Source of the DNA: Streptomyces sp. CA-210063
GTDB lineage: Bacteria; Actinomycetota; Actinomycetes; Streptomycetales; Streptomycetaceae
Direction of reading: 5' to 3'
Length of the DNA: 64,000 bases
Assembly: GCF_024612015.1 (NCBI RefSeq)
Contig: NZ_CP102512.1
Span: forward strand, 10,416,001 to 10,480,000
Shown: positions 1 to 64,000 of the stretch, piece by piece
How positions within the stretch are numbered: the stretch's first letter is position 1
Layout: the number at the start of each line of letters is the position of its first letter
Position numbers and translations under genes: made by a program
The notes under the pieces: model-generated
The model's input: only the letters and a program-made list of their open reading frames with translations
Database searches by the model: none
What the model was told of the DNA's origin: nothing

Positions 1-81
1 CCTCACGGGTGGTGTCGGCCGCCCCTTCGGTGAAACCCGGAGCCCGACGAAGACAGGTCCGCAGCACGTCCGGGAGGCCAC

Positions 82-1341
82 ATGTCCCCTGTCCCCGACG
101 CCCTGTACCGGCGGGTCCGCGAGGAGGTCGCCGACCGGGCCGAGGCGTTGTGGCAGGTCGCGTCGGCGCTGCACGCCGACCCGGAGTACGCGTTCGCCGA
201 GCGGCGGGCGGCCGCGCTGCTGACGGGCGAACTGCGCCGGGCCGGTTTCGATGTGAGCGAGGGCGTGGCGGGGATGCCGACGGCCTTCGTGGCGCGCTCG
301 GGTGCGGAGCGGCCCGCGGTGGCGTTGCTGCTGGAGTACGACGCCCTGCCGGGGCTGGGCCATGCCTGCGGCCACAACCTGATCGCCGCCGCAGGCCTGG
401 GCGCCGCGCTCGCCGCCCGTACGGCGCTGGACGGGAACGCCGGATCGGTGCTGGACGGGAGCGCCGGATCGGTGCTGGACGGGAGCGCCGGATCGGTGCT
501 GGACGGGAGCGCCGGATCGGTGCTGGCCGTGGGTACGCCGGCCGAGGAGGGGGGCGGCGGAAAGGCACTGGAGGTGGAGGCGGGCGTCTTCGACGATGTC
601 GACGCCGCGCTCATGTTCCATCCGGGCGTGTACGACTGGGTGCGTGCCCCGCTGACGGCTCAGGAGCAGTACCGGGTCGCCTTCCACGGGCGCGCCGCCC
701 ATCCCACGGGCAACCCCACCGAGGGCATCGACGCGCTCGCGGCCCTCGTCGAGCTGTTCAACGTGCTGGCCGCACTCGGCCGCCGACTGCCGGCGGCCTC
801 CCACATCCAGGGCATCATCACCCACGGGGGAGAGGCCACGAACATCGTCCCCGCGTACGCGGAGGGGCGGTTCGGGCTGCGCGCGGCCACCACCGAGCAA
901 CTGGACGACCTGGCCGGACGCCTGGCCACCTGTGCCGCGGGCGTGGCCCAGGCGACCGGCACGACCGTGAACGTCGAGCGGGCGACGATCCGTTACGAGC
1001 ACTTCCGCGACAGCGGGACGCTGTCCGAGCGCTTCGCCGCCCACCTGGAGCGCGCGGGTATCCGGCCGACCCCGCCCGCTCACGGCGTGTACCTCGGATC
1101 GTCCGACATCGGCAACGTCAGCGCCCGCGTTCCGGCCATCCACCCCTTCGTCGCGATCATGGACGAGGACGGCTCCGACCACACGCCCGAGTTCGCCGCG
1201 GCCGCGGTCTCCGCCCGGGCGCGCCGGGTGCTCCCTGTGGTCACGGAGGCGCTGGCATGCACGGCGATCGACGTCCTGCGCGACGCGGACCTGCGGGAGC
1301 GGGCCTGGAACGCGCACGACCGGAGCACCACCGGGCGCTGA
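82..1341 (+). CDS. M20-family amidohydrolase/peptidase with internal tandem repeat
   Basis: A 419-residue cytoplasmic hydrolase of the M20 amidohydrolase type (AbgA/HipO-like), expected to hydrolyse an amide bond in an N-acyl amino acid or small peptide using bound metal. Visible motifs are LLLEYDALPGLGHACGHN (about residues 83-99, metal ligands), GTPAEEGGGGK just after the repeat, and the dimerisation-domain stretch RAAHPTGNPTEG. The ATG has a GGGAGG Shine-Dalgarno 4 nt upstream. The oddity is residues 116-147, four copies of LDG(S/N)AGSV in the loop between the Gly-rich helix and the GTPAEE strand, where relatives normally have a short linker. No operon partner is evident. Family is clear; substrate unknown. 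Confidence 0.85.
   Translation: MSPVPDALYRRVREEVADRAEALWQVASALHADPEYAFAERRAAALLTGELRRAGFDVSEGVAGMPTAFVARSGAERPAVALLLEYDALPGLGHACGHNLIAAAGLGAALAARTALDGNAGSVLDGSAGSVLDGSAGSVLDGSAGSVLAVGTPAEEGGGGKALEVEAGVFDDVDAALMFHPGVYDWVRAPLTAQEQYRVAFHGRAAHPTGNPTEGIDALAALVELFNVLAALGRRLPAASHIQGIITHGGEATNIVPAYAEGRFGLRAATTEQLDDLAGRLATCAAGVAQATGTTVNVERATIRYEHFRDSGTLSERFAAHLERAGIRPTPPAHGVYLGSSDIGNVSARVPAIHPFVAIMDEDGSDHTPEFAAAAVSARARRVLPVVTEALACTAIDVLRDADLRERAWNAHDRSTTGR
427..522 (+). repeat. 4 x 24-bp tandem repeat inside the M20 gene
   Basis: Four head-to-tail 24-bp units, ctggacgggagcgccggatc plus ggtg, at 427-450, 451-474, 475-498 and 499-522. Unit 1 differs by one base (aacgcc instead of agcgcc). The unit length is a multiple of three, so copy-number change adds or removes 8 residues without breaking the frame. 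Confidence 0.95.
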
Positions 1342-1523
1342 CGGACGCCACACCGAGGCCCGCTCCCCGGCTTTCGTCCGCAAACCGGCCGCGGGTCCGG
1401 TGGATCGACAGGTCCGCCCCCATGACCTTCTTGATCGGCCCGGCAACCGCACGTACCTCTCCTGACGTCCCCTCTCGGGAGTCGCGGATGATCTCCGCGT
1501 GTACCTTTCCGACTGGAGGATCG

Positions 1524-2564
1524 ATGACGGACACGGCCGTCGGCACCCCCGCACCCCCGACGGGGCGACGGGCGAACGGCAGGGGCGCCCGACGCGGACG
1601 GACGTGGGGACTGCTGGGCTGCGGCGCCCTTCTCGCCGTGCCGGCCGCCCTGCTCGTCGTACGGCTGACCGGGCTGGACGCGGGAACACCGCTCGCCGTT
1701 CCCGTGGTGCTCTTCCCCTACGGCGCGGTTCTCAGCGTGCTCTCGCTGGTCACCGTGCTCGCCGTTCCCGCTCTGCGCTCGCGCTGGGCGGTGGTGGCCG
1801 TCGGACTTCTCGCGGCCGCTCAAGTCGCCGTGCTGGTACCCCGGTTCCTGCCGGACCAGCGGGATGTCCCGGCACAGGCGGCCGAGTTACGGGTGGCCAC
1901 CGTCAACGCCCATGTCGGCGAGGTGGACCCCCGAGCGCTGGTGCGGCTGGTCCGGGCCGAACGGATCGACGTACTGGCCGTGCAGGAACTGCCGTCCGCC
2001 GGCATCGGCGCGCTCGCCGACGCCGGTCTCGACAGACTGCTGCCCCACCAGGAACTCCGCCCCGAGTACGACACCTCGATCTATTCGAGGATCCCCCTGA
2101 CCCACGGCGGCCCACTGGACGCCGACACGGCCTGGCCGCAGACCACCGCGGACGTGACGGTCGGCGGACGCACCGTACGGCTGGTGGCCGTCCACACGTA
2201 CTACCCACTCGGTGACGCGGACCGCTGGACAAGGGACATGACCGCCCTCGCCTCCGTCGCCCGGAACAGCGGACCGGACACCGTCTTCCTGGGGGATTTC
2301 AACGCGTCCCTCGACCACGCGCCGATGCGCGAGCTGCTCGCGGCGGGTCTCACGGACATCCACGCCGAACTCGGCCGCGGAGGGGCGCGGACCTGGCCCG
2401 CCGGCAAGTCCCTCGTCCCGCCCCTGATCCAGATCGACCACGTCCTGCACGGCCCCGGCCTGGCAGGCGTATCCGTCGCCGAACGGACCGTACCGGGCAC
2501 CGACCACCGGGCTGTCGTCGCCGCACTGGCACTGCTGCCCCGCACCGGTCCGACCGACGCGTAG
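1524..2564 (+). CDS. Membrane-anchored endonuclease/exonuclease/phosphatase-family protein
   Basis: A 346-residue protein with three N-terminal hydrophobic segments (about residues 28-110) followed by an EEP (DNase I-like) domain. Motifs: ATVNAHVGEV, the catalytic-acid region LAVQELP, the metal/nucleophile motif FLGDFNASLDHAPM, and the terminal GTDHRAVVA histidine motif. The topology predicts an extracytoplasmic hydrolase acting on a phosphodiester or phosphoester, as in YafD-like proteins. Start chosen at ATG 1524 because GGAGGA lies 3 nt upstream; the frame stays open far upstream but without support. A TTA leucine codon at 1887-1889 (codon 122) may make translation depend on bldA. Confidence 0.82.
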   Translation: MTDTAVGTPAPPTGRRANGRGARRGRTWGLLGCGALLAVPAALLVVRLTGLDAGTPLAVPVVLFPYGAVLSVLSLVTVLAVPALRSRWAVVAVGLLAAAQVAVLVPRFLPDQRDVPAQAAELRVATVNAHVGEVDPRALVRLVRAERIDVLAVQELPSAGIGALADAGLDRLLPHQELRPEYDTSIYSRIPLTHGGPLDADTAWPQTTADVTVGGRTVRLVAVHTYYPLGDADRWTRDMTALASVARNSGPDTVFLGDFNASLDHAPMRELLAAGLTDIHAELGRGGARTWPAGKSLVPPLIQIDHVLHGPGLAGVSVAERTVPGTDHRAVVAALALLPRTGPTDA

Positions 2565-2632
2565 CGGGCAGCGAACAGGCAGGCAGGCCGCATCATGGTC
2601 CACCGACGAGGGCCGTCGTGGCGTGCCCCGGC

Positions 2633-3352
2633 CTACCCGGCAGTGGTGGAGCGGGCGCGCCACAGGTCGCGGAGCAGCGCGATCTCGGCCATGTGGTGGA
2701 TGAATTCGAGGTTGGCCCCCGTCAGTACGGCGATGTACGGGTAATCGGCGTCATTGCTGTACGGGTACCGAGAGAAGCCGACCGTGTCGAGCTGTTCGTC
2801 GGTGACGGCTCCGACGCTGTCGCGCCAGCGGTCGACCGACGCCCAGAACCGCTCCAGCGTCAAGGCGGCGGAGGGCGTGAAGTCGACCATCAGCTTCGGA
2901 TCCCGCCGCCGTTCGCCGAAGGTCCACTCCCATCCGCCCGCGAACTGGAGATGCAGATGCCCCAGCCGCCACGCGATGGTCGTGATCGGCGTCTCGTCGG
3001 GCTCCGGCTCACCGGTGTGGGCGAGGACCTCCTCGACCCGCTCGACACTCACGCTCCAGTCCTCGGCGATCTTGGTGACGGACATGCCGCCGGCGGCCTG
3101 CCGGGCGACCTCGGCGTACTCACTCGCCGGGATGTCCGGCGCGCCCAGGTCGAGCACCCACTCGCCCGGCCCGAACGCCCTGGGCGTCACCGCCTCGGTC
3201 CGGCGCCGGAGCGACCAGCAGCCGGGTACCGGCTCCCACAGGTACTCCTCGTCGCCGAGCCCCGCCAGCCGTACCTGGGCCATCTCCCTGGCCTGGTCGA
3301 ACTGCTCGAGCAGCAAGCCCAAACGGTCCGTCCGCACACCCTCGATCTCCAT
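2633..3352 (-). CDS. DinB-superfamily protein
   Basis: A 239-residue four-helix-bundle protein of the DinB/YfiT type. The conserved features are an N-terminal helix with LLLEQFDQAREMAQVRLAGL, the WEPVPGCWS stretch, TTIAWRLGHLHLQF in the middle (His ligand region) and NLEFIHHMAEIALLRDL at the C-terminus (His ligand region). Family members bind a metal and are often small-thiol-dependent transferases in actinobacteria. It lies downstream of the encapsulin gene on the same strand but is separated from it by 123 bp, so it is probably not part of the cluster. Exact function unknown. Confidence 0.75.
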   Translation of the reverse strand: MEIEGVRTDRLGLLLEQFDQAREMAQVRLAGLGDEEYLWEPVPGCWSLRRRTEAVTPRAFGPGEWVLDLGAPDIPASEYAEVARQAAGGMSVTKIAEDWSVSVERVEEVLAHTGEPEPDETPITTIAWRLGHLHLQFAGGWEWTFGERRRDPKLMVDFTPSAALTLERFWASVDRWRDSVGAVTDEQLDTVGFSRYPYSNDADYPYIAVLTGANLEFIHHMAEIALLRDLWRARSTTAG

Positions 3353-3475
3353 GCCGGCTCCCCTCGCGGTCCCATCTCGTAGCTCACTGCGCTCAGCGGA
3401 AGTTAACGGCTCACCTCCGGAGGCGCGACCGATTTCCCCGCCCGCCGAAGACGCGGTTCGCCGACGGGAGGCGGC

Positions 3476-4279
3476 TCAGGCGCGCACCGCGTGGAAGAAG
3501 TGCGTCGGCTGCTGTACGGCGACGCTCTCGTAGACCTCGGCGCAGACCGCCGTGCCCGGCCGCTCGAAGACACCGGCCGGGGGCTCCGCGACCTTGATGA
3601 CCGAGCGGCCGGCCTCCAGGAGCCGTGCGGCCATCGCGAAGTCACCGACCAGCGCTGATCCGGGCGCCACATGCCGGTGGCGGCAGATCATCACCTGCTC
3701 GCGGGCGAGGTCGGCGAGCAGGCTGCCGGCGCCCACCAACTCCCCGTAGTAGTCCTGCGGGTTGATCATCAGGGCGTGGCCGGTGCCGCCCTGCTGCTCT
3801 ATCTCGTTGAAGGCGGCGAGCACTCCGGCGGCGTAGGAGCCGGTGTACGGCAGCGTGGCCACATCCGGGTGGTCCACGACATCCAGGGTCAGGGCGCGGT
3901 TCTCCGCCGTGCCGAGGCGGACCATGAGCCGGTGGTCGATGAACTGGGCCAGCGCGTCGGGTTGTCCGACGAGCGCCTCGGGGATCTGTACCCAGGCGGT
4001 GATCGGCCGCACTCCATAGGTGGCCGCCTCGAAGCGGTACGCGCTCTCCCGCAGTCCGCCCGAGGCCCTGGGCGCCGCGGGTCGGGTCTCGAACCACGAC
4101 TGGACGGTCTCCGTCGTGACGCGCTGCTTCTTGAACAGATTGCGGGCGGTCAGCCGCGGCCGGTCCTTCCCGGCCTGGAAGGAGTCGGTGATGGTGAAGT
4201 CGAACTGGACCGCGGCCTTGTCCGGGTCCTCGGCAAAGGCCTGGGCGAACTGCTCGCCGCAGGAGGCGGTGGTCGTCAT
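3476..4279 (-). CDS. HK97-fold encapsulin shell protein (natural-product, family-3-like)
   Basis: A 267-residue protein that reads as an HK97 major-capsid-type fold in order. E-loop region: about residues 61-95, ending YGVRPITAWVQIP. Spine helix: LAQFIDHRLMVRLGTAENR (about 111-129). A-domain strand: GHALMINPQDYYGEL (about 167-181). C-terminal P-domain return: GSALVGDFAMAARLLE (about 207-222), then CAEVYESVAVQQPTHFFHAV. No portal, terminase, protease or tail genes are nearby, so a self-assembling encapsulin is favoured over a prophage capsid. From family knowledge, HK97 proteins embedded in actinobacterial NRPS/PKS clusters are called family 3 or natural-product encapsulins; they form shells that enclose cargo enzymes. 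It is the last gene of the leftward biosynthetic operon. Start: ATG 4279 with AAGGA about 11 nt upstream; an in-frame ATG at 4369, overlapping the sulfotransferase stop, would add 30 Pro/Thr-rich residues. Confidence 0.8.
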   Translation of the reverse strand: MTTTASCGEQFAQAFAEDPDKAAVQFDFTITDSFQAGKDRPRLTARNLFKKQRVTTETVQSWFETRPAAPRASGGLRESAYRFEAATYGVRPITAWVQIPEALVGQPDALAQFIDHRLMVRLGTAENRALTLDVVDHPDVATLPYTGSYAAGVLAAFNEIEQQGGTGHALMINPQDYYGELVGAGSLLADLAREQVMICRHRHVAPGSALVGDFAMAARLLEAGRSVIKVAEPPAGVFERPGTAVCAEVYESVAVQQPTHFFHAVRA

Positions 4280-4358
4280 CAGAACGTACGTCCTTGGGAT
4301 CGGCGTGGGCGTTGGCATGGGAACCGGCGGTGACGTCGTGCTCGGCCGGGAGAGCTGA

Positions 4359-5102
4359 TTAGAGCGCATGTTCGACGAGGCGCTCGTAGTACGGGAGATG
4401 GTGCTCGTAGAAGCCGCGCAGCCGTTCGTCGTTGTCGACGGTGACCCTGTACTCCTTCTCCGGAGCGTGGAACCCCGAGCTGGCGATGGCGTCGAGGTGC
4501 CAGCGCCGGTTCTGCCGCCACTCGGAGCGCTCTCCGGGCCGCCAGTTCAGCGCCCCGGGGAGGAACGGCAGGCCGACCCGCTCGCAGTACGCCGAGACGA
4601 CGGCCTCGGGGTCGGCGAGCAGCCGCTCCGCCGTGACGACCACCGGGCGCCGGCCGGTGATCTTCCAGGCCAGCTCGAAGAGGGCGTACTGGTGCTCGTA
4701 ACCGATCTCGTGGCACGCCAGTTCGGGTTTGACCGCGTGGTGCGAGGCGATGGCGCGGGCCGGATGGCGGACGATGAAGGTGTGCTCGAAGCCGTCGATC
4801 TGTTCCGGACGGTCGAAGAGATGCTGGTAGTGGTATTCGAGGGTGTCCTTGAAGAACACGGGCCGGCGGGCGCCGAGCCGCGCGAGGTGGGCGAGCAGTT
4901 CACCGGGGGAGCGCAGCGTCGCCGTACCGCCGTCCAGGTCCGGGACGGACACCTCGCCGTGGTCGGTGAGCAGCACCAGCGGTTCGTGTACGACGGTGAG
5001 GTCCCCGCGCTCGATCATCATGCGGAGGAAGGCGGTGGAGACCGCTCTCGGGTGCGCCCACATCGCGATCACGGTCGGGCGGGGCGCCGGGGCCCGGCTC
5101 AC
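4359..5102 (-). CDS. PAPS-dependent sulfotransferase
   Basis: A 247-residue sulfotransferase, expected to move a sulfonate from PAPS onto a hydroxyl or amine of a small molecule. The 5'-phosphosulfate loop is WAHPRAVSTAFLRMM near the N-terminus and the 3'-phosphate site is FIVRHPARAIASHH. FKDTLEYHY precedes the latter and carries plausible catalytic residues. Start: GTG 5102, overlapping the upstream aldo/keto reductase stop by 4 nt (ATGTGA), so translation is probably coupled. The frame is open much further upstream but that sequence is a shadow of the reductase gene. It lies between the reductase and the encapsulin gene, suggesting a late tailoring step. Confidence 0.85.
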   Translation of the reverse strand: MSRAPAPRPTVIAMWAHPRAVSTAFLRMMIERGDLTVVHEPLVLLTDHGEVSVPDLDGGTATLRSPGELLAHLARLGARRPVFFKDTLEYHYQHLFDRPEQIDGFEHTFIVRHPARAIASHHAVKPELACHEIGYEHQYALFELAWKITGRRPVVVTAERLLADPEAVVSAYCERVGLPFLPGALNWRPGERSEWRQNRRWHLDAIASSGFHAPEKEYRVTVDNDERLRGFYEHHLPYYERLVEHAL

Positions 5103-6082
5103 ATCGACCACTGCGTCGGCTGCCGGTCCCAGCGGTGCTCGCGCAGCTCCGCCAGCAGCGCCGGGTCGAGCGGGGGAGCACCGGAGACGGCCAGATTGGC
5201 GCGTACGTGCTCGGGTTTGCGCATGCCCGGGATGACCGTGCTCACGGCGGGGTGGTGCAGGATGAAGCGGAGCGAGAGCTCGGGCAGGGTGACGCCCTCG
5301 GGGAGGATTTTTTTGAGGAGCTCGCAGCGCTCGACGGTCGGAGCGAGGTTCTCCGGGCCGAAGTAGACGGCGCGCCAGTCCTCTTCGGGGAACGTCGTGT
5401 CCCGGGTGAGCCGACCGGTGAGGCCGCCCTCGTCGAAGGGGACGCGGGCGATGATGCCGATGTCGTCCCGCAGCGCCCGCTCGAACAGTTCGTCCTCCGG
5501 GGCCTGGTCGAAGATGTTGTAGATGACCTGGATGACATCGACGAGCCCGGTGTCGATCGCGCGCAGGCAGTTGGCAGGCTCCCAGCGGTTCACGCTGATG
5601 CCGAAGCCCTCGATCACGCCCTCCGCCTTCAGGTCGGAGATCACCCGCTGCCACCGCTCGTCGGCGCTCCAACGGTCCTCCCAGACGTGGAACTGCAGCA
5701 GGTCGATACGGTCCGTCCCGAGGTTCTCCAGGCTGCGGTGGACGTATTCCCGGATGTGGCCGGGCGGGAAGACGTCGTCCAGGGTGTCCTGCGGGCCGGG
5801 CGGCCACTCACGGTTGAGCGGCGGCACCTTCGTGGCGACGTGGAGGCGCCGGTCCGGGTGCCGGCGCAGCAGGGCGCCGAGCAGTTGCTCGCTCACGCCC
5901 CGGCCGTAGATCCACGCCGTGTCGAAGAAGGTGCAGCCCTGCTCGACCGCCAGGTCCAGACAGTCGGGTGCCGTGTCGTAGTCCCAGCCGGTGAAGCCTC
6001 CGGGGCCGCCGCCGATGCCCCACATGCCGTAGCCGATCTCGCTGACCCGCCAGCCGAGCCGGCCCATGGTGCGATGGTGCAT
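5099..6082 (-). CDS. Aldo/keto reductase
   Basis: A 327-residue NAD(P)H-dependent aldo/keto reductase with the complete tetrad: Asp and Tyr in TFFDTAWIYGRG, Lys in HVATKVPP, His in DLLQFHVWED. C-terminal cofactor-binding segments include STVIPGMRKPEHV. Start ATG 6082 has AGAGGA 7 nt upstream. It begins 14 nt after the A-T-reductase NRPS stop and overlaps the sulfotransferase start. The natural inference is that it reduces the aldehyde released by the NRPS reductase domain to an alcohol, giving a hydroxyl that the next-encoded sulfotransferase could use. That order is inferred, not shown. Confidence 0.88.
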   Translation of the reverse strand: MHHRTMGRLGWRVSEIGYGMWGIGGGPGGFTGWDYDTAPDCLDLAVEQGCTFFDTAWIYGRGVSEQLLGALLRRHPDRRLHVATKVPPLNREWPPGPQDTLDDVFPPGHIREYVHRSLENLGTDRIDLLQFHVWEDRWSADERWQRVISDLKAEGVIEGFGISVNRWEPANCLRAIDTGLVDVIQVIYNIFDQAPEDELFERALRDDIGIIARVPFDEGGLTGRLTRDTTFPEEDWRAVYFGPENLAPTVERCELLKKILPEGVTLPELSLRFILHHPAVSTVIPGMRKPEHVRANLAVSGAPPLDPALLAELREHRWDRQPTQWSM

Positions 6083-6096
6083 GTCGTCCTCTCGTT

Positions 6097-9000
6097 TCAG
6101 TGAGTGAGGGTGGTGCGGTAGGCGGCCAGGGCCGCTTCGAGCGGCGGTTCCCGCAAGCCGTGCCGGGCATCGAGCGCCGTACAGGAGTCGCGGGTGAACA
6201 GACCGGGGTTGTCGGTCAGCAGCCGCCGGAAGTCCGGTGTGCCGTCGGGCCCGGACGCGGGCAGCATGGTCAGTACGGCGGCCAGCACGGCCGCGGCGGA
6301 GCCCTCGTCCTCGTCGGCGGCGGCCCGCAGTGCCGCCATGAACTCCTCGGGCGGCACGGACCGTCCGCCCTCCGCGAGGCCGATCGCGGCGAAGTCCACG
6401 CTGCCGTCCCGGAACACATGGTGGACGGCACCCTCGGCGGGCTCCGCGAGCCCGGCCACCAGCCGCGCTGCCGTCTCGTCCACGGGCGTGTAGTCCGACC
6501 GCATCGGCACATCGGGCCGCAGACCCAGCCGGAGGAACGCCGACAGCAGCAGATGGGTCAATGCCTTCGGATTCGGTACGCCGTTGTCGGCGGCCGGCAT
6601 GATCTCGCCGAGCCGGTAGAGGGTCACCGGCGCGCCGAGCCGCCGGGCCGTGAGCACCAACCGCTCGGCGACCCACTTGGAACGGCTGTAGCCGCTCGCC
6701 GGCGTGACCGCCTCCGTGGGATCGAAGTCCTCGCCGAGGCGGCCCGTCGTGCGGACCGCCTGCCGGTCGAGCACGCCGAGGGTCGAGACGTGATGCAGTG
6801 CCTTGGCCCGCCCGGACAGCGCGAACCGCAGCACCTCCGCCGTGCCGGCGACATTGGCCGGGCGGTGGGCCCGGTAGTCGAGCAGGAAGTTGACGAGCGC
6901 CCCGATGTGCAGGACGGCATCGCACTGGGCGGCGTACGCCTCCCAGGCCTCCCGCGTCCAGCCGAACCGGGCCCGGGCGAGGTCGCCGCGCCGGGCGTCG
7001 AGCCGCCCGGCCAGGGCCTCGTCCCACAGGCCCTGCGCGCGCAAGGCTTCGATGAGCCGGTGCCTGGCATGCGCGTCGTCGTGGGCCCGCACGACGCACA
7101 CCACCCGCGCCTCGGTGGCCGTCAGCAGCCGATGGACGGCCCTGGCCCCTACGAAGCCGGTGGCCCCGGTGACCAGGACGGTGCGCGGCGGCACGGCCGG
7201 GCGGGTGCGCGCGGCCCGGCGGGCCAGGGCGGCCAGTTCCTCCGGCAGTTCGGCGTCACGCTCCATCAGCGAGGCGTCGTCCGCGGCGGAGGCGTCCGTG
7301 GCCCGGCCGTGCACGGCCGCGGCGAGCGCCACCGGTGTGCGGTGCGCGTAGAGGTCGGAGATGCCGACGCGCACGCCGAGCGTCTCCCGGATGCGCAGAG
7401 CGGCGGTCAGCGCGTTCAAGGAGTCCCCGCCGTGGTCGAGGAAGTCGTCCCGGACGCCGAAACCGGGCAGGTCGAGCACCGCACCCATGACCCCGGCGAT
7501 GCGCTCGACGCGGGTGAGCCCGGCATCGCCGCCAGGACCGCTCCCGGTGCCCGCGCCGGACTCGAGTTTCTCCTCCACGATCGTGTGCAGCGCCCCCAGG
7601 TCGACCTTGCCGTTGTCGGTGAGCGGCAGCGCCTGCAGGACGAAGCAGTGCTGCGGCACCTGGACGCGTGGCAGCACGGAGGCCAGGTGCTCGCGGAGCG
7701 CCACCGGGGTCGTTCCCTCCTCGGCCGCCGCGGCGACGACCAGACGGGTACGGCCGGACCGCCGCAGGGTCAGCGCCTTGGCCTGAACGACCCCGGGACA
7801 GGCCTCGGCGGTCGTCTCGATCTCGCCGAGCTCGATCCGTACGCCGTCGACCTGGGCCTGCCGGTCCCGGCGGCCGGCGAAGCGCAGGAGCCCCGAGTCG
7901 TCGAACCATCCGAGGTCGCCGGTGCGGTACAGCCGCTCGCCGGGGACGCCGGGGAAGAAGTTGGGGACGAACGCCTCGGCGGTGCGCTCCGGATCGCCGA
8001 GGTATCCGGCGCCCAGGCAGGCGCCCCCGATGAGGATCTCCCCGATGCCGTCGGTGTCCGCCCCGTCGATGACGGCGTAACAGTTGTCGATGGGCCGACC
8101 GAGCGGGATGCGGTCGCCCTCGGTGCCGTCGACGCGGTGGAAGACCATGCCGATGCTCGCCTCGGAGGGCCCGTACCCGTTGGTGATCCCGAGGCCCGGC
8201 ACCAGTTCCCTGAGCCGGTGCACGGCGTGCGGGATGATCTCTTCGCCGCCGACCACCAGATGGCGCAGCGAGGCGACCTCGGCGACGTGCGCCGGCTCGG
8301 CCTCCAGCAGGGCCACCAGCATGCCGAGGATCGCCGGCACGAAGTCGGTGACGGTCACTCCGTACCGGGCGATGGTCTCCACGGTCCGTTCCAGATCGAG
8401 GAACTCACCCTGCTCGGGGATGATCGTGCGGCCGCCCGTCGTCAGCGGCCACAGCAGTTGCCAGATCGCGGAGTCGAAGGTGTGGCGGCTGTTCTGCAGC
8501 ACCACCTCGTCGCCGGTGGCGCCGAAGTAGCGGGACATGAAACGGAACCGGTTGGTCAGCCCGCCGTGCAGATTGACGGCGCACTTGGGGACGCCGGTGG
8601 TGCCGGAGGTGAAGACGCCGTACACCGGATGCCCGGGAGCGGGCCGCCGCCCGGGGCGTTCGGTGCTCGGGGTGAGGGTCCGGTGGGAGACGACACGGGA
8701 CGGCCTGTCCGTGTGGACGAGGGGCCCGGTGGTCAGTAACAGCGGGGGATCGAGCACCTTCAGAACGCCGCGCAGCCGCTCCTCCGGCCAGGCCGGGTCG
8801 CAGGGCACGAACACCGCACCCAGCTTCATCAAGGCGACCATGCACAGCGGGAGTTCCACACTGTTGCCGATCACCAGCGGAACGAAGTCGCCGTCGCGCA
8901 CGCCGGCCGCCGTCAGTTCCGCGGCGAGCCCGTTGGCGAGCGCGTCGAACTCCGCGTAGGTCAGGGTCGTCTCGGTCTCACCCCGGTGGACGAGGGCAGT

Positions 9001-9105
9001 ACGGCCAGGGGTGCGGTCGGCCTGCTCCTCGATGAGGGTCGCCACCGGACGGTACGGTCCGTGGTCGACCTCCGCGCCGGCGACCTGCCAGTTCGTTTCC
9101 GACAT
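6097..9105 (-). CDS. NRPS module A-PCP-terminal reductase
   Basis: A 1002-residue stand-alone NRPS. Adenylation domain at about residues 15-520: A3 VFTSGTTGVPKCAV, A4/A5 HTFDSAIWQL and NGYGPSEAS, A7 YRTGDLG, A10 LTDNGKVDL. Carrier domain near 555-600: LDHGGDSLNAL, Ser for phosphopantetheine. NADPH-dependent thioester reductase at about 635-1002: TGATGFVGARAVHRLL, catalytic SGYSRSKWVAERL Tyr-Lys. It should load one amino acid and release the chain as an aldehyde or alcohol. It lacks a condensation domain. Hand-read specificity residues are roughly D-S-W-D-V-G-G-I-G-K, which I cannot match to a substrate; D235 is present, as for alpha-amino acids. SD GGAGG precedes ATG 9105. Confidence 0.9.
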   Translation of the reverse strand: MSETNWQVAGAEVDHGPYRPVATLIEEQADRTPGRTALVHRGETETTLTYAEFDALANGLAAELTAAGVRDGDFVPLVIGNSVELPLCMVALMKLGAVFVPCDPAWPEERLRGVLKVLDPPLLLTTGPLVHTDRPSRVVSHRTLTPSTERPGRRPAPGHPVYGVFTSGTTGVPKCAVNLHGGLTNRFRFMSRYFGATGDEVVLQNSRHTFDSAIWQLLWPLTTGGRTIIPEQGEFLDLERTVETIARYGVTVTDFVPAILGMLVALLEAEPAHVAEVASLRHLVVGGEEIIPHAVHRLRELVPGLGITNGYGPSEASIGMVFHRVDGTEGDRIPLGRPIDNCYAVIDGADTDGIGEILIGGACLGAGYLGDPERTAEAFVPNFFPGVPGERLYRTGDLGWFDDSGLLRFAGRRDRQAQVDGVRIELGEIETTAEACPGVVQAKALTLRRSGRTRLVVAAAAEEGTTPVALREHLASVLPRVQVPQHCFVLQALPLTDNGKVDLGALHTIVEEKLESGAGTGSGPGGDAGLTRVERIAGVMGAVLDLPGFGVRDDFLDHGGDSLNALTAALRIRETLGVRVGISDLYAHRTPVALAAAVHGRATDASAADDASLMERDAELPEELAALARRAARTRPAVPPRTVLVTGATGFVGARAVHRLLTATEARVVCVVRAHDDAHARHRLIEALRAQGLWDEALAGRLDARRGDLARARFGWTREAWEAYAAQCDAVLHIGALVNFLLDYRAHRPANVAGTAEVLRFALSGRAKALHHVSTLGVLDRQAVRTTGRLGEDFDPTEAVTPASGYSRSKWVAERLVLTARRLGAPVTLYRLGEIMPAADNGVPNPKALTHLLLSAFLRLGLRPDVPMRSDYTPVDETAARLVAGLAEPAEGAVHHVFRDGSVDFAAIGLAEGGRSVPPEEFMAALRAAADEDEGSAAAVLAAVLTMLPASGPDGTPDFRRLLTDNPGLFTRDSCTALDARHGLREPPLEAALAAYRTTLTH

Positions 9106-9162
9106 ATCCTCCGAGCTCTCTGCTGATGCTGATGGGGGATGGGGGCGCCAGAGGGGTGGCTG

Positions 9163-10380
9163 TCACGACCGGCCGGCGCGGGCAGGGGTGACGCCCGCGA
9201 CGGCCGTGGTGAGCCCGGGTGGTGGCTCGTTCCCCGCGATGAGCGCGGCGAGCAGCGCGCCCGCCGCGGGGGCTGTCTGGATCCCGTAGCCGCCGAGACC
9301 GGCGAGCCAGCAGAAGCCGGCCGCGTCCGGATCGGGGCCGATGACGGGGGTGTCGTCGGGCGTCGAGGTGCGCAGCCCGGCCCAGGCGCGGCGGATGTGC
9401 CGTACCGGCAGCTCCACCACCGCCCGGAACCGGTCGAGGGCCAGCGCCACGTCGCGGTCGTCGGGCCGTACGTCACCGGGCGGGGCAGGGGTGGCATCGG
9501 CGGGAGAGAGAAGCAGGCCGCCTGACTCCGGGCGGGCGTAGAACGTGTCCGCCACGTCGGAGATCATCGGCCAGTGCGCGACGTCGGCCGCCGACCCGCC
9601 CGGCAGGCCCTCGTTCCCCGGGTGCCGCGAGTGGTCGCGGCCGCCTGTGTCGCCGGAGCGGCCCTCCGGCGCCCGGTCCGCCGGCACGGTGGCGAGCGCC
9701 GCCGTACGCCGGTACGACACCAGGCCCCTGGGGGCGACGCCGGCCGACCCCGCCACCTGATCGGCCCAGGCGCCCGCCGCGTCGACCACCACCGGCGCGG
9801 CGAACTCCCCGGCCGACGTGGCCGCGTACCACTGTCCGTGACGACGGGTCAGAGCGAGCACCCGGGCACCGGTCACGACACTCCCGCCCGCTGCCCGCAC
9901 GCCGCGCAGAAAGCCCTGGAGGACGGCGTCCGTGTCGATGTCGCGGGCACCCGGCTTGTACAGCGCGCGGTCGAAGGCGCCGGGCCGCAGTGCCGGGCAC
10001 AGGGCGAGCGCCTGGTCGCGGTCCACCTCGACCACCGGCTGCGGGGCGCTCGCGCCCGAGGCCTTCGCGGCATCGAACTCCCGGCCGGTGTCCGGGGTCC
10101 CGAGGGCGAGGACGCCACGCGGCCGCAGCAGCTCCGCGACGGGGGAGAATCCCGCCGGGGGTCTCTCGAAGAAGGCGCGGGAAGCCACAGTCAGCGCCCG
10201 TACCACGGTGTTCCCGTAGTACTCGGAGAAGAGCGCGGCCGACCGCCCCGTCGCGTGCGTGCCCGGAGTCCGCTCGGCCTCCAGCAGCGTCACCCGGGCG
10301 CCGGACCGGCCGAGGAAGTACCCGGCCGCGGCGCCCGCGATGCCACCCCCGACGACCAGCACGTCCGACAAGCCGCTCAC
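9163..10380 (-). CDS. FAD-dependent oxidoreductase (DAO / glycine-sarcosine oxidase type)
   Basis: A 405-residue flavoprotein. The N-terminal dinucleotide-binding motif is VLVVGGGIAGAAAGYFLGRSG, followed by the acidic end of the second strand, LLEAERT. The C-terminal FAD-contact region is GLGGYGIQTAPAAGALLA. The fold is the D-amino-acid oxidase/glycine oxidase class, so oxidation of a C-N bond of an amino acid or imine is the likely chemistry. Start: GTG 10380, overlapping the exporter stop by 4 nt. Residues about 245-280 are a Gly/Ser-rich insert (DRAPEGRSGDTGGRDHSRHP) not typical of the core fold. It belongs to the same leftward operon as the NRPS and encapsulin. Confidence 0.85.
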   Translation of the reverse strand: MSGLSDVLVVGGGIAGAAAGYFLGRSGARVTLLEAERTPGTHATGRSAALFSEYYGNTVVRALTVASRAFFERPPAGFSPVAELLRPRGVLALGTPDTGREFDAAKASGASAPQPVVEVDRDQALALCPALRPGAFDRALYKPGARDIDTDAVLQGFLRGVRAAGGSVVTGARVLALTRRHGQWYAATSAGEFAAPVVVDAAGAWADQVAGSAGVAPRGLVSYRRTAALATVPADRAPEGRSGDTGGRDHSRHPGNEGLPGGSAADVAHWPMISDVADTFYARPESGGLLLSPADATPAPPGDVRPDDRDVALALDRFRAVVELPVRHIRRAWAGLRTSTPDDTPVIGPDPDAAGFCWLAGLGGYGIQTAPAAGALLAALIAGNEPPPGLTTAVAGVTPARAGRS

Positions 10381-11816
10381 CGTCCCTTCCTGGGCAGGGT
10401 CACGGCCGCCACGCACAGCGCCAGCAGGGTGAGGCCGGCCGCCACGGCGAACCCCCGGGCCACCCCCGTGGACAGTCCCGCCCCGGCCTCGCCGGACACG
10501 GCGTCCCCGGACGACCACGCGACCGCGCCGAGCACCGCAAGCCCGGTCGCGCCGCCGATCTGCCGGGCCATGCTGAGCAGCCCGGAAGCCGCTCCCGAGT
10601 CCTCGTCGGCGACCTTGGAGAGCGCGGCCAGGGTCAGCGGCACGCCGGTGACGCCCAGACCCGCGTACGTCAGCACGGTAGGCACCAGCATCCCGGTGGT
10701 GTAGCCGCCCGACTCGCCGATCCTCGCCAGCCACAGGATCCCGGCGGTGGCCGTCAGCAGGCCGCCGCAGACCAGCGCGCGGGTGCCGAAGAGCGCCAGG
10801 AGCGGGGAGCCGGCCTTGGCCCCGATGACGAGCAGGCAGGTCAGCGGGAGGTAGACGAGCGCGGTGCGCAGCGGGCTGTAGTCCCAGACCTGCTGCAGGA
10901 AGAGGGTGAGGAAGAAGAAGATGCCGAACATGGCCGTGCCGATCAGCGCCGTCACGGTGTACGTGCCGAAACGGGTGCGGTCGGTGAACAGCCACAGCGG
11001 AACCAGCGGTTGGGCGCTGCGCCGCTCGATCACCACGAACGCGGGCAGCAGCAGGGCCGCCGCACCCAGCGCGGCCAGCACCAGGGCGGAGGACCAGTTG
11101 CCGCCCCCCGAGGCGCCGTCGATCAGCCCGTAGCACAGGAGCAGCGCGGCGAGGGTGCCGGTCACCGCGCCCAGGACGTCGAACGCGCCGCGTGTGCGGG
11201 GCGTTTCGCGCAGCACCCCGGCGCCGACGGCGAGGATCGCCACGCCGAGCGGGACGTTGACGAACATCACCCAGCGCCAGGACAGGTACACCGTGATCAG
11301 CCCGCCCGCCAGCAGCCCCACGCCGCCGCCCGCCGTGGCCACGGCCGTGTACCAGCCCACGGCCCGGTTGCGCCGCGGCCCCTCCGGAAAGGTCACCGCG
11401 ATCAGCGACAGCGCGGCGGGCGAGGCCGCGGCGGCGCCCACTCCCTGCGCCGTGCGGCAGACGGTCAGCAGCCACGCCTCGGTGGCGAACCCGCCGAACA
11501 GCGACGCGGCGGTGAAGACCGCCACGCCGGTCATGAACAGACGCCGCCTGCCGAGGATGTCCCCCGCCCGGCCGCCCAGCATCAGCAGCCCGCCGAAGGC
11601 GATCGAGTACGAGGCCACGACCCATTCCAGGTCCGAGCCGTCCAGGCGCAGCGACTCCTGGATGTCTGGCAGCGCCACATTGACGATGGTCGCGTCCAGC
11701 AGGAACATCAGCTGCGCCGCCGAGATCACCGCGAGCGCGACCGACCGCCGCCGACTGCCGTTGTCCTCCTGCGGGGACGTGGAGGTGTCGCCGGCGGTCC
11801 GCTCGGACGCCGTCAT
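10377..11816 (-). CDS. MFS drug exporter, DHA2 family (14 TMS)
   Basis: A 479-residue proton-driven exporter of the DHA2/EmrB-QacA type. Motifs: the N-terminal signature LLDATIVNVALPDIQ, motif A GGRAGDILGRRRLF, and WRWVMFVNVPLGV in the middle. Hydrophobic segments fit 14 passes. It overlaps the AMP-ligase stop by 4 nt (ATGA) and the FAD-enzyme start by 4 nt, so it is translated as part of the cluster operon. Likely role: export of, or self-protection from, the cluster product. Confidence 0.88.
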   Translation of the reverse strand: MTASERTAGDTSTSPQEDNGSRRRSVALAVISAAQLMFLLDATIVNVALPDIQESLRLDGSDLEWVVASYSIAFGGLLMLGGRAGDILGRRRLFMTGVAVFTAASLFGGFATEAWLLTVCRTAQGVGAAAASPAALSLIAVTFPEGPRRNRAVGWYTAVATAGGGVGLLAGGLITVYLSWRWVMFVNVPLGVAILAVGAGVLRETPRTRGAFDVLGAVTGTLAALLLCYGLIDGASGGGNWSSALVLAALGAAALLLPAFVVIERRSAQPLVPLWLFTDRTRFGTYTVTALIGTAMFGIFFFLTLFLQQVWDYSPLRTALVYLPLTCLLVIGAKAGSPLLALFGTRALVCGGLLTATAGILWLARIGESGGYTTGMLVPTVLTYAGLGVTGVPLTLAALSKVADEDSGAASGLLSMARQIGGATGLAVLGAVAWSSGDAVSGEAGAGLSTGVARGFAVAAGLTLLALCVAAVTLPRKGR

Positions 11817-13465
11817 CGGCGGGCGGCGTATTCGATCTCGAGACGTTCGCGCAGGGGGTGCCGCAGCACCTTGCCCAGCGAGTTCTTGGGCAGTTCCCAG
11901 ACGAACTGGACCCGGTCGGGCCAGAGCACCTTCGCCATCCGCTCGTCCGCGAGATGGCCGTGCAGCGTTTCCAGGGTGGGCGGCTCGCCCTCCGGCACGA
12001 CGACGGCACAGACCAACTCGGTGCCGGGGACGTGCGGGTCCGGGTAGCCGACGAGCGCGACCTCCTTGACGGCCGGGTGCCGGGTCAGGACGGACTCGAC
12101 CTCCAGGGTGGAGACCTTCTGGCCGCTGCCGCGGGTGATCTGGTCGACGCTGCGGCCGACGATCCGGATGCCGCCCCGGCCGTCGTCACGGGCCAGGTCG
12201 CTGGTGTCGAACCAGCCGTCCTCGTCGAGACAGGCCTCGTAGACCTCGCGCTGGCCGAGATACCCCAGACACTGCGAAGCCCCGCGCACCAACAGCCGGC
12301 CGGCGTCGCGGCCCGCCTCGACGGCGATGCGCAGCTCCATCCAGGGCTCCGCGCGGCCGTCGCTGCGGCCCGCCCAGCCCTCCGGGTCGTCGTCCCGGGT
12401 CACGGTGACGGCCCCGTTCTCGGTCATGCCCCACAGGGCGCGCACCGGGATGTCGAAGACCTCGCGCACCTGGGCGATCAACTGCGGCTGGATGGGGGCG
12501 GAGCCGGACACGATCTGCGCCACGCTGGAGGTGTCGCGCGGCTCCTTGCGCTGGGCGTCCAGCAGGTCGACGAGGTACGCCGGAGAGGCGTAGGCCCAGG
12601 TGACACGGTGGGCGGCGACGATATCGAGAAGCAGTTCCATGTCCCGGTTGGCCTCCTGCATCACACAGGTGGCGTGCAGGAGCAGCGGCATGTAGCAGGC
12701 GTAGGTCAGCCCGGCCATGTGCGTGGCGAAGTTGGGGATGGAGATGACGTCGTCCCCGTCGAGCCGGTGCGGCACGGAGACCGCGAGCACGGCCGCGTGC
12801 AGGGTGTTCTGGCTGTGCACGACGCCCTTCATCCGGCCGGTGGTGCCGGAGGTGTAGAGCAGCAGTGCCGGATCGTCGGGGCCCAACTGCCGCGCCGTAT
12901 CGACGTCGTGCCGCTCCTCCCACGGCGTACGGACGAAGAACTCGTCGAAGTCGAGGGCGCCGGTGGCGGCGGCGTCGCCCACCACGACCCGGTGGGCGAG
13001 GGACGCGGGGGCCGCCTCGGCCAGCCGGGCGCCGTAGTCGATGTCGTTGAAGCCGTCGACCGTGACGCAGATCCGCGCGGCGCTCTCCTGAAGCACCAGG
13101 GCCAGTTCACGGACGTCCAGCGCGGGGATCACCGGGCAGGCGACGGCCCCCACCCGGTGGCAGGCCAGGTACAGGGGTGTCAGGATCCAGCGGTTCGGCA
13201 GGTAGAAGGCGACCACGTCACCGCGCACGACGCCGAGTTCGGCGAGCGCGGCGGCGAACCGCTCGACCAGAACGGCCAGTTCGGCATAGCTCACCACCTT
13301 GGTGAGCTCGCGCCCCTCGTACGCGATGACGGCGGGATGCTCCGCTTTGGTGCGGGCTGCTTCGGCCAGGTCGGCCAGAAACGTTTCCTCTCGCCACCAG
13401 CCGGCCGCCCGGTATTTCGCGGCCGTCTCGGGTTCCGGAATAACCAACGTGTCCCATTTACCCAC
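11813..13465 (-). CDS. Acyl-CoA synthetase-like AMP-dependent ligase
   Basis: A 550-residue stand-alone ANL-superfamily enzyme without a carrier domain. ATP-binding loop LLLYTSGTTGRMKGVVHS, WGMTENGAV (A5), DTSDLARDD (A7), VGRSVDQITRGSGQKV (A8) and catalytic Lys in LPKNSLGKVLR. The overall look is of medium-chain fatty-acyl or cyclohexanecarboxyl-type CoA ligases, so it probably activates a carboxylic acid starter for CoA or a carrier protein. Start: GTG 13465 is preferred, with a G-rich SD-like stretch upstream and a conserved-looking N-terminus; an in-frame GTG at 13510 lacks a ribosome site. First gene of the leftward operon that ends with the encapsulin. Confidence 0.82.
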   Translation of the reverse strand: MGKWDTLVIPEPETAAKYRAAGWWREETFLADLAEAARTKAEHPAVIAYEGRELTKVVSYAELAVLVERFAAALAELGVVRGDVVAFYLPNRWILTPLYLACHRVGAVACPVIPALDVRELALVLQESAARICVTVDGFNDIDYGARLAEAAPASLAHRVVVGDAAATGALDFDEFFVRTPWEERHDVDTARQLGPDDPALLLYTSGTTGRMKGVVHSQNTLHAAVLAVSVPHRLDGDDVISIPNFATHMAGLTYACYMPLLLHATCVMQEANRDMELLLDIVAAHRVTWAYASPAYLVDLLDAQRKEPRDTSSVAQIVSGSAPIQPQLIAQVREVFDIPVRALWGMTENGAVTVTRDDDPEGWAGRSDGRAEPWMELRIAVEAGRDAGRLLVRGASQCLGYLGQREVYEACLDEDGWFDTSDLARDDGRGGIRIVGRSVDQITRGSGQKVSTLEVESVLTRHPAVKEVALVGYPDPHVPGTELVCAVVVPEGEPPTLETLHGHLADERMAKVLWPDRVQFVWELPKNSLGKVLRHPLRERLEIEYAARR

Positions 13466-13757
13466 TGAAGCGCCCCCGCTCTTCGTACTTCCAGCTTGAT
13501 ACTCGAGCACGAATCCAGTGGCCGAGCCTAGAGGATGAAGGAAGAGCGCGGTAGGCGGAACGAGGAAATCCGATTCTGTTTATCAGACGCACGGTGCCCT
13601 CACTTTTCGTTCAAAAGCGTGTGCAGTGTCCCCAATTGAGGTGATCGGCGTTCAATGCGCGTAAGCCATAAACCACTTGACAGACAGAGGCGGCGAGAGT
13701 GAGGCTGCGACGGCGTCCGCTCTGTCCACGGCAATGCGCGAGAGCTCTGGAGGCACG
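13466..13757. promoter_or_regulatory. Divergent intergenic region between the two arms of cluster 1
   Basis: About 290 bp separating the leftward AMP-ligase operon from the rightward ATP-grasp gene; both must be promoted from here. It is the least GC-rich stretch nearby and holds an imperfect inverted repeat, CTTTT-n5-AAAAG, near 13603-13618, and a TTGACA (13677-13682) that could be a rightward -35 box. No convincing matching -10 and no gene of its own seen. Confidence 0.45.
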
Positions 13758-14645
13758 GTGAAAGTAGGCCTGCTCGGCTGGGACTATTCGGGAATCGATC
13801 CCGACGGCATAAGCCTGGTGGAGTACGGCCGGGAGCGCGGGCATGAAATGTCGTTCTTCACACTCGAGGAGATCGCCTATCGCCCCGACCCGTCCGGCGT
13901 GGCACTCACCCTCGGTGGGGAGCCCGCGGAGGCCTTCGACGCCGTCATCAACCGCTCCAAGCTGTACGGCGACGACTGGCAGGACCGCGTCGAACGGCTG
14001 ACCATGCTCAGCAACGTGCCCGGCCTGCGGCTCTTCGACCCGGCTGACGTCTGGGTGACGGGATACAGCAAGTTCCTGATGGCCCAGCGGCTGGCCGCCG
14101 CCGGACTGCCCGTGCCGCCCATCCGCTCGGCGACCTCGCTCGCGGACGTCGAGGAGGCCTGCCAGGAGTGGGGCGAGGTCATCCTCAAGCCCTCCTTCGG
14201 CTATCGCGGCACCGACGTGGAACGCGTCGCCGACTTCGCGGCCGACAAGGCCGTCGCCGAGGAGTTGCTGTCCCGCTATCCGACCCTGGTCTGCCAGCGC
14301 TTCTATCCGACGTCGGGCGGCGAGTACCGGATCACGGTCGCGGGGGAGGCCACCCCGATCAACATGCTCAAGCTTCCGGCGCCGGGCTCCTGGCGCTGCA
14401 AGACGATGGAGGGCGCGACCTTCGAGCGGTTCGAGGCTCCCGACGAACTCGTCGAGCTGTCGCTGCGCGCCACCCGGGCCATGGGCATCACGCTGGCCGG
14501 CCTCGACATCCTTCCCGCCCCGGACGGCTATGTGATCCTCGAAGTGAATCCGGTCCCCGGCTACCTCTCCATGCTGGGCAGGGAGCAGCACCGCGAGGTG
14601 CTGGGCGGTGTCTTCGACTGGGTCGAGGCGAAGACCTCCGCCTAG
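13758..14645 (+). CDS. RimK/LysX-like ATP-grasp ligase
   Basis: A 295-residue ATP-grasp enzyme, expected to join a carboxylate to an amine through an acyl-phosphate. The ATP-binding lysine and loop are in VILKPSFGYRGTDVERV. The metal/ATP site is GLDILPAPDGYVILEVNPVP, with the usual Glu-x-Asn. Start: GTG 13758 with GGAGG 4 nt upstream, giving the expected N-terminus VKVGLLGWDY; ATG 13734 and TTG 13677 in frame lack a ribosome site. Followed 48 nt later by an aldo/keto reductase in the same direction. In a cluster with only one visible condensation domain, it is a good candidate for forming an amide bond. RimK/LysX relatives also work on amino-group carrier proteins, but I found no such small carrier gene here. 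Confidence 0.82.
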   Translation: MKVGLLGWDYSGIDPDGISLVEYGRERGHEMSFFTLEEIAYRPDPSGVALTLGGEPAEAFDAVINRSKLYGDDWQDRVERLTMLSNVPGLRLFDPADVWVTGYSKFLMAQRLAAAGLPVPPIRSATSLADVEEACQEWGEVILKPSFGYRGTDVERVADFAADKAVAEELLSRYPTLVCQRFYPTSGGEYRITVAGEATPINMLKLPAPGSWRCKTMEGATFERFEAPDELVELSLRATRAMGITLAGLDILPAPDGYVILEVNPVPGYLSMLGREQHREVLGGVFDWVEAKTSA

Positions 14646-14693
14646 CTGTCTCCATCCCCACCGGCCCAGTACTCGCCAGCACTCAGGAGAGCC

Positions 14694-15791
14694 ATGCGCT
14701 ACATGACCTTCGGCCGGAACACCGGGCTGCGTGTGTCGGAGTTCGCACTCGGTACGGCCAACTTCGGCGCGGGCGTCGGGGCACATCCCGAGGCCGCCGG
14801 ACTGATGTGGGCCAGACGGGGTGACGGCGCCGGGGGCGAGGACGCCCGCAAGGTCTTCGACCGGTTCGCGGAGGCGGGCGGCACCTTCATCGACACCGCC
14901 GACTGCTACCAGTTCGGCGAGTCGGAGAAGCTGCTGGGCGAGTTCCTCGCCGCCGACCGCGACCACTTCGTCCTGTCGTCGAAGTTCACCAACAGCGACT
15001 CCTCCCGTCCGGGCATCTCCAACACCGGCAACAGCCGCAAGAACATGATCCGGTCCGTCGAGTCCAGCCTGAAACGCCTGAGGACCGATCACATCGACCT
15101 GTACTGGGCCCACTTCCCCGACACGCTCACCCCCGCCGAGGAGATCCTGACCGCCGTCGACCAGCTCGTGCGCAGCGGCAAGATCCTCTACGCCGGTCTC
15201 TCCAACTTCCCCGCCTGGCGCGTCTCCCGGGCCGTGACGATCGCGGAACTCCGCGGCTGGGCCCCCGTCATCGGCATCCAGACGGAGTACAACCTGGTCA
15301 ACCGCACCGGCGAACGCGAACTGCTGCCCATGGCGGAGTCGCTCGGCCTCGGTGCGGCCCTGTGGTCACCGCTGGGCGGCGGACTCCTCACCGGCAAGTA
15401 CCGGCGTACGGAGGCGGGCTGGGTCAGCGACGAGAACCGCCGCCACCCGCGCAATGACACCGATCAGATCGAGGCGGTCGTCACCACCGTCCTCGCCGTG
15501 GCCGAGGAGACCGGACTCTCGGCGCTCCAGGTGGCGCTGTCCTGGCTGCGCGGCCGCGCGGCGCGGTCGACCACCGCGTTCGTGCCGGTCATCGGCCCGC
15601 GCAACGAGGCCCAGCTCGAGGAGTACCTCACGTCCCTCGATGTCACGCTCACGGAAGAGCAACTGGCACGGCTGGACGCGGTGAGCGCCGTCGAGCTGGG
15701 CAGCCCGCACGAGATCGGCCGTCTCGTACGGGACTCCCTGATCGGCGGGGATCCCGACCGGATGGTCGCGCCGGTCGTGCCCGTGGCCTGA
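14694..15791 (+). CDS. Aldo/keto reductase (second in cluster 1)
   Basis: A 365-residue reductase with an intact tetrad: TFIDTADCYQFG (Asp, Tyr), LSSKFT (Lys) and IDLYWAHFPD (His). C-terminal cofactor-binding FVPVIGPRNEAQLEEYL. It resembles the YajO/PdxI-like AKR branch more than the first reductase of the cluster does. Start ATG 14694 has AGGAG 5 nt upstream. Co-directional with the ATP-grasp gene and ends 10 bp from the convergent GNAT-like gene. Substrate unknown; presumably a carbonyl intermediate of the cluster. Confidence 0.87.
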   Translation: MRYMTFGRNTGLRVSEFALGTANFGAGVGAHPEAAGLMWARRGDGAGGEDARKVFDRFAEAGGTFIDTADCYQFGESEKLLGEFLAADRDHFVLSSKFTNSDSSRPGISNTGNSRKNMIRSVESSLKRLRTDHIDLYWAHFPDTLTPAEEILTAVDQLVRSGKILYAGLSNFPAWRVSRAVTIAELRGWAPVIGIQTEYNLVNRTGERELLPMAESLGLGAALWSPLGGGLLTGKYRRTEAGWVSDENRRHPRNDTDQIEAVVTTVLAVAEETGLSALQVALSWLRGRAARSTTAFVPVIGPRNEAQLEEYLTSLDVTLTEEQLARLDAVSAVELGSPHEIGRLVRDSLIGGDPDRMVAPVVPVA

Positions 15792-15801
15792 GGCGCCGGG
15801 G

Positions 15802-16728
15802 TCAGTCCGTCCACGCCGGATGGTGATGGACGGTCGTCGGCTCCAGGAACGGCGCGGTGTACAGCTGCGCCTGAGCCGCCTCCATCGGTTTCTCGCTGAT
15901 CAGATGCGCCGCGAGCCGACGCCCGGCGTACCCGAGGATGAGGGTCGGATCGCTGAGGGCCTTCAGACGCAGGACGAGATCGGCCTCGTCGGCGGCCTGG
16001 GGATCGGCGCACTCGTGTGAGGGAACCGCGCGGAACCCCAGCCCCGTCTTGAATCGGAGCAGTCCCGGCTGGGTCAGATGGCCCATCAGATTCGGCTCGT
16101 TTCCCAGCGTCGCCCGGGTATACCCCCTGGCCCGGGCCGCCCGCAGCATGGAGAAGTAGAGGACGCGGGGAAGACTGGACCGCCGGTAGGCCGCGCTCAC
16201 CGCGGAGAACCGGAGCACCAGCGTGTTCACCGCCGGGCATTCGAGCGCGAGGCAGCCGCCGACCAGCTCCTCCCCGTCGTACGCGAAGACCCCGAAGAAC
16301 TTCCGCGGCCCGTGCAGGACGGCGTCCCGGTGGTCGAGCGCGAACGGGACGCCGAACCGCATCTCGGCCACCCGCTCCTGGTAGAGCGCCAGGAACCGGT
16401 CGAGCGTGGCCGGTGACACCGGGTCCTCGATCGTCTCGCGCACACCGGCCGCGGCCGCCTGGCGTTGAGCGCGCCGGACGGTCTGGCGCGCCGAGCGGTC
16501 GAGGCCCGCCAGGAAGCCGTCCTCGTCCGCGCCCAGCTCGGCCACCCAGGTCAGGAGGGACGGCTTGCGGATGAACCCCCGGCGCGCGAGTTCGTCCCAG
16601 GTCCCGGCCGGGGGATTTTGCAGTCTGACGACGTCGATGTACTGATCCGTTCTGGCCCAGGGTTCCTCGGCCAGTTCCGCGGCTTCGATCAGGGCGAGTG
16701 CCAGGCCGTAGCGGTCCACGATCTCCAT
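15802..16728 (-). CDS. GNAT/FemAB-like acyltransferase
   Basis: A 308-residue protein whose C-terminal half has a GNAT-type core: FFGVFAYDGEELVGGCLALE, then LRFSAVSAAYRR and SMLRAARARGYTRATLGNEP, ending GLLRFKTGLGFRA. This layout, with a basic helical stretch LDRSARQTVRRAQRQ before it, is typical of FemAB/BioF2-like transferases that use acyl-CoA or aminoacyl-tRNA. It starts 12 nt after its upstream neighbour and shares its orientation, so probably one operon. It could add an acyl or aminoacyl group to a cluster intermediate. No clear SD. Family assignment moderate; donor unknown. Confidence 0.68.
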   Translation of the reverse strand: MEIVDRYGLALALIEAAELAEEPWARTDQYIDVVRLQNPPAGTWDELARRGFIRKPSLLTWVAELGADEDGFLAGLDRSARQTVRRAQRQAAAAGVRETIEDPVSPATLDRFLALYQERVAEMRFGVPFALDHRDAVLHGPRKFFGVFAYDGEELVGGCLALECPAVNTLVLRFSAVSAAYRRSSLPRVLYFSMLRAARARGYTRATLGNEPNLMGHLTQPGLLRFKTGLGFRAVPSHECADPQAADEADLVLRLKALSDPTLILGYAGRRLAAHLISEKPMEAAQAQLYTAPFLEPTTVHHHPAWTD

Positions 16729-16740
16729 GAGCCGGGCAGG

Positions 16741-17676
<936 letters not shown>

Positions 17677-18795
17677 CTAGACGCCCAGTCGTTCTTTCAC
17701 GTCGGCGAAGAACGGGAGGTAGCGGTAGTCGCGGGCCACGGGATCGTAATGCGTGTACCGGTTGGTGAAATCCAGCAGCCGCTGACGGACGGCGGCGACC
17801 GGCTCCTCGTGGATCTTGCGCTCGATGTCCTGGATCGCGCCGAGGAACCGCGCCAGGACCACCGGGATGTCCGGGCTCAGCTCGATCACGCCGTCGGCCA
17901 CCCGGATGCCGTCGTGCTCGCTCAGGTACCCGAAGAGCAGCTGAGAGGCGACGGCGTCGTAGTTGGGCCGTGGGATGCCCTCGACGGCGTAGCGCAGCAG
18001 CCGCTCGGCGAGGATGTACTCGTACGCGGTCCGCGCCTGCTCACGGGGGAGCTTGGCGTCGTTCAGCAGGACCAGCATGGCGGAGACGTCCACGCGCAGC
18101 TCTTCGAGTCCTGCCAAGGGTTTGTACTTCTTGGCCGACAGGAATTCGGGAATCGGCATGTCGCCCTGCCGGTGGTGGTATTCGTGCAGTCTCACCCACC
18201 AGGAAGAGGCCTGCTCCACTTGCTTGTCCGTCGCTCCCTGAATGAGCGGGAAGCTTCCCTCGGCCATCACCGCGTCGATCATCTTCCGGGTGATCCGGTT
18301 GTGCCGCTCGACGAACTTGTCGATGAAGTAGAAGATGAGATCGTCCGGATCCTGAATTCCGTCGAAGTGGTTCTCCGGGAAGAGCGCCACCACCGCACGG
18401 GACGCGAACCCGTCGGACTGCCCCGTGATGGTGACCGGAGCGGTGTTGCTGGCGTACCGCTCGGCGAGGTGCGGATCGGTGGGCAGGACCTCGTAGGTGA
18501 GGTAGTCGAGAGACAGGGACGGAAAGTACGAGGCGTCGAACAACGAGAAGATGTGGTTGTCCCGACGGCTGTTGATGTGGTACTTCGTGGCCCGCAGCCT
18601 GGATCCGGGAGTGAAGGTGCGGAGGTCCTCGAGAAAGGCCTGGACTATCGGCTGCCGCCGTAAGTGGTCGGACCCTTCGATCCGGCGGGCCAACTCCTTG
18701 AGGGTCTCCGCCTCACGGAACGAGGAACGTCGGCCGAGCTCTCCCCGTAATTCGTTGACTTCCGCGAACACCGAGCCCATGTCGATGTCGATCAA
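17677..18795 (-). CDS. Uncharacterised protein (DUF6421-like?), cluster 1
   Basis: A roughly 372-residue cytoplasmic protein without a signal or membrane segment. The most distinctive stretch is WWVRLHEYHHRQGDMPIPEF, followed by GLEELRVDVSAMLVL; the paired histidines and the Glu in ELRVD look like metal ligands. It reminds me of DUF6421-type actinobacterial proteins, unverified. Its position between the heme-oxygenase-like protein and the type II thioesterase suggests a biosynthetic or precursor-supply role. Start uncertain: GGGGAGGGG lies 6 nt before TTG 18795; GTG 18825 and ATG 18780 are in frame. Confidence 0.55.
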   Translation of the reverse strand: MIDIDMGSVFAEVNELRGELGRRSSFREAETLKELARRIEGSDHLRRQPIVQAFLEDLRTFTPGSRLRATKYHINSRRDNHIFSLFDASYFPSLSLDYLTYEVLPTDPHLAERYASNTAPVTITGQSDGFASRAVVALFPENHFDGIQDPDDLIFYFIDKFVERHNRITRKMIDAVMAEGSFPLIQGATDKQVEQASSWWVRLHEYHHRQGDMPIPEFLSAKKYKPLAGLEELRVDVSAMLVLLNDAKLPREQARTAYEYILAERLLRYAVEGIPRPNYDAVASQLLFGYLSEHDGIRVADGVIELSPDIPVVLARFLGAIQDIERKIHEEPVAAVRQRLLDFTNRYTHYDPVARDYRYLPFFADVKERLGV

Positions 18796-18888
18796 CAAAT
18801 GCCCCTCCCCGTCAACTCCGGGCACGCTATCACGCCTTGATGTTCAGATCTTTGCGTTTTCCAGCATTGCTTTGACCCATCTCTCCAT

Positions 18889-19626
18889 TCAGCGGGAACC
18901 GGGTCGCGGGTCCGAGAGAGTTTTACGCAGGAGGGAGTAGGGCGGTTCGGCGATGAGGTAGAAATGGTTCCCGGAAACGCCGACCTCCTGGACGGGCGCC
19001 GTGCTCAACTCGCTCCACGGGCGGCGGTCCGCGTCGTCGTCCTGGTCGCCGACGATGGTGGTCACGGGACACGTGAGCAACGGCTCGGGCGCCATGTCGT
19101 AGTCGTGGAACATGCGACCGTCGGCGATCAGATAGGGCAGGACCACCTCCTGGAAGATCGGGTCGGCCGCCATCTCCGCGTCGGTGCCGCCCATCCTGAC
19201 CAGGTCCTCGAGTAGCTGGTCGGGGTCGTCCTCGGCGACCAGGCCGGTGGGCAGCGGGGCGTCACGGGAGCCCGAAGCGAACAGGTGCTCGATGTCGATG
19301 CCCCGGCGCTGCAGCGCGCGTGCCGTCTCCAGGGCTATGGGAGCGCCCAGGCTGTGTCCGAAGAAGGCGAGGGGGAGATCCGCCAGCGGTTCGAGCGCGT
19401 CGGCGATGTCGGCGGCGAGCCGGACGAGGTCGTGCGGAGGTTCCTCGTCGAACCGGTCGGCGCGCCCCGGGTACTGGACGGCGTGGACCTCCACCTCGGT
19501 CAGAGACTGACCCCAGGAACGGTAGAAGCCGGCCGACCCGCCGGCGTGCGGAAAGCACACCAGACGCACCCGCGCCTCGGGCCGGGCGGTGTCGCGCGCC
19601 AGCCAGCGCGAGGCGTGCGCGGTCAC
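18889..19626 (-). CDS. Type II thioesterase
   Basis: A 245-residue alpha/beta hydrolase of the editing thioesterase class that removes mis-primed or stalled acyl groups from carrier domains. Motifs: LVCFPHAGGSAGFYRSW at the N-terminus, nucleophile AFFGHSLGAPIALE, and the catalytic histidine in GVSGNHFYLI; the acid is in VGDQDDDADRR. Start: GTG 19626 overlapping the A-PCP NRPS stop by 4 nt, so the two are translationally coupled. Confidence 0.92.
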   Translation of the reverse strand: MTAHASRWLARDTARPEARVRLVCFPHAGGSAGFYRSWGQSLTEVEVHAVQYPGRADRFDEEPPHDLVRLAADIADALEPLADLPLAFFGHSLGAPIALETARALQRRGIDIEHLFASGSRDAPLPTGLVAEDDPDQLLEDLVRMGGTDAEMAADPIFQEVVLPYLIADGRMFHDYDMAPEPLLTCPVTTIVGDQDDDADRRPWSELSTAPVQEVGVSGNHFYLIAEPPYSLLRKTLSDPRPGSR

Positions 19627-21560
19627 TGGCGGGCTCCCTTCCGCGCGCGCTGCTGGCGAAGCCTGGCCGTACGGGCCCTGCGGGCAGCCTCGGCGGAGGA
19701 GGACGGCACGGTGTCCTCCCCCTGCTCGCGTGTGGCGCGGATGAGCGCGGCCTGTGCTGCCACGGTGGTTTCCTGGAACAGGGCGACGACCGACGGCCGC
19801 AGCCCGCAGTGCTGCTCCAGGGCATCCTGCAACGTGAACATGGCCAGCGAATTGCCGCCGAGATCGAAGAAGTTGACGTCCAGCGGCACCGTGGCCACGC
19901 CGAGCACCTCCGCCCAGGCGGCGGTCACCTGGGCGGTGAGCGCGTCGACTGCGGGGGGCACGGCCGAGGGCCGGGCGGCGAGCGGCTCCGCGGCGAGCGT
20001 GCGCAGCAGCGCGCGGTCGAGTTTGCCGTTGAGGCTGCGCGGCAGTTCCGGCAGGACGCGCAGTTCGCCGGGCACCATCACGGGCGGCAGCTTCTCCGCG
20101 AGGGCGCGGCGCAGCGCGATCGGGTCCGTGCCCTCCCGCGAGGCGACGAAGCCGATCAGGCCCGATCCCCGTGCGTCGGGCAGGACGACCGCCTCCTCGA
20201 CGCCTTCCAGCGGGCGCAGCGTCGACTCGACCGCACCGAGTTCCACGCGGTGGCCGCGGACCTTGATCTGGTCGTCCTTGCGGCCGACGAAGTCCAGCCG
20301 GTGGTCCGCGTTCCGGCGCACGATGTCACCGGTCCGGTACATGCGCGCGTCGGGCTCGACGGCGAAGGGGTCGTCGAGGAAGACCGCGGCCGTGGCCTCG
20401 GGACGGCCGAAGTAACCACGCGTCACCCCGGGCCCGCCGATGAACAACTCGCCCTCCGCGCCCGGAGGCACGGGCTGGAACTCGTCGTCGAGGACGTAGA
20501 GCCGGGCGCCGGGGATCGGGCCGCCGATGCTGACCGGCTCGACGCCGACGAAGCGGTGGAAGGTGGCCCACACGGTCGTCTCGGTCGGACCGTACTCGTT
20601 GATCAGGTCCACTCCGGGGGAGTGGGCCGCGAAATGTCGGTCGACCAGCGACTGCGGCAGGGCCTCGCCCGCCACGATCACCTGCCGCAGGGAGGCCAGC
20701 GCAGCGTTGCCGACGCGTTCGGCGGCGTCGAGCAGCAGCCGGTACAGAGTGGGCACGCACAGGATGCGGTTCACGCGATGGCGGCTGATGAGGGACACCA
20801 GCCGATCGGGGTCACGCAGGTCGTCGGCGGACGCCACGACCAGGCAGCCGCCCGCCTGGAGGGTCCCCCATATCCCGGCGACCGACGAGTCGAAGGCCAG
20901 CGGTGACGTCAGGAGGAAGGTCGGGTTCCCCGGGTGGACCATGAGGCGGGCCCGGGTCGAGGCGGCGAGATTGCGGTGCTCGACGATGACGCCCTTGGGC
21001 TCGCCCGTGCTGCCCGAGGTGTAGATGAGGTAGGCCGGATCCGCCGGGCCGACCGCGGTCGCGAAGGAGTCGTAGGTCGCGGCGTCCGGTTCCTCGCCGG
21101 GGACGTTCGAGACCGTCACGACGGGCACCTGGGAGCCGGCCACCCGATGCCGCGTGTGTGCCGTCGTCATGACGGCCTTCACCTGTGCGTCGTGGAGGAT
21201 CGTGGCGACACGGGCATCCGGCTGGGCCGGATCGATGGGCACATAGGCGGCGCCCGCGCCGAGGACGCCGAGGACGGACGCGATCATCGCGGCGGAGGGC
21301 TCCGTGAGGAGGGCGACGCGGTCACCGGCGCCCACCCCGGCTGCGGCGAGGCGGTGGGACAACTGCCGGGACCAGGAGATCAGCTCACCGTAGGTGACGG
21401 CGATGTCGGCGCAGCGCACGGCGACCGCCGCGGGTTGGTCGGCGGCCAGGCGGGCCACCACTTCGTGTGCGGGAACGAGCGTGTCTTCCGGCAGTGGTTC
21501 GCCGATTGCCGAGGCGGTTCGCCCGGACGGAGAGGAATTCACGGATGGTAAGGACGACAT
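19623..21560 (-). CDS. NRPS module A-PCP
   Basis: A 645-residue NRPS with one adenylation domain (A3 LIYTSGSTGEPKGVIVEH, A4 LAFDSSVAGIWGTL, A5 NEYGPTETTVWATF, A7 YRTGDIV, A8 GRKDDQIKVRGHRVE, A10 SLNGKLDR) and a carrier domain with FFDLGGNSLAMFTL. No condensation domain. Hand-read specificity residues are about D-S-A-L-I-A-E-V-W-K; I cannot name the substrate. The C-terminal tail after the carrier is highly basic (RRARTARLRQQRARKGARQ). Start: ATG 21560, whose mRNA would have a leader of about 31 nt from the promoter at 21598-21626. Coupled to the type II thioesterase. Confidence 0.9.
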   Translation of the reverse strand: MSSLPSVNSSPSGRTASAIGEPLPEDTLVPAHEVVARLAADQPAAVAVRCADIAVTYGELISWSRQLSHRLAAAGVGAGDRVALLTEPSAAMIASVLGVLGAGAAYVPIDPAQPDARVATILHDAQVKAVMTTAHTRHRVAGSQVPVVTVSNVPGEEPDAATYDSFATAVGPADPAYLIYTSGSTGEPKGVIVEHRNLAASTRARLMVHPGNPTFLLTSPLAFDSSVAGIWGTLQAGGCLVVASADDLRDPDRLVSLISRHRVNRILCVPTLYRLLLDAAERVGNAALASLRQVIVAGEALPQSLVDRHFAAHSPGVDLINEYGPTETTVWATFHRFVGVEPVSIGGPIPGARLYVLDDEFQPVPPGAEGELFIGGPGVTRGYFGRPEATAAVFLDDPFAVEPDARMYRTGDIVRRNADHRLDFVGRKDDQIKVRGHRVELGAVESTLRPLEGVEEAVVLPDARGSGLIGFVASREGTDPIALRRALAEKLPPVMVPGELRVLPELPRSLNGKLDRALLRTLAAEPLAARPSAVPPAVDALTAQVTAAWAEVLGVATVPLDVNFFDLGGNSLAMFTLQDALEQHCGLRPSVVALFQETTVAAQAALIRATREQGEDTVPSSSAEAARRARTARLRQQRARKGARQ

Positions 21561-21597
21561 GAGAAAAGCACCCCGTTTACCGCGTCGTGGTGGTGTG

Positions 21598-21626
21598 ATC
21601 CTAGGAGGGCGGATTGATTTACGCAA
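21598..21626 (-). promoter_or_regulatory. Promoter for the A-PCP / thioesterase operon
   Basis: On the minus strand, -35 TTGCGT (21626-21621), a 17-bp spacer and -10 TAGGAT (21603-21598). The spacing and the -10 fit vegetative sigma-70-type promoters of streptomycetes. Predicted start of transcription is about 31 nt upstream of ATG 21560. Confidence 0.6.
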
Positions 21627-21737
21627 TGGATCAGTGCGAGCGGTCCGTCCCATGCGCTCCCAACGGAAGCGGAATTAAGTAATCCGTACCGCGAGGGCAC
21701 GATAGAACCCTATTTGCCGACTGAAGAGGGCTGCTGA

Positions 21738-24728
21738 TTAACGGTCATTTTTTTCCTGCTTGTCCGCCTCGTCCCGGATCCGGCGGACCACCGCGATATG
21801 GCCGTTCAACGTACGTCGGGCCAGCATTTCGCGCACGGGGACACGGATGCCGAACTCGCTGTTCACCCTGCGGATCAGCCGGGTGATCAGCAGGGAGTCC
21901 CCGCCCTCGGCGAAGAAGTCGGCGGCCGCCGGGAAATCGTCCCGGCCGAGCAGTTCCGCCCAGATCCGTGTCACTCCCTCCGCCGGGTCGACCGGAGCCG
22001 TGCTGTCGGGTTCCGGCTCCTGGCTCCGCTGCTCCGGCAGTGGCGTGACGACCGGAGAGCGGCTCGGGTCCGTCGCGGGCGAGGCGAGCGCTTCCGGGGC
22101 CACCGAGCGCGGTCCCGAGAACGGGTAGCCGGGCAGCCTGGCCCTACGGCCGCCGCCGGTCAGCCCGTCCGGCGCGATCGGTTGTCCCACGGCCCACAGT
22201 GCGCCGACGCCACCCAGCGCGGCGGCCCCCGGCGCGTCCCTGCCCTGGTCCAGAGCGACCACGGGGAAACCGGCCGCCTCAGCCATCGGTGACAGGGGCC
22301 GCCCCGGACCGATCTCCACGGTCAGGGCGCCCGGCACATGTTCGGCCAGCGAGTCGAGGGCGGCGCCGAACAGCACGGACTGCCGTACCTGAGTGACGAA
22401 CATGTCGCGCGGCAGGGCGGTACCGGCCGCGACGACCCGACCGGACACGTTGAGCGCGATCGGCAGGGCCGGCGGCCGGAGCCCGATCCGCGCCATCGCC
22501 TCGGTGAGCGCGGGCAGCGCGGGCTCGATCAGACGGGAGTGGCCCGCGTGGGTGTAGCGCAGGCGCCGTACGAAACAGGTGTCGCCGACGCGCCGCAGGT
22601 ATTCCTCCACCTCATCGACCGGCCCTCCCAGCACGCAGGAGTCCGGGCCGTTGACCGCGGCCACGTCGAGGTCGAGACCCCACTCCTCGGCGAGAGCGAG
22701 GGCCTGCTTCACCTCCGCCCCGATGGCCAGCATCGCGCCCTCCGGGCAGTCCTGCATGGCCCGGCCGCGCGCCGCGATGAACGTGGCCGCATCCTCCAGG
22801 CCGAAGACTCCGGCGACGGCGGCCGCGGTGATCTCGCCGGAACTGTGTCCGCACACCGCGGCCGGCCGGACCCCCAGGTCCATGAGTGCGGTCGCCGCCG
22901 CGTGGCCGACGGCGAAGAGAGACGGCTGCGCCAGTCCGGGCCGGTTCAGCTCGTCGGCGGGGAAGTCCGGGTCGAACAGCGCCTGCCGGATCCGCTCCGC
23001 CAGCGGAGAGACGAACGCCGCGAGGCACCGGTCGAGCGCCCGGCGGAACCCGGGGAGCACGGTGAAGGGCTCGGCCATGGCCGGCCGTTGAGTGCCCCCG
23101 CCGGGGAAGAGGAAGACCACCGGGGCGGGGCCCGTCACCGGCGCGGTGCCCCGGGACACCCCGGACCGGCCGGCGAGGCGTTCGGCGACCTCGGCGCTCG
23201 TCCGACCCGTGACCGCGAGGCGTTCACCCAGGACCGGGCGGCCGTTGACCAGGGTGCCGCAGACTTCGCCGAGATCCGGGTCGTGGGTCCTGAGGTGGAC
23301 GGCCAGAGCGTCGGCCACGCGGTCGAGTGCCTCGGGATCCGCCGCCGACAGGAGCACCAGGCGCTCGCGCGGCGCCCGCATCTCGGGGGCGGGAGCGGGA
23401 GCGTGGGCGTGGGCGGGAGCGGTCGGCTCGCGAGGCGGCGCCTGCTCGATCACGACATGCGCGTTGGTGCCGCCGATACCGAACGCGCTCACCCCGGCGC
23501 GTCGCGGACGCTCCCCGGCCCAGGGGACGGCCTCGGTGGGTATGTACAGGGGGCAGTTCTCGGTCTCCAACAGGGGATTGCGCGCGGTGAACCCCGCGAC
23601 GGGCGGGATCACACCGCTGCGCACCACCAGCAGGGCCCTGATCAGCGCGGCGACTCCCGCGGCGGCGTCCAGGTGGCCGATGCTGGCCTTCAAGGCGCCC
23701 ACCGCCACACTGCCCTGCCCGGCTCCCGCCCTGCGCAGCGCGGAGCCGGCCGCCGTCCACTCGATCGGGTCCCCGATGCGGGTGCCGGTGCCGTGGGCCT
23801 CCAGATAGCCGATCGACCCGCCGTCGACCTCGGCCGCGCTCAGCGCCGCGCCGATGACCCGCTCCTGCCCCGCGGCGGACGGTGCGTAGTAACCGGCCTT
23901 GGTGTTCCCGTCGTTGTTGATCGCGGAGCCCAGGATGACGCCGTACGGCACGGGGTCGTCCTCGGTGATGTCCGACAGGCGGCGCAGCACCACGGCACCC
24001 GCGCCGGACCCGGCGATCACCCCGTCCGCGTGCCGGTCGAACGGGCGGCACGCACCCGTGGCGGACAGCACGCCGCCCGGCTGGTGCAGATGACCCGCCT
24101 GCGGGTATCCGAAACCGGCCCCCACCACGAGGGCCTGGTCGCAGTCGCCGCTGAGCAGCGCCTGCACCGCCAGGTGTACGGCAACCAGTGAGGAGGAGCA
24201 GGCCGTCTGCACGGCGAACGCGGGTCCGGTCAGACCGAGTTTGTAGGCCACGCGGCTCGCCATGAAGTCCGGCTCGGTACCGTGGATCACGTCGTCCAGC
24301 AGGCCCGGATCGAGGTGTCCGCCGCGGACCATCGCACGCATGTAGCCGCTGCCCGTCATGGACGCGTAGACGCTGGTCACCAGCGTGTCGTCCCGGGGCG
24401 GAATCCCCGCGTCCGCAAGGGCGTTCCAGGCCACCTCCAGCATCCAGCGATGCTGAGGGTCCATGAGTTCGGCCTCGCGCCCCCGGATCTGGAAGAAGTC
24501 GTGGTCGAAGCGGTCCCAGTCGTCGAGATGGCCGCGTACGGGCACGTAGTCCGGGTCGGCCGCCAACGCGGCGGGCACTCCGGCCGCGACCAGCTCCTCC
24601 CGCGTGTATCTCCTGCTGTGCACGCTGCCGTGGAGCTGGGAATCCCACCAGTCGTCGATTCCGCGGGGGCCCGGTAACCGCGCTGCCATACCCGTGACCG
24701 CGACGTCCAAGGAGCGATCCCGACTCGT
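21738..24728 (-). CDS. Type I polyketide synthase module KS-AT-ACP
   Basis: About 996 residues. Ketosynthase: VAVTGMAARLPG, active Cys in QTACSSSLVAVHL, His in EAHGTGTRIGDP and KASIGHLDAAAG. Acyltransferase: AVCGHSSGEITAAAV, and THAGHSRLIEP at the usual extender-specificity position, closer to the malonyl HAFH type than the methylmalonyl YASH type. Carrier: FFAEGGDSLLITRLI. There is no KR, DH or ER, so a beta-keto unit would remain unless trimmed elsewhere. The KS-AT linker contains a run of PAPAPE-type residues. Start: GTG 24728 with GGGGGA 5 nt upstream; an in-frame ATG at 24770 lacks an SD. It should add one two-carbon unit to an aminoacyl or acyl chain. Confidence 0.9.
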   Translation of the reverse strand, partial: TSRDRSLDVAVTGMAARLPGPRGIDDWWDSQLHGSVHSRRYTREELVAAGVPAALAADPDYVPVRGHLDDWDRFDHDFFQIRGREAELMDPQHRWMLEVAWNALADAGIPPRDDTLVTSVYASMTGSGYMRAMVRGGHLDPGLLDDVIHGTEPDFMASRVAYKLGLTGPAFAVQTACSSSLVAVHLAVQALLSGDCDQALVVGAGFGYPQAGHLHQPGGVLSATGACRPFDRHADGVIAGSGAGAVVLRRLSDITEDDPVPYGVILGSAINNDGNTKAGYYAPSAAGQERVIGAALSAAEVDGGSIGYLEAHGTGTRIGDPIEWTAAGSALRRAGAGQGSVAVGALKASIGHLDAAAGVAALIRALLVVRSGVIPPVAGFTARNPLLETENCPLYIPTEAVPWAGERPRRAGVSAFGIGGTNAHVVIEQAPPREPTAPAHAHAPAPAPEMRAPRERLVLLSAADPEALDRVADALAVHLRTHDPDLGEVCGTLVNGRPVLGERLAVTGRTSAEVAERLAGRSGVSRGTAPVTGPAPVVFLFPGGGTQRPAMAEPFTVLPGFRRALDRCLAAFVSPLAERIRQALFDPDFPADELNRPGLAQPSLFAVGHAAATALMDLGVRPAAVCGHSSGEITAAAVAGVFGLEDAATFIAARGRAMQDCPEGAMLAIGAEVKQALALAEEWGLDLDVAAVNGPDSCVLGGPVDEVEEYLRRVGDTCFVRRLRYTHAGHSRLIEPALPALTEAMARIGLRPPALPIALNVSGRVVAAGTALPRDMFVTQVRQSVLFGAALDSLAEHVPGALTVEIGPGRPLSPMAEAAGFPVVALDQGRDAPGAAALGGVGALWAVGQPIAPDGLTGGGRRARLPGYPFSGPRSVAPEALASPATDPSRSPVVTPLPEQRSQEPEPDSTAPVDPAEGVTRIWAELLGRDDFPAAADFFAEGGDSLLITRLIRRVNSEFGIRVPVREMLARRTLNGHIAVVRRIRDEADKQEKNDR

Positions 24729-24802
24729 CACAACGTCCCCCATCATGCCGTTGGAAATCGGATATTCCATCTCATGCTGCGCTGATGCCGTGTCGCCCCG
24801 TG

Positions 24803-24830
24803 ATCATATTCATGATGAAGTCGGGCTCAA
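24803..24830 (-). promoter_or_regulatory. Promoter for the PKS gene
   Basis: Minus strand: -35 TTGAGC (24830-24825), 16-bp spacer, -10 TATGAT (24808-24803). The -10 overlaps an inverted repeat ATCAT-n4-ATGAT (24803-24816), a possible regulator site controlling the divergent PKS and A-PCP-C genes. Confidence 0.55.
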
Positions 24831-24832
24831 CC

Positions 24833-24848
24833 CCTTTTCGAGAAAAGG
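24833..24848 (+). promoter_or_regulatory. Hairpin CCTTTT-CGAG-AAAAGG and leader of the A-PCP-C gene
   Basis: A 6-bp perfect stem with a 4-nt loop whose 3' arm runs into AAAAGGAGG, a strong anti-16S sequence with no start codon at proper spacing. Downstream, ATG 24872 opens an 18-codon frame ending at 24928 that overlaps the likely NRPS start (TTG 24915). A leader peptide or an RBS-masking structure is possible. Confidence 0.4.
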
Positions 24849-24914
24849 AGGTTGGCAGGAAACGATCAGACATGGCAACGTCATACGCTCCTGATTGCGA
24901 AGGGAGTCGACGAG

Positions 24915-27900
24915 TTGCAGTCGAATGAATCACCGGGGGAGGGACTGCATGACGTCTTCGCCGCACAGGCGCGCGCTCAGCCGCGCCGCACAGCCCTGAT
25001 TGCTCGGTACACCCGGATGTCGTACGGTGAATTGGACGCCCGCGCCGAGGAATTAGCCGACCGGCTCGCCGCCGCCGGTGTCGAACAGGGTCATGTGGTG
25101 CCGATCCTGATGCCACGCTCCGTCGACCTGGTCGTCACTCTGCTGGCCGTTCTCAAACTCGGCGCCGCATACGCGCTGCTCGATCCGGACTGGCCGCTCA
25201 CCCGTCTCGACGCGGTGGTCGGACAACTCCGGCCACCCCTCGTCGTCGCCCGACCGGGCACGAGGGCGGAGCTGCCCGCGCCGCTGTGGACAGCGGCCGA
25301 GGACGACACGGGGGAAGGCCCCGCACGCGCCGCGGTGACGGTACGGGGCTCCGACGCGTGCTGTGTGTTCTTCACCTCGGGCACCACGGGACGGCCCAAA
25401 GGAGTGAGCACCCCGCACCGGGCGACGGCACGGCTCTTCCGGCCCGGCACCTTCACGCGTTTCGACCGGGACACGGTGATCCCCCTCGCGGCGGCGCTGC
25501 CGTGGGACGCGTTCTCCCTCGAACTCTGGGCCGCGCTGTACAACGGCGGCACCGGCGTCCTGATCGACGAGCCCTTCCTGACGGCCGAGGCCCTGCGTAC
25601 GATGGTCACCGACCACGGAGTGAACACGGCCTGGCTGACCAGCAGCCTGTTCAACCTGATCGTCGACGAGGACCTGACGGCGATGAGCGGCCTGTCCCAG
25701 GTCATGGTCGGCGGTGAACGCCTGTCCGCGCGGCACGTCGGCCGCTTCCTCGACCGGTTCCCCGACACGGCCCTGATCAACGGCTACGGTCCCGTCGAGA
25801 ACACGGTGTTCACCACCACGCACCACATCACCGCCGCCGACTGCGCCCGCCCCGGCGGCATCCCGCTGGGGCGAGCGGTGCCCGGAACCTCCGTCTTCGT
25901 CCTCCAGGGCAACCGCCCCTGCGCGGCCGGGGAACCGGGCGAGATCTGCGTCGCGGGCGACGGCCTGGCCCACGGCTACCTCGGAGAACCGGCCCTCACC
26001 GCCGAGAAGTTCACGCAGGTCGACATCGACGGTGAGCAGGTCCGGCTGTACCGCACCGGAGACATGGGCGTCCGCGACGAGAACGGGATCGTCGAGTTCC
26101 GCGGGCGGATCGACCGGCAGGTGAAGATCCGGGGCAACCGCGTCGAACCGGCCGAGGTGGAGCGGCAGATCGTGCGCCTGGTCCCGGACGTCGCCGACTG
26201 CCGGGTGGTCCCTCGCTGGAACGAACTCGACGGCGTCTTCGACCTGGTGGCCTTCTGCGTGCCGACCCGGACCGGCGGAGCACCGCCGGAGGTACCGGCG
26301 ATCCTCGCCCGCCATCTGCCCGCCTACCAACGCCCCGTCGACGTCGCCTTCGTCGACTCCTTCCCCCTGACCGACAGAGGCAAGCTGGACGATCGGGCCC
26401 TGCTGGCGAGCCTGCCCGAGGCGCCGGTCGAGAGCCACCAGGGCCCCATCGGCGACCCGCTCGTCCGCATGGTGGCCGAGGTCTTCGCCGCCGTGCTGGG
26501 CAGACCGGCCGTGCCACCGCACACGTCCTTCTTCGAGTGGGGAGGCTCCTCACTCCAGGCCGCCCGTGCCTGCGCGCGTATCGGCAAGCGGGCGGGGCGG
26601 CCGGTTCCCCTGTCGAGCCTGTACGAGCACACGTCGGCCGAACGCCTCGGATCCTGGCTGCGGTCGGCGCCCGGCACGAACGCCGTACCGCCGCCGACCG
26701 GTGACATCCCGCTGACCGCCATGGAGTTGGTCTTCCTCACCCGTCATCTGACGACGCCGCAGGACCGGTCGGCGTACTGCCTGATGACGTGGCACCTGGA
26801 CGGCCGGCTCGACCAGGACGCCCTGGAGGCGGCCGTCGCCCGCGTCCACGAGCGGCACCAGCTGCTGCGCACGGCCTTCCGAGCGGATCCCCGGCCCCAT
26901 GCCGAGGTCACCGACGTCTCCGCCCCGCCCCTGGAACTCCTGGACGCCCGGCCGACCGTCGACGAGGCGGTCCTCGCGCTGCGCCGGCTCTTCGACGAGC
27001 CCCTGGAACCTCAGGACGCCGACCTGTGGCGCACCGCGCTGGTGCCGGTGACCGAAGGGGGCGGCTGGCTGTTCGGGGTGCTGGTTCACCACATCGTCTT
27101 CGACGGCCGGTCGGAATCCGTCCTGGCGCGTGACCTGTCCGACGCCTACGCCGGACGGGAGCCGCGAACCGCCCCGCCCACCCTGGCCGAGCGGGCCCGG
27201 CTGACGACGGCGGCCACGGCCGCGACGGACTCGGCGGGGCGGACACAGCGGGTACGGGAGGAGTTCCAGGACGTGCCCCAGATCCGCTGGCCCGGACGGC
27301 CCGGCCCCGGGGAGACGGGCACGGGGCATCTCGACCTGTCCGTTCCCAAGGCCGTCACGGCGTGTCTCGACGCACGGGGCGCGGCGCTCGGAGCGAGCCG
27401 GTTCGTGGTGGTCCTGTCGGCCTGGGCGGACGCCATGGCCGCGGTCTGCGGGCAGCGGGACTTCGCGGTGGGCGTGCCCGTCGCCGAGCGCACCGTCCCG
27501 GAACTGGAGCAGGCCGTCGGCTGCCTGATCAACATGGTGCCGGTGCGCCTGCGCGGTCACGCGGTGGGCGGTGGCGAGGACGGCATCCGCGAGACCGGGA
27601 GAGCGATCCACCGGGCCTTCGGCCGCAGCGATGTCCCCTTCACGGCCGTCGCGCAGGGCGTCGGGACGGCGACGCCCGGGCGGCCGCCGGTGTTCCAGTC
27701 CCTTTTCGCCCTCCAGGACAACGCCCCGCCCCGGCTCGACCTGCCCGGTGTCGTCGCCGCGCATCTGCGCCAGCCGTACGCCGACCTGCCGTTGGAGCTG
27801 CACCTCGAGGTATGGCCGGACGAGGACGGCGTGCTCGACGTGGTGCTCTCGTTCCGGCGTGACGCCGTCGCTGCGGCCACCGCGCAGAAGCTGCTCGACG

Positions 27901-27947
27901 GTTTCCACGACCGTCTTGCCCTGATCGCCGAGGGAGCCCCGTCATGA
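24915..27947 (+). CDS. NRPS module A-PCP-C
   Basis: About 1010 residues in the order adenylation (FFTSGTTGRPKGVSTPH, ALPWDAFSLELWAAL, NGYGPVENTVF, YRTGDMGV, LTDRGKLDD), carrier (FFEWGGSSLQAAR) and condensation with intact HHIVFDG. The C-terminal condensation domain means the loaded residue is donor for an acceptor on another protein. Hand-read code about D-A-L-W-M-G-G-V-F-K, close to the D-A-F-W-I-G-G-T-F-K valine code, so a branched aliphatic residue is likely. TTA codon at 25053-25055 suggests bldA dependence. Start: TTG 24915 with AAGGGAG 9 nt upstream; TTG 24852 abuts its SD directly and is less likely. Overlaps the P450 by 4 nt. Confidence 0.88.
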   Translation: MQSNESPGEGLHDVFAAQARAQPRRTALIARYTRMSYGELDARAEELADRLAAAGVEQGHVVPILMPRSVDLVVTLLAVLKLGAAYALLDPDWPLTRLDAVVGQLRPPLVVARPGTRAELPAPLWTAAEDDTGEGPARAAVTVRGSDACCVFFTSGTTGRPKGVSTPHRATARLFRPGTFTRFDRDTVIPLAAALPWDAFSLELWAALYNGGTGVLIDEPFLTAEALRTMVTDHGVNTAWLTSSLFNLIVDEDLTAMSGLSQVMVGGERLSARHVGRFLDRFPDTALINGYGPVENTVFTTTHHITAADCARPGGIPLGRAVPGTSVFVLQGNRPCAAGEPGEICVAGDGLAHGYLGEPALTAEKFTQVDIDGEQVRLYRTGDMGVRDENGIVEFRGRIDRQVKIRGNRVEPAEVERQIVRLVPDVADCRVVPRWNELDGVFDLVAFCVPTRTGGAPPEVPAILARHLPAYQRPVDVAFVDSFPLTDRGKLDDRALLASLPEAPVESHQGPIGDPLVRMVAEVFAAVLGRPAVPPHTSFFEWGGSSLQAARACARIGKRAGRPVPLSSLYEHTSAERLGSWLRSAPGTNAVPPPTGDIPLTAMELVFLTRHLTTPQDRSAYCLMTWHLDGRLDQDALEAAVARVHERHQLLRTAFRADPRPHAEVTDVSAPPLELLDARPTVDEAVLALRRLFDEPLEPQDADLWRTALVPVTEGGGWLFGVLVHHIVFDGRSESVLARDLSDAYAGREPRTAPPTLAERARLTTAATAATDSAGRTQRVREEFQDVPQIRWPGRPGPGETGTGHLDLSVPKAVTACLDARGAALGASRFVVVLSAWADAMAAVCGQRDFAVGVPVAERTVPELEQAVGCLINMVPVRLRGHAVGGGEDGIRETGRAIHRAFGRSDVPFTAVAQGVGTATPGRPPVFQSLFALQDNAPPRLDLPGVVAAHLRQPYADLPLELHLEVWPDEDGVLDVVLSFRRDAVAAATAQKLLDGFHDRLALIAEGAPS

Positions 27948-29131
27948 CCGTCATCGCCTTCACCCCTGCCGACGTCGTCGACCCGGATCTGCACGCCTCC
28001 GGCGAGGTGCACGAGCTGTGGTCCTGGATGAGACACCACGCCCCGGTCCACTGGCACGAACCGGGCGCCCTGCCGGGCTTCTGGTCGCTCACCCGGTACG
28101 AGGACATACGGGACGTGTACCAGAACCCGGCCGTCTTCAGTTCGGCGCAGGGTGTCCTGCTGCGGCCGACGGATCTGGGGCAGGATCCCGGCAGCGGTCT
28201 GACCATGGCCCTGACCGATCCGCCCAGGCACCGCGCCCTGCGCGGGCAGGTGGCCGACCGGTTCAGCGAACGGTGCGCCCGTTCCCTGGCGGGCGAGATG
28301 CGCGCCGAGATCCGCTCCGTGGTGACGCGTGCCGTCGAGTCGGGCACCTGCGACGTGGTCCACGACATCGGAGCCCGGCTCTCCAGCCACAACATCGGCA
28401 GGTTGCTCGGTGTGCCGCCGGAGGACCGCGAGCGGCTTCTGGCGTGGACCACGGAGGCGTTCGAGTCCGGCAAACCCCTCACCAGCCACCTCCCGCTGAT
28501 GCGCTATTTCATCGACATGATGTACGCGCGGATGGAGCGGCCCGCGGACGACGCGATGGGCATGTTCGTCGACAACGAGGTGCAGGGGGAGCTGCTGACC
28601 GAGACCGAGATCCTGCTGGGCTGCGAGAACCTCGTCGGAGCGTCGGAGAACGCGGGCCTGTCGATGGCCTCGGGGATCCTCGCCCTCGCCGCCCATCCGC
28701 AGCAGTGGCAGCGGCTGGTGCGGGAGCGGGACGGCGAACTGTCGAGGACCGCGGCGGAGGAGGTGCTGCGGTGGACGAGCAGCGCCACGCACAGCATGCG
28801 GACGGCCACGGCGGACACCGTCATCCACGGTCGGCGCATCGCCGCCGGGGACCGGGTCGTGCTGTGGATCCCCTCGGCCAACCGGGACGAGTCGGTGTTC
28901 ACGGAACCCGAACGGTTCGACCTCGGCCGGCGGCCCAACCGCCATCTGGCCCTGGGTACCGGCGAGCACGTCTGCATCGGGAGCACCATGGCCCGCCACC
29001 AGATGCGGATGCTCCTGGAGACGCTCGCGGAGTTGGTCACCGTCATCGAACCGGCCGGAGACGTGGAGCCGCTGCGTTCGATCACGGTGAACGGACCGGC
29101 ACACGCCACTGTGCGCCTCGTCGCCCGCTGA
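27944..29131 (+). CDS. Cytochrome P450 with unusual I-helix, cluster 1
   Basis: A 395-residue P450. Heme-thiolate loop LGTGEHVCIGSTMAR (Leu in place of the usual first Phe), ExxR in EEVLRWTSS. The I-helix reads ENLVGASENAGLSM instead of the common AGxDTT, so the acid-threonine pair that relays protons is Glu-Asn here. Such variants occur in P450s acting on carrier-bound amino acids or with altered oxygen activation, by family knowledge. Translationally coupled (ATGA) to the A-PCP-C NRPS, which suggests it oxidises the residue loaded there, for example beta-hydroxylation of a valine-like unit; inference. Confidence 0.88.
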   Translation: MTVIAFTPADVVDPDLHASGEVHELWSWMRHHAPVHWHEPGALPGFWSLTRYEDIRDVYQNPAVFSSAQGVLLRPTDLGQDPGSGLTMALTDPPRHRALRGQVADRFSERCARSLAGEMRAEIRSVVTRAVESGTCDVVHDIGARLSSHNIGRLLGVPPEDRERLLAWTTEAFESGKPLTSHLPLMRYFIDMMYARMERPADDAMGMFVDNEVQGELLTETEILLGCENLVGASENAGLSMASGILALAAHPQQWQRLVRERDGELSRTAAEEVLRWTSSATHSMRTATADTVIHGRRIAAGDRVVLWIPSANRDESVFTEPERFDLGRRPNRHLALGTGEHVCIGSTMARHQMRMLLETLAELVTVIEPAGDVEPLRSITVNGPAHATVRLVAR

Positions 29132-29195
29132 GCGATGTGATCCGGCCCTCCCGGGCGGCATCCGGCACAGAGGCTGAGCTGTTTCCTCGGGCGGG

Positions 29196-30431
29196 TCAGG
29201 CGGCTGACGCGTTCTCCGCAGGTTCGGGCCGCGTCTTCCGAGCGTCCTGCCGACGTTGCGCCCAGCGGACGGCGAGCGGCGCCGCCAGGCCCGTCAGGGC
29301 GAACAGCGCTCCCACGACGTACCACCCGGGGCGGCCCCAGGTGATGCAGAGCGAGATGATCAGAGCCGGCCCGAGGGCGTCGGCCAGTCCCGCGCCCAGG
29401 CCGAACACGCCCAGGTACTGGCCGGTGGCATGCCGGGGGGCGAGGGCGAAGGACACCTCGAAGCCCGCGGCGGAGTACCACAGTTCGCCGACTGTGTGGA
29501 TCACCGCCGCGGTGATGAGCAGTGCCCCGGCAGCCCACGCCGGTATGCCGGCGGCCAGCGAGATCAGTGAGCAGGAAACGAGAAAGGCCACGCCCGCCCT
29601 GCGGTAGGCGTTTCCGCCGGCCGCTGGGGAAACGATGCTGCGGCTCGCTCGCACCTGGAATGCGATGACGATGACGGTGCTGGTGAGAATCGTGCCTGAG
29701 ATGAGCCAGTGCGGGGCGGTGGTGGCACCGACGAGCCAGAGCGGGATGCCCACGGTGAGAACCTTGAACTGGACGGCCATGATGCCGTCGAGGGCGGTGA
29801 GCAGCAGGTAAGGGCGGTCGCGGACGGCGGTCCAGCGGGGGCCGCCGAGGGCGGGGACCGGTGCGACCGGCGGGAGGAGGACCAGGATCACCGCGGCGAC
29901 CACGAAGGCGATCGCGTTGCCGATGACCATCAGTTGATAGGCGGTGAGCGTGCCGACCTGAACCACCCAGCCCGCCAGCACGGCACCGAGGGAGATGCCG
30001 AGGTTGGTCACCGCACGGAGATAGGCCCGGAATTCCTGTGGCCGGTCCCCTCCGTAGTGCCTGATGAGCGGGGAGCGGGCGGCGGTCCCGGCCGTCTTCG
30101 CCCCGGCCGCCGCGCAGACCGCGAGGACGAACGGCCAGAAGGCGTCCGCCATCACGAAGCCGGCCGTGGCCAGTGCCTGGACCGCCAGGGTGACCGTATA
30201 GACGCCGCGCGCTCCCCATCTGTCCGCCAGATGACCGACCGTGACACCCAGGGCCAGTGCGACAAGACCGGCTAAGCCGAGGCCGAGTCCCACGTCATCC
30301 GCCGGAAGGTGAACCGCCTGGGTGAAGTACAGCACTCCGGCAGTCAGATAGAGGCCGTTGCCAATGGTGTAGACGAAGTTCGAGGCCGCGAGGACGCGCT
30401 GCGGCCGGGTGTCCGGAATCAGGCGGGGCAT
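29196..30431 (-). CDS. MFS transporter (12 TMS)
   Basis: A 411-residue major facilitator with about 12 hydrophobic segments. Motif A is GHLADRWGARGVYTV between TMS 2 and 3. The N-terminus is ASNFVYTIGNGLYLTAGVLYF. It resembles small-molecule efflux proteins often found beside biosynthetic clusters; convergent with the P450 gene and the probable right border of cluster 1. Start ATG 30431 with GGAG 8 nt upstream. Upstream 8-bp inverted repeat (30450-30457 / 30487-30494). Confidence 0.82.
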   Translation of the reverse strand: MPRLIPDTRPQRVLAASNFVYTIGNGLYLTAGVLYFTQAVHLPADDVGLGLGLAGLVALALGVTVGHLADRWGARGVYTVTLAVQALATAGFVMADAFWPFVLAVCAAAGAKTAGTAARSPLIRHYGGDRPQEFRAYLRAVTNLGISLGAVLAGWVVQVGTLTAYQLMVIGNAIAFVVAAVILVLLPPVAPVPALGGPRWTAVRDRPYLLLTALDGIMAVQFKVLTVGIPLWLVGATTAPHWLISGTILTSTVIVIAFQVRASRSIVSPAAGGNAYRRAGVAFLVSCSLISLAAGIPAWAAGALLITAAVIHTVGELWYSAAGFEVSFALAPRHATGQYLGVFGLGAGLADALGPALIISLCITWGRPGWYVVGALFALTGLAAPLAVRWAQRRQDARKTRPEPAENASAA

Positions 30432-30449
30432 GGGCGAGACTCCACATCA

Positions 30450-30585
30450 CAGGTGGGAAGCAAGAGCCCCGCAAGCTTTGTTGTGCCCCACCTGCCCTCG
30501 CAAGAGGGTCGCGTGGGCGGGCAATGAGTGCTGACCAGACGCGTACGCCGGTCAGGGCGGGCGTCGGCGGGCGTCGGCGGGCGTG
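30450..30585. repeat. Inverted and direct repeats upstream of the MFS gene
   Basis: CAGGTGGG at 30450-30457 pairs with CCCACCTG at 30487-30494, and CCCTC-GCAA-GAGGG follows at 30496-30509. Three 10-bp direct repeats of the GGCGGGCGTC type lie at about 30556-30585. The first could be a repressor operator or a leader hairpin for the leftward MFS gene. Nothing coding seen between 30432 and 30647. Confidence 0.45.
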
Positions 30586-30647
30586 GACGGGAGCGGGCCC
30601 TGGGCGCCGGTGCGCCGCTCCCGTCGTACCCTTCCTCTCCCCTCCGG

Positions 30648-31709
30648 TCAGAAGTCGTCCGTCGTCCTGATGCGGTCGCGGATCCAGACACCCGAGGGCT
30701 TGAGGGAGGACGTACCGGTCCACGGACCGTTGCCGGCGCACGTGCCCGGCTTGAACACGGCGCCGGTGCGTTCGTCGTCGGAGAAGTTCCAGTTGACCCA
30801 GCTGATCTTCTTGGCCGCCAGCAGATCGAGATAGCGCTGCGACATGGTGAAGTCGTTCGCGCCCTCACCCGCGTAGTTCTGGGTGCCGAACTCGGTGACG
30901 AAGACGGGTATGCGGTCGGCCGCGCGGGTGAGCGTCTGCAGGTACTCGTCCCGGTGCGAGTACGCGTAGAAGTGGAACGTGTACATGATGTTGGCCGCGT
31001 TCACCTGGTTGTTGACCACCTCGGACTCGTTCGAGCCCTCCGAGACACCGAGCGAGGACCATGCGCGGGTGCCGACCAGGATCGGGGTGTTGGGGTCCTT
31101 GGCCCTGATGACGGGGATGAGCTGCTCGGCGTAGCTCTTGATGCGGGACCAGCTCACCCCGCTGGGCTCGTTCGCGATCTCGTACAGCAGGTTGTTCTTG
31201 TCGCGGTGGCGCTGGGCGATCTCGGAGAAGAAGGTCTTGGCGCGGGCGAGGTTCTGGTGCGGGTCGCCGGGGTCGAGCATGTGCCAGTCGACGATGGCGT
31301 ACATGCCGCGGGCGGTGGCCTGCTCGATGGCGGAGTGAACGAGGTCGGTGAAGCGGCGCGGATCGGTCTCGTAGCCGCCCTCCTGGACATACATGGAGAT
31401 GCGCAGTACGTCCGCCTTCCAGTCGGTGGCGAGCGCGTTGAGCGAGCCGTTGGTGACGCACTGGCTGTACCACTGCAGACCGTGTGTGCTCATACCCCGG
31501 AGCTGGATCGTTTTTCCTTGCTGGTTGCAGAGCTTGGTGCCGCAGACCACGAGCTGTCCGTTGGCGGCGACCGGTGTGGCCGCCGACGGGGCCACGGCCG
31601 CCGGAAGGGGAGTGGGGGCAGCGGGGCCGGCCTGTGCGGTTCCCGGGATCAGGACAAGGCCGAGAAGGAGCAGCGCGGCGACGAGCAGAACGGATCGTGC
31701 CGGTCTCAT
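30648..31709 (-). CDS. Secreted GH5-family cellulase (endoglucanase)
   Basis: A 353-residue secreted glycoside hydrolase. Signal peptide about residues 1-31 (MRPARSVLLVAALLLLGLVL, cleavage after AQA), an Ala/Pro-rich linker, then a GH5 barrel: GMSTHGLQWY, YAIVDWHMLDPGDP, acid/base Glu in YEIANEPSG, and nucleophile Glu in FVTEFGTQN. No cellulose-binding module is present. Predicted to cut internal beta-1,4 glucosidic bonds outside the cell. Start ATG 31709 with AGGAG 7 nt upstream. Two perfect palindromes upstream suggest sugar-responsive repression. Confidence 0.9.
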   Translation of the reverse strand: MRPARSVLLVAALLLLGLVLIPGTAQAGPAAPTPLPAAVAPSAATPVAANGQLVVCGTKLCNQQGKTIQLRGMSTHGLQWYSQCVTNGSLNALATDWKADVLRISMYVQEGGYETDPRRFTDLVHSAIEQATARGMYAIVDWHMLDPGDPHQNLARAKTFFSEIAQRHRDKNNLLYEIANEPSGVSWSRIKSYAEQLIPVIRAKDPNTPILVGTRAWSSLGVSEGSNESEVVNNQVNAANIMYTFHFYAYSHRDEYLQTLTRAADRIPVFVTEFGTQNYAGEGANDFTMSQRYLDLLAAKKISWVNWNFSDDERTGAVFKPGTCAGNGPWTGTSSLKPSGVWIRDRIRTTDDF

Positions 31710-31732
31710 GGGGGACTCCTGACGGTCTGTGA

Positions 31733-31751
31733 CGAGAATCGACGATTCTCG
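31733..31751. promoter_or_regulatory. 19-bp perfect palindrome upstream of the cellulase
   Basis: CGAGAATCG-A-CGATTCTCG, two 9-bp arms around one central base, ending 24 bp before the cellulase ATG. Either a repressor operator or an mRNA hairpin just upstream of the ribosome site. It does not match the CebR operator consensus I know. Confidence 0.7.
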
Positions 31752-31785
31752 ATCGGACCTGTGGATGGACTGATCGACCAACTGG

Positions 31786-31800
31786 TAGGAAACTTTCCTA
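31786..31800. promoter_or_regulatory. TAGGAAA-C-TTTCCTA palindrome upstream of the cellulase
   Basis: Perfect 7-1-7 palindrome about 77-91 bp upstream of the cellulase ATG. Elements with GGAAA/TTTCC half sites recur before streptomycete carbohydrate-active genes and resemble ROK-family operators; this match is from memory. Confidence 0.55.
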
Positions 31801-31868
31801 ACAGAAGGGAAATAGCAGTTGGTCCGGACCTTTGCAAGGGACCTGACAAAACCGCCCCCGGTCGCGCG

Positions 31869-31953
31869 TCGACCCGCTGCCCGGGTCCCTCCGCCACTGG
31901 CTGCTGGTACTGACGGTGCTGGCGGGGATCCTGGGCATGCACGCACTGGCGTA
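31869..31953 (+). pseudogene. Remnant of a DUF6153-like small membrane protein
   Basis: One frame reads LRHWLLVLTVLAGILGMHAL before a stop at 31951-31953, typical of the single transmembrane segment of DUF6153-type actinobacterial proteins. No start codon or ribosome site precedes it, so it looks decayed at the 5' end. In intact loci these genes lie beside DUF305 and copper genes. Confidence 0.45.
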
Positions 31954-32012
31954 GGTCGTGCGGGGCTGGGCGCCGCCTGACCTTTCCGAACTGCAGCTCC
32001 TGCGGATATGGA

Positions 32013-32160
32013 GCGGCGCACAACGCCGCCGACGTCGCCTTCGCGGAGATGATGATCGAGCACCACGAGGGTGCGGTCGCCATGGCCAGGACCGAGCAGG
32101 CCGACGGTTCCTACCCGCCGGCCAAGACGATGGCCGGGCAGATCATCCAAAATTCTGTCG
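32013..32160 (+). pseudogene. Remnant of a DUF305 gene
   Basis: Encodes HNAADVAFAEMMIEHHEGAV followed by AMARTEQADGSYPPAKTMAG, the first metal-binding helix of DUF305 (His-rich, MMIxHH motif). Upstream secretion sequence and the downstream second motif are missing and the frame runs on into unrelated sequence, so it is a truncated fragment. Confidence 0.65.
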
Positions 32161-32175
32161 ATCACTCTGCAGGGA

Positions 32176-32192
32176 ATACCCCACCCGGGTAT
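32176..32192. promoter_or_regulatory. CsoR-like operator
   Basis: ATACCC-CACCC-GGGTAT, a 6-bp inverted repeat of the kind bound by CsoR/RcnR-family copper repressors (ATACCC half sites). It lies 60 bp upstream of the His-rich DUF4396 gene, so copper-responsive control of that gene is likely. Confidence 0.65.
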
Positions 32193-32251
32193 ACGGTTAG
32201 GGGGCACGTGAGGCCCGGCGGAGCGGGTCACACTGGGACTGGAAGGGGGAT

Positions 32252-32770
32252 ATGACGGTCATGGATCACAGCACGCACGGCACGCACGGCACCCAACACC
32301 AGCATCACCCCGGGCACCACGGCCAGCCAGCGTCGGCGGCGTCCTGGTCCACGGCGGTGAAAGCGACGCTGCACTGTCTGACCGGCTGCGCCATCGGTGA
32401 GATCCTCGGCATGGTCATCGGCACCGCCCTGCTGTGGGGCAACGTCGAGACCATGGTGCTGGCAATCGTGCTGGCCTTCCTGTTCGGCTACTCGTTCACA
32501 CTGTTCGCGGTCCTCCGGGTCGGCCTGGCCTTCCGGACGGCGATCAAGGTCGCACTCGCCGCCGACACGGTGTCCATCGCCGTGATGGAGCTCGTCGACA
32601 ACGGCATCATCGCCCTGGTCCCCGGCGCCATGGACGCCCACCTGTCCGACGGGCTGTTCTGGTCCGCCCTCCTGGGAGGCTTCGCCGTCGCCTTCCTGAT
32701 CACCACCCCGGTCAACAAGTGGATGATCGGCCGCGGCAAGGGCCACGCCGTCGTCCACACCTACCACTGA
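32252..32770 (+). CDS. DUF4396 membrane protein with His-rich N-terminus
   Basis: A 172-residue membrane protein. Residues 1-28 are His-rich (MDHSTHGTHGTQHQHHPGHH), then about four hydrophobic segments, including KATLHCLTGCAIGEILGMV with a Cys pair, and DTVSIAVMELVDNGIIALV. This is the DUF4396 arrangement; the His cluster and the CsoR-like operator upstream point to copper handling. ATG 32252 or the in-frame ATG 32261; GGAAGGGG lies just upstream. No partner gene survives: the DUF6153/DUF305 sequences before it are broken. Confidence 0.8.
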   Translation: MTVMDHSTHGTHGTQHQHHPGHHGQPASAASWSTAVKATLHCLTGCAIGEILGMVIGTALLWGNVETMVLAIVLAFLFGYSFTLFAVLRVGLAFRTAIKVALAADTVSIAVMELVDNGIIALVPGAMDAHLSDGLFWSALLGGFAVAFLITTPVNKWMIGRGKGHAVVHTYH

Positions 32771-33002
32771 CTCGGCCCTCGCCGTAGGCGTCGCGCCCGG
32801 GGACTCCATGCCGACGGGGTGCCCGGGGCGCGTCTCACCCGCACCGCAGTGCTCGACCGGTTGCCGGGCAATGCGGCCGCCCCCGCCCACCAATCGCGCC
32901 TGCTCGGGGGGCGAGGTCCGCGCCATCGTCGGGCGCCCGGCCGTCGTTCGCCAGGTGGGATACGCCGTTGATCAGGCCGTCGTCGCCGCATAGGTTCCCC
33001 AC

Positions 33003-33884
33003 ATGACAAACGTACGGATCGGTGTGATGTACGACCGAGACTGGGCCCCAGAGGGGTTGCCCGAGTTCGCGCGGCGGGCCGAGGCGCTGGGTGTGGACGA
33101 CCTGTGGGTGGTGGAGGACCTCGGCTGGAACGGCGGCGTGTCGGCGGCGGCCGTGGCCCTGGGCGCGACACACCGCCTGCGGGTGGGCATCGGCATCACC
33201 CCGGCCCCGCTGCGCAGCCCGGCGCTGCTGGCGATGGAACTGGCCACGCTGGCCCGGACGTTCCCCGGTCGGCTGGTGGCCGGCATCGGACACGGCGTGC
33301 GGGAGTGGATGGTCCAGGTCGGTGTCGCACCCCGCTCCCCGCTGGCTCTGCTGGAGGAGACGATCACCTCCGTGCGCGCGCTGCTGCGAGGTGAGCGCGT
33401 CGAAGTGACGGGACGTGAAGTGCGGCTGGACGGAGTCAAGTTGGTGCATCCGCCGACCGAGGTCCCGCCGGTCGTCGCGGGAGTGGTGCGCCCCCGCTCC
33501 CTCGAACTGTCCGGCCGGGTCGCCGATGGCACGCTGATCGCCGAGGGCCACGGTCCGCGCGATCTGGAACACATCCGTGAGCTGACCATCAAGGGCGGCG
33601 CCACTGCCGACCACACCCTGACCGTCTTCGCCTTCACGTGCGTCGGCGACGACCCCGACGAGGTGGCCCGCACCCTCCACCCCCACACCGAGGGCCACGG
33701 CGCCTGGCTGGGCCGCCCTCAGGAGGAGGTCTTCACCGTGTCCGGCGACGCCGCCCGGGCCGCCGACGGCATCCGCGAACTGGCGGCGGCCGGCGCGGAC
33801 ACGATCGTCCTGCGCTTCGTGGGAGGGGATCCGTTGGGGCAGTTGGAGGCCGTGCTCGGAGCCCGGCAAGCGTCCACGGCCTGA
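33003..33884 (+). CDS. LLM-class flavin-dependent oxidoreductase
   Basis: A 293-residue luciferase-like monooxygenase or F420-dependent reductase fold: RIGVMYDRDWAPEGLPEFAR, FARRAEALGVDDLWVVEDL, LRVGIGITPAPLRSPALLA, GRLVAGIGHGVREWM and PPVVAGVVRPRSLELSG. The TIM-barrel order is complete. Family members oxidise or reduce small organic substrates with FMN or F420. No operon partner: 118 bp separate the C-terminus region from any later gene on the strand and the next gene is a membrane protein. Substrate unknown. Confidence 0.82.
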   Translation: MTNVRIGVMYDRDWAPEGLPEFARRAEALGVDDLWVVEDLGWNGGVSAAAVALGATHRLRVGIGITPAPLRSPALLAMELATLARTFPGRLVAGIGHGVREWMVQVGVAPRSPLALLEETITSVRALLRGERVEVTGREVRLDGVKLVHPPTEVPPVVAGVVRPRSLELSGRVADGTLIAEGHGPRDLEHIRELTIKGGATADHTLTVFAFTCVGDDPDEVARTLHPHTEGHGAWLGRPQEEVFTVSGDAARAADGIRELAAAGADTIVLRFVGGDPLGQLEAVLGARQASTA

Positions 33885-34119
33885 GAGGACTCCGTTCGAG
33901 TCATCCTCGTTGCCCCTCGGCGGGCGGTGCGCGCGGTCCGGTGGCTCTTGCGCCCACTCCTCCGTCCCACCGCACCAGCGGGACTGGCGGCCATGGGTGT
34001 GGCGGCGCCCCTTGGTCCACCTGACGGCCGACCGCCGTAGTCGTTCGGCTGTACGGTTCTCCCGCGGCAAGATCGTGTTCTTCGTCCGGCCGTACGAACG
34101 ACAGGAGGAGACGTTCTCG

Positions 34120-35085
34120 ATGGGGACCGTTGTGCACGTCCCGCAGACGCGGGACATGATCGGGGACGAGCTCTCCGGAGACGAGGCGCTCACCGCGCTG
34201 AGGCACTACGGAGGCCGCCGACTGCTCCTCGACGCGTTCGCCCGGTTCCGCTACGCCGACGGCTTCACCAACTCCCGTTCGCTCGCGTTCCAAGTGGTCC
34301 TGGGCTTGGTGCCGTTCACCATCGCGCTGGTCGGCGTGGCCACCACCGTGCACACGGAGAGCGTGGGGCGGATCATCGAACTCACCCTGGGCCAGATCGT
34401 GCCGGGCGCCAGCACGGGTCTGGTCGAGGACGCTCTGGACGCCACCGCGCGCAGCGCCGGATCCGGAGTCTGGAACGCCGTCGCCATGTGGCTGGGACTG
34501 GCCTTCGCCGTACTCAACCTCGCCTCGGCGATGGCGCAGGTCGAGCGGGGCGCCAACCGCATCTACGGCATCGAACGCGACCGGCCGTTCCTGGCCAAGT
34601 ACGGGCGGTCCCTGCTCCTCGCCCTCGCGGCGGGCATGCCGATGGTCCTGGGGTTCCTCGTGCTCGTCGCGGGGGATGCCGTCGGGAACGCGGTGGTGGA
34701 GGCCCTCGGCTGGCCCCGGGAACTGCTCGACTGGTGGAGGCCCCTCGAAGTGCCCCTGGGGGTGGTGCTCGCCTGGGTCGCGTCGGCGGTGATCTTCCGC
34801 TGGGCTCCGCGCCGGGACCAGCCGGGCTACACATGGCTCGCGTTCGGCTCGGCGGTCCACCTGGTCCTGTGGATCACGGCCACGTGGCTGCTGTCGCTCT
34901 ACGTTGCCGAGAGCGGATCATTCGGCGCCGTGTACGGACCGCTGACGGCGTTCGTCGCCCTGCTGCTGTGGGCCAACCTGACCGGCGTGGCGCTGTTCCT
35001 CGGCATCGCGTTCGCCGCTCAACTCGAAGCGGCCCGGGCCGGAATCACCGAGGCCGTGCAGCCGGATCCAGGACCGGGGCCGTGA
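34120..35085 (+). CDS. YihY/virulence factor BrkB family membrane protein
   Basis: A 321-residue inner-membrane protein with six or so hydrophobic segments: FQVVLGLVPFTIALVGVATT, AMWLGLAFAVLNLASAMAQV, LLLALAAGMPMVLGFLVLV and ANLTGVALFLGIAFAAQLEA. The YGIERDRPFLAKYGRS loop is typical of YihY proteins. Function of the family is poorly known. Start ATG 34120 has AGGAGGAG 9 nt upstream; the frame is open further upstream without a ribosome site. Confidence 0.85.
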   Translation: MGTVVHVPQTRDMIGDELSGDEALTALRHYGGRRLLLDAFARFRYADGFTNSRSLAFQVVLGLVPFTIALVGVATTVHTESVGRIIELTLGQIVPGASTGLVEDALDATARSAGSGVWNAVAMWLGLAFAVLNLASAMAQVERGANRIYGIERDRPFLAKYGRSLLLALAAGMPMVLGFLVLVAGDAVGNAVVEALGWPRELLDWWRPLEVPLGVVLAWVASAVIFRWAPRRDQPGYTWLAFGSAVHLVLWITATWLLSLYVAESGSFGAVYGPLTAFVALLLWANLTGVALFLGIAFAAQLEAARAGITEAVQPDPGPGP

Positions 35086-35303
35086 CCCCGGCCCGTGAAC
35101 ACCCGCCCGGGTCGCGTGGTCCGGCACCGCACCTCTCCGGCGCTTGCGATGTACGGAACCGGACCACGCGAGCTCTCCGGGCACTGACAGCGAGGGCGTG
35201 AGGGCGTGAGGACGGTCGACGGGCGCCGACGAGGGGCTGCGCTCGCAAGCACAGCCCCCTGCGCGGTGTCACCCCCGCAGCGAGCGCTCGTCCCCGCTCG
35301 GCC

Positions 35304-35325
35304 GGGATGCGCATGAGCGCATCCC
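35304..35325. terminator. Perfect 9-bp hairpin between convergent genes
   Basis: GGGATGCGC-ATGA-GCGCATCCC. A factor-independent-type stem without a clear U tract, as is common in streptomycetes; may stop transcription from both sides. Confidence 0.6.
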
Positions 35326-35445
35326 GTTCACACCATCTGCGGTGACCCCGAGGCCGGCCACAGAACAGCTGTCGTTCGTCCCCCGCTCGATGGCGGCGAC
35401 CGCGTACTCAATCCGCGGAGCCACCGTCGCGGGGGAACAACGGCC

Positions 35446-35464
35446 CAGCTGATTGGTTCAGCTG
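35446..35464 (-). terminator. Hairpin just after the rpoA stop
   Basis: CAGCTGA-n5-TCAGCTG lies 3 bp beyond the rpoA stop codon on the minus strand. Likely terminator or 3' stabiliser of the rpoA transcript. Confidence 0.5.
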
Positions 35465-35467
35465 CGT

Positions 35468-36496
35468 TCAGTACTGCTCGGTCTCCACAAAGCCCGCGTC
35501 CCCGTCCCCGTCATTGCCAGCGCCGAAGGAGTCAGCGGCGGCGGTCGGGTTGAATCCGGGAGGGCTGTCCTTGAGAGCCAGGCCCATGTCGGCCAGCTTC
35601 GCCTTGACCTCGTCGATCGACTTCGCACCGAAGTTACGAATGTCGAGCAGGTCGGCCTCGGAACGAGCCACGAGCTCACCCACGGAGTGGACGCCCTCAC
35701 GCTTGAGGCAGTTGTACGACCGGACGGTGAGGTCGAGCTCCTCGATCGGCAGTACCAGGTCGGCGGCGAGGGCGGCGTCCGTGGGGGACGGGCCCATGTC
35801 GATGCCCTCGGCGTCGATGTTGAGCTCGCGGGCCAGACCGAACAGCTCGACCAGGGTCTTGCCGGCCGAAGCCATGGCGTCACGCGGACGCATGGCCTGC
35901 TTGGTCTCGACGTCGACGATCAGCTTGTCGAAGTCGGTGCGCTGCTCGACACGGGTCGCCTCGACCTTGTACGTGACCTTCAGCACGGGGCTGTAGATGG
36001 AGTCGACCGGGATACGGCCGATCTCCTGGCCCACCTGCTTGTTCTGCACGGCGGAGACGTAACCGCGGCCACGCTCGACCGTCAGCTCCATCTCCAGCTT
36101 GCCCTTGCCGTTGAGCGTGGCGAGGACGAGGTCGGGGTTGTGCACCTCGACACCGGCCGGGGGCGCGATGTCGGCGGCGGTGACCAGACCCGGGCCCTGC
36201 TTGCGCAGGTACATCACGACCGGCTCGTCGTGCTCCGAGGAGACGACCAGCTGCTTGATGTTGAGGATCAGGTCGGTGACGTCCTCCTTGACGCCCGGCA
36301 CGGTGGTGAACTCGTGCAGGACACCGTCGACGCGGATGGACGTGACCGCCGCACCCGGGATCGAGGAGAGGAGGGTACGGCGAAGGGAGTTGCCGAGGGT
36401 GTAACCGAAGCCCGGCTCCAGCGGCTCGATCACGAACCGGGAGCGGAACTCGTCGACGACCTCTTCGGTCAGGGACGGACGCTGAGCAATCAGCAC
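35468..36496 (-). CDS. rpoA: RNA polymerase alpha subunit, second isolated copy
   Basis: A 342-residue full-length alpha subunit: N-terminal assembly domain ([40 protein letters not shown]) and C-terminal DNA/activator-binding domain ([39 protein letters not shown]). It is very close to the normal streptomycete protein. Differences I can see from memory are conservative changes and a longer acidic tail linker ([18 protein letters not shown]). The normal gene sits between rpsD and rplQ; here neighbours are a YihY gene and a monooxygenase-like gene, so this must be an extra copy with its own promoter. GTG start with GGAGG 9 nt upstream. Confidence 0.95.
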
Positions 36497-36841
36497 GAGG
36501 TGTTGCCTCCAGTGGTTCGGCGCCCGCTATGTGACGCCATAGACACCATGAAGGGTACGGCCCATACGGCCCGGAAGAGGCCGAGCCACCCGACTCCACC
36601 CCAGCGAGGAGGCTTCGGGCCTCCCTAACCGCCGCAGTCCCACGGCCGTTTCTGGCTTCCCCACGTCCAGTTCTCGGGCCAGTTCTCGGGCGAGCAGGAC
36701 GGTCAGGCAGACATACGCGGCCATGGACGGAGTACGTCGCGATCATGGCGTTGGTCGGAACAGTATGGCAGGGATGGTGTGCACCGCTCACGGCGCTGTG
36801 CTTGGCCGATACCGCCTTCCCGGCTCGGAACCGCCGTCGTC
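36497..36841. promoter_or_regulatory. Upstream region of the isolated rpoA
   Basis: About 345 bp, no convincing gene. It contains a perfect 12-bp tandem repeat (36667-36690) and a hairpin GGAGGC-TTCGG-GCCTCC (36608-36624) 112-128 bp before the rpoA start, the kind of layout expected for an independently regulated or attenuated transcript. I could not define -35/-10 boxes with confidence. Confidence 0.45.
36667..36690. repeat. 2 x 12-bp direct repeat upstream of rpoA
   Basis: CCAGTTCTCGGG twice in immediate tandem (36667-36678, 36679-36690), about 170-195 bp upstream of the rpoA start; possible activator or repressor site. Confidence 0.85.
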
Positions 36842-37453
36842 TCAGTCGGCGCGCACGTCGGCGAAAACGACCTCGAACTCTTCCAGCCCGGTCACGGTGA
36901 CATGGGCCTTGGCAGCACCCTCATGCCTGGCTGCCGCCTGGCCGGCGCGGGACGCGGCAAGGGATTCGCGGTCGGTGAACAGGGCGCCGACCAGCCCGCG
37001 TCCCCGGTCCCGGTCGATCAGGAGGGATGCTCTGGCCAGTCCGGGGAGCGCCTCGAGCCTCGGGACCACCGAAGCCCGGAACGTATCGGTGAACAGATCC
37101 GCGTCCGAGGGGTCGAACTCCACCCGGGTGACCCGCAGCCCGGCTTCCGCCTCCGGTTGCCGGATCGGGTGGAAGACCACCGCTTCGAAATTGTCAGTCG
37201 TTGTGGTCGCCGCGAACGGCTCCAGGAGCGCCGCTCGCCGCTCACGCAATGCCTCGTCGCTGTTCCTCCGGGCCTCCTCGGACTCCCACCAGCTCACCGC
37301 CAGCAGTTTTCCGAGCTCCCGGTCCACGAAGATCCCGAAGCCGCGGAATCCTGGCTGCTGCTCGAGCAGTTCCCGGCCCTCAGTGCTGAGCCCCTCGATG
37401 GCCCTGTCGATGTTGGCGGGATCGCCGGTCGCGTAAACCGTGCGTACGAACAT
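36842..37453 (-). CDS. Double dimeric alpha/beta-barrel (ABM-type) protein
   Basis: A 203-residue protein made of two ferredoxin-like alpha/beta domains of the antibiotic biosynthesis monooxygenase or stress-responsive barrel fold. First repeat VRTVYATGDPANIDRAIEGL to about residue 95; second RVTRVEFDPSDADLFTDTF to the end. No cofactor motif is expected. Such proteins are often small monooxygenases or heme/quinone-handling proteins; role here unknown. Start ATG 37453 with GGGAGG 5 nt upstream. Confidence 0.7.
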   Translation of the reverse strand: MFVRTVYATGDPANIDRAIEGLSTEGRELLEQQPGFRGFGIFVDRELGKLLAVSWWESEEARRNSDEALRERRAALLEPFAATTTTDNFEAVVFHPIRQPEAEAGLRVTRVEFDPSDADLFTDTFRASVVPRLEALPGLARASLLIDRDRGRGLVGALFTDRESLAASRAGQAAARHEGAAKAHVTVTGLEEFEVVFADVRAD

Positions 37454-37695
37454 GACGCCTCCCAGAAGCCACGCGCGCATCCGAAACTTCCGACAAAGCC
37501 AGTCTTCTACCGGGAGCGAACCTGGGCAAAACATAGCCCGTCCGGCGCAGTGACGGCGGTCCGGGATCGGACGGGCGCGTCACTCGATCGTGGCCGTGCC
37601 GTGCACGACTCGCCCGCGTGAGGTGGGGTGCGAGTCTCGGCCACCTCGGCGGGCGGCCGCCACTGGGCCCGCTGTGTGGATGCCTGTGTGAACCG

Positions 37696-37724
37696 TTGAC
37701 TCGGAAGCGCTTCGAATCTACCGT
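37696..37724 (+). promoter_or_regulatory. Promoter with LacI-type operator, sugar ABC operon
   Basis: -35 TTGACT (37696-37701), 17-bp spacer, -10 TACCGT (37719-37724). The spacer contains GAAGCGCTTC (37704-37713), a perfect palindrome with the central CG step typical of LacI-family operators. The same layout precedes the GH43 gene at 41157-41185. Predicted transcription start near 37731. Confidence 0.7.
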
Positions 37725-37745
37725 CCGTCCGAATTCGCGAGCACA

Positions 37746-37761
37746 GTTCGATATTTCGGAC
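37746..37761 (+). promoter_or_regulatory. Second shared inverted repeat, sugar ABC operon
   Basis: GTTCGATATTTCGGAC, an imperfect GTTC-n8-GAAC repeat 27 bp downstream of the -10 start, matched by GTTCACAATACCGAAC at the same relative place before the GH43 gene. Confidence 0.45.
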
Positions 37762-37777
37762 GACTGAGGGGTGGGCC

Positions 37778-39181
37778 GTGATCGATGCACGACGCTTGAG
37801 CAGAAGGAAGTTACTCGTCGGCACCGGAGGGCTGGTGCTGGGTGCGGCGGGGTGCGCCGCACCGTCCTTCGGGGCCGAGGGGAAGACACGGCTGCGTTAC
37901 TGGCACCTCTTCGGTGGGGGCGACGGGGCCAATATGACCGCGCTGGTCGACGCGTTCGCCGAGGAGCACCCGGAGATCGACCTGGAGGCGACCCAACTGC
38001 AGTGGGGCACCCCGTACTACACGAAGCTGGGCATGGCGGGGGCCGGCGGGCGGGCGCCCGAGGTCGCGATACTCCATCTGGCGCGGCTCGCGGGCTTCGG
38101 TCCCGGACGGCTCCTCGACCCCTTCGACCTGGACCTGCTGCGTGACCTGGGCGTGGGAGCCGACCAGTTCCCCGAGGACATCTTCAAGCGCGGCGCGGTC
38201 GACGGGCAGCAGTACGCGATCCCGCTCGACACCCACCCCATGGTGCTCTACTACAACACCGACGTCTGCGAGAGGGCCGGGCTGCTCGGCGCCGACGGGC
38301 AACTGCAACCCATCGGTAGTGCAAGGGAGTTCATGGACGCCCTGCGCGCGGCGAAGAAGGCCACGGGCGTCCCCGGGCTGAGCGCCGAGACGACCGGACC
38401 GGACTGCGTCACGCCCTGGCGGCTGTTCGCCACCTTCTATTCGCAGCTGGGCGGCACGGTCCTGTCCGCGGACGGTAGACGCCTCACGCTCGACGACGCC
38501 AAGGCCTTGGAGGTCCTCGAGTTCATGGCCAGGCTCACGGCGGACGGGTTGATGGTGCGCCGTGTCGACTACCCCGGCTCCATCGGGGTGTTCAACGCCG
38601 GCAAGACCGCCTTCCATCTCAACGGCGAGTGGGAGGTGTCGACCTTCACCACCGCCGAGCTGCCGTTCTCCATGACCCGCGTACCCGCGCTGTTCGGGCG
38701 CCCCACCGCCCAGGCCGACTGCCACTCCTTCGTACTCCCGCACCACGACGGCCGCTCGGCCGGGGCGAACGAGGCGGCCCACACCTTCGTCGCCTGGATG
38801 CTCCAGCACTCGGTGGACTGGGCCAGGGGCGGTCACGTTCCCGCGTATCTGCCGACGCTGACCCGACCGGACTATCTGGCACTGGAGCCGCAGTCCGCGT
38901 ACCGGTCCGTCATCGACGACGTGGCGCTGGACCAGCCCGCCTGGTTCGTGGGCTCGGCCTCGCCGATGTGGATCCAGCTGGGCGCCGTCTTCTCGGGCGT
39001 ACTCACCGGATCGCGCACGCCGTCAGGCGCCCTGCGCGAGGCGAAGAAGCGGCTGCGCAAACTGCTCGACATGCCCGATCCGCTCGGCAGCGGGCCCGTA
39101 GGTGAAGCCCTCGGCCGTGAGCGACTTGTCGGCGAAGGCGAAGGCGAAGGCGAAGGCGAAAGCGAAGGCGGTGCCGCGTGA
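37778..39181 (+). CDS. Sugar ABC transporter substrate-binding lipoprotein
   Basis: A 467-residue family-1 extracellular solute-binding protein. Lipoprotein/Tat-like signal: RRLSRRKLLVGTGGLVLGAA with lipobox Cys at GAAGCAAP (residue 26). LRYWHLFGGGDGANMTALVD and ALDTHPMVLYYNTDVCE-type motifs are typical of oligosaccharide binders. First gene of a three-gene uptake operon without its own ATPase (usually the shared MsiK). TTA codon at 37811-37813 (codon 12) implies bldA-dependent translation. The C-terminus is a GEGEGEGEGESEGGAA tail made by a hexanucleotide repeat. GTG start 37778. Confidence 0.9.
   Translation: MIDARRLSRRKLLVGTGGLVLGAAGCAAPSFGAEGKTRLRYWHLFGGGDGANMTALVDAFAEEHPEIDLEATQLQWGTPYYTKLGMAGAGGRAPEVAILHLARLAGFGPGRLLDPFDLDLLRDLGVGADQFPEDIFKRGAVDGQQYAIPLDTHPMVLYYNTDVCERAGLLGADGQLQPIGSAREFMDALRAAKKATGVPGLSAETTGPDCVTPWRLFATFYSQLGGTVLSADGRRLTLDDAKALEVLEFMARLTADGLMVRRVDYPGSIGVFNAGKTAFHLNGEWEVSTFTTAELPFSMTRVPALFGRPTAQADCHSFVLPHHDGRSAGANEAAHTFVAWMLQHSVDWARGGHVPAYLPTLTRPDYLALEPQSAYRSVIDDVALDQPAWFVGSASPMWIQLGAVFSGVLTGSRTPSGALREAKKRLRKLLDMPDPLGSGPVGEALGRERLVGEGEGEGEGESEGGAA
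39131..39166 (+). repeat. Hexanucleotide GGCGAA repeat
   Basis: Five perfect and one imperfect copies of GGCGAA coding for Gly-Glu at the end of the binding-protein gene. A copy-number change would not shift the frame. Confidence 0.9.
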
Positions 39182-40125
39182 CCACGACGACGACAGCGAC
39201 CGTCGTCCCGGTCCCAGGGGAGCAGGCGACGGCGAAACCCGTCATCGTCCGCCGCAAGTGGACCGAGCACGGCCTGATGTTCATCGCCCCCTTCTTCCTC
39301 ACCTATGCGCTCTTCCTTCTCTGGCCGCTGGTGTCCGGCATCGGGATGAGCCTGCGCAGCGACAACATCACCGGCGAGGGAGGGGAGTTCATCGGCGTCG
39401 ACAACTACAGCGAAGCCTTCCAGGACCCCAACGTCTGGTCCTCGCTGGGGAACACGATCTGGTTCACGATGCTGTCCACGGTCCCGTTGGTGGTGACGGG
39501 CCTGGTCTTCGCCCTGCTCTCGCACCATCTTCGGTTCGTCCAATGGCTGTGGCGGCTCTCCTGGTTCGCGCCCTTCCTCCTGCCGTCGGGCGTGATCGGC
39601 CTGCTCTTCCTCTGGGTGATCTTCCCCTCCGACTTCGGCTTCGCGGACCAGCTGCTCGCCTCGTTCGGCCTCCACCCGGGGATCGGCTGGCTGACGGACG
39701 AGCGGTACGCGATGCTGTCCATCGTGGCGGCCACCGTCTGGTGGACGGTCGGCTTCAACTTCCTTCTCTACCTGGCCGCGTTGCAGTCGATCCCTCAACA
39801 CCTGTACGAGGCGGCCGAGTTGGACGGCGCGGGGGCGTGGCAACGGCTGCGGCATGTCACCCTCCCCATGCTGAAGCGCACCACAGGAGTCGTCCTGGTC
39901 CTCCAGATCCTGGCCTCCCTCAAGATCTTCGACCAGGTGTACATCATGACCGGCGGCGGACCCGACGACTCGACCCGCCCGATCCTCCAGTACGTCTACC
40001 AGTCCGGCTTCACCGGCTACCGCATCGGCTACGCCTCGGCGGTCTCGTACCTCTTCTTCGCCCTGATCGTCATCGTGTCGCTGGTGCAGCTGAGGTTGTC
40101 GCGGCGGAGTGGGGAGTCGGCATGA
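39178..40125 (+). CDS. Sugar ABC transporter permease (MalF/UgpA type)
   Basis: A 315-residue permease with six transmembrane segments, starting LMFIAPFFLTYALFLLWPLV. The EAA loop that contacts the ATPase is EAAELDGAGAWQRLRHVTLP. GTG 39178 overlaps the binding-protein stop by 4 nt. Pairs with the next gene to form the membrane channel. Confidence 0.92.
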   Translation: MTTTTTATVVPVPGEQATAKPVIVRRKWTEHGLMFIAPFFLTYALFLLWPLVSGIGMSLRSDNITGEGGEFIGVDNYSEAFQDPNVWSSLGNTIWFTMLSTVPLVVTGLVFALLSHHLRFVQWLWRLSWFAPFLLPSGVIGLLFLWVIFPSDFGFADQLLASFGLHPGIGWLTDERYAMLSIVAATVWWTVGFNFLLYLAALQSIPQHLYEAAELDGAGAWQRLRHVTLPMLKRTTGVVLVLQILASLKIFDQVYIMTGGGPDDSTRPILQYVYQSGFTGYRIGYASAVSYLFFALIVIVSLVQLRLSRRSGESA

Positions 40126-40982
40126 GCGCGTCACTGTCAACGGACGAGGGCCGCAAGGCCCGTTGGACCCCGGGCCGCTGGGTCATGCTGGCCGCGGCCG
40201 TACTCCTGTCGGTGGTGTGGGTCCTTCCCCTGGCGTGGGCCCTGGCGACGTCCTTCAAACCGGAAGGCGAGGCGACACGGACGCCCCTGCGCTGGCTCGG
40301 CTCCCACTTCACCTTCGACGCGTACCGGAAGGTGTGGGAGGCGGGCGACATCGGCCGCTGGATGTTCAACACGGCGTACATCTCGGTGATGACGACGATC
40401 CTGACGGTTCTGCTGTGCGCGATGGCGGCCTACGGCTTCTCGCGCACGGAGTTCCGTGGCCGCAAGGCGCTGTACGCCGTCGTCCTGGCGGGAATCATGG
40501 TCCCGCCCCAGGTCTTGATGGCCCCGCTGTTCGCGGAGATGGTGCAGCTGGGCCTGGTCGACACGTACTGGGGTGTGATCCTGCCCCAAGTCGCCGTCCC
40601 CGCCATGGTGTTCATCCTGGTCAAGTTCTTCGACGGCGTCCCCCGCGAACTGGAGGAGGCGGCCTTCGTCGACGGCGCGGGCCGCTGGCGCGTCTTCTGG
40701 ACGATCGTGATGCCTCTGTCCCGTCCGGTCCTGGCGGCGGTCGGCATCTTCACGTTCATCTCGACCTGGAACAACTTCCTCTGGCCGTTCCTGGTGACCA
40801 CGGACCCGGGCGGCATGACGCTCCCGGTGGGCCTGGTCAACGTCCAGACGTCCTACGGCCTCCGCTACGAGCAGATGATGGCGTCGGTCGTCATCGCGGG
40901 CCTGCCGCTCCTGATCGTCTTCACGCTGTTCCAGCGGCAGATTGTGCGGGGGGTGGCGCATACGGGGCTGGCGGGGGAGTGA
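40122..40982 (+). CDS. Sugar ABC transporter permease (MalG/UgpE type)
   Basis: A 286-residue second permease. N-terminal segment WVMLAAAVLLSVVWVLPLAW, EAA loop EEAAFVDGAGRWRVFWTIVM, and the WNNFLWPFLVTTDP stretch typical of the CUT1 family. ATG 40122 overlaps the first permease stop by 4 nt. Given the shared promoter with the GH43 arabinanase, arabino-oligosaccharides are the likely substrate; inference. Confidence 0.92.
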   Translation: MSASLSTDEGRKARWTPGRWVMLAAAVLLSVVWVLPLAWALATSFKPEGEATRTPLRWLGSHFTFDAYRKVWEAGDIGRWMFNTAYISVMTTILTVLLCAMAAYGFSRTEFRGRKALYAVVLAGIMVPPQVLMAPLFAEMVQLGLVDTYWGVILPQVAVPAMVFILVKFFDGVPRELEEAAFVDGAGRWRVFWTIVMPLSRPVLAAVGIFTFISTWNNFLWPFLVTTDPGGMTLPVGLVNVQTSYGLRYEQMMASVVIAGLPLLIVFTLFQRQIVRGVAHTGLAGE

Positions 40983-41070
40983 GGCCTTCCAGGGTGGTGC
41001 CCCGGCACATCGGTATGCGGACCGTCTGGCGCGGTCGCCCCCCCCGGCCGACTCGGCCGTGGTGTCCAGT

Positions 41071-41102
41071 GACCTGTGCGGCAGCTGACCTGTGCGACAG
41101 CT
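41071..41102. repeat. 2 x 16-bp tandem repeat
   Basis: GACCTGTGCGGCAGCT followed directly by GACCTGTGCGACAGCT, one mismatch. Lies 55 bp upstream of the GH43 -35 box; could be a duplication scar or an activator site. Confidence 0.85.
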
Positions 41103-41156
41103 GAGCTGTCGAACGCGATTCGACGGCCGTCGTGAGAGGAGTTGCTGCGCGAACCG

Positions 41157-41185
41157 TTGACGCGCAAGGGGTTCGATTCTACGGT
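41157..41185 (+). promoter_or_regulatory. Promoter with LacI-type operator, GH43 gene
   Basis: GAACCG followed by -35 TTGACG (41157-41162), 17-bp spacer CGCAAGGGGTTCGATTC-like, -10 TACGGT (41180-41185). Same spacing, flanks and TTCGA(A/T)TCTAC block as the ABC-operon promoter at 37696-37724. A matching inverted repeat GTTCACAATACCGAAC follows at 41208-41223. Confidence 0.7.
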
Positions 41186-41207
41186 CCCGTTCGAAGTCGT
41201 GACCCGC

Positions 41208-41223
41208 GTTCACAATACCGAAC
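41208..41223 (+). promoter_or_regulatory. GTTC-n8-GAAC inverted repeat, GH43 leader
   Basis: Perfect 4-bp arms; 28 bp from the -10 start, compared with 27 bp in the ABC operon. Probably a second half of the shared control region. Confidence 0.45.
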
Positions 41224-41310
41224 GCGCTGAACCTGTCCGAGCATGCTGAACGCTCCGAGCGTGCCGAGAAGGTCCGGACGGGGCCGTCCCCCCACGCAAG
41301 GAGGATCCGC

Positions 41311-42357
41311 GTGAGCCGCACCTCCCGCAAAGCCGCTCGCAGGACCACCCGCAGAGCCACCGATGGAACCACCCGCAGAGCCCTTGATGGAACCACCCGC
41401 AGAACCGCTCTCTTCGCCGTCCCCGCGGCGATTCTCCTCGCTCTCGTCCCGAGCTCGGCGTCCGCGTATCCGAACCCGGGCACCGTAACCGGCTCGGTCG
41501 TCGTCCACGACCCGACGATGATCCGCACCTCGTCGGGCCAGTACCTGCTGTACGCCACCGGCGGCGGCATCGGCAACCGCACCTCCACCAACCGCATCGC
41601 CTTCAGCGGCGGCGCGGACGCCTTCTCCAGCAGGCCGAGCTGGTGGCGCACCTACTCCTCCGTGCCGGAGGCCTGGGCACCCGACATCTCGTACCACGGT
41701 GGCAAGTACCTGATGTACTACTCCGTCTCGTCCTTCGGCTCGCAGAACTCCGCCATCGGGCTGGCGACATCGACGACCGGCCGGCCGGGCAGCTGGACCG
41801 ACCAGGGCATCGTCCACACGTCGAGTGCGTCGAACGACTACAACGCCATCGACCCGAACCTCTTCGTGAACGACGACGGCAAGTGGTGGCTGTCCTTCGG
41901 CAGTTGGTGGACCGGGATCAAAATGATCCAGATCAACCCGTCGACCGGGAAGCAGCTCTCGTCCAACACCACCCGCTACTCGCTCGCCTCCCGCCCCACC
42001 GGCACCAAGGCCGTCGAGGCCCCGTACATCGTCAAACGGAACGGCTACTACTACCTGTTCGCCTCGTACGACACCTGCTGCGCCGGCACCAGCTCCACGT
42101 ACAAGGTCAAGGTCGGCCGCGCAACCAGCGTCACCGGCCCGTACCACGACAAGAACGGCGTCGCCCTGATGAACAACGGCGGTACGCCCGTGCTGGAGTC
42201 GCACGGCCGGTACATCGGCCCCGGCGGACAGTCGATCATGAACGACGCGGACGGCGACCTGATCGTCTACCACTACTACGACGGCCAGGACAACGGCACT
42301 CCGAAGCTCGGCATCAACCTTCTGAACTGGAGCAGCGGATGGCCCGTCGCCTACTGA
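41311..42357 (+). CDS. Secreted GH43 endo-1,5-alpha-L-arabinanase
   Basis: A 348-residue secreted five-bladed beta-propeller hydrolase. Catalytic base Asp in VVHDPTMIR, pKa-modulating Asp in NAIDPNLFV and acid Glu in AVEAPYIVKRNGYYYLFAS. The signal peptide (cleavage after SASA, about residue 50) has an unusually long basic n-region: three RR pairs in TTRRATDG, TTRRALDG, TTRRTALF, produced by a 24-bp in-frame duplication. Tat-like export is possible. GTG start with AAGGAGG 7 nt upstream. It should release arabino-oligosaccharides that the co-regulated ABC system takes up. Confidence 0.9.
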   Translation: MSRTSRKAARRTTRRATDGTTRRALDGTTRRTALFAVPAAILLALVPSSASAYPNPGTVTGSVVVHDPTMIRTSSGQYLLYATGGGIGNRTSTNRIAFSGGADAFSSRPSWWRTYSSVPEAWAPDISYHGGKYLMYYSVSSFGSQNSAIGLATSTTGRPGSWTDQGIVHTSSASNDYNAIDPNLFVNDDGKWWLSFGSWWTGIKMIQINPSTGKQLSSNTTRYSLASRPTGTKAVEAPYIVKRNGYYYLFASYDTCCAGTSSTYKVKVGRATSVTGPYHDKNGVALMNNGGTPVLESHGRYIGPGGQSIMNDADGDLIVYHYYDGQDNGTPKLGINLLNWSSGWPVAY

Positions 42358-42373
42358 CCCCTGAGGGCGCGGC

Positions 42374-42470
42374 GCGTGGATCTCGTACCACAACGGCAAC
42401 TACCGCCTGGTGGCGACGAGTTGGACCAAACGCCGTCACCATCCACAAGTCGCCGACACTCGCCGAAGCC
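42374..42470 (+). pseudogene. Frameshifted GH43-type fragment
   Basis: In one frame AWISYHNGNYRLVATSWTK, then after a shift near 42427 NAVTIHKSPTLAEA. Together these resemble an opening blade of a glycosidase propeller (xYHNGxYYLxAT...). It lies 16 bp after the intact GH43 stop and is too short to be functional; the remainder is deleted. The rest of 42358-42668 shows no gene. Confidence 0.55.
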
Positions 42471-42668
42471 CAGCCGCGCCATAGCTGGTTGCCTGGGCGG
42501 GGTCAGCCTGCGGCGCAGCTCTGAGGGCGGCGCGGCTGGAACCATGAGAAACGCGTCGACTTTCGCCGGGAGGCGTGTGGATCTAGGTGATGCCGTCCCA
42601 ACAGCGCCTGCGGCACCCTAGGTTCACGGCGGTAACCGCTCTCGTCCCCGCCTTGCAGGAGGCCCCGC

Positions 42669-43103
42669 ACGCGCCGCACGATCCGTACCGCCATAGTCGG
42701 CGCGGTCACCGCCGCCGTCCTCGTGGTGGGCGGCACCGCCCATGCCACGCCCGCTGGAGCGGGGGTCACGGGCCGCGTGATCAGTCAGACCACCGCGAAC
42801 GGCACCGACTACATCCTGCGGGAGGTCACGATCCCGCCCGGCCAGGCCACCGGCTGGCACTACCACGACGGGCCGCTGTACGGCTTCGTCAAGCAGGGCA
42901 CGCTCAGCCACTACGACTCCACGTGCGAGACCGACGGCGTCTACCGCACCGGCGACACCATCCAGGAACCGGCCGGACCCGACTACGTCCACATCGGCCG
43001 CAACCTGGGCGACACCCCGCTCGTCCTGGTCGTTCTCTACGTCCTGCCCCACGGTTCTCCGTTCTCCGAGGACGCCCCGAATCCGGGCTGCTCCTTCCAG
43101 TGA
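42669..43103 (+). CDS. Secreted cupin-domain protein with apparent ACG start
   Basis: A 144-residue secreted small cupin. Metal-site motif GWHYHDGPLYGFVKQGTLSHYD (His-x-His and Glu/His positions), second motif GDTIQEPAGPDYVHIGRN. The signal peptide RRTIRTAIVGAVTAAVLVVG ends at AHA. No ATG, GTG or TTG occurs in frame between the stop at 42633 and GTG 42723, which would delete the signal. A perfect AGGAGG at 42657-42662 sits 6 nt before ACG 42669, so either ACG is used or the gene lost its ATG. Function unknown; cupins of this type are often uncharacterised exported proteins. Confidence 0.72.
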   Translation, partial: TRRTIRTAIVGAVTAAVLVVGGTAHATPAGAGVTGRVISQTTANGTDYILREVTIPPGQATGWHYHDGPLYGFVKQGTLSHYDSTCETDGVYRTGDTIQEPAGPDYVHIGRNLGDTPLVLVVLYVLPHGSPFSEDAPNPGCSFQ

Positions 43104-43167
43104 TCACCCGGCGGCCGGCGAGGACTGCGCATGTCGTCGACCGCGTGGGGGGCTCAGGGACCCGGTG

Positions 43168-43989
43168 TCAGGCACGGCGGCCGATGGCGACGTAGGTGTT
43201 GCCGAAGAAGCGGAGGCCGCTCCTGTTCTGTTCGGCCTGTTTGAATGCCTCGTCCCAGCGGGCGATGTCGTCCGGGGTGATGAGGCCCTCGGCGAGCAGG
43301 GCGTCGCGGGCGGCCCAGGCGGGGCCGCGCATACCGGGTGGAGGTGTCATGACGTCGATGTGGCCCTCGTAGGCGATGACTTCGAGACCGGCCGCGGTGA
43401 GGAGTTCGTCGAGCCGGGTGCCTACGGTGAGGTCGTTGCCGCGGCGCCGGTGCAGTTCGCGGTAGCGCGCGTCCAACTCGTCGTACGCGGCGGGGGCACC
43501 CCGCAGCCGGAAGCCGCTCGCGTCGATGTCGACGAGGTACACAGCACCGCCGTCGGGCCTGGCCAGTGCGGCGAGGTGGTCCACGATCGCCTGCTCCCGG
43601 CCGCCGTTGTGGGCGAGGACGTGCCGGAGCATCACCACGTCGAACGTGGCCTCGGCCAGCCCGGTGGCGTCGGCGGTGCCGGTGTCGGTGTGCACGGGCA
43701 CGCCGGAGCGCTCGGCGAGCGCCGAGGCGACGGCCAGCGCGTCAGCGTCGCGGTCCACCGCCCATACGACCCCGTCGGGGCCGACGATGTCCGCCAACCG
43801 CACCGAGAGCGCGCCCGGTCCGCACCCCACGTCCGCGATCCGCGCCCCGGGCGCCACCCCGGCAGCCGTCCACAACTCGTGTTCACGTCGCTCGGCGATG
43901 TCGGCCATGAGCCGGTATCGCGCGATCTCCGAGTCGTCGAGGGTCAGTGAGTAGTCGGCCACTGGGTTCCTTCCCTGGTCCGTCGCCAT
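43168..43989 (-). CDS. Class I SAM-dependent methyltransferase
   Basis: A 273-residue methyltransferase. SAM-binding motif I IADVGCGPGALSVRLAD, motif II acidic VWAVDRDADAL, and FDVVMLRHVLAHNGG. The C-terminal half (LRRRGNDLTVGTRLDELLTA, VIAYEGHIDV) resembles ubiE/menG-like small-molecule methyltransferases. Start ATG 43989 with AGGAG 6 nt upstream. Stands alone; substrate unknown. The 266 bp to the next gene contain nothing I can support. Confidence 0.85.
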   Translation of the reverse strand: MATDQGRNPVADYSLTLDDSEIARYRLMADIAERREHELWTAAGVAPGARIADVGCGPGALSVRLADIVGPDGVVWAVDRDADALAVASALAERSGVPVHTDTGTADATGLAEATFDVVMLRHVLAHNGGREQAIVDHLAALARPDGGAVYLVDIDASGFRLRGAPAAYDELDARYRELHRRRGNDLTVGTRLDELLTAAGLEVIAYEGHIDVMTPPPGMRGPAWAARDALLAEGLITPDDIARWDEAFKQAEQNRSGLRFFGNTYVAIGRRA

Positions 43990-44255
43990 CGGCCGCTCCT
44001 ACGGCGGACTGACCACAAGGATCCATCTCCCCGCCGATGCCCGCTGCGCGGCCCCTGGTGGATTGTTCTCACCGCCGGCCAGGCCGGCGACGCTCCCGCC
44101 ATTACCGACGTCATGGCCCGCCTGCGCGTTCCCCGACGCCGTGGGCGGCCTCGCACCGGGCCGGACGTGGTTCCTTTCTCACTGAGCTGCTGATGCCGTC
44201 GTCTCAGGATCCGCCGCCTTGATGGGCGGCGGACCGATCCAGTCGGCCGGCTGCC

Positions 44256-44555
44256 TCATTGCTCGTCGAGACCGCCCTCATGCTCCAGATCAGCCATGAA
44301 CTGATCGTGCACCCTCAGCTCCCGCCCCCTGCCCGGACTCGTCAACACGATCGTCTTCGCCTCACCAAGTGCCTCGGGGCCGGCCCCAAGCAATTCGCGC
44401 GTGACGACTACCGCATCCAGTACCTCGACTCGGCGCTCACTCAGCAGGCGCTGCACTGCGGCCATCCCACCCTCATCCGCCAACAGCGGCCGACACTCCT
44501 CGACAAGCGCCTCAAGCCGACCCGCCCTCTCCGGATGCAGCCCTCTGATCGCCAT
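44256..44555 (-). CDS. Small hypothetical protein
   Basis: A 99-residue, mostly helical acidic protein, MAIRGLHPERAGRLEALVEE onward, with AVQRLLSERRVEVLDAVVVT in the middle. No signal, no known motif. GGAAGGGG lies 8 nt before ATG 44555; an in-frame GTG upstream is possible. Codon use is normal for the genome, which supports it being real. Not recognised. Confidence 0.55.
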   Translation of the reverse strand: MAIRGLHPERAGRLEALVEECRPLLADEGGMAAVQRLLSERRVEVLDAVVVTRELLGAGPEALGEAKTIVLTSPGRGRELRVHDQFMADLEHEGGLDEQ

Positions 44556-44743
44556 CACGCCGCCCCTTCCTCTCAAACAGACCCTTCCCTGATCATCCCC
44601 GACTCCAGCGGGCCCTGAGACTTACCCCGGTTTCCCCGGATCTCGAAGTCCATCGCACCCCTTGAGCTGGGGTGTTGCGACGACTCCTAGAACCCAAGTT
44701 GTCGGCGCGGGGCCTTGGTCCGTAGAGACGAGGCCCTGGCAGC

Positions 44744-45366
44744 TCAGGAGTTCAGCTCGAAACCCTGGCTGCTGGTGTTGCTGGCGCCGGGGCTGTTGAT
44801 GTTGTTGTTGGTGGTGATGTTGTTGAAGAACGGGAGGATGCCGCTGAGGTTGACCGGCAGAATTGACCCGCCGCCGCCGTCCCCATCTCCGTCGCAGTCG
44901 CCGCCCGTGATGGTCGTCGGATCACTGTCGCTGTCGGCGAGGCCACTGCCGACGCTCTCCACGGTGTTGGTGACCGTACAGGGGGCGTCCGTGGCGACAT
45001 CGACCAAGAGTTGGAAGGTGTAGTTCCCCTCGGGCACGGCAGTCCCGAAGTAGTTGATCGTTGTTTCCGTGACCTCGCAGTCGAAGACATCCGAATCCTG
45101 CGTGAGATCTGCGACGGTGAGACCCGTGGGAAGCTCGTCGTACACGCTGAGGGACGGCTGGTTCTCGACGACGTTCAGGGTGATGGTGTAGGTGCCCTGC
45201 CCACCCCGCGAGAAGGTTCCGGTGTGGCTTTTCTCGACGTCGATGCTTCCCTCCGACGGGGCTGGGAGGCTGCGGGCGTAGCGCCGACGGTGAACGGCAG
45301 GGCGCCGGCCAGCCCCAGCACCGTGGCCAGTGTGGCGATTCGCCGCCTCAACCCGACTTTCCTCAT
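44744..45366 (-). pseudogene. Secreted DUF11/isopeptide-like surface protein, frameshifted
   Basis: A good start (ATG 45366, AAAGGAG 8 nt upstream) opens a signal peptide RRRIATLATVLGLAGALPFT ending ATPAA near 45270, but the frame then ends at 45175. A different frame picks up at once with LPAPSEGSIDVEKSHTGTFS, then GGQGTYTITLNVVE and YDELPTGLTVADL, the DUF11 signature, continuing to 44744 with an acidic DGDGDGGGG stretch and an Asn-rich tail. One indel between about 45255 and 45290 would restore a roughly 205-residue exported surface protein. Real mutation or sequencing error cannot be told apart here. Confidence 0.75.
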
Positions 45367-45447
45367 GTGGAATTCTCCTTTGAACCTGTCATTGACCGCA
45401 GTTCTATGGTCGGGATGAAGATGGGTGCGACGCAGGCATGAGAATTG

Positions 45448-45487
45448 CACTCAAGGGGCACCAGCAAGGTGACCCACTCAAGGGGCA
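45448..45487. repeat. 13-bp direct repeat upstream of the DUF11 gene
   Basis: CACTCAAGGGGCA at 45448-45460 and 45475-45487, 27 bp apart start to start, 82-121 bp upstream of the surface-protein start; could be paired regulator sites. The gap 45367-45701 has no gene; it is AT-richer than its surroundings. Confidence 0.7.
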
Positions 45488-45701
45488 AATAGCCCCGTCA
45501 CCCGTTCGCTTCGACGGGCAGGTTTGAGCGAAGGCCGACAGCTGCAGCCTTTCCCTTGCATCGTCCCTCATCAGCCAATATCGCCCGGGCGATTGGGTGA
45601 AAGCGACGCAGAACCGTCATCGAAACAGCCCGGTTACGTTACTCGTCTGGGCGCTCTGCCCACTCCCAGGCGTGAATCCGAACAACTGGGCTCTCCATAG
45701 A

Positions 45702-46613
45702 ATGAGAAAAGCCTATAAATTATACCGATTGGCGCGGTGGATGGCGCGCTCGATGCTGGGCGTGCTGGTTTCCGGCGCCACCATCGGGGCGTGCTCCCCC
45801 GGCAGCCCCGCTGACAACGCGGCGCGTACTGCGGCTCTGCCCGTCGGTCATGGCCACGCACAGGCTGACAGCCGTCCGGCGGACTCCGTACTGCTGCGCG
45901 TCGAAGTGCAGGATGTCCTTCCCCACGATCCGCAAGCGTTCACCCAGGGGCTGGAGTTCCATGGCGGCACCCTCTACGAAAGCACCGGCCTGGTGGGCCG
46001 GTCCTCCGTGCGCGCCGGACAACCGGGGGAGCCGGCCACCGCGTACGCCGGACTGCCGGCGCCTCTGTTCGGCGAGGGCATCACTGTGTCCCGTGCCGGC
46101 CTCTGGCAACTCACCTGGCGCAACGGCATCGCCATTCAGCGTGATCCCACCACCCTCACGGAACGCCGCAGGGCCACCTACCAGGGAGAGGGATGGGGCC
46201 TGTGCCATCAACGCGTTGCCGGGCGGGAACGGCTGGTGATGAGCGACGGCACCGACCGGCTCACCTTCCGCGACCCAGACACCTTGAAGGCGACGGGTGG
46301 TGTCGACGTGCGCCACGACGGCCGTCCTGTGACTCAGCTCAACGAGCTGGAATGCGCACCCGACGGCTCTGTCTACGCCAACGTCCACCCGACGGACACG
46401 ATCGTGCGCATCGATCCGGCCACCGGTGCCGTCACCGCTCGCATCGACGCCACCGGCTTGCTCGCGCCGTCCGAACGTCGTAGTGCCCAAGTACTCAACG
46501 GCATCGCCGCCGTCCCAGGCACCAACCAGTTCCTGATCACCGGCAAGCTCTGGCCCCACATTTTCAAGGTCACTTTCACCTCGGTCGCCTCAGCAGGGCG
46601 GGACCGCTCTTAA
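45702..46613 (+). CDS. Glutaminyl-peptide cyclotransferase (plant/bacterial type), lipoprotein
   Basis: A roughly 303-residue five-bladed beta-propeller cyclase that turns N-terminal Gln into pyroglutamate on exported proteins. Signatures: PHDPQAFTQGLEFHGGTLYE, STGLVGRSSVR, GEGWGLCHQ, VTQLNELECAPDGSVYANV, VLNGIAAVPGTNQFLITGKL and WPHIFKV. Lipobox ATIGAC suggests membrane anchoring. The start is uncertain: ATG 45702 gives a basic n-region; ATG 45741 also precedes a plausible lipoprotein signal; neither has a strong SD. GTG 45597 in frame is possible but adds unlikely sequence. Confidence 0.85.
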   Translation: MRKAYKLYRLARWMARSMLGVLVSGATIGACSPGSPADNAARTAALPVGHGHAQADSRPADSVLLRVEVQDVLPHDPQAFTQGLEFHGGTLYESTGLVGRSSVRAGQPGEPATAYAGLPAPLFGEGITVSRAGLWQLTWRNGIAIQRDPTTLTERRRATYQGEGWGLCHQRVAGRERLVMSDGTDRLTFRDPDTLKATGGVDVRHDGRPVTQLNELECAPDGSVYANVHPTDTIVRIDPATGAVTARIDATGLLAPSERRSAQVLNGIAAVPGTNQFLITGKLWPHIFKVTFTSVASAGRDRS

Positions 46614-46753
46614 GGGGGCCTGGAGAGAGCCCACGGGACCATGACCTTCTGGTGCCGTCGCCATTCCCACCTGTCAGGGCTCTGCGACTGCCTCTACCTG
46701 CACGACAACCGTCCTCATCGCAGCCATCAACGGGTGGCCGTGCCCCCTGGCCC

Positions 46754-47284
46754 TCACTCAGCGGGATCCACGTTCCACGTAGCAGGCAGATCACTGCCGC
46801 AGAAGACACAGACGAAGTCGCCCTCGCGCACGATGTTGTGCTCCTGGCAGCCAGGGCACCGCCGGAATACCACCTCGTGGCTGAAGCCGGAGGGCCGCCC
46901 AAGCTCAACATCGTCCAGAGCACGAGCGACTGCCGACCAGGAGCTGATGTCCGGGCAATATCCGGTGGACTGGTTGCTGACCTCGCCCACAGCCCACCGG
47001 CCTGCCTCGCGTGCGAAGCTGATCTCACCTGCACTCAGAACCATGTCTCCGTCGGCACAGGCCACGTGCTCACTTCGCCGCGGCGCCAGCCGAAGCACAC
47101 CGTCCATACCGACCACGAAGGTGAACGGCTCGGCCAGCTCCGCCGCCGATCGCCCAGCGATCCAGCTGCCGAAGTCAGCCGCCGAGCCGATCCGACACCC
47201 GCCGCCACCAGACCGGACCGCAGTCTTCAGCTCGACCGGTCCGACATATCTGTAACCCCGCCCCCGCGCACTCACGTCAGCCAA
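46754..47284 (-). CDS. Hypothetical protein with C-terminal zinc ribbon
   Basis: A 176-residue soluble protein. The C-terminus CPGCQEHNIVREGDFVCVFC has two CxxC knuckles, a zinc ribbon. The rest (FTFVVGMDGVLRLAPRRSEH, REAGRWAVGEVSNQSTGYCP) matches a family of streptomycete hypothetical proteins I recognise only in outline. Start TTG 47284 with AGGAAG about 9 nt upstream; GTG 47275 is an alternative. Function unknown. Confidence 0.65.
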   Translation of the reverse strand: MADVSARGRGYRYVGPVELKTAVRSGGGGCRIGSAADFGSWIAGRSAAELAEPFTFVVGMDGVLRLAPRRSEHVACADGDMVLSAGEISFAREAGRWAVGEVSNQSTGYCPDISSWSAVARALDDVELGRPSGFSHEVVFRRCPGCQEHNIVREGDFVCVFCGSDLPATWNVDPAE

Positions 47285-47336
47285 CCTAGAGCACTTCCTA
47301 CCCGCGCCCTAGAATTAGGGCTCCGCCGCGACCTGG

Positions 47337-47616
47337 AAGAAGACGTTCGGGCATCACCCGCTGATGGCCTTCGTCGACCACGGCCGAGGCAGCAGCGGAG
47401 AGCCGGTCGCTGCTCTGCTGCGGCCCGGCAACGCGGGCAGCAACACCGCCGTCGACCGCATCACCACGGCCCAACTCGCCCTGGCCAGCTGCCAGAGAAA
47501 TCCCGGCGCGGGCGTCAGACACTGATCCGGACCGATTCCGGCTGCGGCACACACGAGTTCGTGGCCTGGCTGGCCAGACGCGGCCGTTGGCTGTCGCGTT
47601 ATGGCCGTAGGCTCAA
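47337..47616 (+). mobile_element. IS1380-type transposase remnant
   Basis: Reads KKTFGHHPLMAFVDHG then GEPVAALLRPGNAGSNTAVD, characteristic of IS1380-family DDE transposases; after a frameshift near 47500 the sequence continues TLIRTDSGCGTHEFVAWLAR (catalytic Asp region). Both ends of the gene and any terminal inverted repeats are missing, so it is an immobile fragment. The rest of 47285-47820 shows no other gene. Confidence 0.8.
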
Positions 47617-47820
47617 CCCTTTACAGGGCATTTGGTTGCCAAAGGGTGAAATGGCACCCCCCCTAGGTCCTGAACGTGTAGAAACCTGGCCTGGTCACCC
47701 CCTGGTACCGAGGCTCTTCCCCTTGCTGCAATGAAGAGAAGAGCCCGCCGGGCCGAGGTTGCCTGGACAGCGTTCACTCGACCCGACGGGCACCGACGAT
47801 CACCTATGGAGAGGTGTCTC

Positions 47821-47952
47821 GTGTCCAACAACCGTACCCCTGAGGCAGAGCCGCGTCACGGGCTCGTCGTGCGATTGAGCATGGTGTTCTCTGCCTGTTC
47901 AGCGCTCGTGAACATCGGGCGTCTGCTGCGTGAGTTGATGCTGCACCGCTGA
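47821..47952 (+). CDS. Small hypothetical protein (43 aa)
   Basis: GTG 47821 with GGAGAGG 6 nt upstream opens SNNRTPEAEPRHGLVVRLSM followed by VFSACSALVNIGRLLRELML, a possible amphipathic or short membrane helix. It ends 12 bp before a strong terminator, which supports a real transcript. Not recognised. Confidence 0.45.
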   Translation: MSNNRTPEAEPRHGLVVRLSMVFSACSALVNIGRLLRELMLHR

Positions 47953-47963
47953 CTTCTGTGATC

Positions 47964-47999
47964 ATGCCCCCTTCTCGTCTTCGGTCGCGAGGGGGGCAT
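47964..47999 (+). terminator. Rho-independent-type terminator
   Basis: ATGCCCCC-n4-CTCG... pairs with CGCGAG-GGGGGCAT around a TCTTCGGT loop, followed by cgttcttt. Strong GC stem with a short T-rich tail, after the small gene at 47821-47952. Confidence 0.8.
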
Positions 48000-48083
48000 C
48001 GTTCTTTGAGGAGCGGGCCTCGTTAGGATGCGCTGCGCGTCGCCCCCGAGGCGGCGCGGATCCGTTTCTGGAGGGGGATACCT

Positions 48084-48971
48084 GTGTTCGTGCTGTCCAT
48101 CTTGCTGCTCATAGCGGCGGTCGTGGTCTTTCTGGTCGGTCGTGGCCGTGACGGCGGGGGCTGGAAGCTCGGGGCGGTGCTGAGTGCGGTGGGGGGCGCG
48201 CTGGCCGGTGTGTTCGCCTGCGTCCATGTGGTGAGCGCCTATGAGGTCGGTGTGCCGGTGACCTTCGGCAGGGTCGGCGCGCCGTTGACGTCCGGCATCC
48301 AGTTCAAGTCGCCGTTCACCGAGGTCACGTCCTTCTCCACGCGGCCGGTGGACCTCAACCTCTACGACAAGGATGTGGTCGAGGTCCGTTCCTCGCAGGG
48401 CGGGGTGCTGTACGCGGACGTCACCATCAAGTGGGCGGTGGTGCCGGCGAAGGCGGTCTCGCTGTACCGGCTGGCGGGCAGTGAGGAGGCCGTCCAGGAG
48501 CGGCTGGTGCTGCCGGACAGCCGGGAGATCGTCCGCAATGTCTTCGCGAAGCACACCAGCGAGGAGGGCTATGCCTCCGCCCGCGAGCAGATCGGCGGGG
48601 AGATCGAGGACCTCATCAAGGAGCGCCTGGCGCCGCGCGGCATCGACGTCACTGCCGTCAATCTGCGCAACGTGAAGCCGTCGGACAAGCTGCAGGATCA
48701 GATCGACAAGACGATCCAGCAGGAGCAGGCCACCGCGCGGTCCGAGGAAGGGCAGCGTACGGCGGAGGCGGAGGCGGAGCGCAAGCGGATCGAGGCGGAG
48801 GGCATCGCCAACGCCAACAAGATCATCGAGAAGTCGCTGAGCGACAAGGTCCTTTACAACCAGTGCTTGGAGGCCTACAAGGAGGCCGCGAAGGCCAACC
48901 CGGTGTACGCGGTGCCGTGCGGTACGGACTCGGGCGGCACGCCGGTCATCGTGGACGGCAGCAAGAACTAG
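48084..48971 (+). CDS. SPFH/Band 7 (prohibitin-like) membrane protein
   Basis: A 295-residue SPFH protein. Two N-terminal hydrophobic segments (about residues 1-20 and 29-52), then the SPFH core (GVPVTFGRVGAPLTSGIQFK, VLYADVTIKWAV, EIVRNVFAKHTSEEGYASAR) and a coiled coil rich in Ala/Glu/Arg (ATARSEEGQRTAEAEAERKR). Expected to form large membrane microdomain rings or act as a protease-regulating scaffold. GTG 48084 with GGAGGGGG 7 nt upstream. Confidence 0.88.
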   Translation: MFVLSILLLIAAVVVFLVGRGRDGGGWKLGAVLSAVGGALAGVFACVHVVSAYEVGVPVTFGRVGAPLTSGIQFKSPFTEVTSFSTRPVDLNLYDKDVVEVRSSQGGVLYADVTIKWAVVPAKAVSLYRLAGSEEAVQERLVLPDSREIVRNVFAKHTSEEGYASAREQIGGEIEDLIKERLAPRGIDVTAVNLRNVKPSDKLQDQIDKTIQQEQATARSEEGQRTAEAEAERKRIEAEGIANANKIIEKSLSDKVLYNQCLEAYKEAAKANPVYAVPCGTDSGGTPVIVDGSKN

Positions 48972-49156
48972 CCCCGACCCCGTACAGGGCCGGCAAGCAC
49001 AGGGGGTAGCCAGAGGAATCCGAGCGGGAAGTCGTCCCTGTGCTCTGGGCTCCTGGCCGACCGCGAGCGGGAATGAAGACAAGGAGCGGGAGCCGGTCCG
49101 CTGGGCCGGCCGGCGTACCGCGCAGCGACTGCGGTGATCCGACACTCGACCGGGCT

Positions 49157-50065
49157 CTACCTCGCCCTGGCCGTCACCTCGTCGTCGACGGGAATGCCCA
49201 GCCGGCCGGCCAAGGTGGTGAGGGCCGTTCCCAGCGGGAGCGCGACCCGGGTGACGGCGTGCCGGTCGCCCCGGGTCGCGTCCAGGTTGACGATCAGCAC
49301 CGGCTTCCCGGCCTCGGCTGCCTGGCGGACGAACCGAAGCCCGGACATCACCGTCAGTGAGGAGCCCAGGACCAGCAGCGAAGCCGCCTCACGGACCAGC
49401 GAGCGGCAGTGCTCGACCCGCGGCGGCGAAACGGCCTCGCCGAAGAACACCACGTCCGGTTTGAGGATGCCGCCGCAGACCGTGCAGGGCACCACGCGGA
49501 AGTCCCCGACCTGATCGTCGGTGAGGTCGGCGTCGCCGTCCGGGTTGATTCCCGCGGCCGCCGGCTCGAAGCCCGCGTTGGCCTCCTCCAGCCGCCGGGC
49601 GAGTTCACGGCGCGGGCTGAACGCGCCGCACAAAAGGCAGACGACCCGCTCCAGGCTTCCGTGGAGTTCCACGACGCCCGCGCTGCCGGCGGCCTGGTGC
49701 AGGCCGTCGACGTTCTGGGTGATCACACCTGAGAGGAGGCCCTGCCGTCCGAACGCGGCCACGGCCCGGTGCCCGGCGTTGGGGCGGGCGCGGCCGAAGG
49801 TGCGCCAGCCGAGGTGGCTGCGCGCCCAGTACCGGCGCCGGGCCTGGCCGCTTGCGGTGAAGTCCTGGTAGGTCATCGGGGTGTGCCGACTCAGACTCCC
49901 GCCCTCGCCCCGGTAGTCGGGGATGCCCGACTCCGTGGAGATGCCCGCCCCACTGAGCACCAGCACACCGCCGGAGCTCAGCGCACCGGCGACGGGCTCG
50001 AGATCCGTGGTGCCCGGCGGCAGGTCCTCGGCAGGGGTCCAGCTCAAAGTGGGGCGCATGCGCAT
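49157..50065 (-). CDS. Sir2-family NAD-dependent deacylase
   Basis: A 302-residue sirtuin. NAD site VLSGAGISTESGIPDYRGEG, catalytic TQNVDGLHQAAGSAGVVELHG (Asn-Asp and His), zinc site CLLCG ... CTVCG, and KPDVVFFGEAV. Between the zinc half-sites lies an enlarged acidic insert (about 45 residues with DGDADLTDDQ). It should remove acyl groups from protein lysines, using NAD. Start ATG 50065 (or 50059). Not linked to a cluster. Confidence 0.92.
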   Translation of the reverse strand: MRMRPTLSWTPAEDLPPGTTDLEPVAGALSSGGVLVLSGAGISTESGIPDYRGEGGSLSRHTPMTYQDFTASGQARRRYWARSHLGWRTFGRARPNAGHRAVAAFGRQGLLSGVITQNVDGLHQAAGSAGVVELHGSLERVVCLLCGAFSPRRELARRLEEANAGFEPAAAGINPDGDADLTDDQVGDFRVVPCTVCGGILKPDVVFFGEAVSPPRVEHCRSLVREAASLLVLGSSLTVMSGLRFVRQAAEAGKPVLIVNLDATRGDRHAVTRVALPLGTALTTLAGRLGIPVDDEVTARAR

Positions 50066-50152
50066 GCCGCCCAGAGTACGGAACGCTGCCACCGCCGTTT
50101 CCGCTGTCGATGGCGTCGTCGACTCGGATGTCGCCGTGCACGATCCGCGGCG

Positions 50153-50311
50153 GGGGAGCGGTCCTCCGCGGACCTGGCCGCCCCCACCACAGCCCTGCTC
50201 GGCCGCCTCGACGATGCCGGCCAACTGCAGTACGCCGGACGCGCTACCGTCCTGAACCTCGCTGTCCGCCAGACCCTGGCCGCCGAACTCCAACCGGCAA
50301 CATCAAACCTT
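50153..50311 (+). pseudogene. Fragment of an ATP-dependent DNA ligase C-terminus
   Basis: Reads APTTALLGRLDDAGQLQYAG followed by RATVLNLAVRQTLAAELQPA, which resembles the OB-fold stretch of actinobacterial ATP-dependent DNA ligases (LLLGR..DGxLxYxGR). Nothing of the nucleotidyltransferase domain is present. A decayed fragment. Confidence 0.4.
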
Positions 50312-50902
50312 TCTCTTCCCGCTGATGTTGACGGGTCTCACGCAGCTCGGCGCCTGCCACTACGACCCGACGCGATCGGCTCGTCCGGCGGCACCGCTCG
50401 GACGACTTCGTACGGCAACCCCTACGGGATGCCCCTCAACGATCGGAAGCCGGCCGCCGACCCGGCCGTACCCTTCCTCCCGATGGAGCCGGGGGAGCGG
50501 GACATCCCAGCGCGTGCCGCTGTGCCGCGACCGCCGTCATCGCCGCCGCGTCCTCACGGCCCGGCTGCGCACCACGCGCCGCACCGGCCGCCCCTTGTAC
50601 GGCCCCGCCGAACACCAGCCGCCCGCGATGTCTGGGCAACTGCTCCTCGTCGGCCAGGAGGTAGGTGGTGTCAGCCTGGTAGAGCCCGCCCCGGGCCCAA
50701 TCCCGATCGGGGCACGGGAGAACGGGGTGCTCGTTACCGTCCGGTGACATTCATTGCATATCTGCAGCAAGCGTACAGAGCAACGGAAGAGCACCTTGAT
50801 GAGTCTTACGAGATGTCATGACCGGAAGGGCCATGGCGGGCCGCACGAGCGCGTGCCTCCTTCCGCATCCGGTCGCCTCGACACGCAACGCATGGGGGAA
50901 TC
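50312..50902. other. Intergenic region without recognisable gene
   Basis: About 590 bp. Several short frames are open on both strands, none with a ribosome site plus normal codon use. The leftward frame at 50436-50750 (ARGGLYQADTTYLLADEEQL in the middle) could be a decayed gene but I cannot assign it. Confidence 0.4.
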
Positions 50903-51508
50903 ATGAACGTCCGTATCCGTGGTACCCGGTTAGCGCTGGCCGCGCTGGCCACCGGGACCGTACTCACCCTGGCTGCCGCCCCGGCGATGGCTGCGGGCTC
51001 TCCCCGGTTCCTGGAACCGGGTGAGCTGCCGCCGCACCCGACGTCGCCCTGGTACGCCGGTCCGGTCGTCGCCGGGCAGCCCGAGCACCCGCCGGTCTGC
51101 GTCGGGGAGGCGCTGCCCTCCATCTCCAGCCACCGTGAGTACTGGACGGAGTACGACACCAACGCATTCCAGGTCACCGTGGTGGAGCGCAGTGAGCAGC
51201 GGGCCAAGGCGTTCGCCGCCCTGCTGCGTCAGAAGATCGCCGACTGTGCCGAGCGGCTCATGGAGGAGACTCCCGACCTCACGGCGACAGAGAAGAACTA
51301 CGGCACAATCGACGTCGAGGAAGGCGCGACCGTCCACGGCCTGCACACCGTCTCCGACTGGGGCTCCTCCGACGTCAGCCTGTTCTCGGTGGGCCGGGAC
51401 GGCAGGACCGTGACCTACGTCCGGTGGGCGCAGATGGGTACCTTCGAGCATGCTCAGGTCGCGGACTTCAAGGCGACCACGGTGACGGCTGTCAACAAGC
51501 TCTACTGA
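50903..51508 (+). CDS. Secreted hypothetical protein
   Basis: A 201-residue exported protein. Signal peptide MNVRIRGTRLALAALATGTV to cleavage after AMA (about residue 30). Mature part has one Cys pair (PPVCVGEALP and KIADCAERLM), and ends VRWAQMGTFEHAQVADFKAT. A streptomycete secreted family without known function, reminiscent of extracytoplasmic sensor-like domains. Followed directly by a strong double terminator. Confidence 0.72.
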   Translation: MNVRIRGTRLALAALATGTVLTLAAAPAMAAGSPRFLEPGELPPHPTSPWYAGPVVAGQPEHPPVCVGEALPSISSHREYWTEYDTNAFQVTVVERSEQRAKAFAALLRQKIADCAERLMEETPDLTATEKNYGTIDVEEGATVHGLHTVSDWGSSDVSLFSVGRDGRTVTYVRWAQMGTFEHAQVADFKATTVTAVNKLY

Positions 51509-51516
51509 GCCCGCCC

Positions 51517-51575
51517 GAGCCGCCCGTCCTGCACAGGCGAGGCGGGCGGCTCCCCCCGGCCGTTCCGGCCGGGGG
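51517..51575 (+). terminator. Tandem hairpin terminator
   Basis: Two adjacent perfect stems: GAGCCGCCCG (51517-51526) with CGGGCGGCTC (51543-51552), then CCCCCGGCCG-TTC-CGGCCGGGGG (51553-51575). It closes the secreted-protein gene and insulates cluster 2. Confidence 0.85.
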
Positions 51576-51587
51576 CTGGGCGTTGTC

Positions 51588-51716
51588 AACTTGGCTGACT
51601 GGCTGGGGCCCTGGGACGCCTTCAGCGTGATCTCCCCGCACTTACGGCCCTGTCGCCACCTCCTGACCGCTGCCGCCTACCGCGCTCAGATGGCCACTCG
51701 ATTCAAGGCCCGGTGA
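51588..51716 (+). mobile_element. Possible transposase C-terminal remnant
   Basis: Reads DWLGPWDAFSVISPHLRPCR then HLLTAAAYRAQMATRFKAR and a stop, matching the style of the C-terminal ends of streptomycete transposases. No start, no other part of the element. The remaining 51717-51886 contains leftward traces like AKQAGFRFVD but no intact gene. Confidence 0.35.
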
Positions 51717-51886
51717 GGATGCCGTGGGTGCCGATGCGGCGCCAGAGGACGTGCTGCGTGCCGCGGAGTATCGAGGAAGAAGGAGCAGTCGCTACGCCCG
51801 GCGAAGCGCAGGGCGGACGGTCCACGAACCGGAAACCCGCCTGCTTCGCGTGCTGCACGACGGTGTCGTTGATTCGGCCGTTCGCC

Positions 51887-53086
51887 TCACCAGGTAACCG
51901 GCAGTTCGTGCAGGCCGTTCACCATCGTCCCGGTCTTCCAGCGCAGTTCCTTCACGGGGACGGCCAGACGGAGACCGGGCTTGTCTTCCAGGAGGACTTC
52001 CAAGGCCACTTGGAGCTCCACACGAGCCAGATGAGCACCGATGCAGTAGTGCGGGCCGTGCCCGAAGCTGAGGTGCGGGTTGACGGTCCTGTCGAGCACC
52101 AGCTCGTCGGCGTCGTGGAAGACAGCGGGGTCGCGGTTGGCGGCCGCCGTGTCGACCAGGACGGGGTCGCCCGCGCGGACGAGGGCGCCGCCCAGCTCGA
52201 TGTCCTCGGTGGCGTAGCGGGGGAAGGCGAAGCCGTTGGGCAGCGGCACGTAGCGCAGTAGTTCCTCGACCGCGCGGGGAAGTGTTTCGGGCCGGCCGAG
52301 CAGAGAGGAGAAGCGGTCGGGCCGCGCAAGCAGCAGATAGCAGGAGTTGGAGATCTGGTGGTAGGTCGTCACGAATCCCGCGCTGATGAGGACGGGGGCG
52401 AGGGCCATCAGCTCCCGCATGGTGATGCGCCCCTCCTGGTCATGCGCCCGCACGAGGGCGCTGAACAGGTCTTCGCCGGGTTCCCGGCGGCGCAGCTCCA
52501 CCAGCTCGGCCGTGTACGCGGCGAACGTGTTGTTCCACTTGTGGAATTCGTCGGCCGTGACCGTGTGGGACATCATGACGTCCAGCCAGTCCCGGACACG
52601 GACGTGGCCCTCCTGGCTGATGCCGAGCAGTTCGCCGATCACGGTGATCGCCAGCGGGTACGCGAACCGCTCGCCCAGGTCCGCCGGAGCGCCCGACTCC
52701 GTCATGTCGCGGGAGAGTCCCTCGGCGATCTCCCGCACACGCTCGCGCAGCCGCTCGACCCGGCGTGCCGTGAACGCCTTCGCGACCGTGCCGCGCAGGC
52801 GGGCGTGGTCGGGCCCGTCGGTGGAGAGCAGGCCGCCGCCGCTCACCGCCACCGGTCTGACACGCGGCCGGTCCCGGCCGGCCGCCGCGGCCATGCTGAA
52901 CCGGGAGTCGCCCAGCACCGACTTGGCGTCGGTGTACCGGGTGACCAGCCAGGCGTCCTCGCCGTACGGCATCCGCACCCGCACGGGTGGACGCTGTCGC
53001 AGGTCGGCATAGAGGGGGTGGAGAGCGAGGCCGTCGGGCTGCTCGAAGGGATAGGCGAGCGGTTCCCGCAGTGCCGACTCCGTCAT
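51887..53086 (-). CDS. Cytochrome P450 of the tetramate macrolactam cluster (ikaD/cftA-like)
   Basis: A 399-residue P450. Heme loop SFGHGPHYCIGAHLARVELQ, ExxR in EELLRYVPL. The I-helix reads LISAGFVTTYHQI, so the usual acidic residue of AGxE/DTT is Val here. As last gene of the operon after the macrolactam synthetase, it is expected to oxidise the finished polycycle, as the P450s of ikarugamycin-type loci do (ketone, hydroxyl or epoxide). Start ATG 53086 with GGAAAGG 6 nt upstream; GTG 53119, overlapping the reductase stop, is in frame and would give coupling. Confidence 0.85.
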   Translation of the reverse strand: MTESALREPLAYPFEQPDGLALHPLYADLRQRPPVRVRMPYGEDAWLVTRYTDAKSVLGDSRFSMAAAAGRDRPRVRPVAVSGGGLLSTDGPDHARLRGTVAKAFTARRVERLRERVREIAEGLSRDMTESGAPADLGERFAYPLAITVIGELLGISQEGHVRVRDWLDVMMSHTVTADEFHKWNNTFAAYTAELVELRRREPGEDLFSALVRAHDQEGRITMRELMALAPVLISAGFVTTYHQISNSCYLLLARPDRFSSLLGRPETLPRAVEELLRYVPLPNGFAFPRYATEDIELGGALVRAGDPVLVDTAAANRDPAVFHDADELVLDRTVNPHLSFGHGPHYCIGAHLARVELQVALEVLLEDKPGLRLAVPVKELRWKTGTMVNGLHELPVTW

Positions 53087-53115
53087 GGTCTGCCTTTCCG
53101 GAAGAGGCCGAAGGG

Positions 53116-54171
53116 TCACAGGCGCACCAGAAGCTTGCCGCGGTTGGCCGCCGAGTCCGTGTACAGGCTGCGGTACGCCTCGGGGATGGAGTCGAAACCG
53201 TGCCGGACGGTCTCGTGGTGGGCGATTTCACCGCGGCGGACCATCCCGCCCAGTTCGTCGTGCATCGCGTCGAGCGTCCGGTCGTCGTACCACTCCTCCG
53301 CGAAAATCCCGCGGACGGTCGTACGGGGGAACATGATGTAGGGCAGCAGCCGTGGCCCGACATGGTCGCCGGCGATCTGCGTCGCCCACTGCCAGCAGAC
53401 GGCCACCTGGCTGCCGACGTTCAGCAGGGAGAACACCGCGTCGGTGATGGCCCCGCCCAGATTGTCGAAGTACTTGTCGATGCCCTGCGGTGCGGCTGTC
53501 CGCAGTGCCTCGCGCACCTTGTCGGGGTCGTCGCCGTGCCGGTAGTGGACGACGTCGTCGAAACCCAGCGCGGTCAGGTGCCGCGCCTTCTCCGGTGAGC
53601 TGGTCGTGCCGATCACCCGCGCGCCGTACCGCTTGGCCAGCTGACCGGCGAGTGATCCCACGGCGCCGGAGGCGCCGCTGATCACGAACGTGTCACCCGG
53701 CCTGACGGTGAAGAACTTGGTCAGCGTGCCCCACGCGGTCAGTCCCGGCGGTCCCATGACGCCGAGCGCCGTCGACAGGGGCAGTGCCTCGTCGTAGCGC
53801 CGCGGGTCCAGTCGCCGGAAGGCAGGGAAGGGGACGGGGAACTCGCCATGTTCCCAGCGCCATCCCGCGCCGGTGCCGATCACATGACTGCGCCAGCCGC
53901 CGTATCCCTGGACCAGATCGCCGACCGCGAAGGCCGCCCGCTCACCGGCCGAAACCACGCGCAGGATGCTGTGCGCGACCATGTGCTCGCCGATGGGCGT
54001 TTCAAGGGCGAGTCCCTGCAGGTACGGGTCGAGCGACACGTAGAGGGTCTCGAAGAGCATCTCGTCCTCCGCGAGCGAGACGTCCACCTCCTCCACCACC
54101 TTCTGGTAGATCCGGTCGACGTCGGGAACCCCCGGAACGTGCTCGCGTACGATCCACTTCTCGATCCTCAT
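53116..54171 (-). CDS. Medium-chain NADPH-dependent reductase (ikaC-like cyclase)
   Basis: A 351-residue MDR-superfamily enzyme of the prostaglandin/leukotriene reductase type, zinc-free. Cofactor motif VISGASGAVGSLAGQLAKRY, substrate-side LPLSTALGVMGPPGLTAWGT, and the YFDNLGGAITDAVF stretch. In ikarugamycin-type pathways this enzyme closes the inner five-membered ring by hydride addition to an enone; the operon context supports that role. ATG 54171 overlaps the upstream stop by 4 nt. Confidence 0.85.
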   Translation of the reverse strand: MRIEKWIVREHVPGVPDVDRIYQKVVEEVDVSLAEDEMLFETLYVSLDPYLQGLALETPIGEHMVAHSILRVVSAGERAAFAVGDLVQGYGGWRSHVIGTGAGWRWEHGEFPVPFPAFRRLDPRRYDEALPLSTALGVMGPPGLTAWGTLTKFFTVRPGDTFVISGASGAVGSLAGQLAKRYGARVIGTTSSPEKARHLTALGFDDVVHYRHGDDPDKVREALRTAAPQGIDKYFDNLGGAITDAVFSLLNVGSQVAVCWQWATQIAGDHVGPRLLPYIMFPRTTVRGIFAEEWYDDRTLDAMHDELGGMVRRGEIAHHETVRHGFDSIPEAYRSLYTDSAANRGKLLVRL

Positions 54172-55856
54172 TCGCACTCCTTGGCTGTGACCGGGATGAC
54201 GATCTGGGTGGGCGGCGGCTGGGTCCGGTCGATGTCCGCGGTGAACTCCACCCCGTCGTCCCGGCAGATGAACTGCATGACGTGCCGGCCCGCGGCAGCC
54301 GCCCTGATGAGACCGCCGATCGTGGCCCAGACTCCGGAGAGGTAGAAGTTCTTCAGTCCCGGCACCACTGGACCGTGCTTGTTCACCTCTTTCTCCACCG
54401 TCTCCGCGCCGTCCACGAACGGCAGCCATCCGGCGATCGATCCGTTGTGGTTGGCGGTGTAGCGGATCTGGGTGAGCGGGGTGCCGATGTCGCGCACCAC
54501 GACCGCCTCGGCCAGCCCGGGGAAGCGCCGGTCGAGGAACTCCGTGACGGCTCGCTGGACCTGGCGCTTGGCGGCGTAGTACGCCGGACCGCGACGTACC
54601 GCCAGGGTGTGCAGCTCCTGCCCCTTGCGGGTACGACTGCGCTGTTCCGGTCCCCGGGTCAGCTCTCGCCAGGCGCCGGTGTCGGAGAAGTACGTGACGA
54701 AGACGACGCTGGTCCCACGTGGTGAGAGTTCCGGGTAGTGGGCGCTGCGGAACTGCACGTTCATGCTGGGTCTGCCCATGCCGACGAAGGGGGCCGCCTC
54801 CTCCTCACCGAGCAGGTACGTCGTACACGGATCGCCCTGCGGGAACGGCCGGTCCAGTCCCAGGAAGACGCTGACATAGCCGGGGTAGAGCATCCCCGGT
54901 TCGTCGATGGTCTCCGTGTAGAGGCGTTCGTAGGTCCTGTTGAGGTACTGGCCTCTCAGGAGCTTCATCATCGTGGTGTGGCCGTCACAGGCGGAGACCA
55001 CGATGTCGGCCCGGAACTCCCGCCCGTCGCTCAGCCGCACGCCGACGCTACGGTCGTTCTCGACCAGTACCTCCTCGACCTTGGCGTTGTACGTGACCTG
55101 CCCGCCGAGCCGCACATAGCGTTCCTCGACCGACCTCGCCAGGCCGAGCGAGCCGCCTTCGGGCACACCGGCTGTCCCGTTGGCGTGCGACGCCAGCTGG
55201 AAGTAGAAGGGCAGCACGGGGAAGGCGGGATGGTACTCGTAGAGGATGTGGTTGAAGGCTTCGCGCAGCAGCGGGTCGGAGAACCTCGCGGCATAGTCCG
55301 TCATCAGGGTCGTCATCGACTTCCGGATGACGTTGACGTACGGCAGGAACGCGGCCAGCATGCGCCAGCGCTCGATGCGTCCCATCAGCCCCGCCGGCTT
55401 GAGGAAGGGGTAGGCCGCCATGCACGCCTTGAACTTCCGCAGACCGGCGCAGAATTCTCTGATCGGTTTCGCGTCGGCCGGCGAGAGAGCGAGGAGATGC
55501 CGCTCCAGGCGGTCCGGATCGGAATAGAAGTACACGGCTCGGCCGTCGCGGGCACGGACGACGTTGAAGACGTCGAAGTTACGCATCTGCTTGCCCTGCA
55601 ACGCGCCGAGCTCCAGCCAGATCTGGTGCATCTCGTCACCGGGCCCGGAGCCGAGCAACCAGCTGACACACCAGTCGAAGGTGAAGTCGCCCTTGTCCCA
55701 GGCGGTGCAGCAGCCGCCCGGCAGCTCGTGCATCTCGAAGATCCGGGTCCGGTAGCCGTTCATCTGGGCGTAGCAGCCGGTGGACAGGCCACCGAGCCCC
55801 GCGCCGATGATGATCATCGTCTTTCGCCGGCTTCCCTGCGGGGTGTCACTCGCCAT
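54168..55856 (-). CDS. Phytoene-desaturase-like FAD enzyme (ikaB-like PTM cyclase)
   Basis: A 562-residue CrtI-family flavoprotein. N-terminal MIIIGAGLGGLSTGCYAQMN and FEMHELPGGCC; C-terminal FYLSGVWATIGGLIRAAAAG binds FAD. In tetramate macrolactam loci such enzymes drive the first reductive ring closures of the polyene; here only one copy is present, as in the 5-6-5 ikarugamycin type rather than the two copies of 5-5-6 types. ATG 55856 with GGAGG 9 nt upstream overlaps the end of the synthetase gene by 11 nt. Confidence 0.88.
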   Translation of the reverse strand: MASDTPQGSRRKTMIIIGAGLGGLSTGCYAQMNGYRTRIFEMHELPGGCCTAWDKGDFTFDWCVSWLLGSGPGDEMHQIWLELGALQGKQMRNFDVFNVVRARDGRAVYFYSDPDRLERHLLALSPADAKPIREFCAGLRKFKACMAAYPFLKPAGLMGRIERWRMLAAFLPYVNVIRKSMTTLMTDYAARFSDPLLREAFNHILYEYHPAFPVLPFYFQLASHANGTAGVPEGGSLGLARSVEERYVRLGGQVTYNAKVEEVLVENDRSVGVRLSDGREFRADIVVSACDGHTTMMKLLRGQYLNRTYERLYTETIDEPGMLYPGYVSVFLGLDRPFPQGDPCTTYLLGEEEAAPFVGMGRPSMNVQFRSAHYPELSPRGTSVVFVTYFSDTGAWRELTRGPEQRSRTRKGQELHTLAVRRGPAYYAAKRQVQRAVTEFLDRRFPGLAEAVVVRDIGTPLTQIRYTANHNGSIAGWLPFVDGAETVEKEVNKHGPVVPGLKNFYLSGVWATIGGLIRAAAAGRHVMQFICRDDGVEFTADIDRTQPPPTQIVIPVTAKECE

Positions 55857-58800
55857 GTGTCTCACCTCCGTCGTCGAGGGTCCGGGTGAGGACCGCGCGG
55901 GTGAGACCGGCATTGTGCTCGAGGTGTCCCGGATCGAGCATGTCGGCGTGGGAGCCGGAGCCGCGCAGTACCGCGGTGGAGCCGCTGGAACTGCCGTGCC
56001 AGGAACCCTCCTCCCCGGCGGCGTAGAGCGCGGTCTTGCGTTCGTCGGAGATCACGGTGACGGCGGCGCGTACGGTGCCGAGGTTGGGTGTGCGGCCGCA
56101 GAAGCCGATGTAGTCCCTGGCCTGCTCGAGGGTTTCCTCGGCCAGGTCCTGTGAACCGGTGTGCTTGCGCAGGTGTTCGCGCAGCTCGCGTTCGAAGCTC
56201 CGCAGGTGCTCGTCGCTGGGGGTGAAGGCGGCGGGGGTGCGGTAGGAGTCGAGGATGACGACGTTGCGGACCTCGCGTCCGCGGTGTTCCAGCTCCTGGG
56301 CGACTTCGAAGGCCAGGTTGCCGCCGAGCGAGTAGCCGAGCAGCTCACAGGGGCCCTCCGGCTGGAGGGAGGCGATCAGGTCGGCGTAGCGGGCCGTCTT
56401 GTCGTCGCCGGGGAGGTAGTTGAATGCCACGAGCTCGTACTCCGGCAGCTGGTCCGCGAAGAGCCGGTAGACCAGCCCGTGGCCGCCGGCGGGCGGGAAG
56501 CAGAAGACGACCGGCCCGGTGCCGCCGTTGAACCGCAGCCAGGGCTGCGCGCCGGGGAGCCGGCCGGTGATGATGTGTTCCACCGTCCTGGCCATGCCGT
56601 GCAGCGTGGTCACCTTGAACAGATGACTGACCGGGATGGTGACGTTGAACTCGTTCTGCAATGCGTGGATCAGCTCGATCAGTTTGACGGAGCTGCCGCC
56701 GGCCTCGAAGAAGTCGTGCTGGAGCCCGACCTCCGTCGGTCCGAGAACTGCCTTCCAGTGGTGGGCCATCCGTGTCTCGTAGAGGGTGACGGGTGGTTCG
56801 TGGAGTGTGTCGTCGACGGTCCGGCGGGGCGCGGGCAGCGCCGCGACATCGACTTTTCCGCTGGGGGTGAGGGACAGCTCGGGCAGTTCGGTGAAGGAGG
56901 AGGGGATCAGCTGGGTCGGCAGGTGCTCGGCGAGGTGGCGACGGAGCTGTCGCCAGTCCAGTTCCGCACCGGGGGCTGCCACACCGTACGCGCACAGGGT
57001 GCTCTCGCCGCGCTCGTCGGGCCGGACGCTGACGACCGCCTGGGCCAGTGCCGGCCAGCGCGCGAGATGGGATTCGATCTCACTCAGCTCCACGCGGTGG
57101 CCGTTCACCTTCGCCTGCGAGTCGGCGCGGCCGAGCAGGTGTACGCACCCGTCGCTGTCCCAGCGTGCGAGATCGCCGGTGCGGTAGAGGCGGACGGGCC
57201 GCGCACCGGGCCCACGGCCGAGGGTGCGGGTGATGAAGCGGTGCTCGGTCTGCTCGGGGTCCCCGAGGTATCCGATGGCGACGCCCCCGCCGCCGATCCA
57301 CAGCTCGCCCGTGACGCCGGGCGGCACGGGTTCGCCGTGTTCGTCGACGATGTAGAGCTGGGTGCCGGGGAACGGCCGTCCGATCGGCACCGTGCGGCTT
57401 GGTTCCAGGCCGCGAGTGGGTCCCTCGAAGTAGGTGCTGTCGATGGTCGCCTCGGTCAGGCCGTAGGAGTTGACCAGACGGGTGTCCGGGGCGCACAGGG
57501 CCCGCAGCCGTTCGTACTCCTCGACCTTCCAGGTGTCGGAACCGACGACCAGCAGACGCATGAAGTCCAGACGGCTGCCGTCGTGCTCGCAGTGGGCCAG
57601 CAGACCCCGGACGACCGAGGGTACGAATTCGCCGCAGTCGACGCGCTCCTGACGCATGACGGCGTACAGCCGGGCGGTGTTGAACAGCAGCTCGCGTCCG
57701 ACGAGCACCAGGGTGCCGCCGGAGCACAGGGCACGCACCAGGTCCCCGGTGAAGACGTCGAAGGACGGACTGGCCATCTGCAGGTGGACGGCGACATCCT
57801 GGTCGAGGCGGTACTCCGTGCGCCAGCCTTCGTAGGCCGAGGCGAGGTTGCGGTGGCTCACCAGCACGGCCTTGGGGCGGCCGGTGGAGCCGGAGGTGTG
57901 GATGACGTAGGCGGCACCGTCCATGTCGACGTCGGGGTCGTCCATGCCGTCGTCCATGCTGTCGTCCGGGCCGTCGTCCGGTCCGGGCACGTCGGGTGAA
58001 GGACCGGCGGCGAGGTCGTCGAGGGTGACCACCCGGGACGGGAGGTGTGCGAACCGTTCGGATGCGGTCGCGTCGACCACGGTCAGTGCGGCAGCGGTGT
58101 GCGTGACCATGGTGGCCAGCCTGTCTCCCGGGTCGCGGGGGTCCAGCGGCAGGTACGCGGCGCCGGCCCTGAGCACTGCCAGCAGGGTGACGATCAGCTC
58201 GGGTGACTTGTCCAGGCAGACGGCCACCACCGTTCCCTCACCGACGCCGAGTTCGCGCAGCCGCCGGGCGCGGGCGCGGCTGTGCAGGTCCAGCTCGCCG
58301 TAGGTCAGGCGGTGGGCCGCACCGTCCTCCGTGGGAGCGGAGACGGCGACGGCACCTGGCCGTTCGGCGGCGACACGGCTGATGAGCCGGTGCACCGGCA
58401 CGCCGGACCCGGTGGTCCGCTGTGCCGCTCCGCTCCAGTCGGTGGTGAGGCGTTCGCGCTCCCGGGCCCCGAGCATCTCCAGTCGGCCCGCGGGCAGCGC
58501 GGGGTCGGCGCGGGTCAACGCGTCGAGCAGGTTGACGTAGTGGGAGGACATCCGCCGCATCGTCTCGGCGAGGAACAGGTCGGTGTTGTACTTGAAGACG
58601 CAGTGGAAGCGCTGGTCGGCTTCGTCCTCGTACACGGACAGCGTGACATCGAACTGGCCTTCCTCCTCCGGCAGTTCGATGTAGTCGAGACGGTAGCCGT
58701 ACTTCTCGGTGGCTACCTTGTGGGTGAGCAGGATGAACATCGCCTGGAAGACGGCGGACCGGCTCGGGTCGTGCCTGAGGCCCAGTTCCTCGACCAGGAG

Positions 58801-61800
58801 CACGAACGGATACTCCTGGTGGTCCAGCCCGCCGAGGACGACATCGCGGACACGGGTGAGGAGCTGCGCGACGGTCGGCGAGCCGGCCAGGTCGAGGTGG
58901 AGCGGCAGCGGGTTGACGAAGTAGCCGTAGACCTTGGCGAAGTCCTCCTGGGTACGGCCTGTGACCGGACTGCCGACGATGATGTCGTCCTGTCCGGAGT
59001 AGTGGTGGAGCATCAGGTAGTAGGCGCTGATGAGCACCATGAAGACGGTGACGTCGTGTTCCCGGGCCAGGGCGTGGACGCGGGCGCTGAGGTCGGCGTC
59101 GAGGACGAAGAACTCCGAGGCTCCGTTGTGGGTCTGGACGGCCGGACGCGGCTTGTCGGTCGGCAGGCCGAGGGCGGGGACGTCGACCGGCAGGTGTGTC
59201 TTCCAGTAGTCGAGCATCCGCCGGGCGTCAGGGCCGGCGAGGAACTGGTTCTGCCAGTTGAGGAAGTCGATGTAGCGGGTGGTGACGGGCGGCAGTTCCG
59301 GTGTCCGGCCCTGTCGCAGGGACTCGTGGACCGCGAGGAGTTCCTCGATGAAGGTGAAGGTGGAGATGGCGTCGGAGATGATGTGGTGGACGGCCTTCAT
59401 CAGCACCCAGTGGTCCGGGCCGCGTTTGAACAGGCGCAGGCGGACGAGTGGGTCGTGTTCGAGGTCGTAGGGCTTGCGGTACTGGTCGACGATCAGGGAA
59501 TGGATGTCGTCCCACTGCCATCCCTGGACGTCGAAGAGTGCGACGTCCTGCCGCAAGGCGGCGTCTTCGGCGGGAGCGACCTTCTGTACGGGTTGACCCT
59601 GGACGTGGGTGAAGTTGGCGCGGAGGCTGGGATGGCGCTCGATCAGCGTGCGGAACGCCGCGAACATCAGCTCGGGGTCGAGTTCCGTCCGCACCTCGAC
59701 CGCCCCGCCGATGTTGTAGGCGAAACCGTCGGGATTGAGCTGCTTGAGGAACCACAGCGCCTTCTGGTTCTGGGTCAGGGGATGCTGCCGCTCGTCGTGG
59801 AAGAGCTCGACGGCACTGGTGCCCACGGCCTCGTCCGCGTCCGCCGAGGCCCGCTCGGCGAGGTCGTCGTACAGGAGACTGATCAGGTCGCCGCCGGGTG
59901 CGCCGCTGCCGAGCAGGGCTACGACCGGCAGAGTGACGCCCAGGTCGGCCTGGACCCGTGAGCGCAGCTCCATCGCCAGGAGGGAGTCGAGGCCGAGAGC
60001 GCCCAGGCCGGCGGTGAGGTCGACTTGTTCGGGTCGCATCCGCAGCACACCGGCGGCCACGTGGGTGAAGCGGTCGGTCAGCAGGGCCCGGCGGGTGTCC
60101 GGGTCGGCGGCGCGGAAGGCGGCTTCGAAGGACTCCAGGGCGCCGTCGTCCCCGGCGGCCGGGCAGTCCGCCCTTCCGACCGCCGCCAGGTCGGTGACCA
60201 GCAGCGGTGGTGTCTGGTACCAGGCCAGGAAGACGGGCCAGTCGACGACGGTCGCGACGAGCAGTTGGGCACGGTCCTGGCCGATGACGCGTTCGAGGAC
60301 GGCCATGCCCGCTTCGGGCGAGAGCGAACTCATGCCTCGCCGGGCGCGGTAGTGCTCGATCAGTCCGAGTTCCTCGATCATGCCTGTGGCCCAAGGGCCC
60401 CAGTCGATGCTGAGGGCGGGCAGGCCGAGGGCGCGACGGTGGTGGGCGAGCGCGTCGAGGAAGGCGTTGCCCGCGGCGTAGTTGGCCTGGCCCGCGGTGG
60501 TCAGCAACGAGGCGATCGACGAGAAGAGGACGAAGTGGTCGAGCGGCTCGTCCGCCAGATGACGGTGGAGGAGGTACGCGCCGAGGACCTTCGGGGTGTA
60601 CACGGCGTCGAAGGTGGCCCGGTCCATCTCCGGCAGGAGGGTGTCGCGGACCTGGCCGGCGAGGTGGAACACGCCGCGGATGGGCGGTGACTGGCGTCGC
60701 CGGTAGTCGGCGAGCCATGTGGTGAGGGCGGCCTCGTCGCCGATGTCGAGCGGGGCGAGGACCGGCTGCGCGCCGAGTGCCTCCAGTTCCTTGAGGAAGC
60801 GGATACGGTCGGCGGTGGCGGAGTCCGGGGGGACGCCGTGCCACTGCTCGCGGTCGGGCAGTACGGTGCGGCCGACGAGGATCAGGCGCCGGGCGCCGCG
60901 GGCGACGAGCCGGCGGCACAGGAGCCGGCCGAGCGCGCCGAACGCACCGGTCACCAGGTACGCGCCGTCGGCCCGGAGCCGCAGCGGCAGCGGGCGGGAC
61001 AGGCCGGTGGCCGGTGCGAGACGGCTGGAGAGGCGTCGGCCGTCGCGCAGCGCGATCTCCTGCTCCCCGTCGGCCTCGGTCACCTCCCGCAGGATGGCGC
61101 GGGCGTCCGCGGCCCGGGCCGCGGTGTCGTCACCGGAAACGGGATCGAGGTCGATGAGCGTGCCGCGGTGGTCGGGGAGTTCCTGCTGCCCCAGGACGCG
61201 GCCGATGCCCCAGGCCGTCGCGGTGAGCGGCTCCGCCGGATCTCCGGGGACGACGGCCTGAGCGCCACGGGTGACGATGTGCAGTCTGCTGTCCGGCTGG
61301 TGGACAGGCAGCGTGCGGGCGAGCGCGATCAGCGAGTAGCCGGCGAGGTCGGCGTGGTCACGGAGGTCGGCCGCCGTGTCGGTCGCGTCGATCGGCGGGA
61401 GGTCGAGGCTCCAGAGGTGGACGACGTGGTCGTAGGATGCCGGGCCGTCCGTGCGCAACTCGGCGAAGAGGCGCTCCAGGTCGGCGGCCGAGCCGGGGGT
61501 GATCGCCGACTCGTGCCGCCCGGGATCCAGACGGTAGGCCGCGCCGGGCCGCACCAGATGACAACGGCCGCCGAGGGCGGTGACCCGTGCCGCCAGCTCG
61601 TCGGCGACGCCCTGACCGTCGGCGAAGACGAGCCAGCCCTCGGCCGAGGAGCCGGATGCGTCCGCGGGATCCGGCTCGTGCGGAGTCTCGACCCAGGTGA
61701 TGTCGGCCAGCCAGGAATCAACGGTGTTCAGGCTCACCGAGGTGGATGCCGCCTCGACATCGGCGGCGCGGAAGCCACGGACGCGTCCGAGCGGACTGCC

Positions 61801-64000
61801 GTCGTCCGCGTGGACGGCGATGTCACCGACCAGGTCACCGTCCGCGCCCGCGGTGAGCACGGCGTGTGCCCACAGCGGCTGATCCCCGACCGTGTCGAGG
61901 CGTACCTCGTCGATCGAGAGGGGCAGCCGCACACCGGTGCAGTCGACGGTCCCGGGGGCCTGCGTCCGCAGGAGCTGCGGCGTCAGCAGCGCTTGGAAGC
62001 AGGCGTCGAGCAGTACGGGATGCATGTGGTGGCGGCCGGCGTCGTCGCCGATCGGCGCGGGCGGCCGAATGCGGGCGAGTGCCTCGCCGGGACCGATCCA
62101 CACCTCCTCGATGGCTTGGAACGCCGGCCCGTAGTGGTACCCGAGGGCGGCGAGTGCCGCGTAACACGCCGCTCCGTCCAGGTGACGGACGCTGTCGGTA
62201 CGGAGGGAGTCGACGTCGAGCCGGGAGGTGCCTCCGCGGTTTCCGCGTTGGGCGGCATGCACGGCACCGCGGGCGTGCACGGCCCGTTCCCCGGTGTCGC
62301 CCCGGGGGACGGTGGCGATGGTGAACGAGGCGTCCTCGGCGCTGAAGGACGTCTGTACGGTCGTTGTCCCGTCGTCGGCGCCGGGCCCGGTGGGCAGGAA
62401 CAGTGCCTTGCGCAACTCGATGTCCGCGAGGGTGGCGTCACCGCCGGTCAGGGACCGAACGGCCTGTGTGGCCATTTCCACATAGCCGGCTGCCGGGAAG
62501 ACAGCGCTGCCCTGAATGCGGTGGTCGCCCAAGTAGGGCAGGGATTCGACGTCGAGCTTGGCTTCCCAGGTCGGTTCGACGGTGTCCAGACGGCGGCCCA
62601 GCAACGGGTGGTCCAGCCGGCCGAGGCGGACCCGCTCGACCGGTGCGGGCTCCGTCCAGTACCGGTCCCGTTTCCAGGGATAGCGGGGGAGGGGCACAGG
62701 CCGGCCGGTGGGATGGAGAACGCTCCAGTCGATGGCGGTACCGAGATTGTGCAGGGCCGCCAGGGAGAGGGTGAAACGCTCGCGCTCGTCCTCCTGGCGT
62801 CGGATCGAGGGCAGGGCCCGCCCCTCCCGCGCCCGGGCGGCGAGGCATTCGCTGATCGAGTGAGCGAGGACCGGATGCGGTCCGATTTCCAGGAAGACGC
62901 TGTGGCCGTCCTCGGCGAGACGGCCGACCGCGTCGTCGAACCGGACGCTGTCGCGGACGTTGCGCCACCAGTACGCGGCGTCCAGCTTCGAGCCTTCGGC
63001 ATACCGGCCCGCCTCGTCGCCTGCCGTCGGGCACAGTGGGACCAGGGTCGGCCGGGGCTTGAGCCCGGCGAGCGACGAGAGCAGTTCCTCCTTGATGACG
63101 TCCATGCGGGCGCTGTGGTACGGCACCCGTACGGTGAGGAACTTGGCGAAGACGCCCTCGTCCCGGAGTTCGTCGGCGATCTCTCCGAGGGCCTGCTCGT
63201 CTCCGGCGAGGGTGAGCGCGGCGGGACTGTTCACGGCGGCCACCGACACACGGTCGGCGTACGGCCGTACCCGCCGCAGGGCCTCTGTCTCCGTCAGGCT
63301 CACCGCCAGCATGGTGCCGGTACCCACCAGCTTCTGCTGGAGACGGCTGCGGTGGACCGCGATCGCGGCTGCCTCCCGCAGGGTGTAGACGCCGGCCTCG
63401 TAGAAGGCCGCGATCTCCCCGGTGCTGTGCCCGACGATGGCGTCCGGCTGTACGCCGTGGCTGCGCCACAGTGCCGCGAGGCCCACCTGCACGGCGAAGT
63501 TGGCGGGCTGGGCCAGCCAGGTCTCGCTCATCCGGGAGGCGGCCTCGCCGGTGGAAAGCTCCTCCACCAGCGACCAGTCGGTGAACTCGCGGATCGCGAG
63601 GTCGCACTCCTCGACCGCCTCGCGGTAGACCGGCTCGGACTCGAACAGCTGCCGTCCCATGCCCCACCACTGCGGGCCCATACCGGTGAAGACCCAGACC
63701 AGTCGCCGGTCCGTCTCCTGCCGTTGATGGTCCAGGAGGACATGGGGGTGGGTTTCGCCCCGCAGATGGGCGTCGAGGGCTTCCTTGAGGGAGTCGGGCG
63801 AGTCGTAGACGACCGACAGCCGCGACGCGAGGTGCTGACGGCGGCGGGCCAGGGTGTAGGCCAGGTCGGGCAGGGCCGGAGCCGGACCGTGTGCCCCCGC
63901 GAGCTCGTCCCGGATGTTCCCGGCGACCTCGGTGAGGAGACCGGGGTCACGTGCGGTGAGCGGCAGGATCGTAGGGCCGGAGCGCGCAGGGCGTTGCCTC
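55846..64000 (-). CDS. Hybrid iterative PKS-NRPS for a polycyclic tetramate macrolactam (ikaA/ftdB-like), N-terminus outside window
   Basis: At least 2717 residues, still in frame at the window edge. Order: AT (GHSTGEIAAFYEAG), DH (GDHRIQGSAVFPAAGYVEM and HPVLLDACFQALL), KR (YLVTGAFGALGRLLCRRL), ACP (LGLDSLLAMEL), condensation (AVHHIISDAIS), adenylation (HTSGSTGRPKAVLVSH, YRTGDLAR), PCP (EAGGSSVKLIEL) and thioesterase (LLGYSLGGNLAFEVAQ). The hand-read A-domain code is D-V-G-E-V-G-S-I-D-K, nearly the ornithine code D-V-G-E-I-G-S-I-D-K. One iterative module should make both polyene chains, attach them to ornithine, and the TE closes the tetramate. The KS lies beyond 64000. An acidic DDGPDDSMDDGMDDPDVDMD insert in the A domain is unusual. 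Confidence 0.93.
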   Translation of the reverse strand, partial: RQRPARSGPTILPLTARDPGLLTEVAGNIRDELAGAHGPAPALPDLAYTLARRRQHLASRLSVVYDSPDSLKEALDAHLRGETHPHVLLDHQRQETDRRLVWVFTGMGPQWWGMGRQLFESEPVYREAVEECDLAIREFTDWSLVEELSTGEAASRMSETWLAQPANFAVQVGLAALWRSHGVQPDAIVGHSTGEIAAFYEAGVYTLREAAAIAVHRSRLQQKLVGTGTMLAVSLTETEALRRVRPYADRVSVAAVNSPAALTLAGDEQALGEIADELRDEGVFAKFLTVRVPYHSARMDVIKEELLSSLAGLKPRPTLVPLCPTAGDEAGRYAEGSKLDAAYWWRNVRDSVRFDDAVGRLAEDGHSVFLEIGPHPVLAHSISECLAARAREGRALPSIRRQEDERERFTLSLAALHNLGTAIDWSVLHPTGRPVPLPRYPWKRDRYWTEPAPVERVRLGRLDHPLLGRRLDTVEPTWEAKLDVESLPYLGDHRIQGSAVFPAAGYVEMATQAVRSLTGGDATLADIELRKALFLPTGPGADDGTTTVQTSFSAEDASFTIATVPRGDTGERAVHARGAVHAAQRGNRGGTSRLDVDSLRTDSVRHLDGAACYAALAALGYHYGPAFQAIEEVWIGPGEALARIRPPAPIGDDAGRHHMHPVLLDACFQALLTPQLLRTQAPGTVDCTGVRLPLSIDEVRLDTVGDQPLWAHAVLTAGADGDLVGDIAVHADDGSPLGRVRGFRAADVEAASTSVSLNTVDSWLADITWVETPHEPDPADASGSSAEGWLVFADGQGVADELAARVTALGGRCHLVRPGAAYRLDPGRHESAITPGSAADLERLFAELRTDGPASYDHVVHLWSLDLPPIDATDTAADLRDHADLAGYSLIALARTLPVHQPDSRLHIVTRGAQAVVPGDPAEPLTATAWGIGRVLGQQELPDHRGTLIDLDPVSGDDTAARAADARAILREVTEADGEQEIALRDGRRLSSRLAPATGLSRPLPLRLRADGAYLVTGAFGALGRLLCRRLVARGARRLILVGRTVLPDREQWHGVPPDSATADRIRFLKELEALGAQPVLAPLDIGDEAALTTWLADYRRRQSPPIRGVFHLAGQVRDTLLPEMDRATFDAVYTPKVLGAYLLHRHLADEPLDHFVLFSSIASLLTTAGQANYAAGNAFLDALAHHRRALGLPALSIDWGPWATGMIEELGLIEHYRARRGMSSLSPEAGMAVLERVIGQDRAQLLVATVVDWPVFLAWYQTPPLLVTDLAAVGRADCPAAGDDGALESFEAAFRAADPDTRRALLTDRFTHVAAGVLRMRPEQVDLTAGLGALGLDSLLAMELRSRVQADLGVTLPVVALLGSGAPGGDLISLLYDDLAERASADADEAVGTSAVELFHDERQHPLTQNQKALWFLKQLNPDGFAYNIGGAVEVRTELDPELMFAAFRTLIERHPSLRANFTHVQGQPVQKVAPAEDAALRQDVALFDVQGWQWDDIHSLIVDQYRKPYDLEHDPLVRLRLFKRGPDHWVLMKAVHHIISDAISTFTFIEELLAVHESLRQGRTPELPPVTTRYIDFLNWQNQFLAGPDARRMLDYWKTHLPVDVPALGLPTDKPRPAVQTHNGASEFFVLDADLSARVHALAREHDVTVFMVLISAYYLMLHHYSGQDDIIVGSPVTGRTQEDFAKVYGYFVNPLPLHLDLAGSPTVAQLLTRVRDVVLGGLDHQEYPFVLLVEELGLRHDPSRSAVFQAMFILLTHKVATEKYGYRLDYIELPEEEGQFDVTLSVYEDEADQRFHCVFKYNTDLFLAETMRRMSSHYVNLLDALTRADPALPAGRLEMLGARERERLTTDWSGAAQRTTGSGVPVHRLISRVAAERPGAVAVSAPTEDGAAHRLTYGELDLHSRARARRLRELGVGEGTVVAVCLDKSPELIVTLLAVLRAGAAYLPLDPRDPGDRLATMVTHTAAALTVVDATASERFAHLPSRVVTLDDLAAGPSPDVPGPDDGPDDSMDDGMDDPDVDMDGAAYVIHTSGSTGRPKAVLVSHRNLASAYEGWRTEYRLDQDVAVHLQMASPSFDVFTGDLVRALCSGGTLVLVGRELLFNTARLYAVMRQERVDCGEFVPSVVRGLLAHCEHDGSRLDFMRLLVVGSDTWKVEEYERLRALCAPDTRLVNSYGLTEATIDSTYFEGPTRGLEPSRTVPIGRPFPGTQLYIVDEHGEPVPPGVTGELWIGGGGVAIGYLGDPEQTEHRFITRTLGRGPGARPVRLYRTGDLARWDSDGCVHLLGRADSQAKVNGHRVELSEIESHLARWPALAQAVVSVRPDERGESTLCAYGVAAPGAELDWRQLRRHLAEHLPTQLIPSSFTELPELSLTPSGKVDVAALPAPRRTVDDTLHEPPVTLYETRMAHHWKAVLGPTEVGLQHDFFEAGGSSVKLIELIHALQNEFNVTIPVSHLFKVTTLHGMARTVEHIITGRLPGAQPWLRFNGGTGPVVFCFPPAGGHGLVYRLFADQLPEYELVAFNYLPGDDKTARYADLIASLQPEGPCELLGYSLGGNLAFEVAQELEHRGREVRNVVILDSYRTPAAFTPSDEHLRSFERELREHLRKHTGSQDLAEETLEQARDYIGFCGRTPNLGTVRAAVTVISDERKTALYAAGEEGSWHGSSSGSTAVLRGSGSHADMLDPGHLEHNAGLTRAVLTRTLDDGGETHGE

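Follow-up and report, generated by a model that had tools for sequence, protein, structure and literature searches.

A gene for a protein with a capsid fold closes a row of biosynthetic genes in Streptomyces, and the question that this locus raises is what such a shell does in a natural-product pathway. The window (the whole 64,000-nucleotide stretch that was analyzed) comprises bases 10416001-10480000 of a 10.86-Mb single-contig genome, and the nearest relatives of the locus genes are those of S. europaeiscabiei and S. caniscabiei. An earlier note on this DNA had read the row as an NRPS operon ending in an encapsulin of family 3 whose cargo and purpose are essentially unknown. That last statement agrees with the main text of PMC8346489, which leaves the contents and purpose of Family 3 encapsulins open; no other open-licence PubMed Central paper was found with more than a passing mention of them (PMC8229669, for example, has one mention).

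The gene row and its capsid-fold product

Seven co-directional genes occupy minus-strand positions 13465 to 3476, as called with a simple ORF script and no trained gene finder. They encode, in order, an acyl-AMP/CoA ligase (LIG; 11813..13465, with a start at 13465 or 13510; PF00501, E 1e-68), an MFS exporter (10377..11816; PF07690, E 9e-42), an FAD-dependent oxidoreductase of the DAO/ThiO-like type (DAO; 9163..10380; PF01266, E 2e-50), a single-module NRPS with adenylation, carrier and thioester reductase domains (A-T-R, hereafter ATR; 6097..9105; PF00501, PF00550 and PF07993, with TIGR01746 over its cut-off), an aldo/keto reductase of 327 aa with a C-terminal tail ending in WSM (AKR; 5099..6082; PF00248, E 8e-51), a sulfotransferase of 247 aa that begins at a GTG overlapping the AKR stop (ST; 4359..5102; PF19798 Sulfotransfer_5, E 5e-17) and a Family 3 encapsulin shell protein of 267 aa (3476..4279). 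All seven genes of the row described earlier are therefore present at this span, and the Pfam families match for the five enzymes and the exporter. The description of the genes as partly overlapping holds for LIG/MFS, MFS/DAO and AKR/ST, each of which overlap by 4 nt, but not for the shell gene, which begins 79 nt past the ST stop if its start is at 4279. The term NRPS operon understates the cluster, of which the row makes up one half.

The last ORF matches the curated NCBIfam model NF041188 (encap_f3) with an E of 7e-96 and 320.4 bits against a cut-off of 180. At E <= 1e-3 there are 126 shell homologues, and among the 120 matches listed, 116 are 49-92% identical; the match is far beyond chance. 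Structure prediction, the check that the earlier note had proposed for its HK97 claim, gives a confident HK97-fold model over nearly the whole chain, with the phage HK97 and D3 proheads as best structural matches. The predicted fold thus agrees with the one proposed, and the assignment to family 3 is upheld by the curated model together with the fold. Pfam and PHROGs scans of the shell protein matched no family, and PF05065, an annotation that some Family 3 members carry and that is precomputed for many relatives of 50-60% identity, gave no match in the window shell up to E 0.1. We regard the window shell as almost certainly a member of Family 3.

The probable start of the shell gene is 4279, as called, and the ATGs at 4318 and 4369 are in-frame alternatives. 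Conservation in the alignment sets in at residue 38 of the longest shell form, and in four relatives (L013, L021, L026 and L030) a stop closes the shell frame before the called start, so the longest form is not common to all. Assembly is predicted from the fold, and the PDB chains matched by the shell sequence profile are phage capsids, which would also suit a capsid-fold protein that builds no closed shell but serves as a scaffold or is no longer functional. We give this only a slim chance, as the HK97 fold is confident almost from end to end and the alignment of 63 shell sequences holds 27 invariant columns, a conservation that extends over long distances.

A conserved block and its sulfotransferase

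A scan of genome contigs yielded 53 shell loci, which gene calling and clustering split into clades A and B. Clade A comprises 35 loci with shells 50-93% identical to the window shell, from Streptomyces, Nonomuraea, Catellatospora, Micromonospora, Allonocardiopsis, Actinoallomurus and Actinomadura, as well as from the betaproteobacteria Trinickia, Paracidovorax and Ramlibacter. Throughout this clade the gene order ATR-AKR-ST-shell is fixed, with the ST directly before the shell in 35/35 loci. By tblastn, the ST and the AKR are each found in 35/35 loci and the ATR in 34/35, the one miss being L027, whose contig begins just before its AKR; ORF calling recovers them in 35/35, 34/35 and 32/35, respectively. 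These counts include both L023 and L025, nearly identical clusters that lie on separate contigs of a single genome, and also L033, a draft record in which the shell is split over two frames. In clade A, the ATR, AKR and ST are thus the shell's fixed partners, and that these genes form a fixed block with it in the 35 nearest shell loci is a new finding. DAO relatives lie near the shell in 31/35 clade A loci (three of the four misses, L002, L032 and L035, have short upstream contigs) and in 17/18 clade B loci. LIG and MFS are variable in clade A, lying upstream in the Streptomyces type, and a different MFS follows the shell in 14/35 loci.

Since the best structural matches are the phage HK97 and D3 proheads, the gene might be taken for a prophage remnant that came to lie beside the cluster by chance. 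This is scarcely credible, however. The earlier statement that no phage genes lie near holds for the 27 ORFs scanned by Pfam (20 flanking ORFs and the seven of the row), 10 of which were also scanned by PHROGs, and no portal, terminase or protease was found among the scanned flanking ORFs. The shell has no PHROG match, and the three PHROGs matches among the 10 ORFs pair two AKRs with one family of unknown function and an ATP-grasp protein (described below) with a RimK-type family. Furthermore, the shell matches NF041188, is encoded inside a natural-product cluster and holds a fixed cluster position in 35 loci of several families, a conserved context that counts decisively against a prophage.

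The 18 loci of clade B, from Micromonospora, Nonomuraea, Streptosporangium and others, have shells 39-44% identical to the window shell and a block made up of a DegT-type aminotransferase, MFS, sulfotransferase, SDR, methyltransferase, shell, DAO and an Asp/Glu-racemase-like protein. The clade C shells L116 (in genome G053) and L122 (in genome G743) are 27-29% identical to the others and score 345 and 327 bits against NF041188. Read by Pfam, one arm of L116 has a RimK/LysX-type gene and genes for a semialdehyde dehydrogenase, a split transketolase and a ligase; it diverges from a second arm that runs shell-ST-SDR-MFS-amino acid kinase/M20-APS kinase-PAPS_reduct protein. In L122 the corresponding genes are read from a similar order; it has a LysW-like carrier protein (PF21344), and past its ST and SDR lie a GTPase and a PAPS_reduct protein. 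Both clade C clusters therefore contain genes of sulfate-activation type (an APS kinase or a GTPase, with a PAPS_reduct-domain protein), with a putative role of that kind.

By tblastn, 56/57 loci of the three clades have an A-type or B-type sulfotransferase close to the shell (35/35 in clade A and 17/18 in clade B, plus L116, L117, L118 and L122), and this recurrence too is new. The only miss, L052, is on a contig cut 0.9 kb upstream of the shell, and no shell locus with flanking sequence lacked an ST among the 57 loci searched. The pairing is not simply inherited as one gene pair, because the ST belongs to Sulfotransfer_5 in the window (clade A) and to Sulfotransfer_3 in the three clade B and C examples scanned. 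Along with the sulfotransferase, an NAD(P)H reductase, either AKR or SDR, recurs with the shell across the three clades examined; in the window, the oxidoreductase that adjoins the shell together with the ST is an AKR, not an SDR. The counts cover clades A, B and C, with the Mesorhizobium and myxobacterial Family 3 classes outside the sample, and an ST is not universal in Family 3: the main text of PMC8346489 describes sulfotransferases only as "commonly found" beside these shells, and for the Mesorhizobium clusters it mentions phosphoserine enzymes along with SDRs but no sulfotransferase.

The A-domain signature DSWD(V/I)G(G/A)IGK, ten residues positioned by motif on what we take to be GrsA numbering, is present in 33/33 ATR rows. 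This constancy says that the clade A clusters would have one building block in common, with the rest of the cluster varying. Because the signature matched none of the known codes, no amino acid is named for the A domain.

The AKR tail, HRWDR-x-P-...-W-S-[M/Q/G], is present in the window and in 34/34 called clade A AKRs, and it was considered as an encapsulin targeting peptide. The last seven residues of the AlphaFold model have a pLDDT of about 68 and no secondary structure, and the final residue depends in part on the GTGA through which the gene overlaps that of the ST. The 20 next-best AKRs (L060-L079, 43-49% identity, from genomes without a shell over the cut-off) end R-x-[F/Y]-Y and lack the clade A tail, as do five more distant AKRs with endings of their own (L080-L084). 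The tail is real but is not shell-specific, because four AKRs from a single genus that occur without ST or shell (L056-L059) have it too, as does an AKR of G743 with no shell beside it, and a targeting role is thereby weakened. Inspection by eye of the ends of the ST, ATR and DAO revealed no other shared tag.

Clusters that lack the shell serve as natural controls. Four genomes of another Streptomycetaceae genus have an ATR and an AKR of 72-74% identity, with neither a shell nor an ST of the A or B type in neighbourhoods read over 20 kb in three genomes and 4 kb in the fourth, and none of the four genomes contains a Family 3 shell over the NF041188 cut-off. The ATR signature is DSWDVGAIGK in the two control genomes where it was read, the same as in shell-linked ATRs. 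In the AKR tree, the four controls nest in the Streptomyces shell group on a long stem, with support of 98/95 for the 20-row set and 92/97 for the inner set. As these clusters combine ATR and AKR without ST or shell, the aldehyde step alone needs no shell, and the idea that the shell is required for it is weakened. Similarly, G743 has an AKR (64%) and an ST (43%) beside sulfate-activation-type genes on an 18-kb contig that has no shell and whose end the block reaches, which argues that the ST does not require the shell. Two draws of genomes made regardless of shell (121 and 394 genomes, with differing thresholds) contain seven AKR orthologues, of which two come with ST and shell (G000 and G774), one with ST only (G743) and four with neither; that only two of the seven have both counts against a shell tied to the reduction/sulfation step.

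The larger cluster and the role of the shell

The cluster continues beyond LIG. On the plus strand lie a RimK-type ATP-grasp ligase (13677..14645, start uncertain; PF08443, E 8e-12, with rimK_fam below cut-off), which in relatives adjoins and diverges from LIG, and a second AKR (14694..15791; PF00248, E 4e-64) that has a 74-95% identical relative in 9/14 shell genomes. The minus strand then encodes a GNAT (Acetyltransf_6) protein (15802..16728; PF13480, E 3e-11), a PolF-like protein (DUF6202; 16741..17619; E 7e-128 to SaPolF, PDB 9j27), predicted to be an azetidine-forming di-iron enzyme, and a PolE-like protein (DUF6421; 17677..18825; E 4e-170 to SnPolE, PDB 9j2e), predicted to be an Fe/pterin L-Ile desaturase. 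The DUF6202 and DUF6421 assignments come with 474 bits to PF19705 and 52 bits to PF19985, and the PolE-like protein has a metal motif, HExxH-X22-E at residue 214, that fits the HE/DXXHX(21-23)E of PolE. An NRPS/PKS extension of this strain group follows (18889..29131; TE, A-T, KS-AT-ACP, A-T-C and P450 by Pfam). A place for this arm in the core is not supported: it adjoins PolE in L102, but KS-AT-ACP relatives at E <= 1e-200 occur in only 2/12 shell genomes, one of the others, G121, being a many-contig draft that may miss it for that reason.

Among 14 hand-picked shell genomes, which represent 14 of the roughly 15 loci with a Streptomyces-type or close layout out of 53 loci, 13 have a PolF homologue, against 0/120 other Streptomycetaceae (Fisher 3.5e-17, ignoring relatedness). 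The single miss is Nonomuraea, and one of the 120 comparison genomes, G053, has a clade C shell and no PolF. A PolE homologue is present in 11/12 shell genomes. PolF and PolE are in none of the 35 clade A loci as cut, because they lie beyond the 10-kb flank, and their adjacency rests on 8/9 fetched regions; the GNAT gene adjoins PolF in 9/9. PolE and PolF were found only with the Streptomyces-type cluster. The extension of this cluster to homologues of azetidine enzymes is new, and it points to azetidine as one particular building block expected in the product.

A-T-R proteins give an amino aldehyde, AKRs an alcohol and sulfotransferases a sulfate ester, while PolE and PolF give an azetidine or dehydro-isoleucine unit, ATP-grasp ligases form a peptide-like bond and MFS proteins export. 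The pathway suggested by this gene content, with its steps in order of falling confidence, would begin with the ATR loading one particular amino acid and releasing it reductively as an amino aldehyde, which the AKR would reduce to a 1,2-amino alcohol and to which the ST would add sulfate from PAPS. The HK97-fold shell would self-assemble, hold the ST and/or the AKR, and keep the reactive aldehyde, the sulfate ester or a later product from the cytoplasm; the MFS protein would export the product. In the Streptomyces form, the ATP-grasp ligase would attach a further unit made by PolE/PolF, an azetidine or dehydro-isoleucine. The suggestion in the earlier note that some of the pathway takes place within a compartment is a reasonable one. 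Judging from the gene neighbourhood, the shell most likely encloses or organizes reductive release and sulfation, and we put the probability that it is tied to the reduction/sulfation step of a working biosynthetic block at roughly 55%. Sequestering of reactive aldehydes/ketones and of sulfated hydroxyl products has been proposed before, in the main text of PMC8346489; the shell-less controls described above favour the sulfation step over the aldehyde.

The shell could instead store or shield the finished bioactive product, for self-protection or delivery, and not serve as a reaction vessel. MFS transporters are among its recurrent neighbours and such clusters may make electrophilic products, both of which would fit; yet positions -3, -2 and -1 in clade A are fixed as biosynthetic enzymes, and we consider a storage role improbable.

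The sulfate itself may be a leaving group, in which case the sulfated 1,2-amino alcohol would close to an aziridine (Wenker-type) and the shell would hold the sulfation/ring-closing enzymes or the alkylating product. There is a precedent in azinomycin, for which the text of PMC9570651 describes a route to DADH through a kinase/reductase/transketolase/aminotransferase path, followed by sulfation and attack of the neighbouring amine on the sulfate to give the aziridine. The clade C clusters, with their RimK/LysX-type, semialdehyde-dehydrogenase, split transketolase, ST and sulfate-activation-type genes and the LysW-like carrier of L122, are consistent with such chemistry, and a 1,2-amino alcohol sulfate is exactly what reductive release, AKR and ST would yield in clade A. 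According to PMC8346489, the one Family 3 cluster product that has been studied is chloromyxamide, which has a 6-chloromethyl-5-methoxypipecolic acid; this C7 unit could be a chloride-opened aziridine. Against this, none of the window proteins was identified as an aziridine-forming enzyme (the azinomycin enzyme sequence lay outside the comparison), and the product may simply retain its sulfate, as the main text of PMC8346489 proposes. We therefore hold the leaving-group role as tentative and on the unlikely side. It is a refinement of the best explanation, enclosure of reductive release and sulfation. Taken to its full extent, it would make ST-bearing Family 3 shells compartments for sulfate-activated ring closure, in which the ATR/AKR amino alcohol would be O-sulfated inside the shell, closed to an aziridine and, in Streptomyces, joined to the PolE/PolF azetidine; this complete scheme is speculative and rather unlikely. 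If true, the shell would keep an alkylating intermediate away from the cell.

Comparison with known systems

The results narrow the question of what Family 3 shells are for to a block of four genes transferable as a unit, a compactness that makes their purpose testable. They also draw attention to the ST, a partner found again in each of three clades whose clusters differ, and they supply natural shell-less controls with an AKR, the same ATR signature and no ST.

In their structural-match rows, the HK97 gp5 and D3 prohead capsid proteins are 16-22% identical to the window shell, and the window ORF, in contrast to the genes for these capsids, starts at the capsid domain. Family 1 and Family 2 encapsulins (M. 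xanthus EncA, P. furiosus VLP and the Family 2B shells of S. lydicus/S. griseus) are 7-12% identical to it. Unlike in those systems, the scanned window neighbours gave no ferritin-like or peroxidase Pfam match; PF04454 (Linocin_M18, Family 1) has 0 matches in this genome and is not among the Pfam matches of the shell. The PolF and PolE of polyoxin biosynthesis (PMC12614342) are like the window homologues, with E values of 7e-128 and 4e-170 and the PolE metal motif kept (solved structures of close homologues are 9j27, 9j28 and 9j2e), but the window pair sits in a shell/sulfotransferase cluster, and the main text of PMC12614342 makes no mention of encapsulins.

The closest likeness is to the Family 3 encapsulins of Andreas & Giessen (2021, PMC8346489), with which the window shares the curated model, the HK97 fold, an actinobacterial cluster, a sulfotransferase nearby and the absence of phage genes among the scanned ORFs. 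The main text of that paper, to which our comparison is confined (the operon classes are in its supplement), names SDR-sulfotransferase pairs, NRPS/PKS and AmCPs, and the terms "aldo-keto", DUF6202, azetidine and aziridine are absent from it. Family 3 encapsulins were thus already known, and what is new here is the window shell as a member, with its block and its neighbours.

Aldo/keto reductase tail and clusters with no shell in view

The aldo/keto reductase (AKR) of the cluster ends in an extended, conserved tail, HRWDRxP..WS, encoded at its C-terminus (5099-5140). This tail was not found on the next-best AKRs compared (L060-L079, from genomes without a shell gene over the cut-off), and it is retained by the AKRs of shell-less clusters that pair an AKR with the single-module A-T-reductase NRPS (ATR). 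One such ATR/AKR cluster, in another genus (L091, G031), is adjoined by a gene for a 2332-aa NRPS that carries, in a single chain, three AMP-binding stretches, a condensation domain, a thioesterase and a C-terminal MFS domain. At L120 (G743:C89), where the shell is not in view, ATR-like, argininosuccinate-synthase-like, AKR, sulfotransferase (ST) and sulfate-activation-type genes are seen.

Split, repeated and interrupted loci

In one relative (L008 and L103, G133), the FAD-dependent oxidoreductase (DAO)-ATR-AKR-ST-shell genes seem to lie at a separate site from those for the acyl-AMP/CoA ligase (LIG), RimK-type ATP-grasp ligase (GRASP), Acetyltransf_6 protein (GNAT), PolF and PolE, and a second, partial DAO is present. 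One Nonomuraea genome holds the same cluster on two contigs (L023 and L025), with identical AKRs. The shell gene of a draft Streptomycetaceae record (L033) is spread over two reading frames, which may reflect sequencing error.

Other genes in the window

At 35468-36496, in the chromosome arm, lies a gene resembling that for the alpha subunit of RNA polymerase (RpoA). On the minus strand, a very long ORF (55846-63999; 2717 aa) extends past the window edge and, with the large ORFs that adjoin it, possibly belongs to another biosynthetic cluster.

Azetidine-type enzymes in the shell cluster

Within the Family 3 encapsulin cluster, 16741-18825 encodes enzymes of the PolF (DUF6202) and PolE (DUF6421) type. 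In a fetched stretch of G132 (L104), GNAT, PolF and PolE occur together, with GRASP and LIG not seen within that stretch. A relative of PolF, an azetidine enzyme from polyoxin biosynthesis, is present in 13 of 14 shell genomes, a hand-chosen set, versus none of 120 other Streptomycetaceae genomes.
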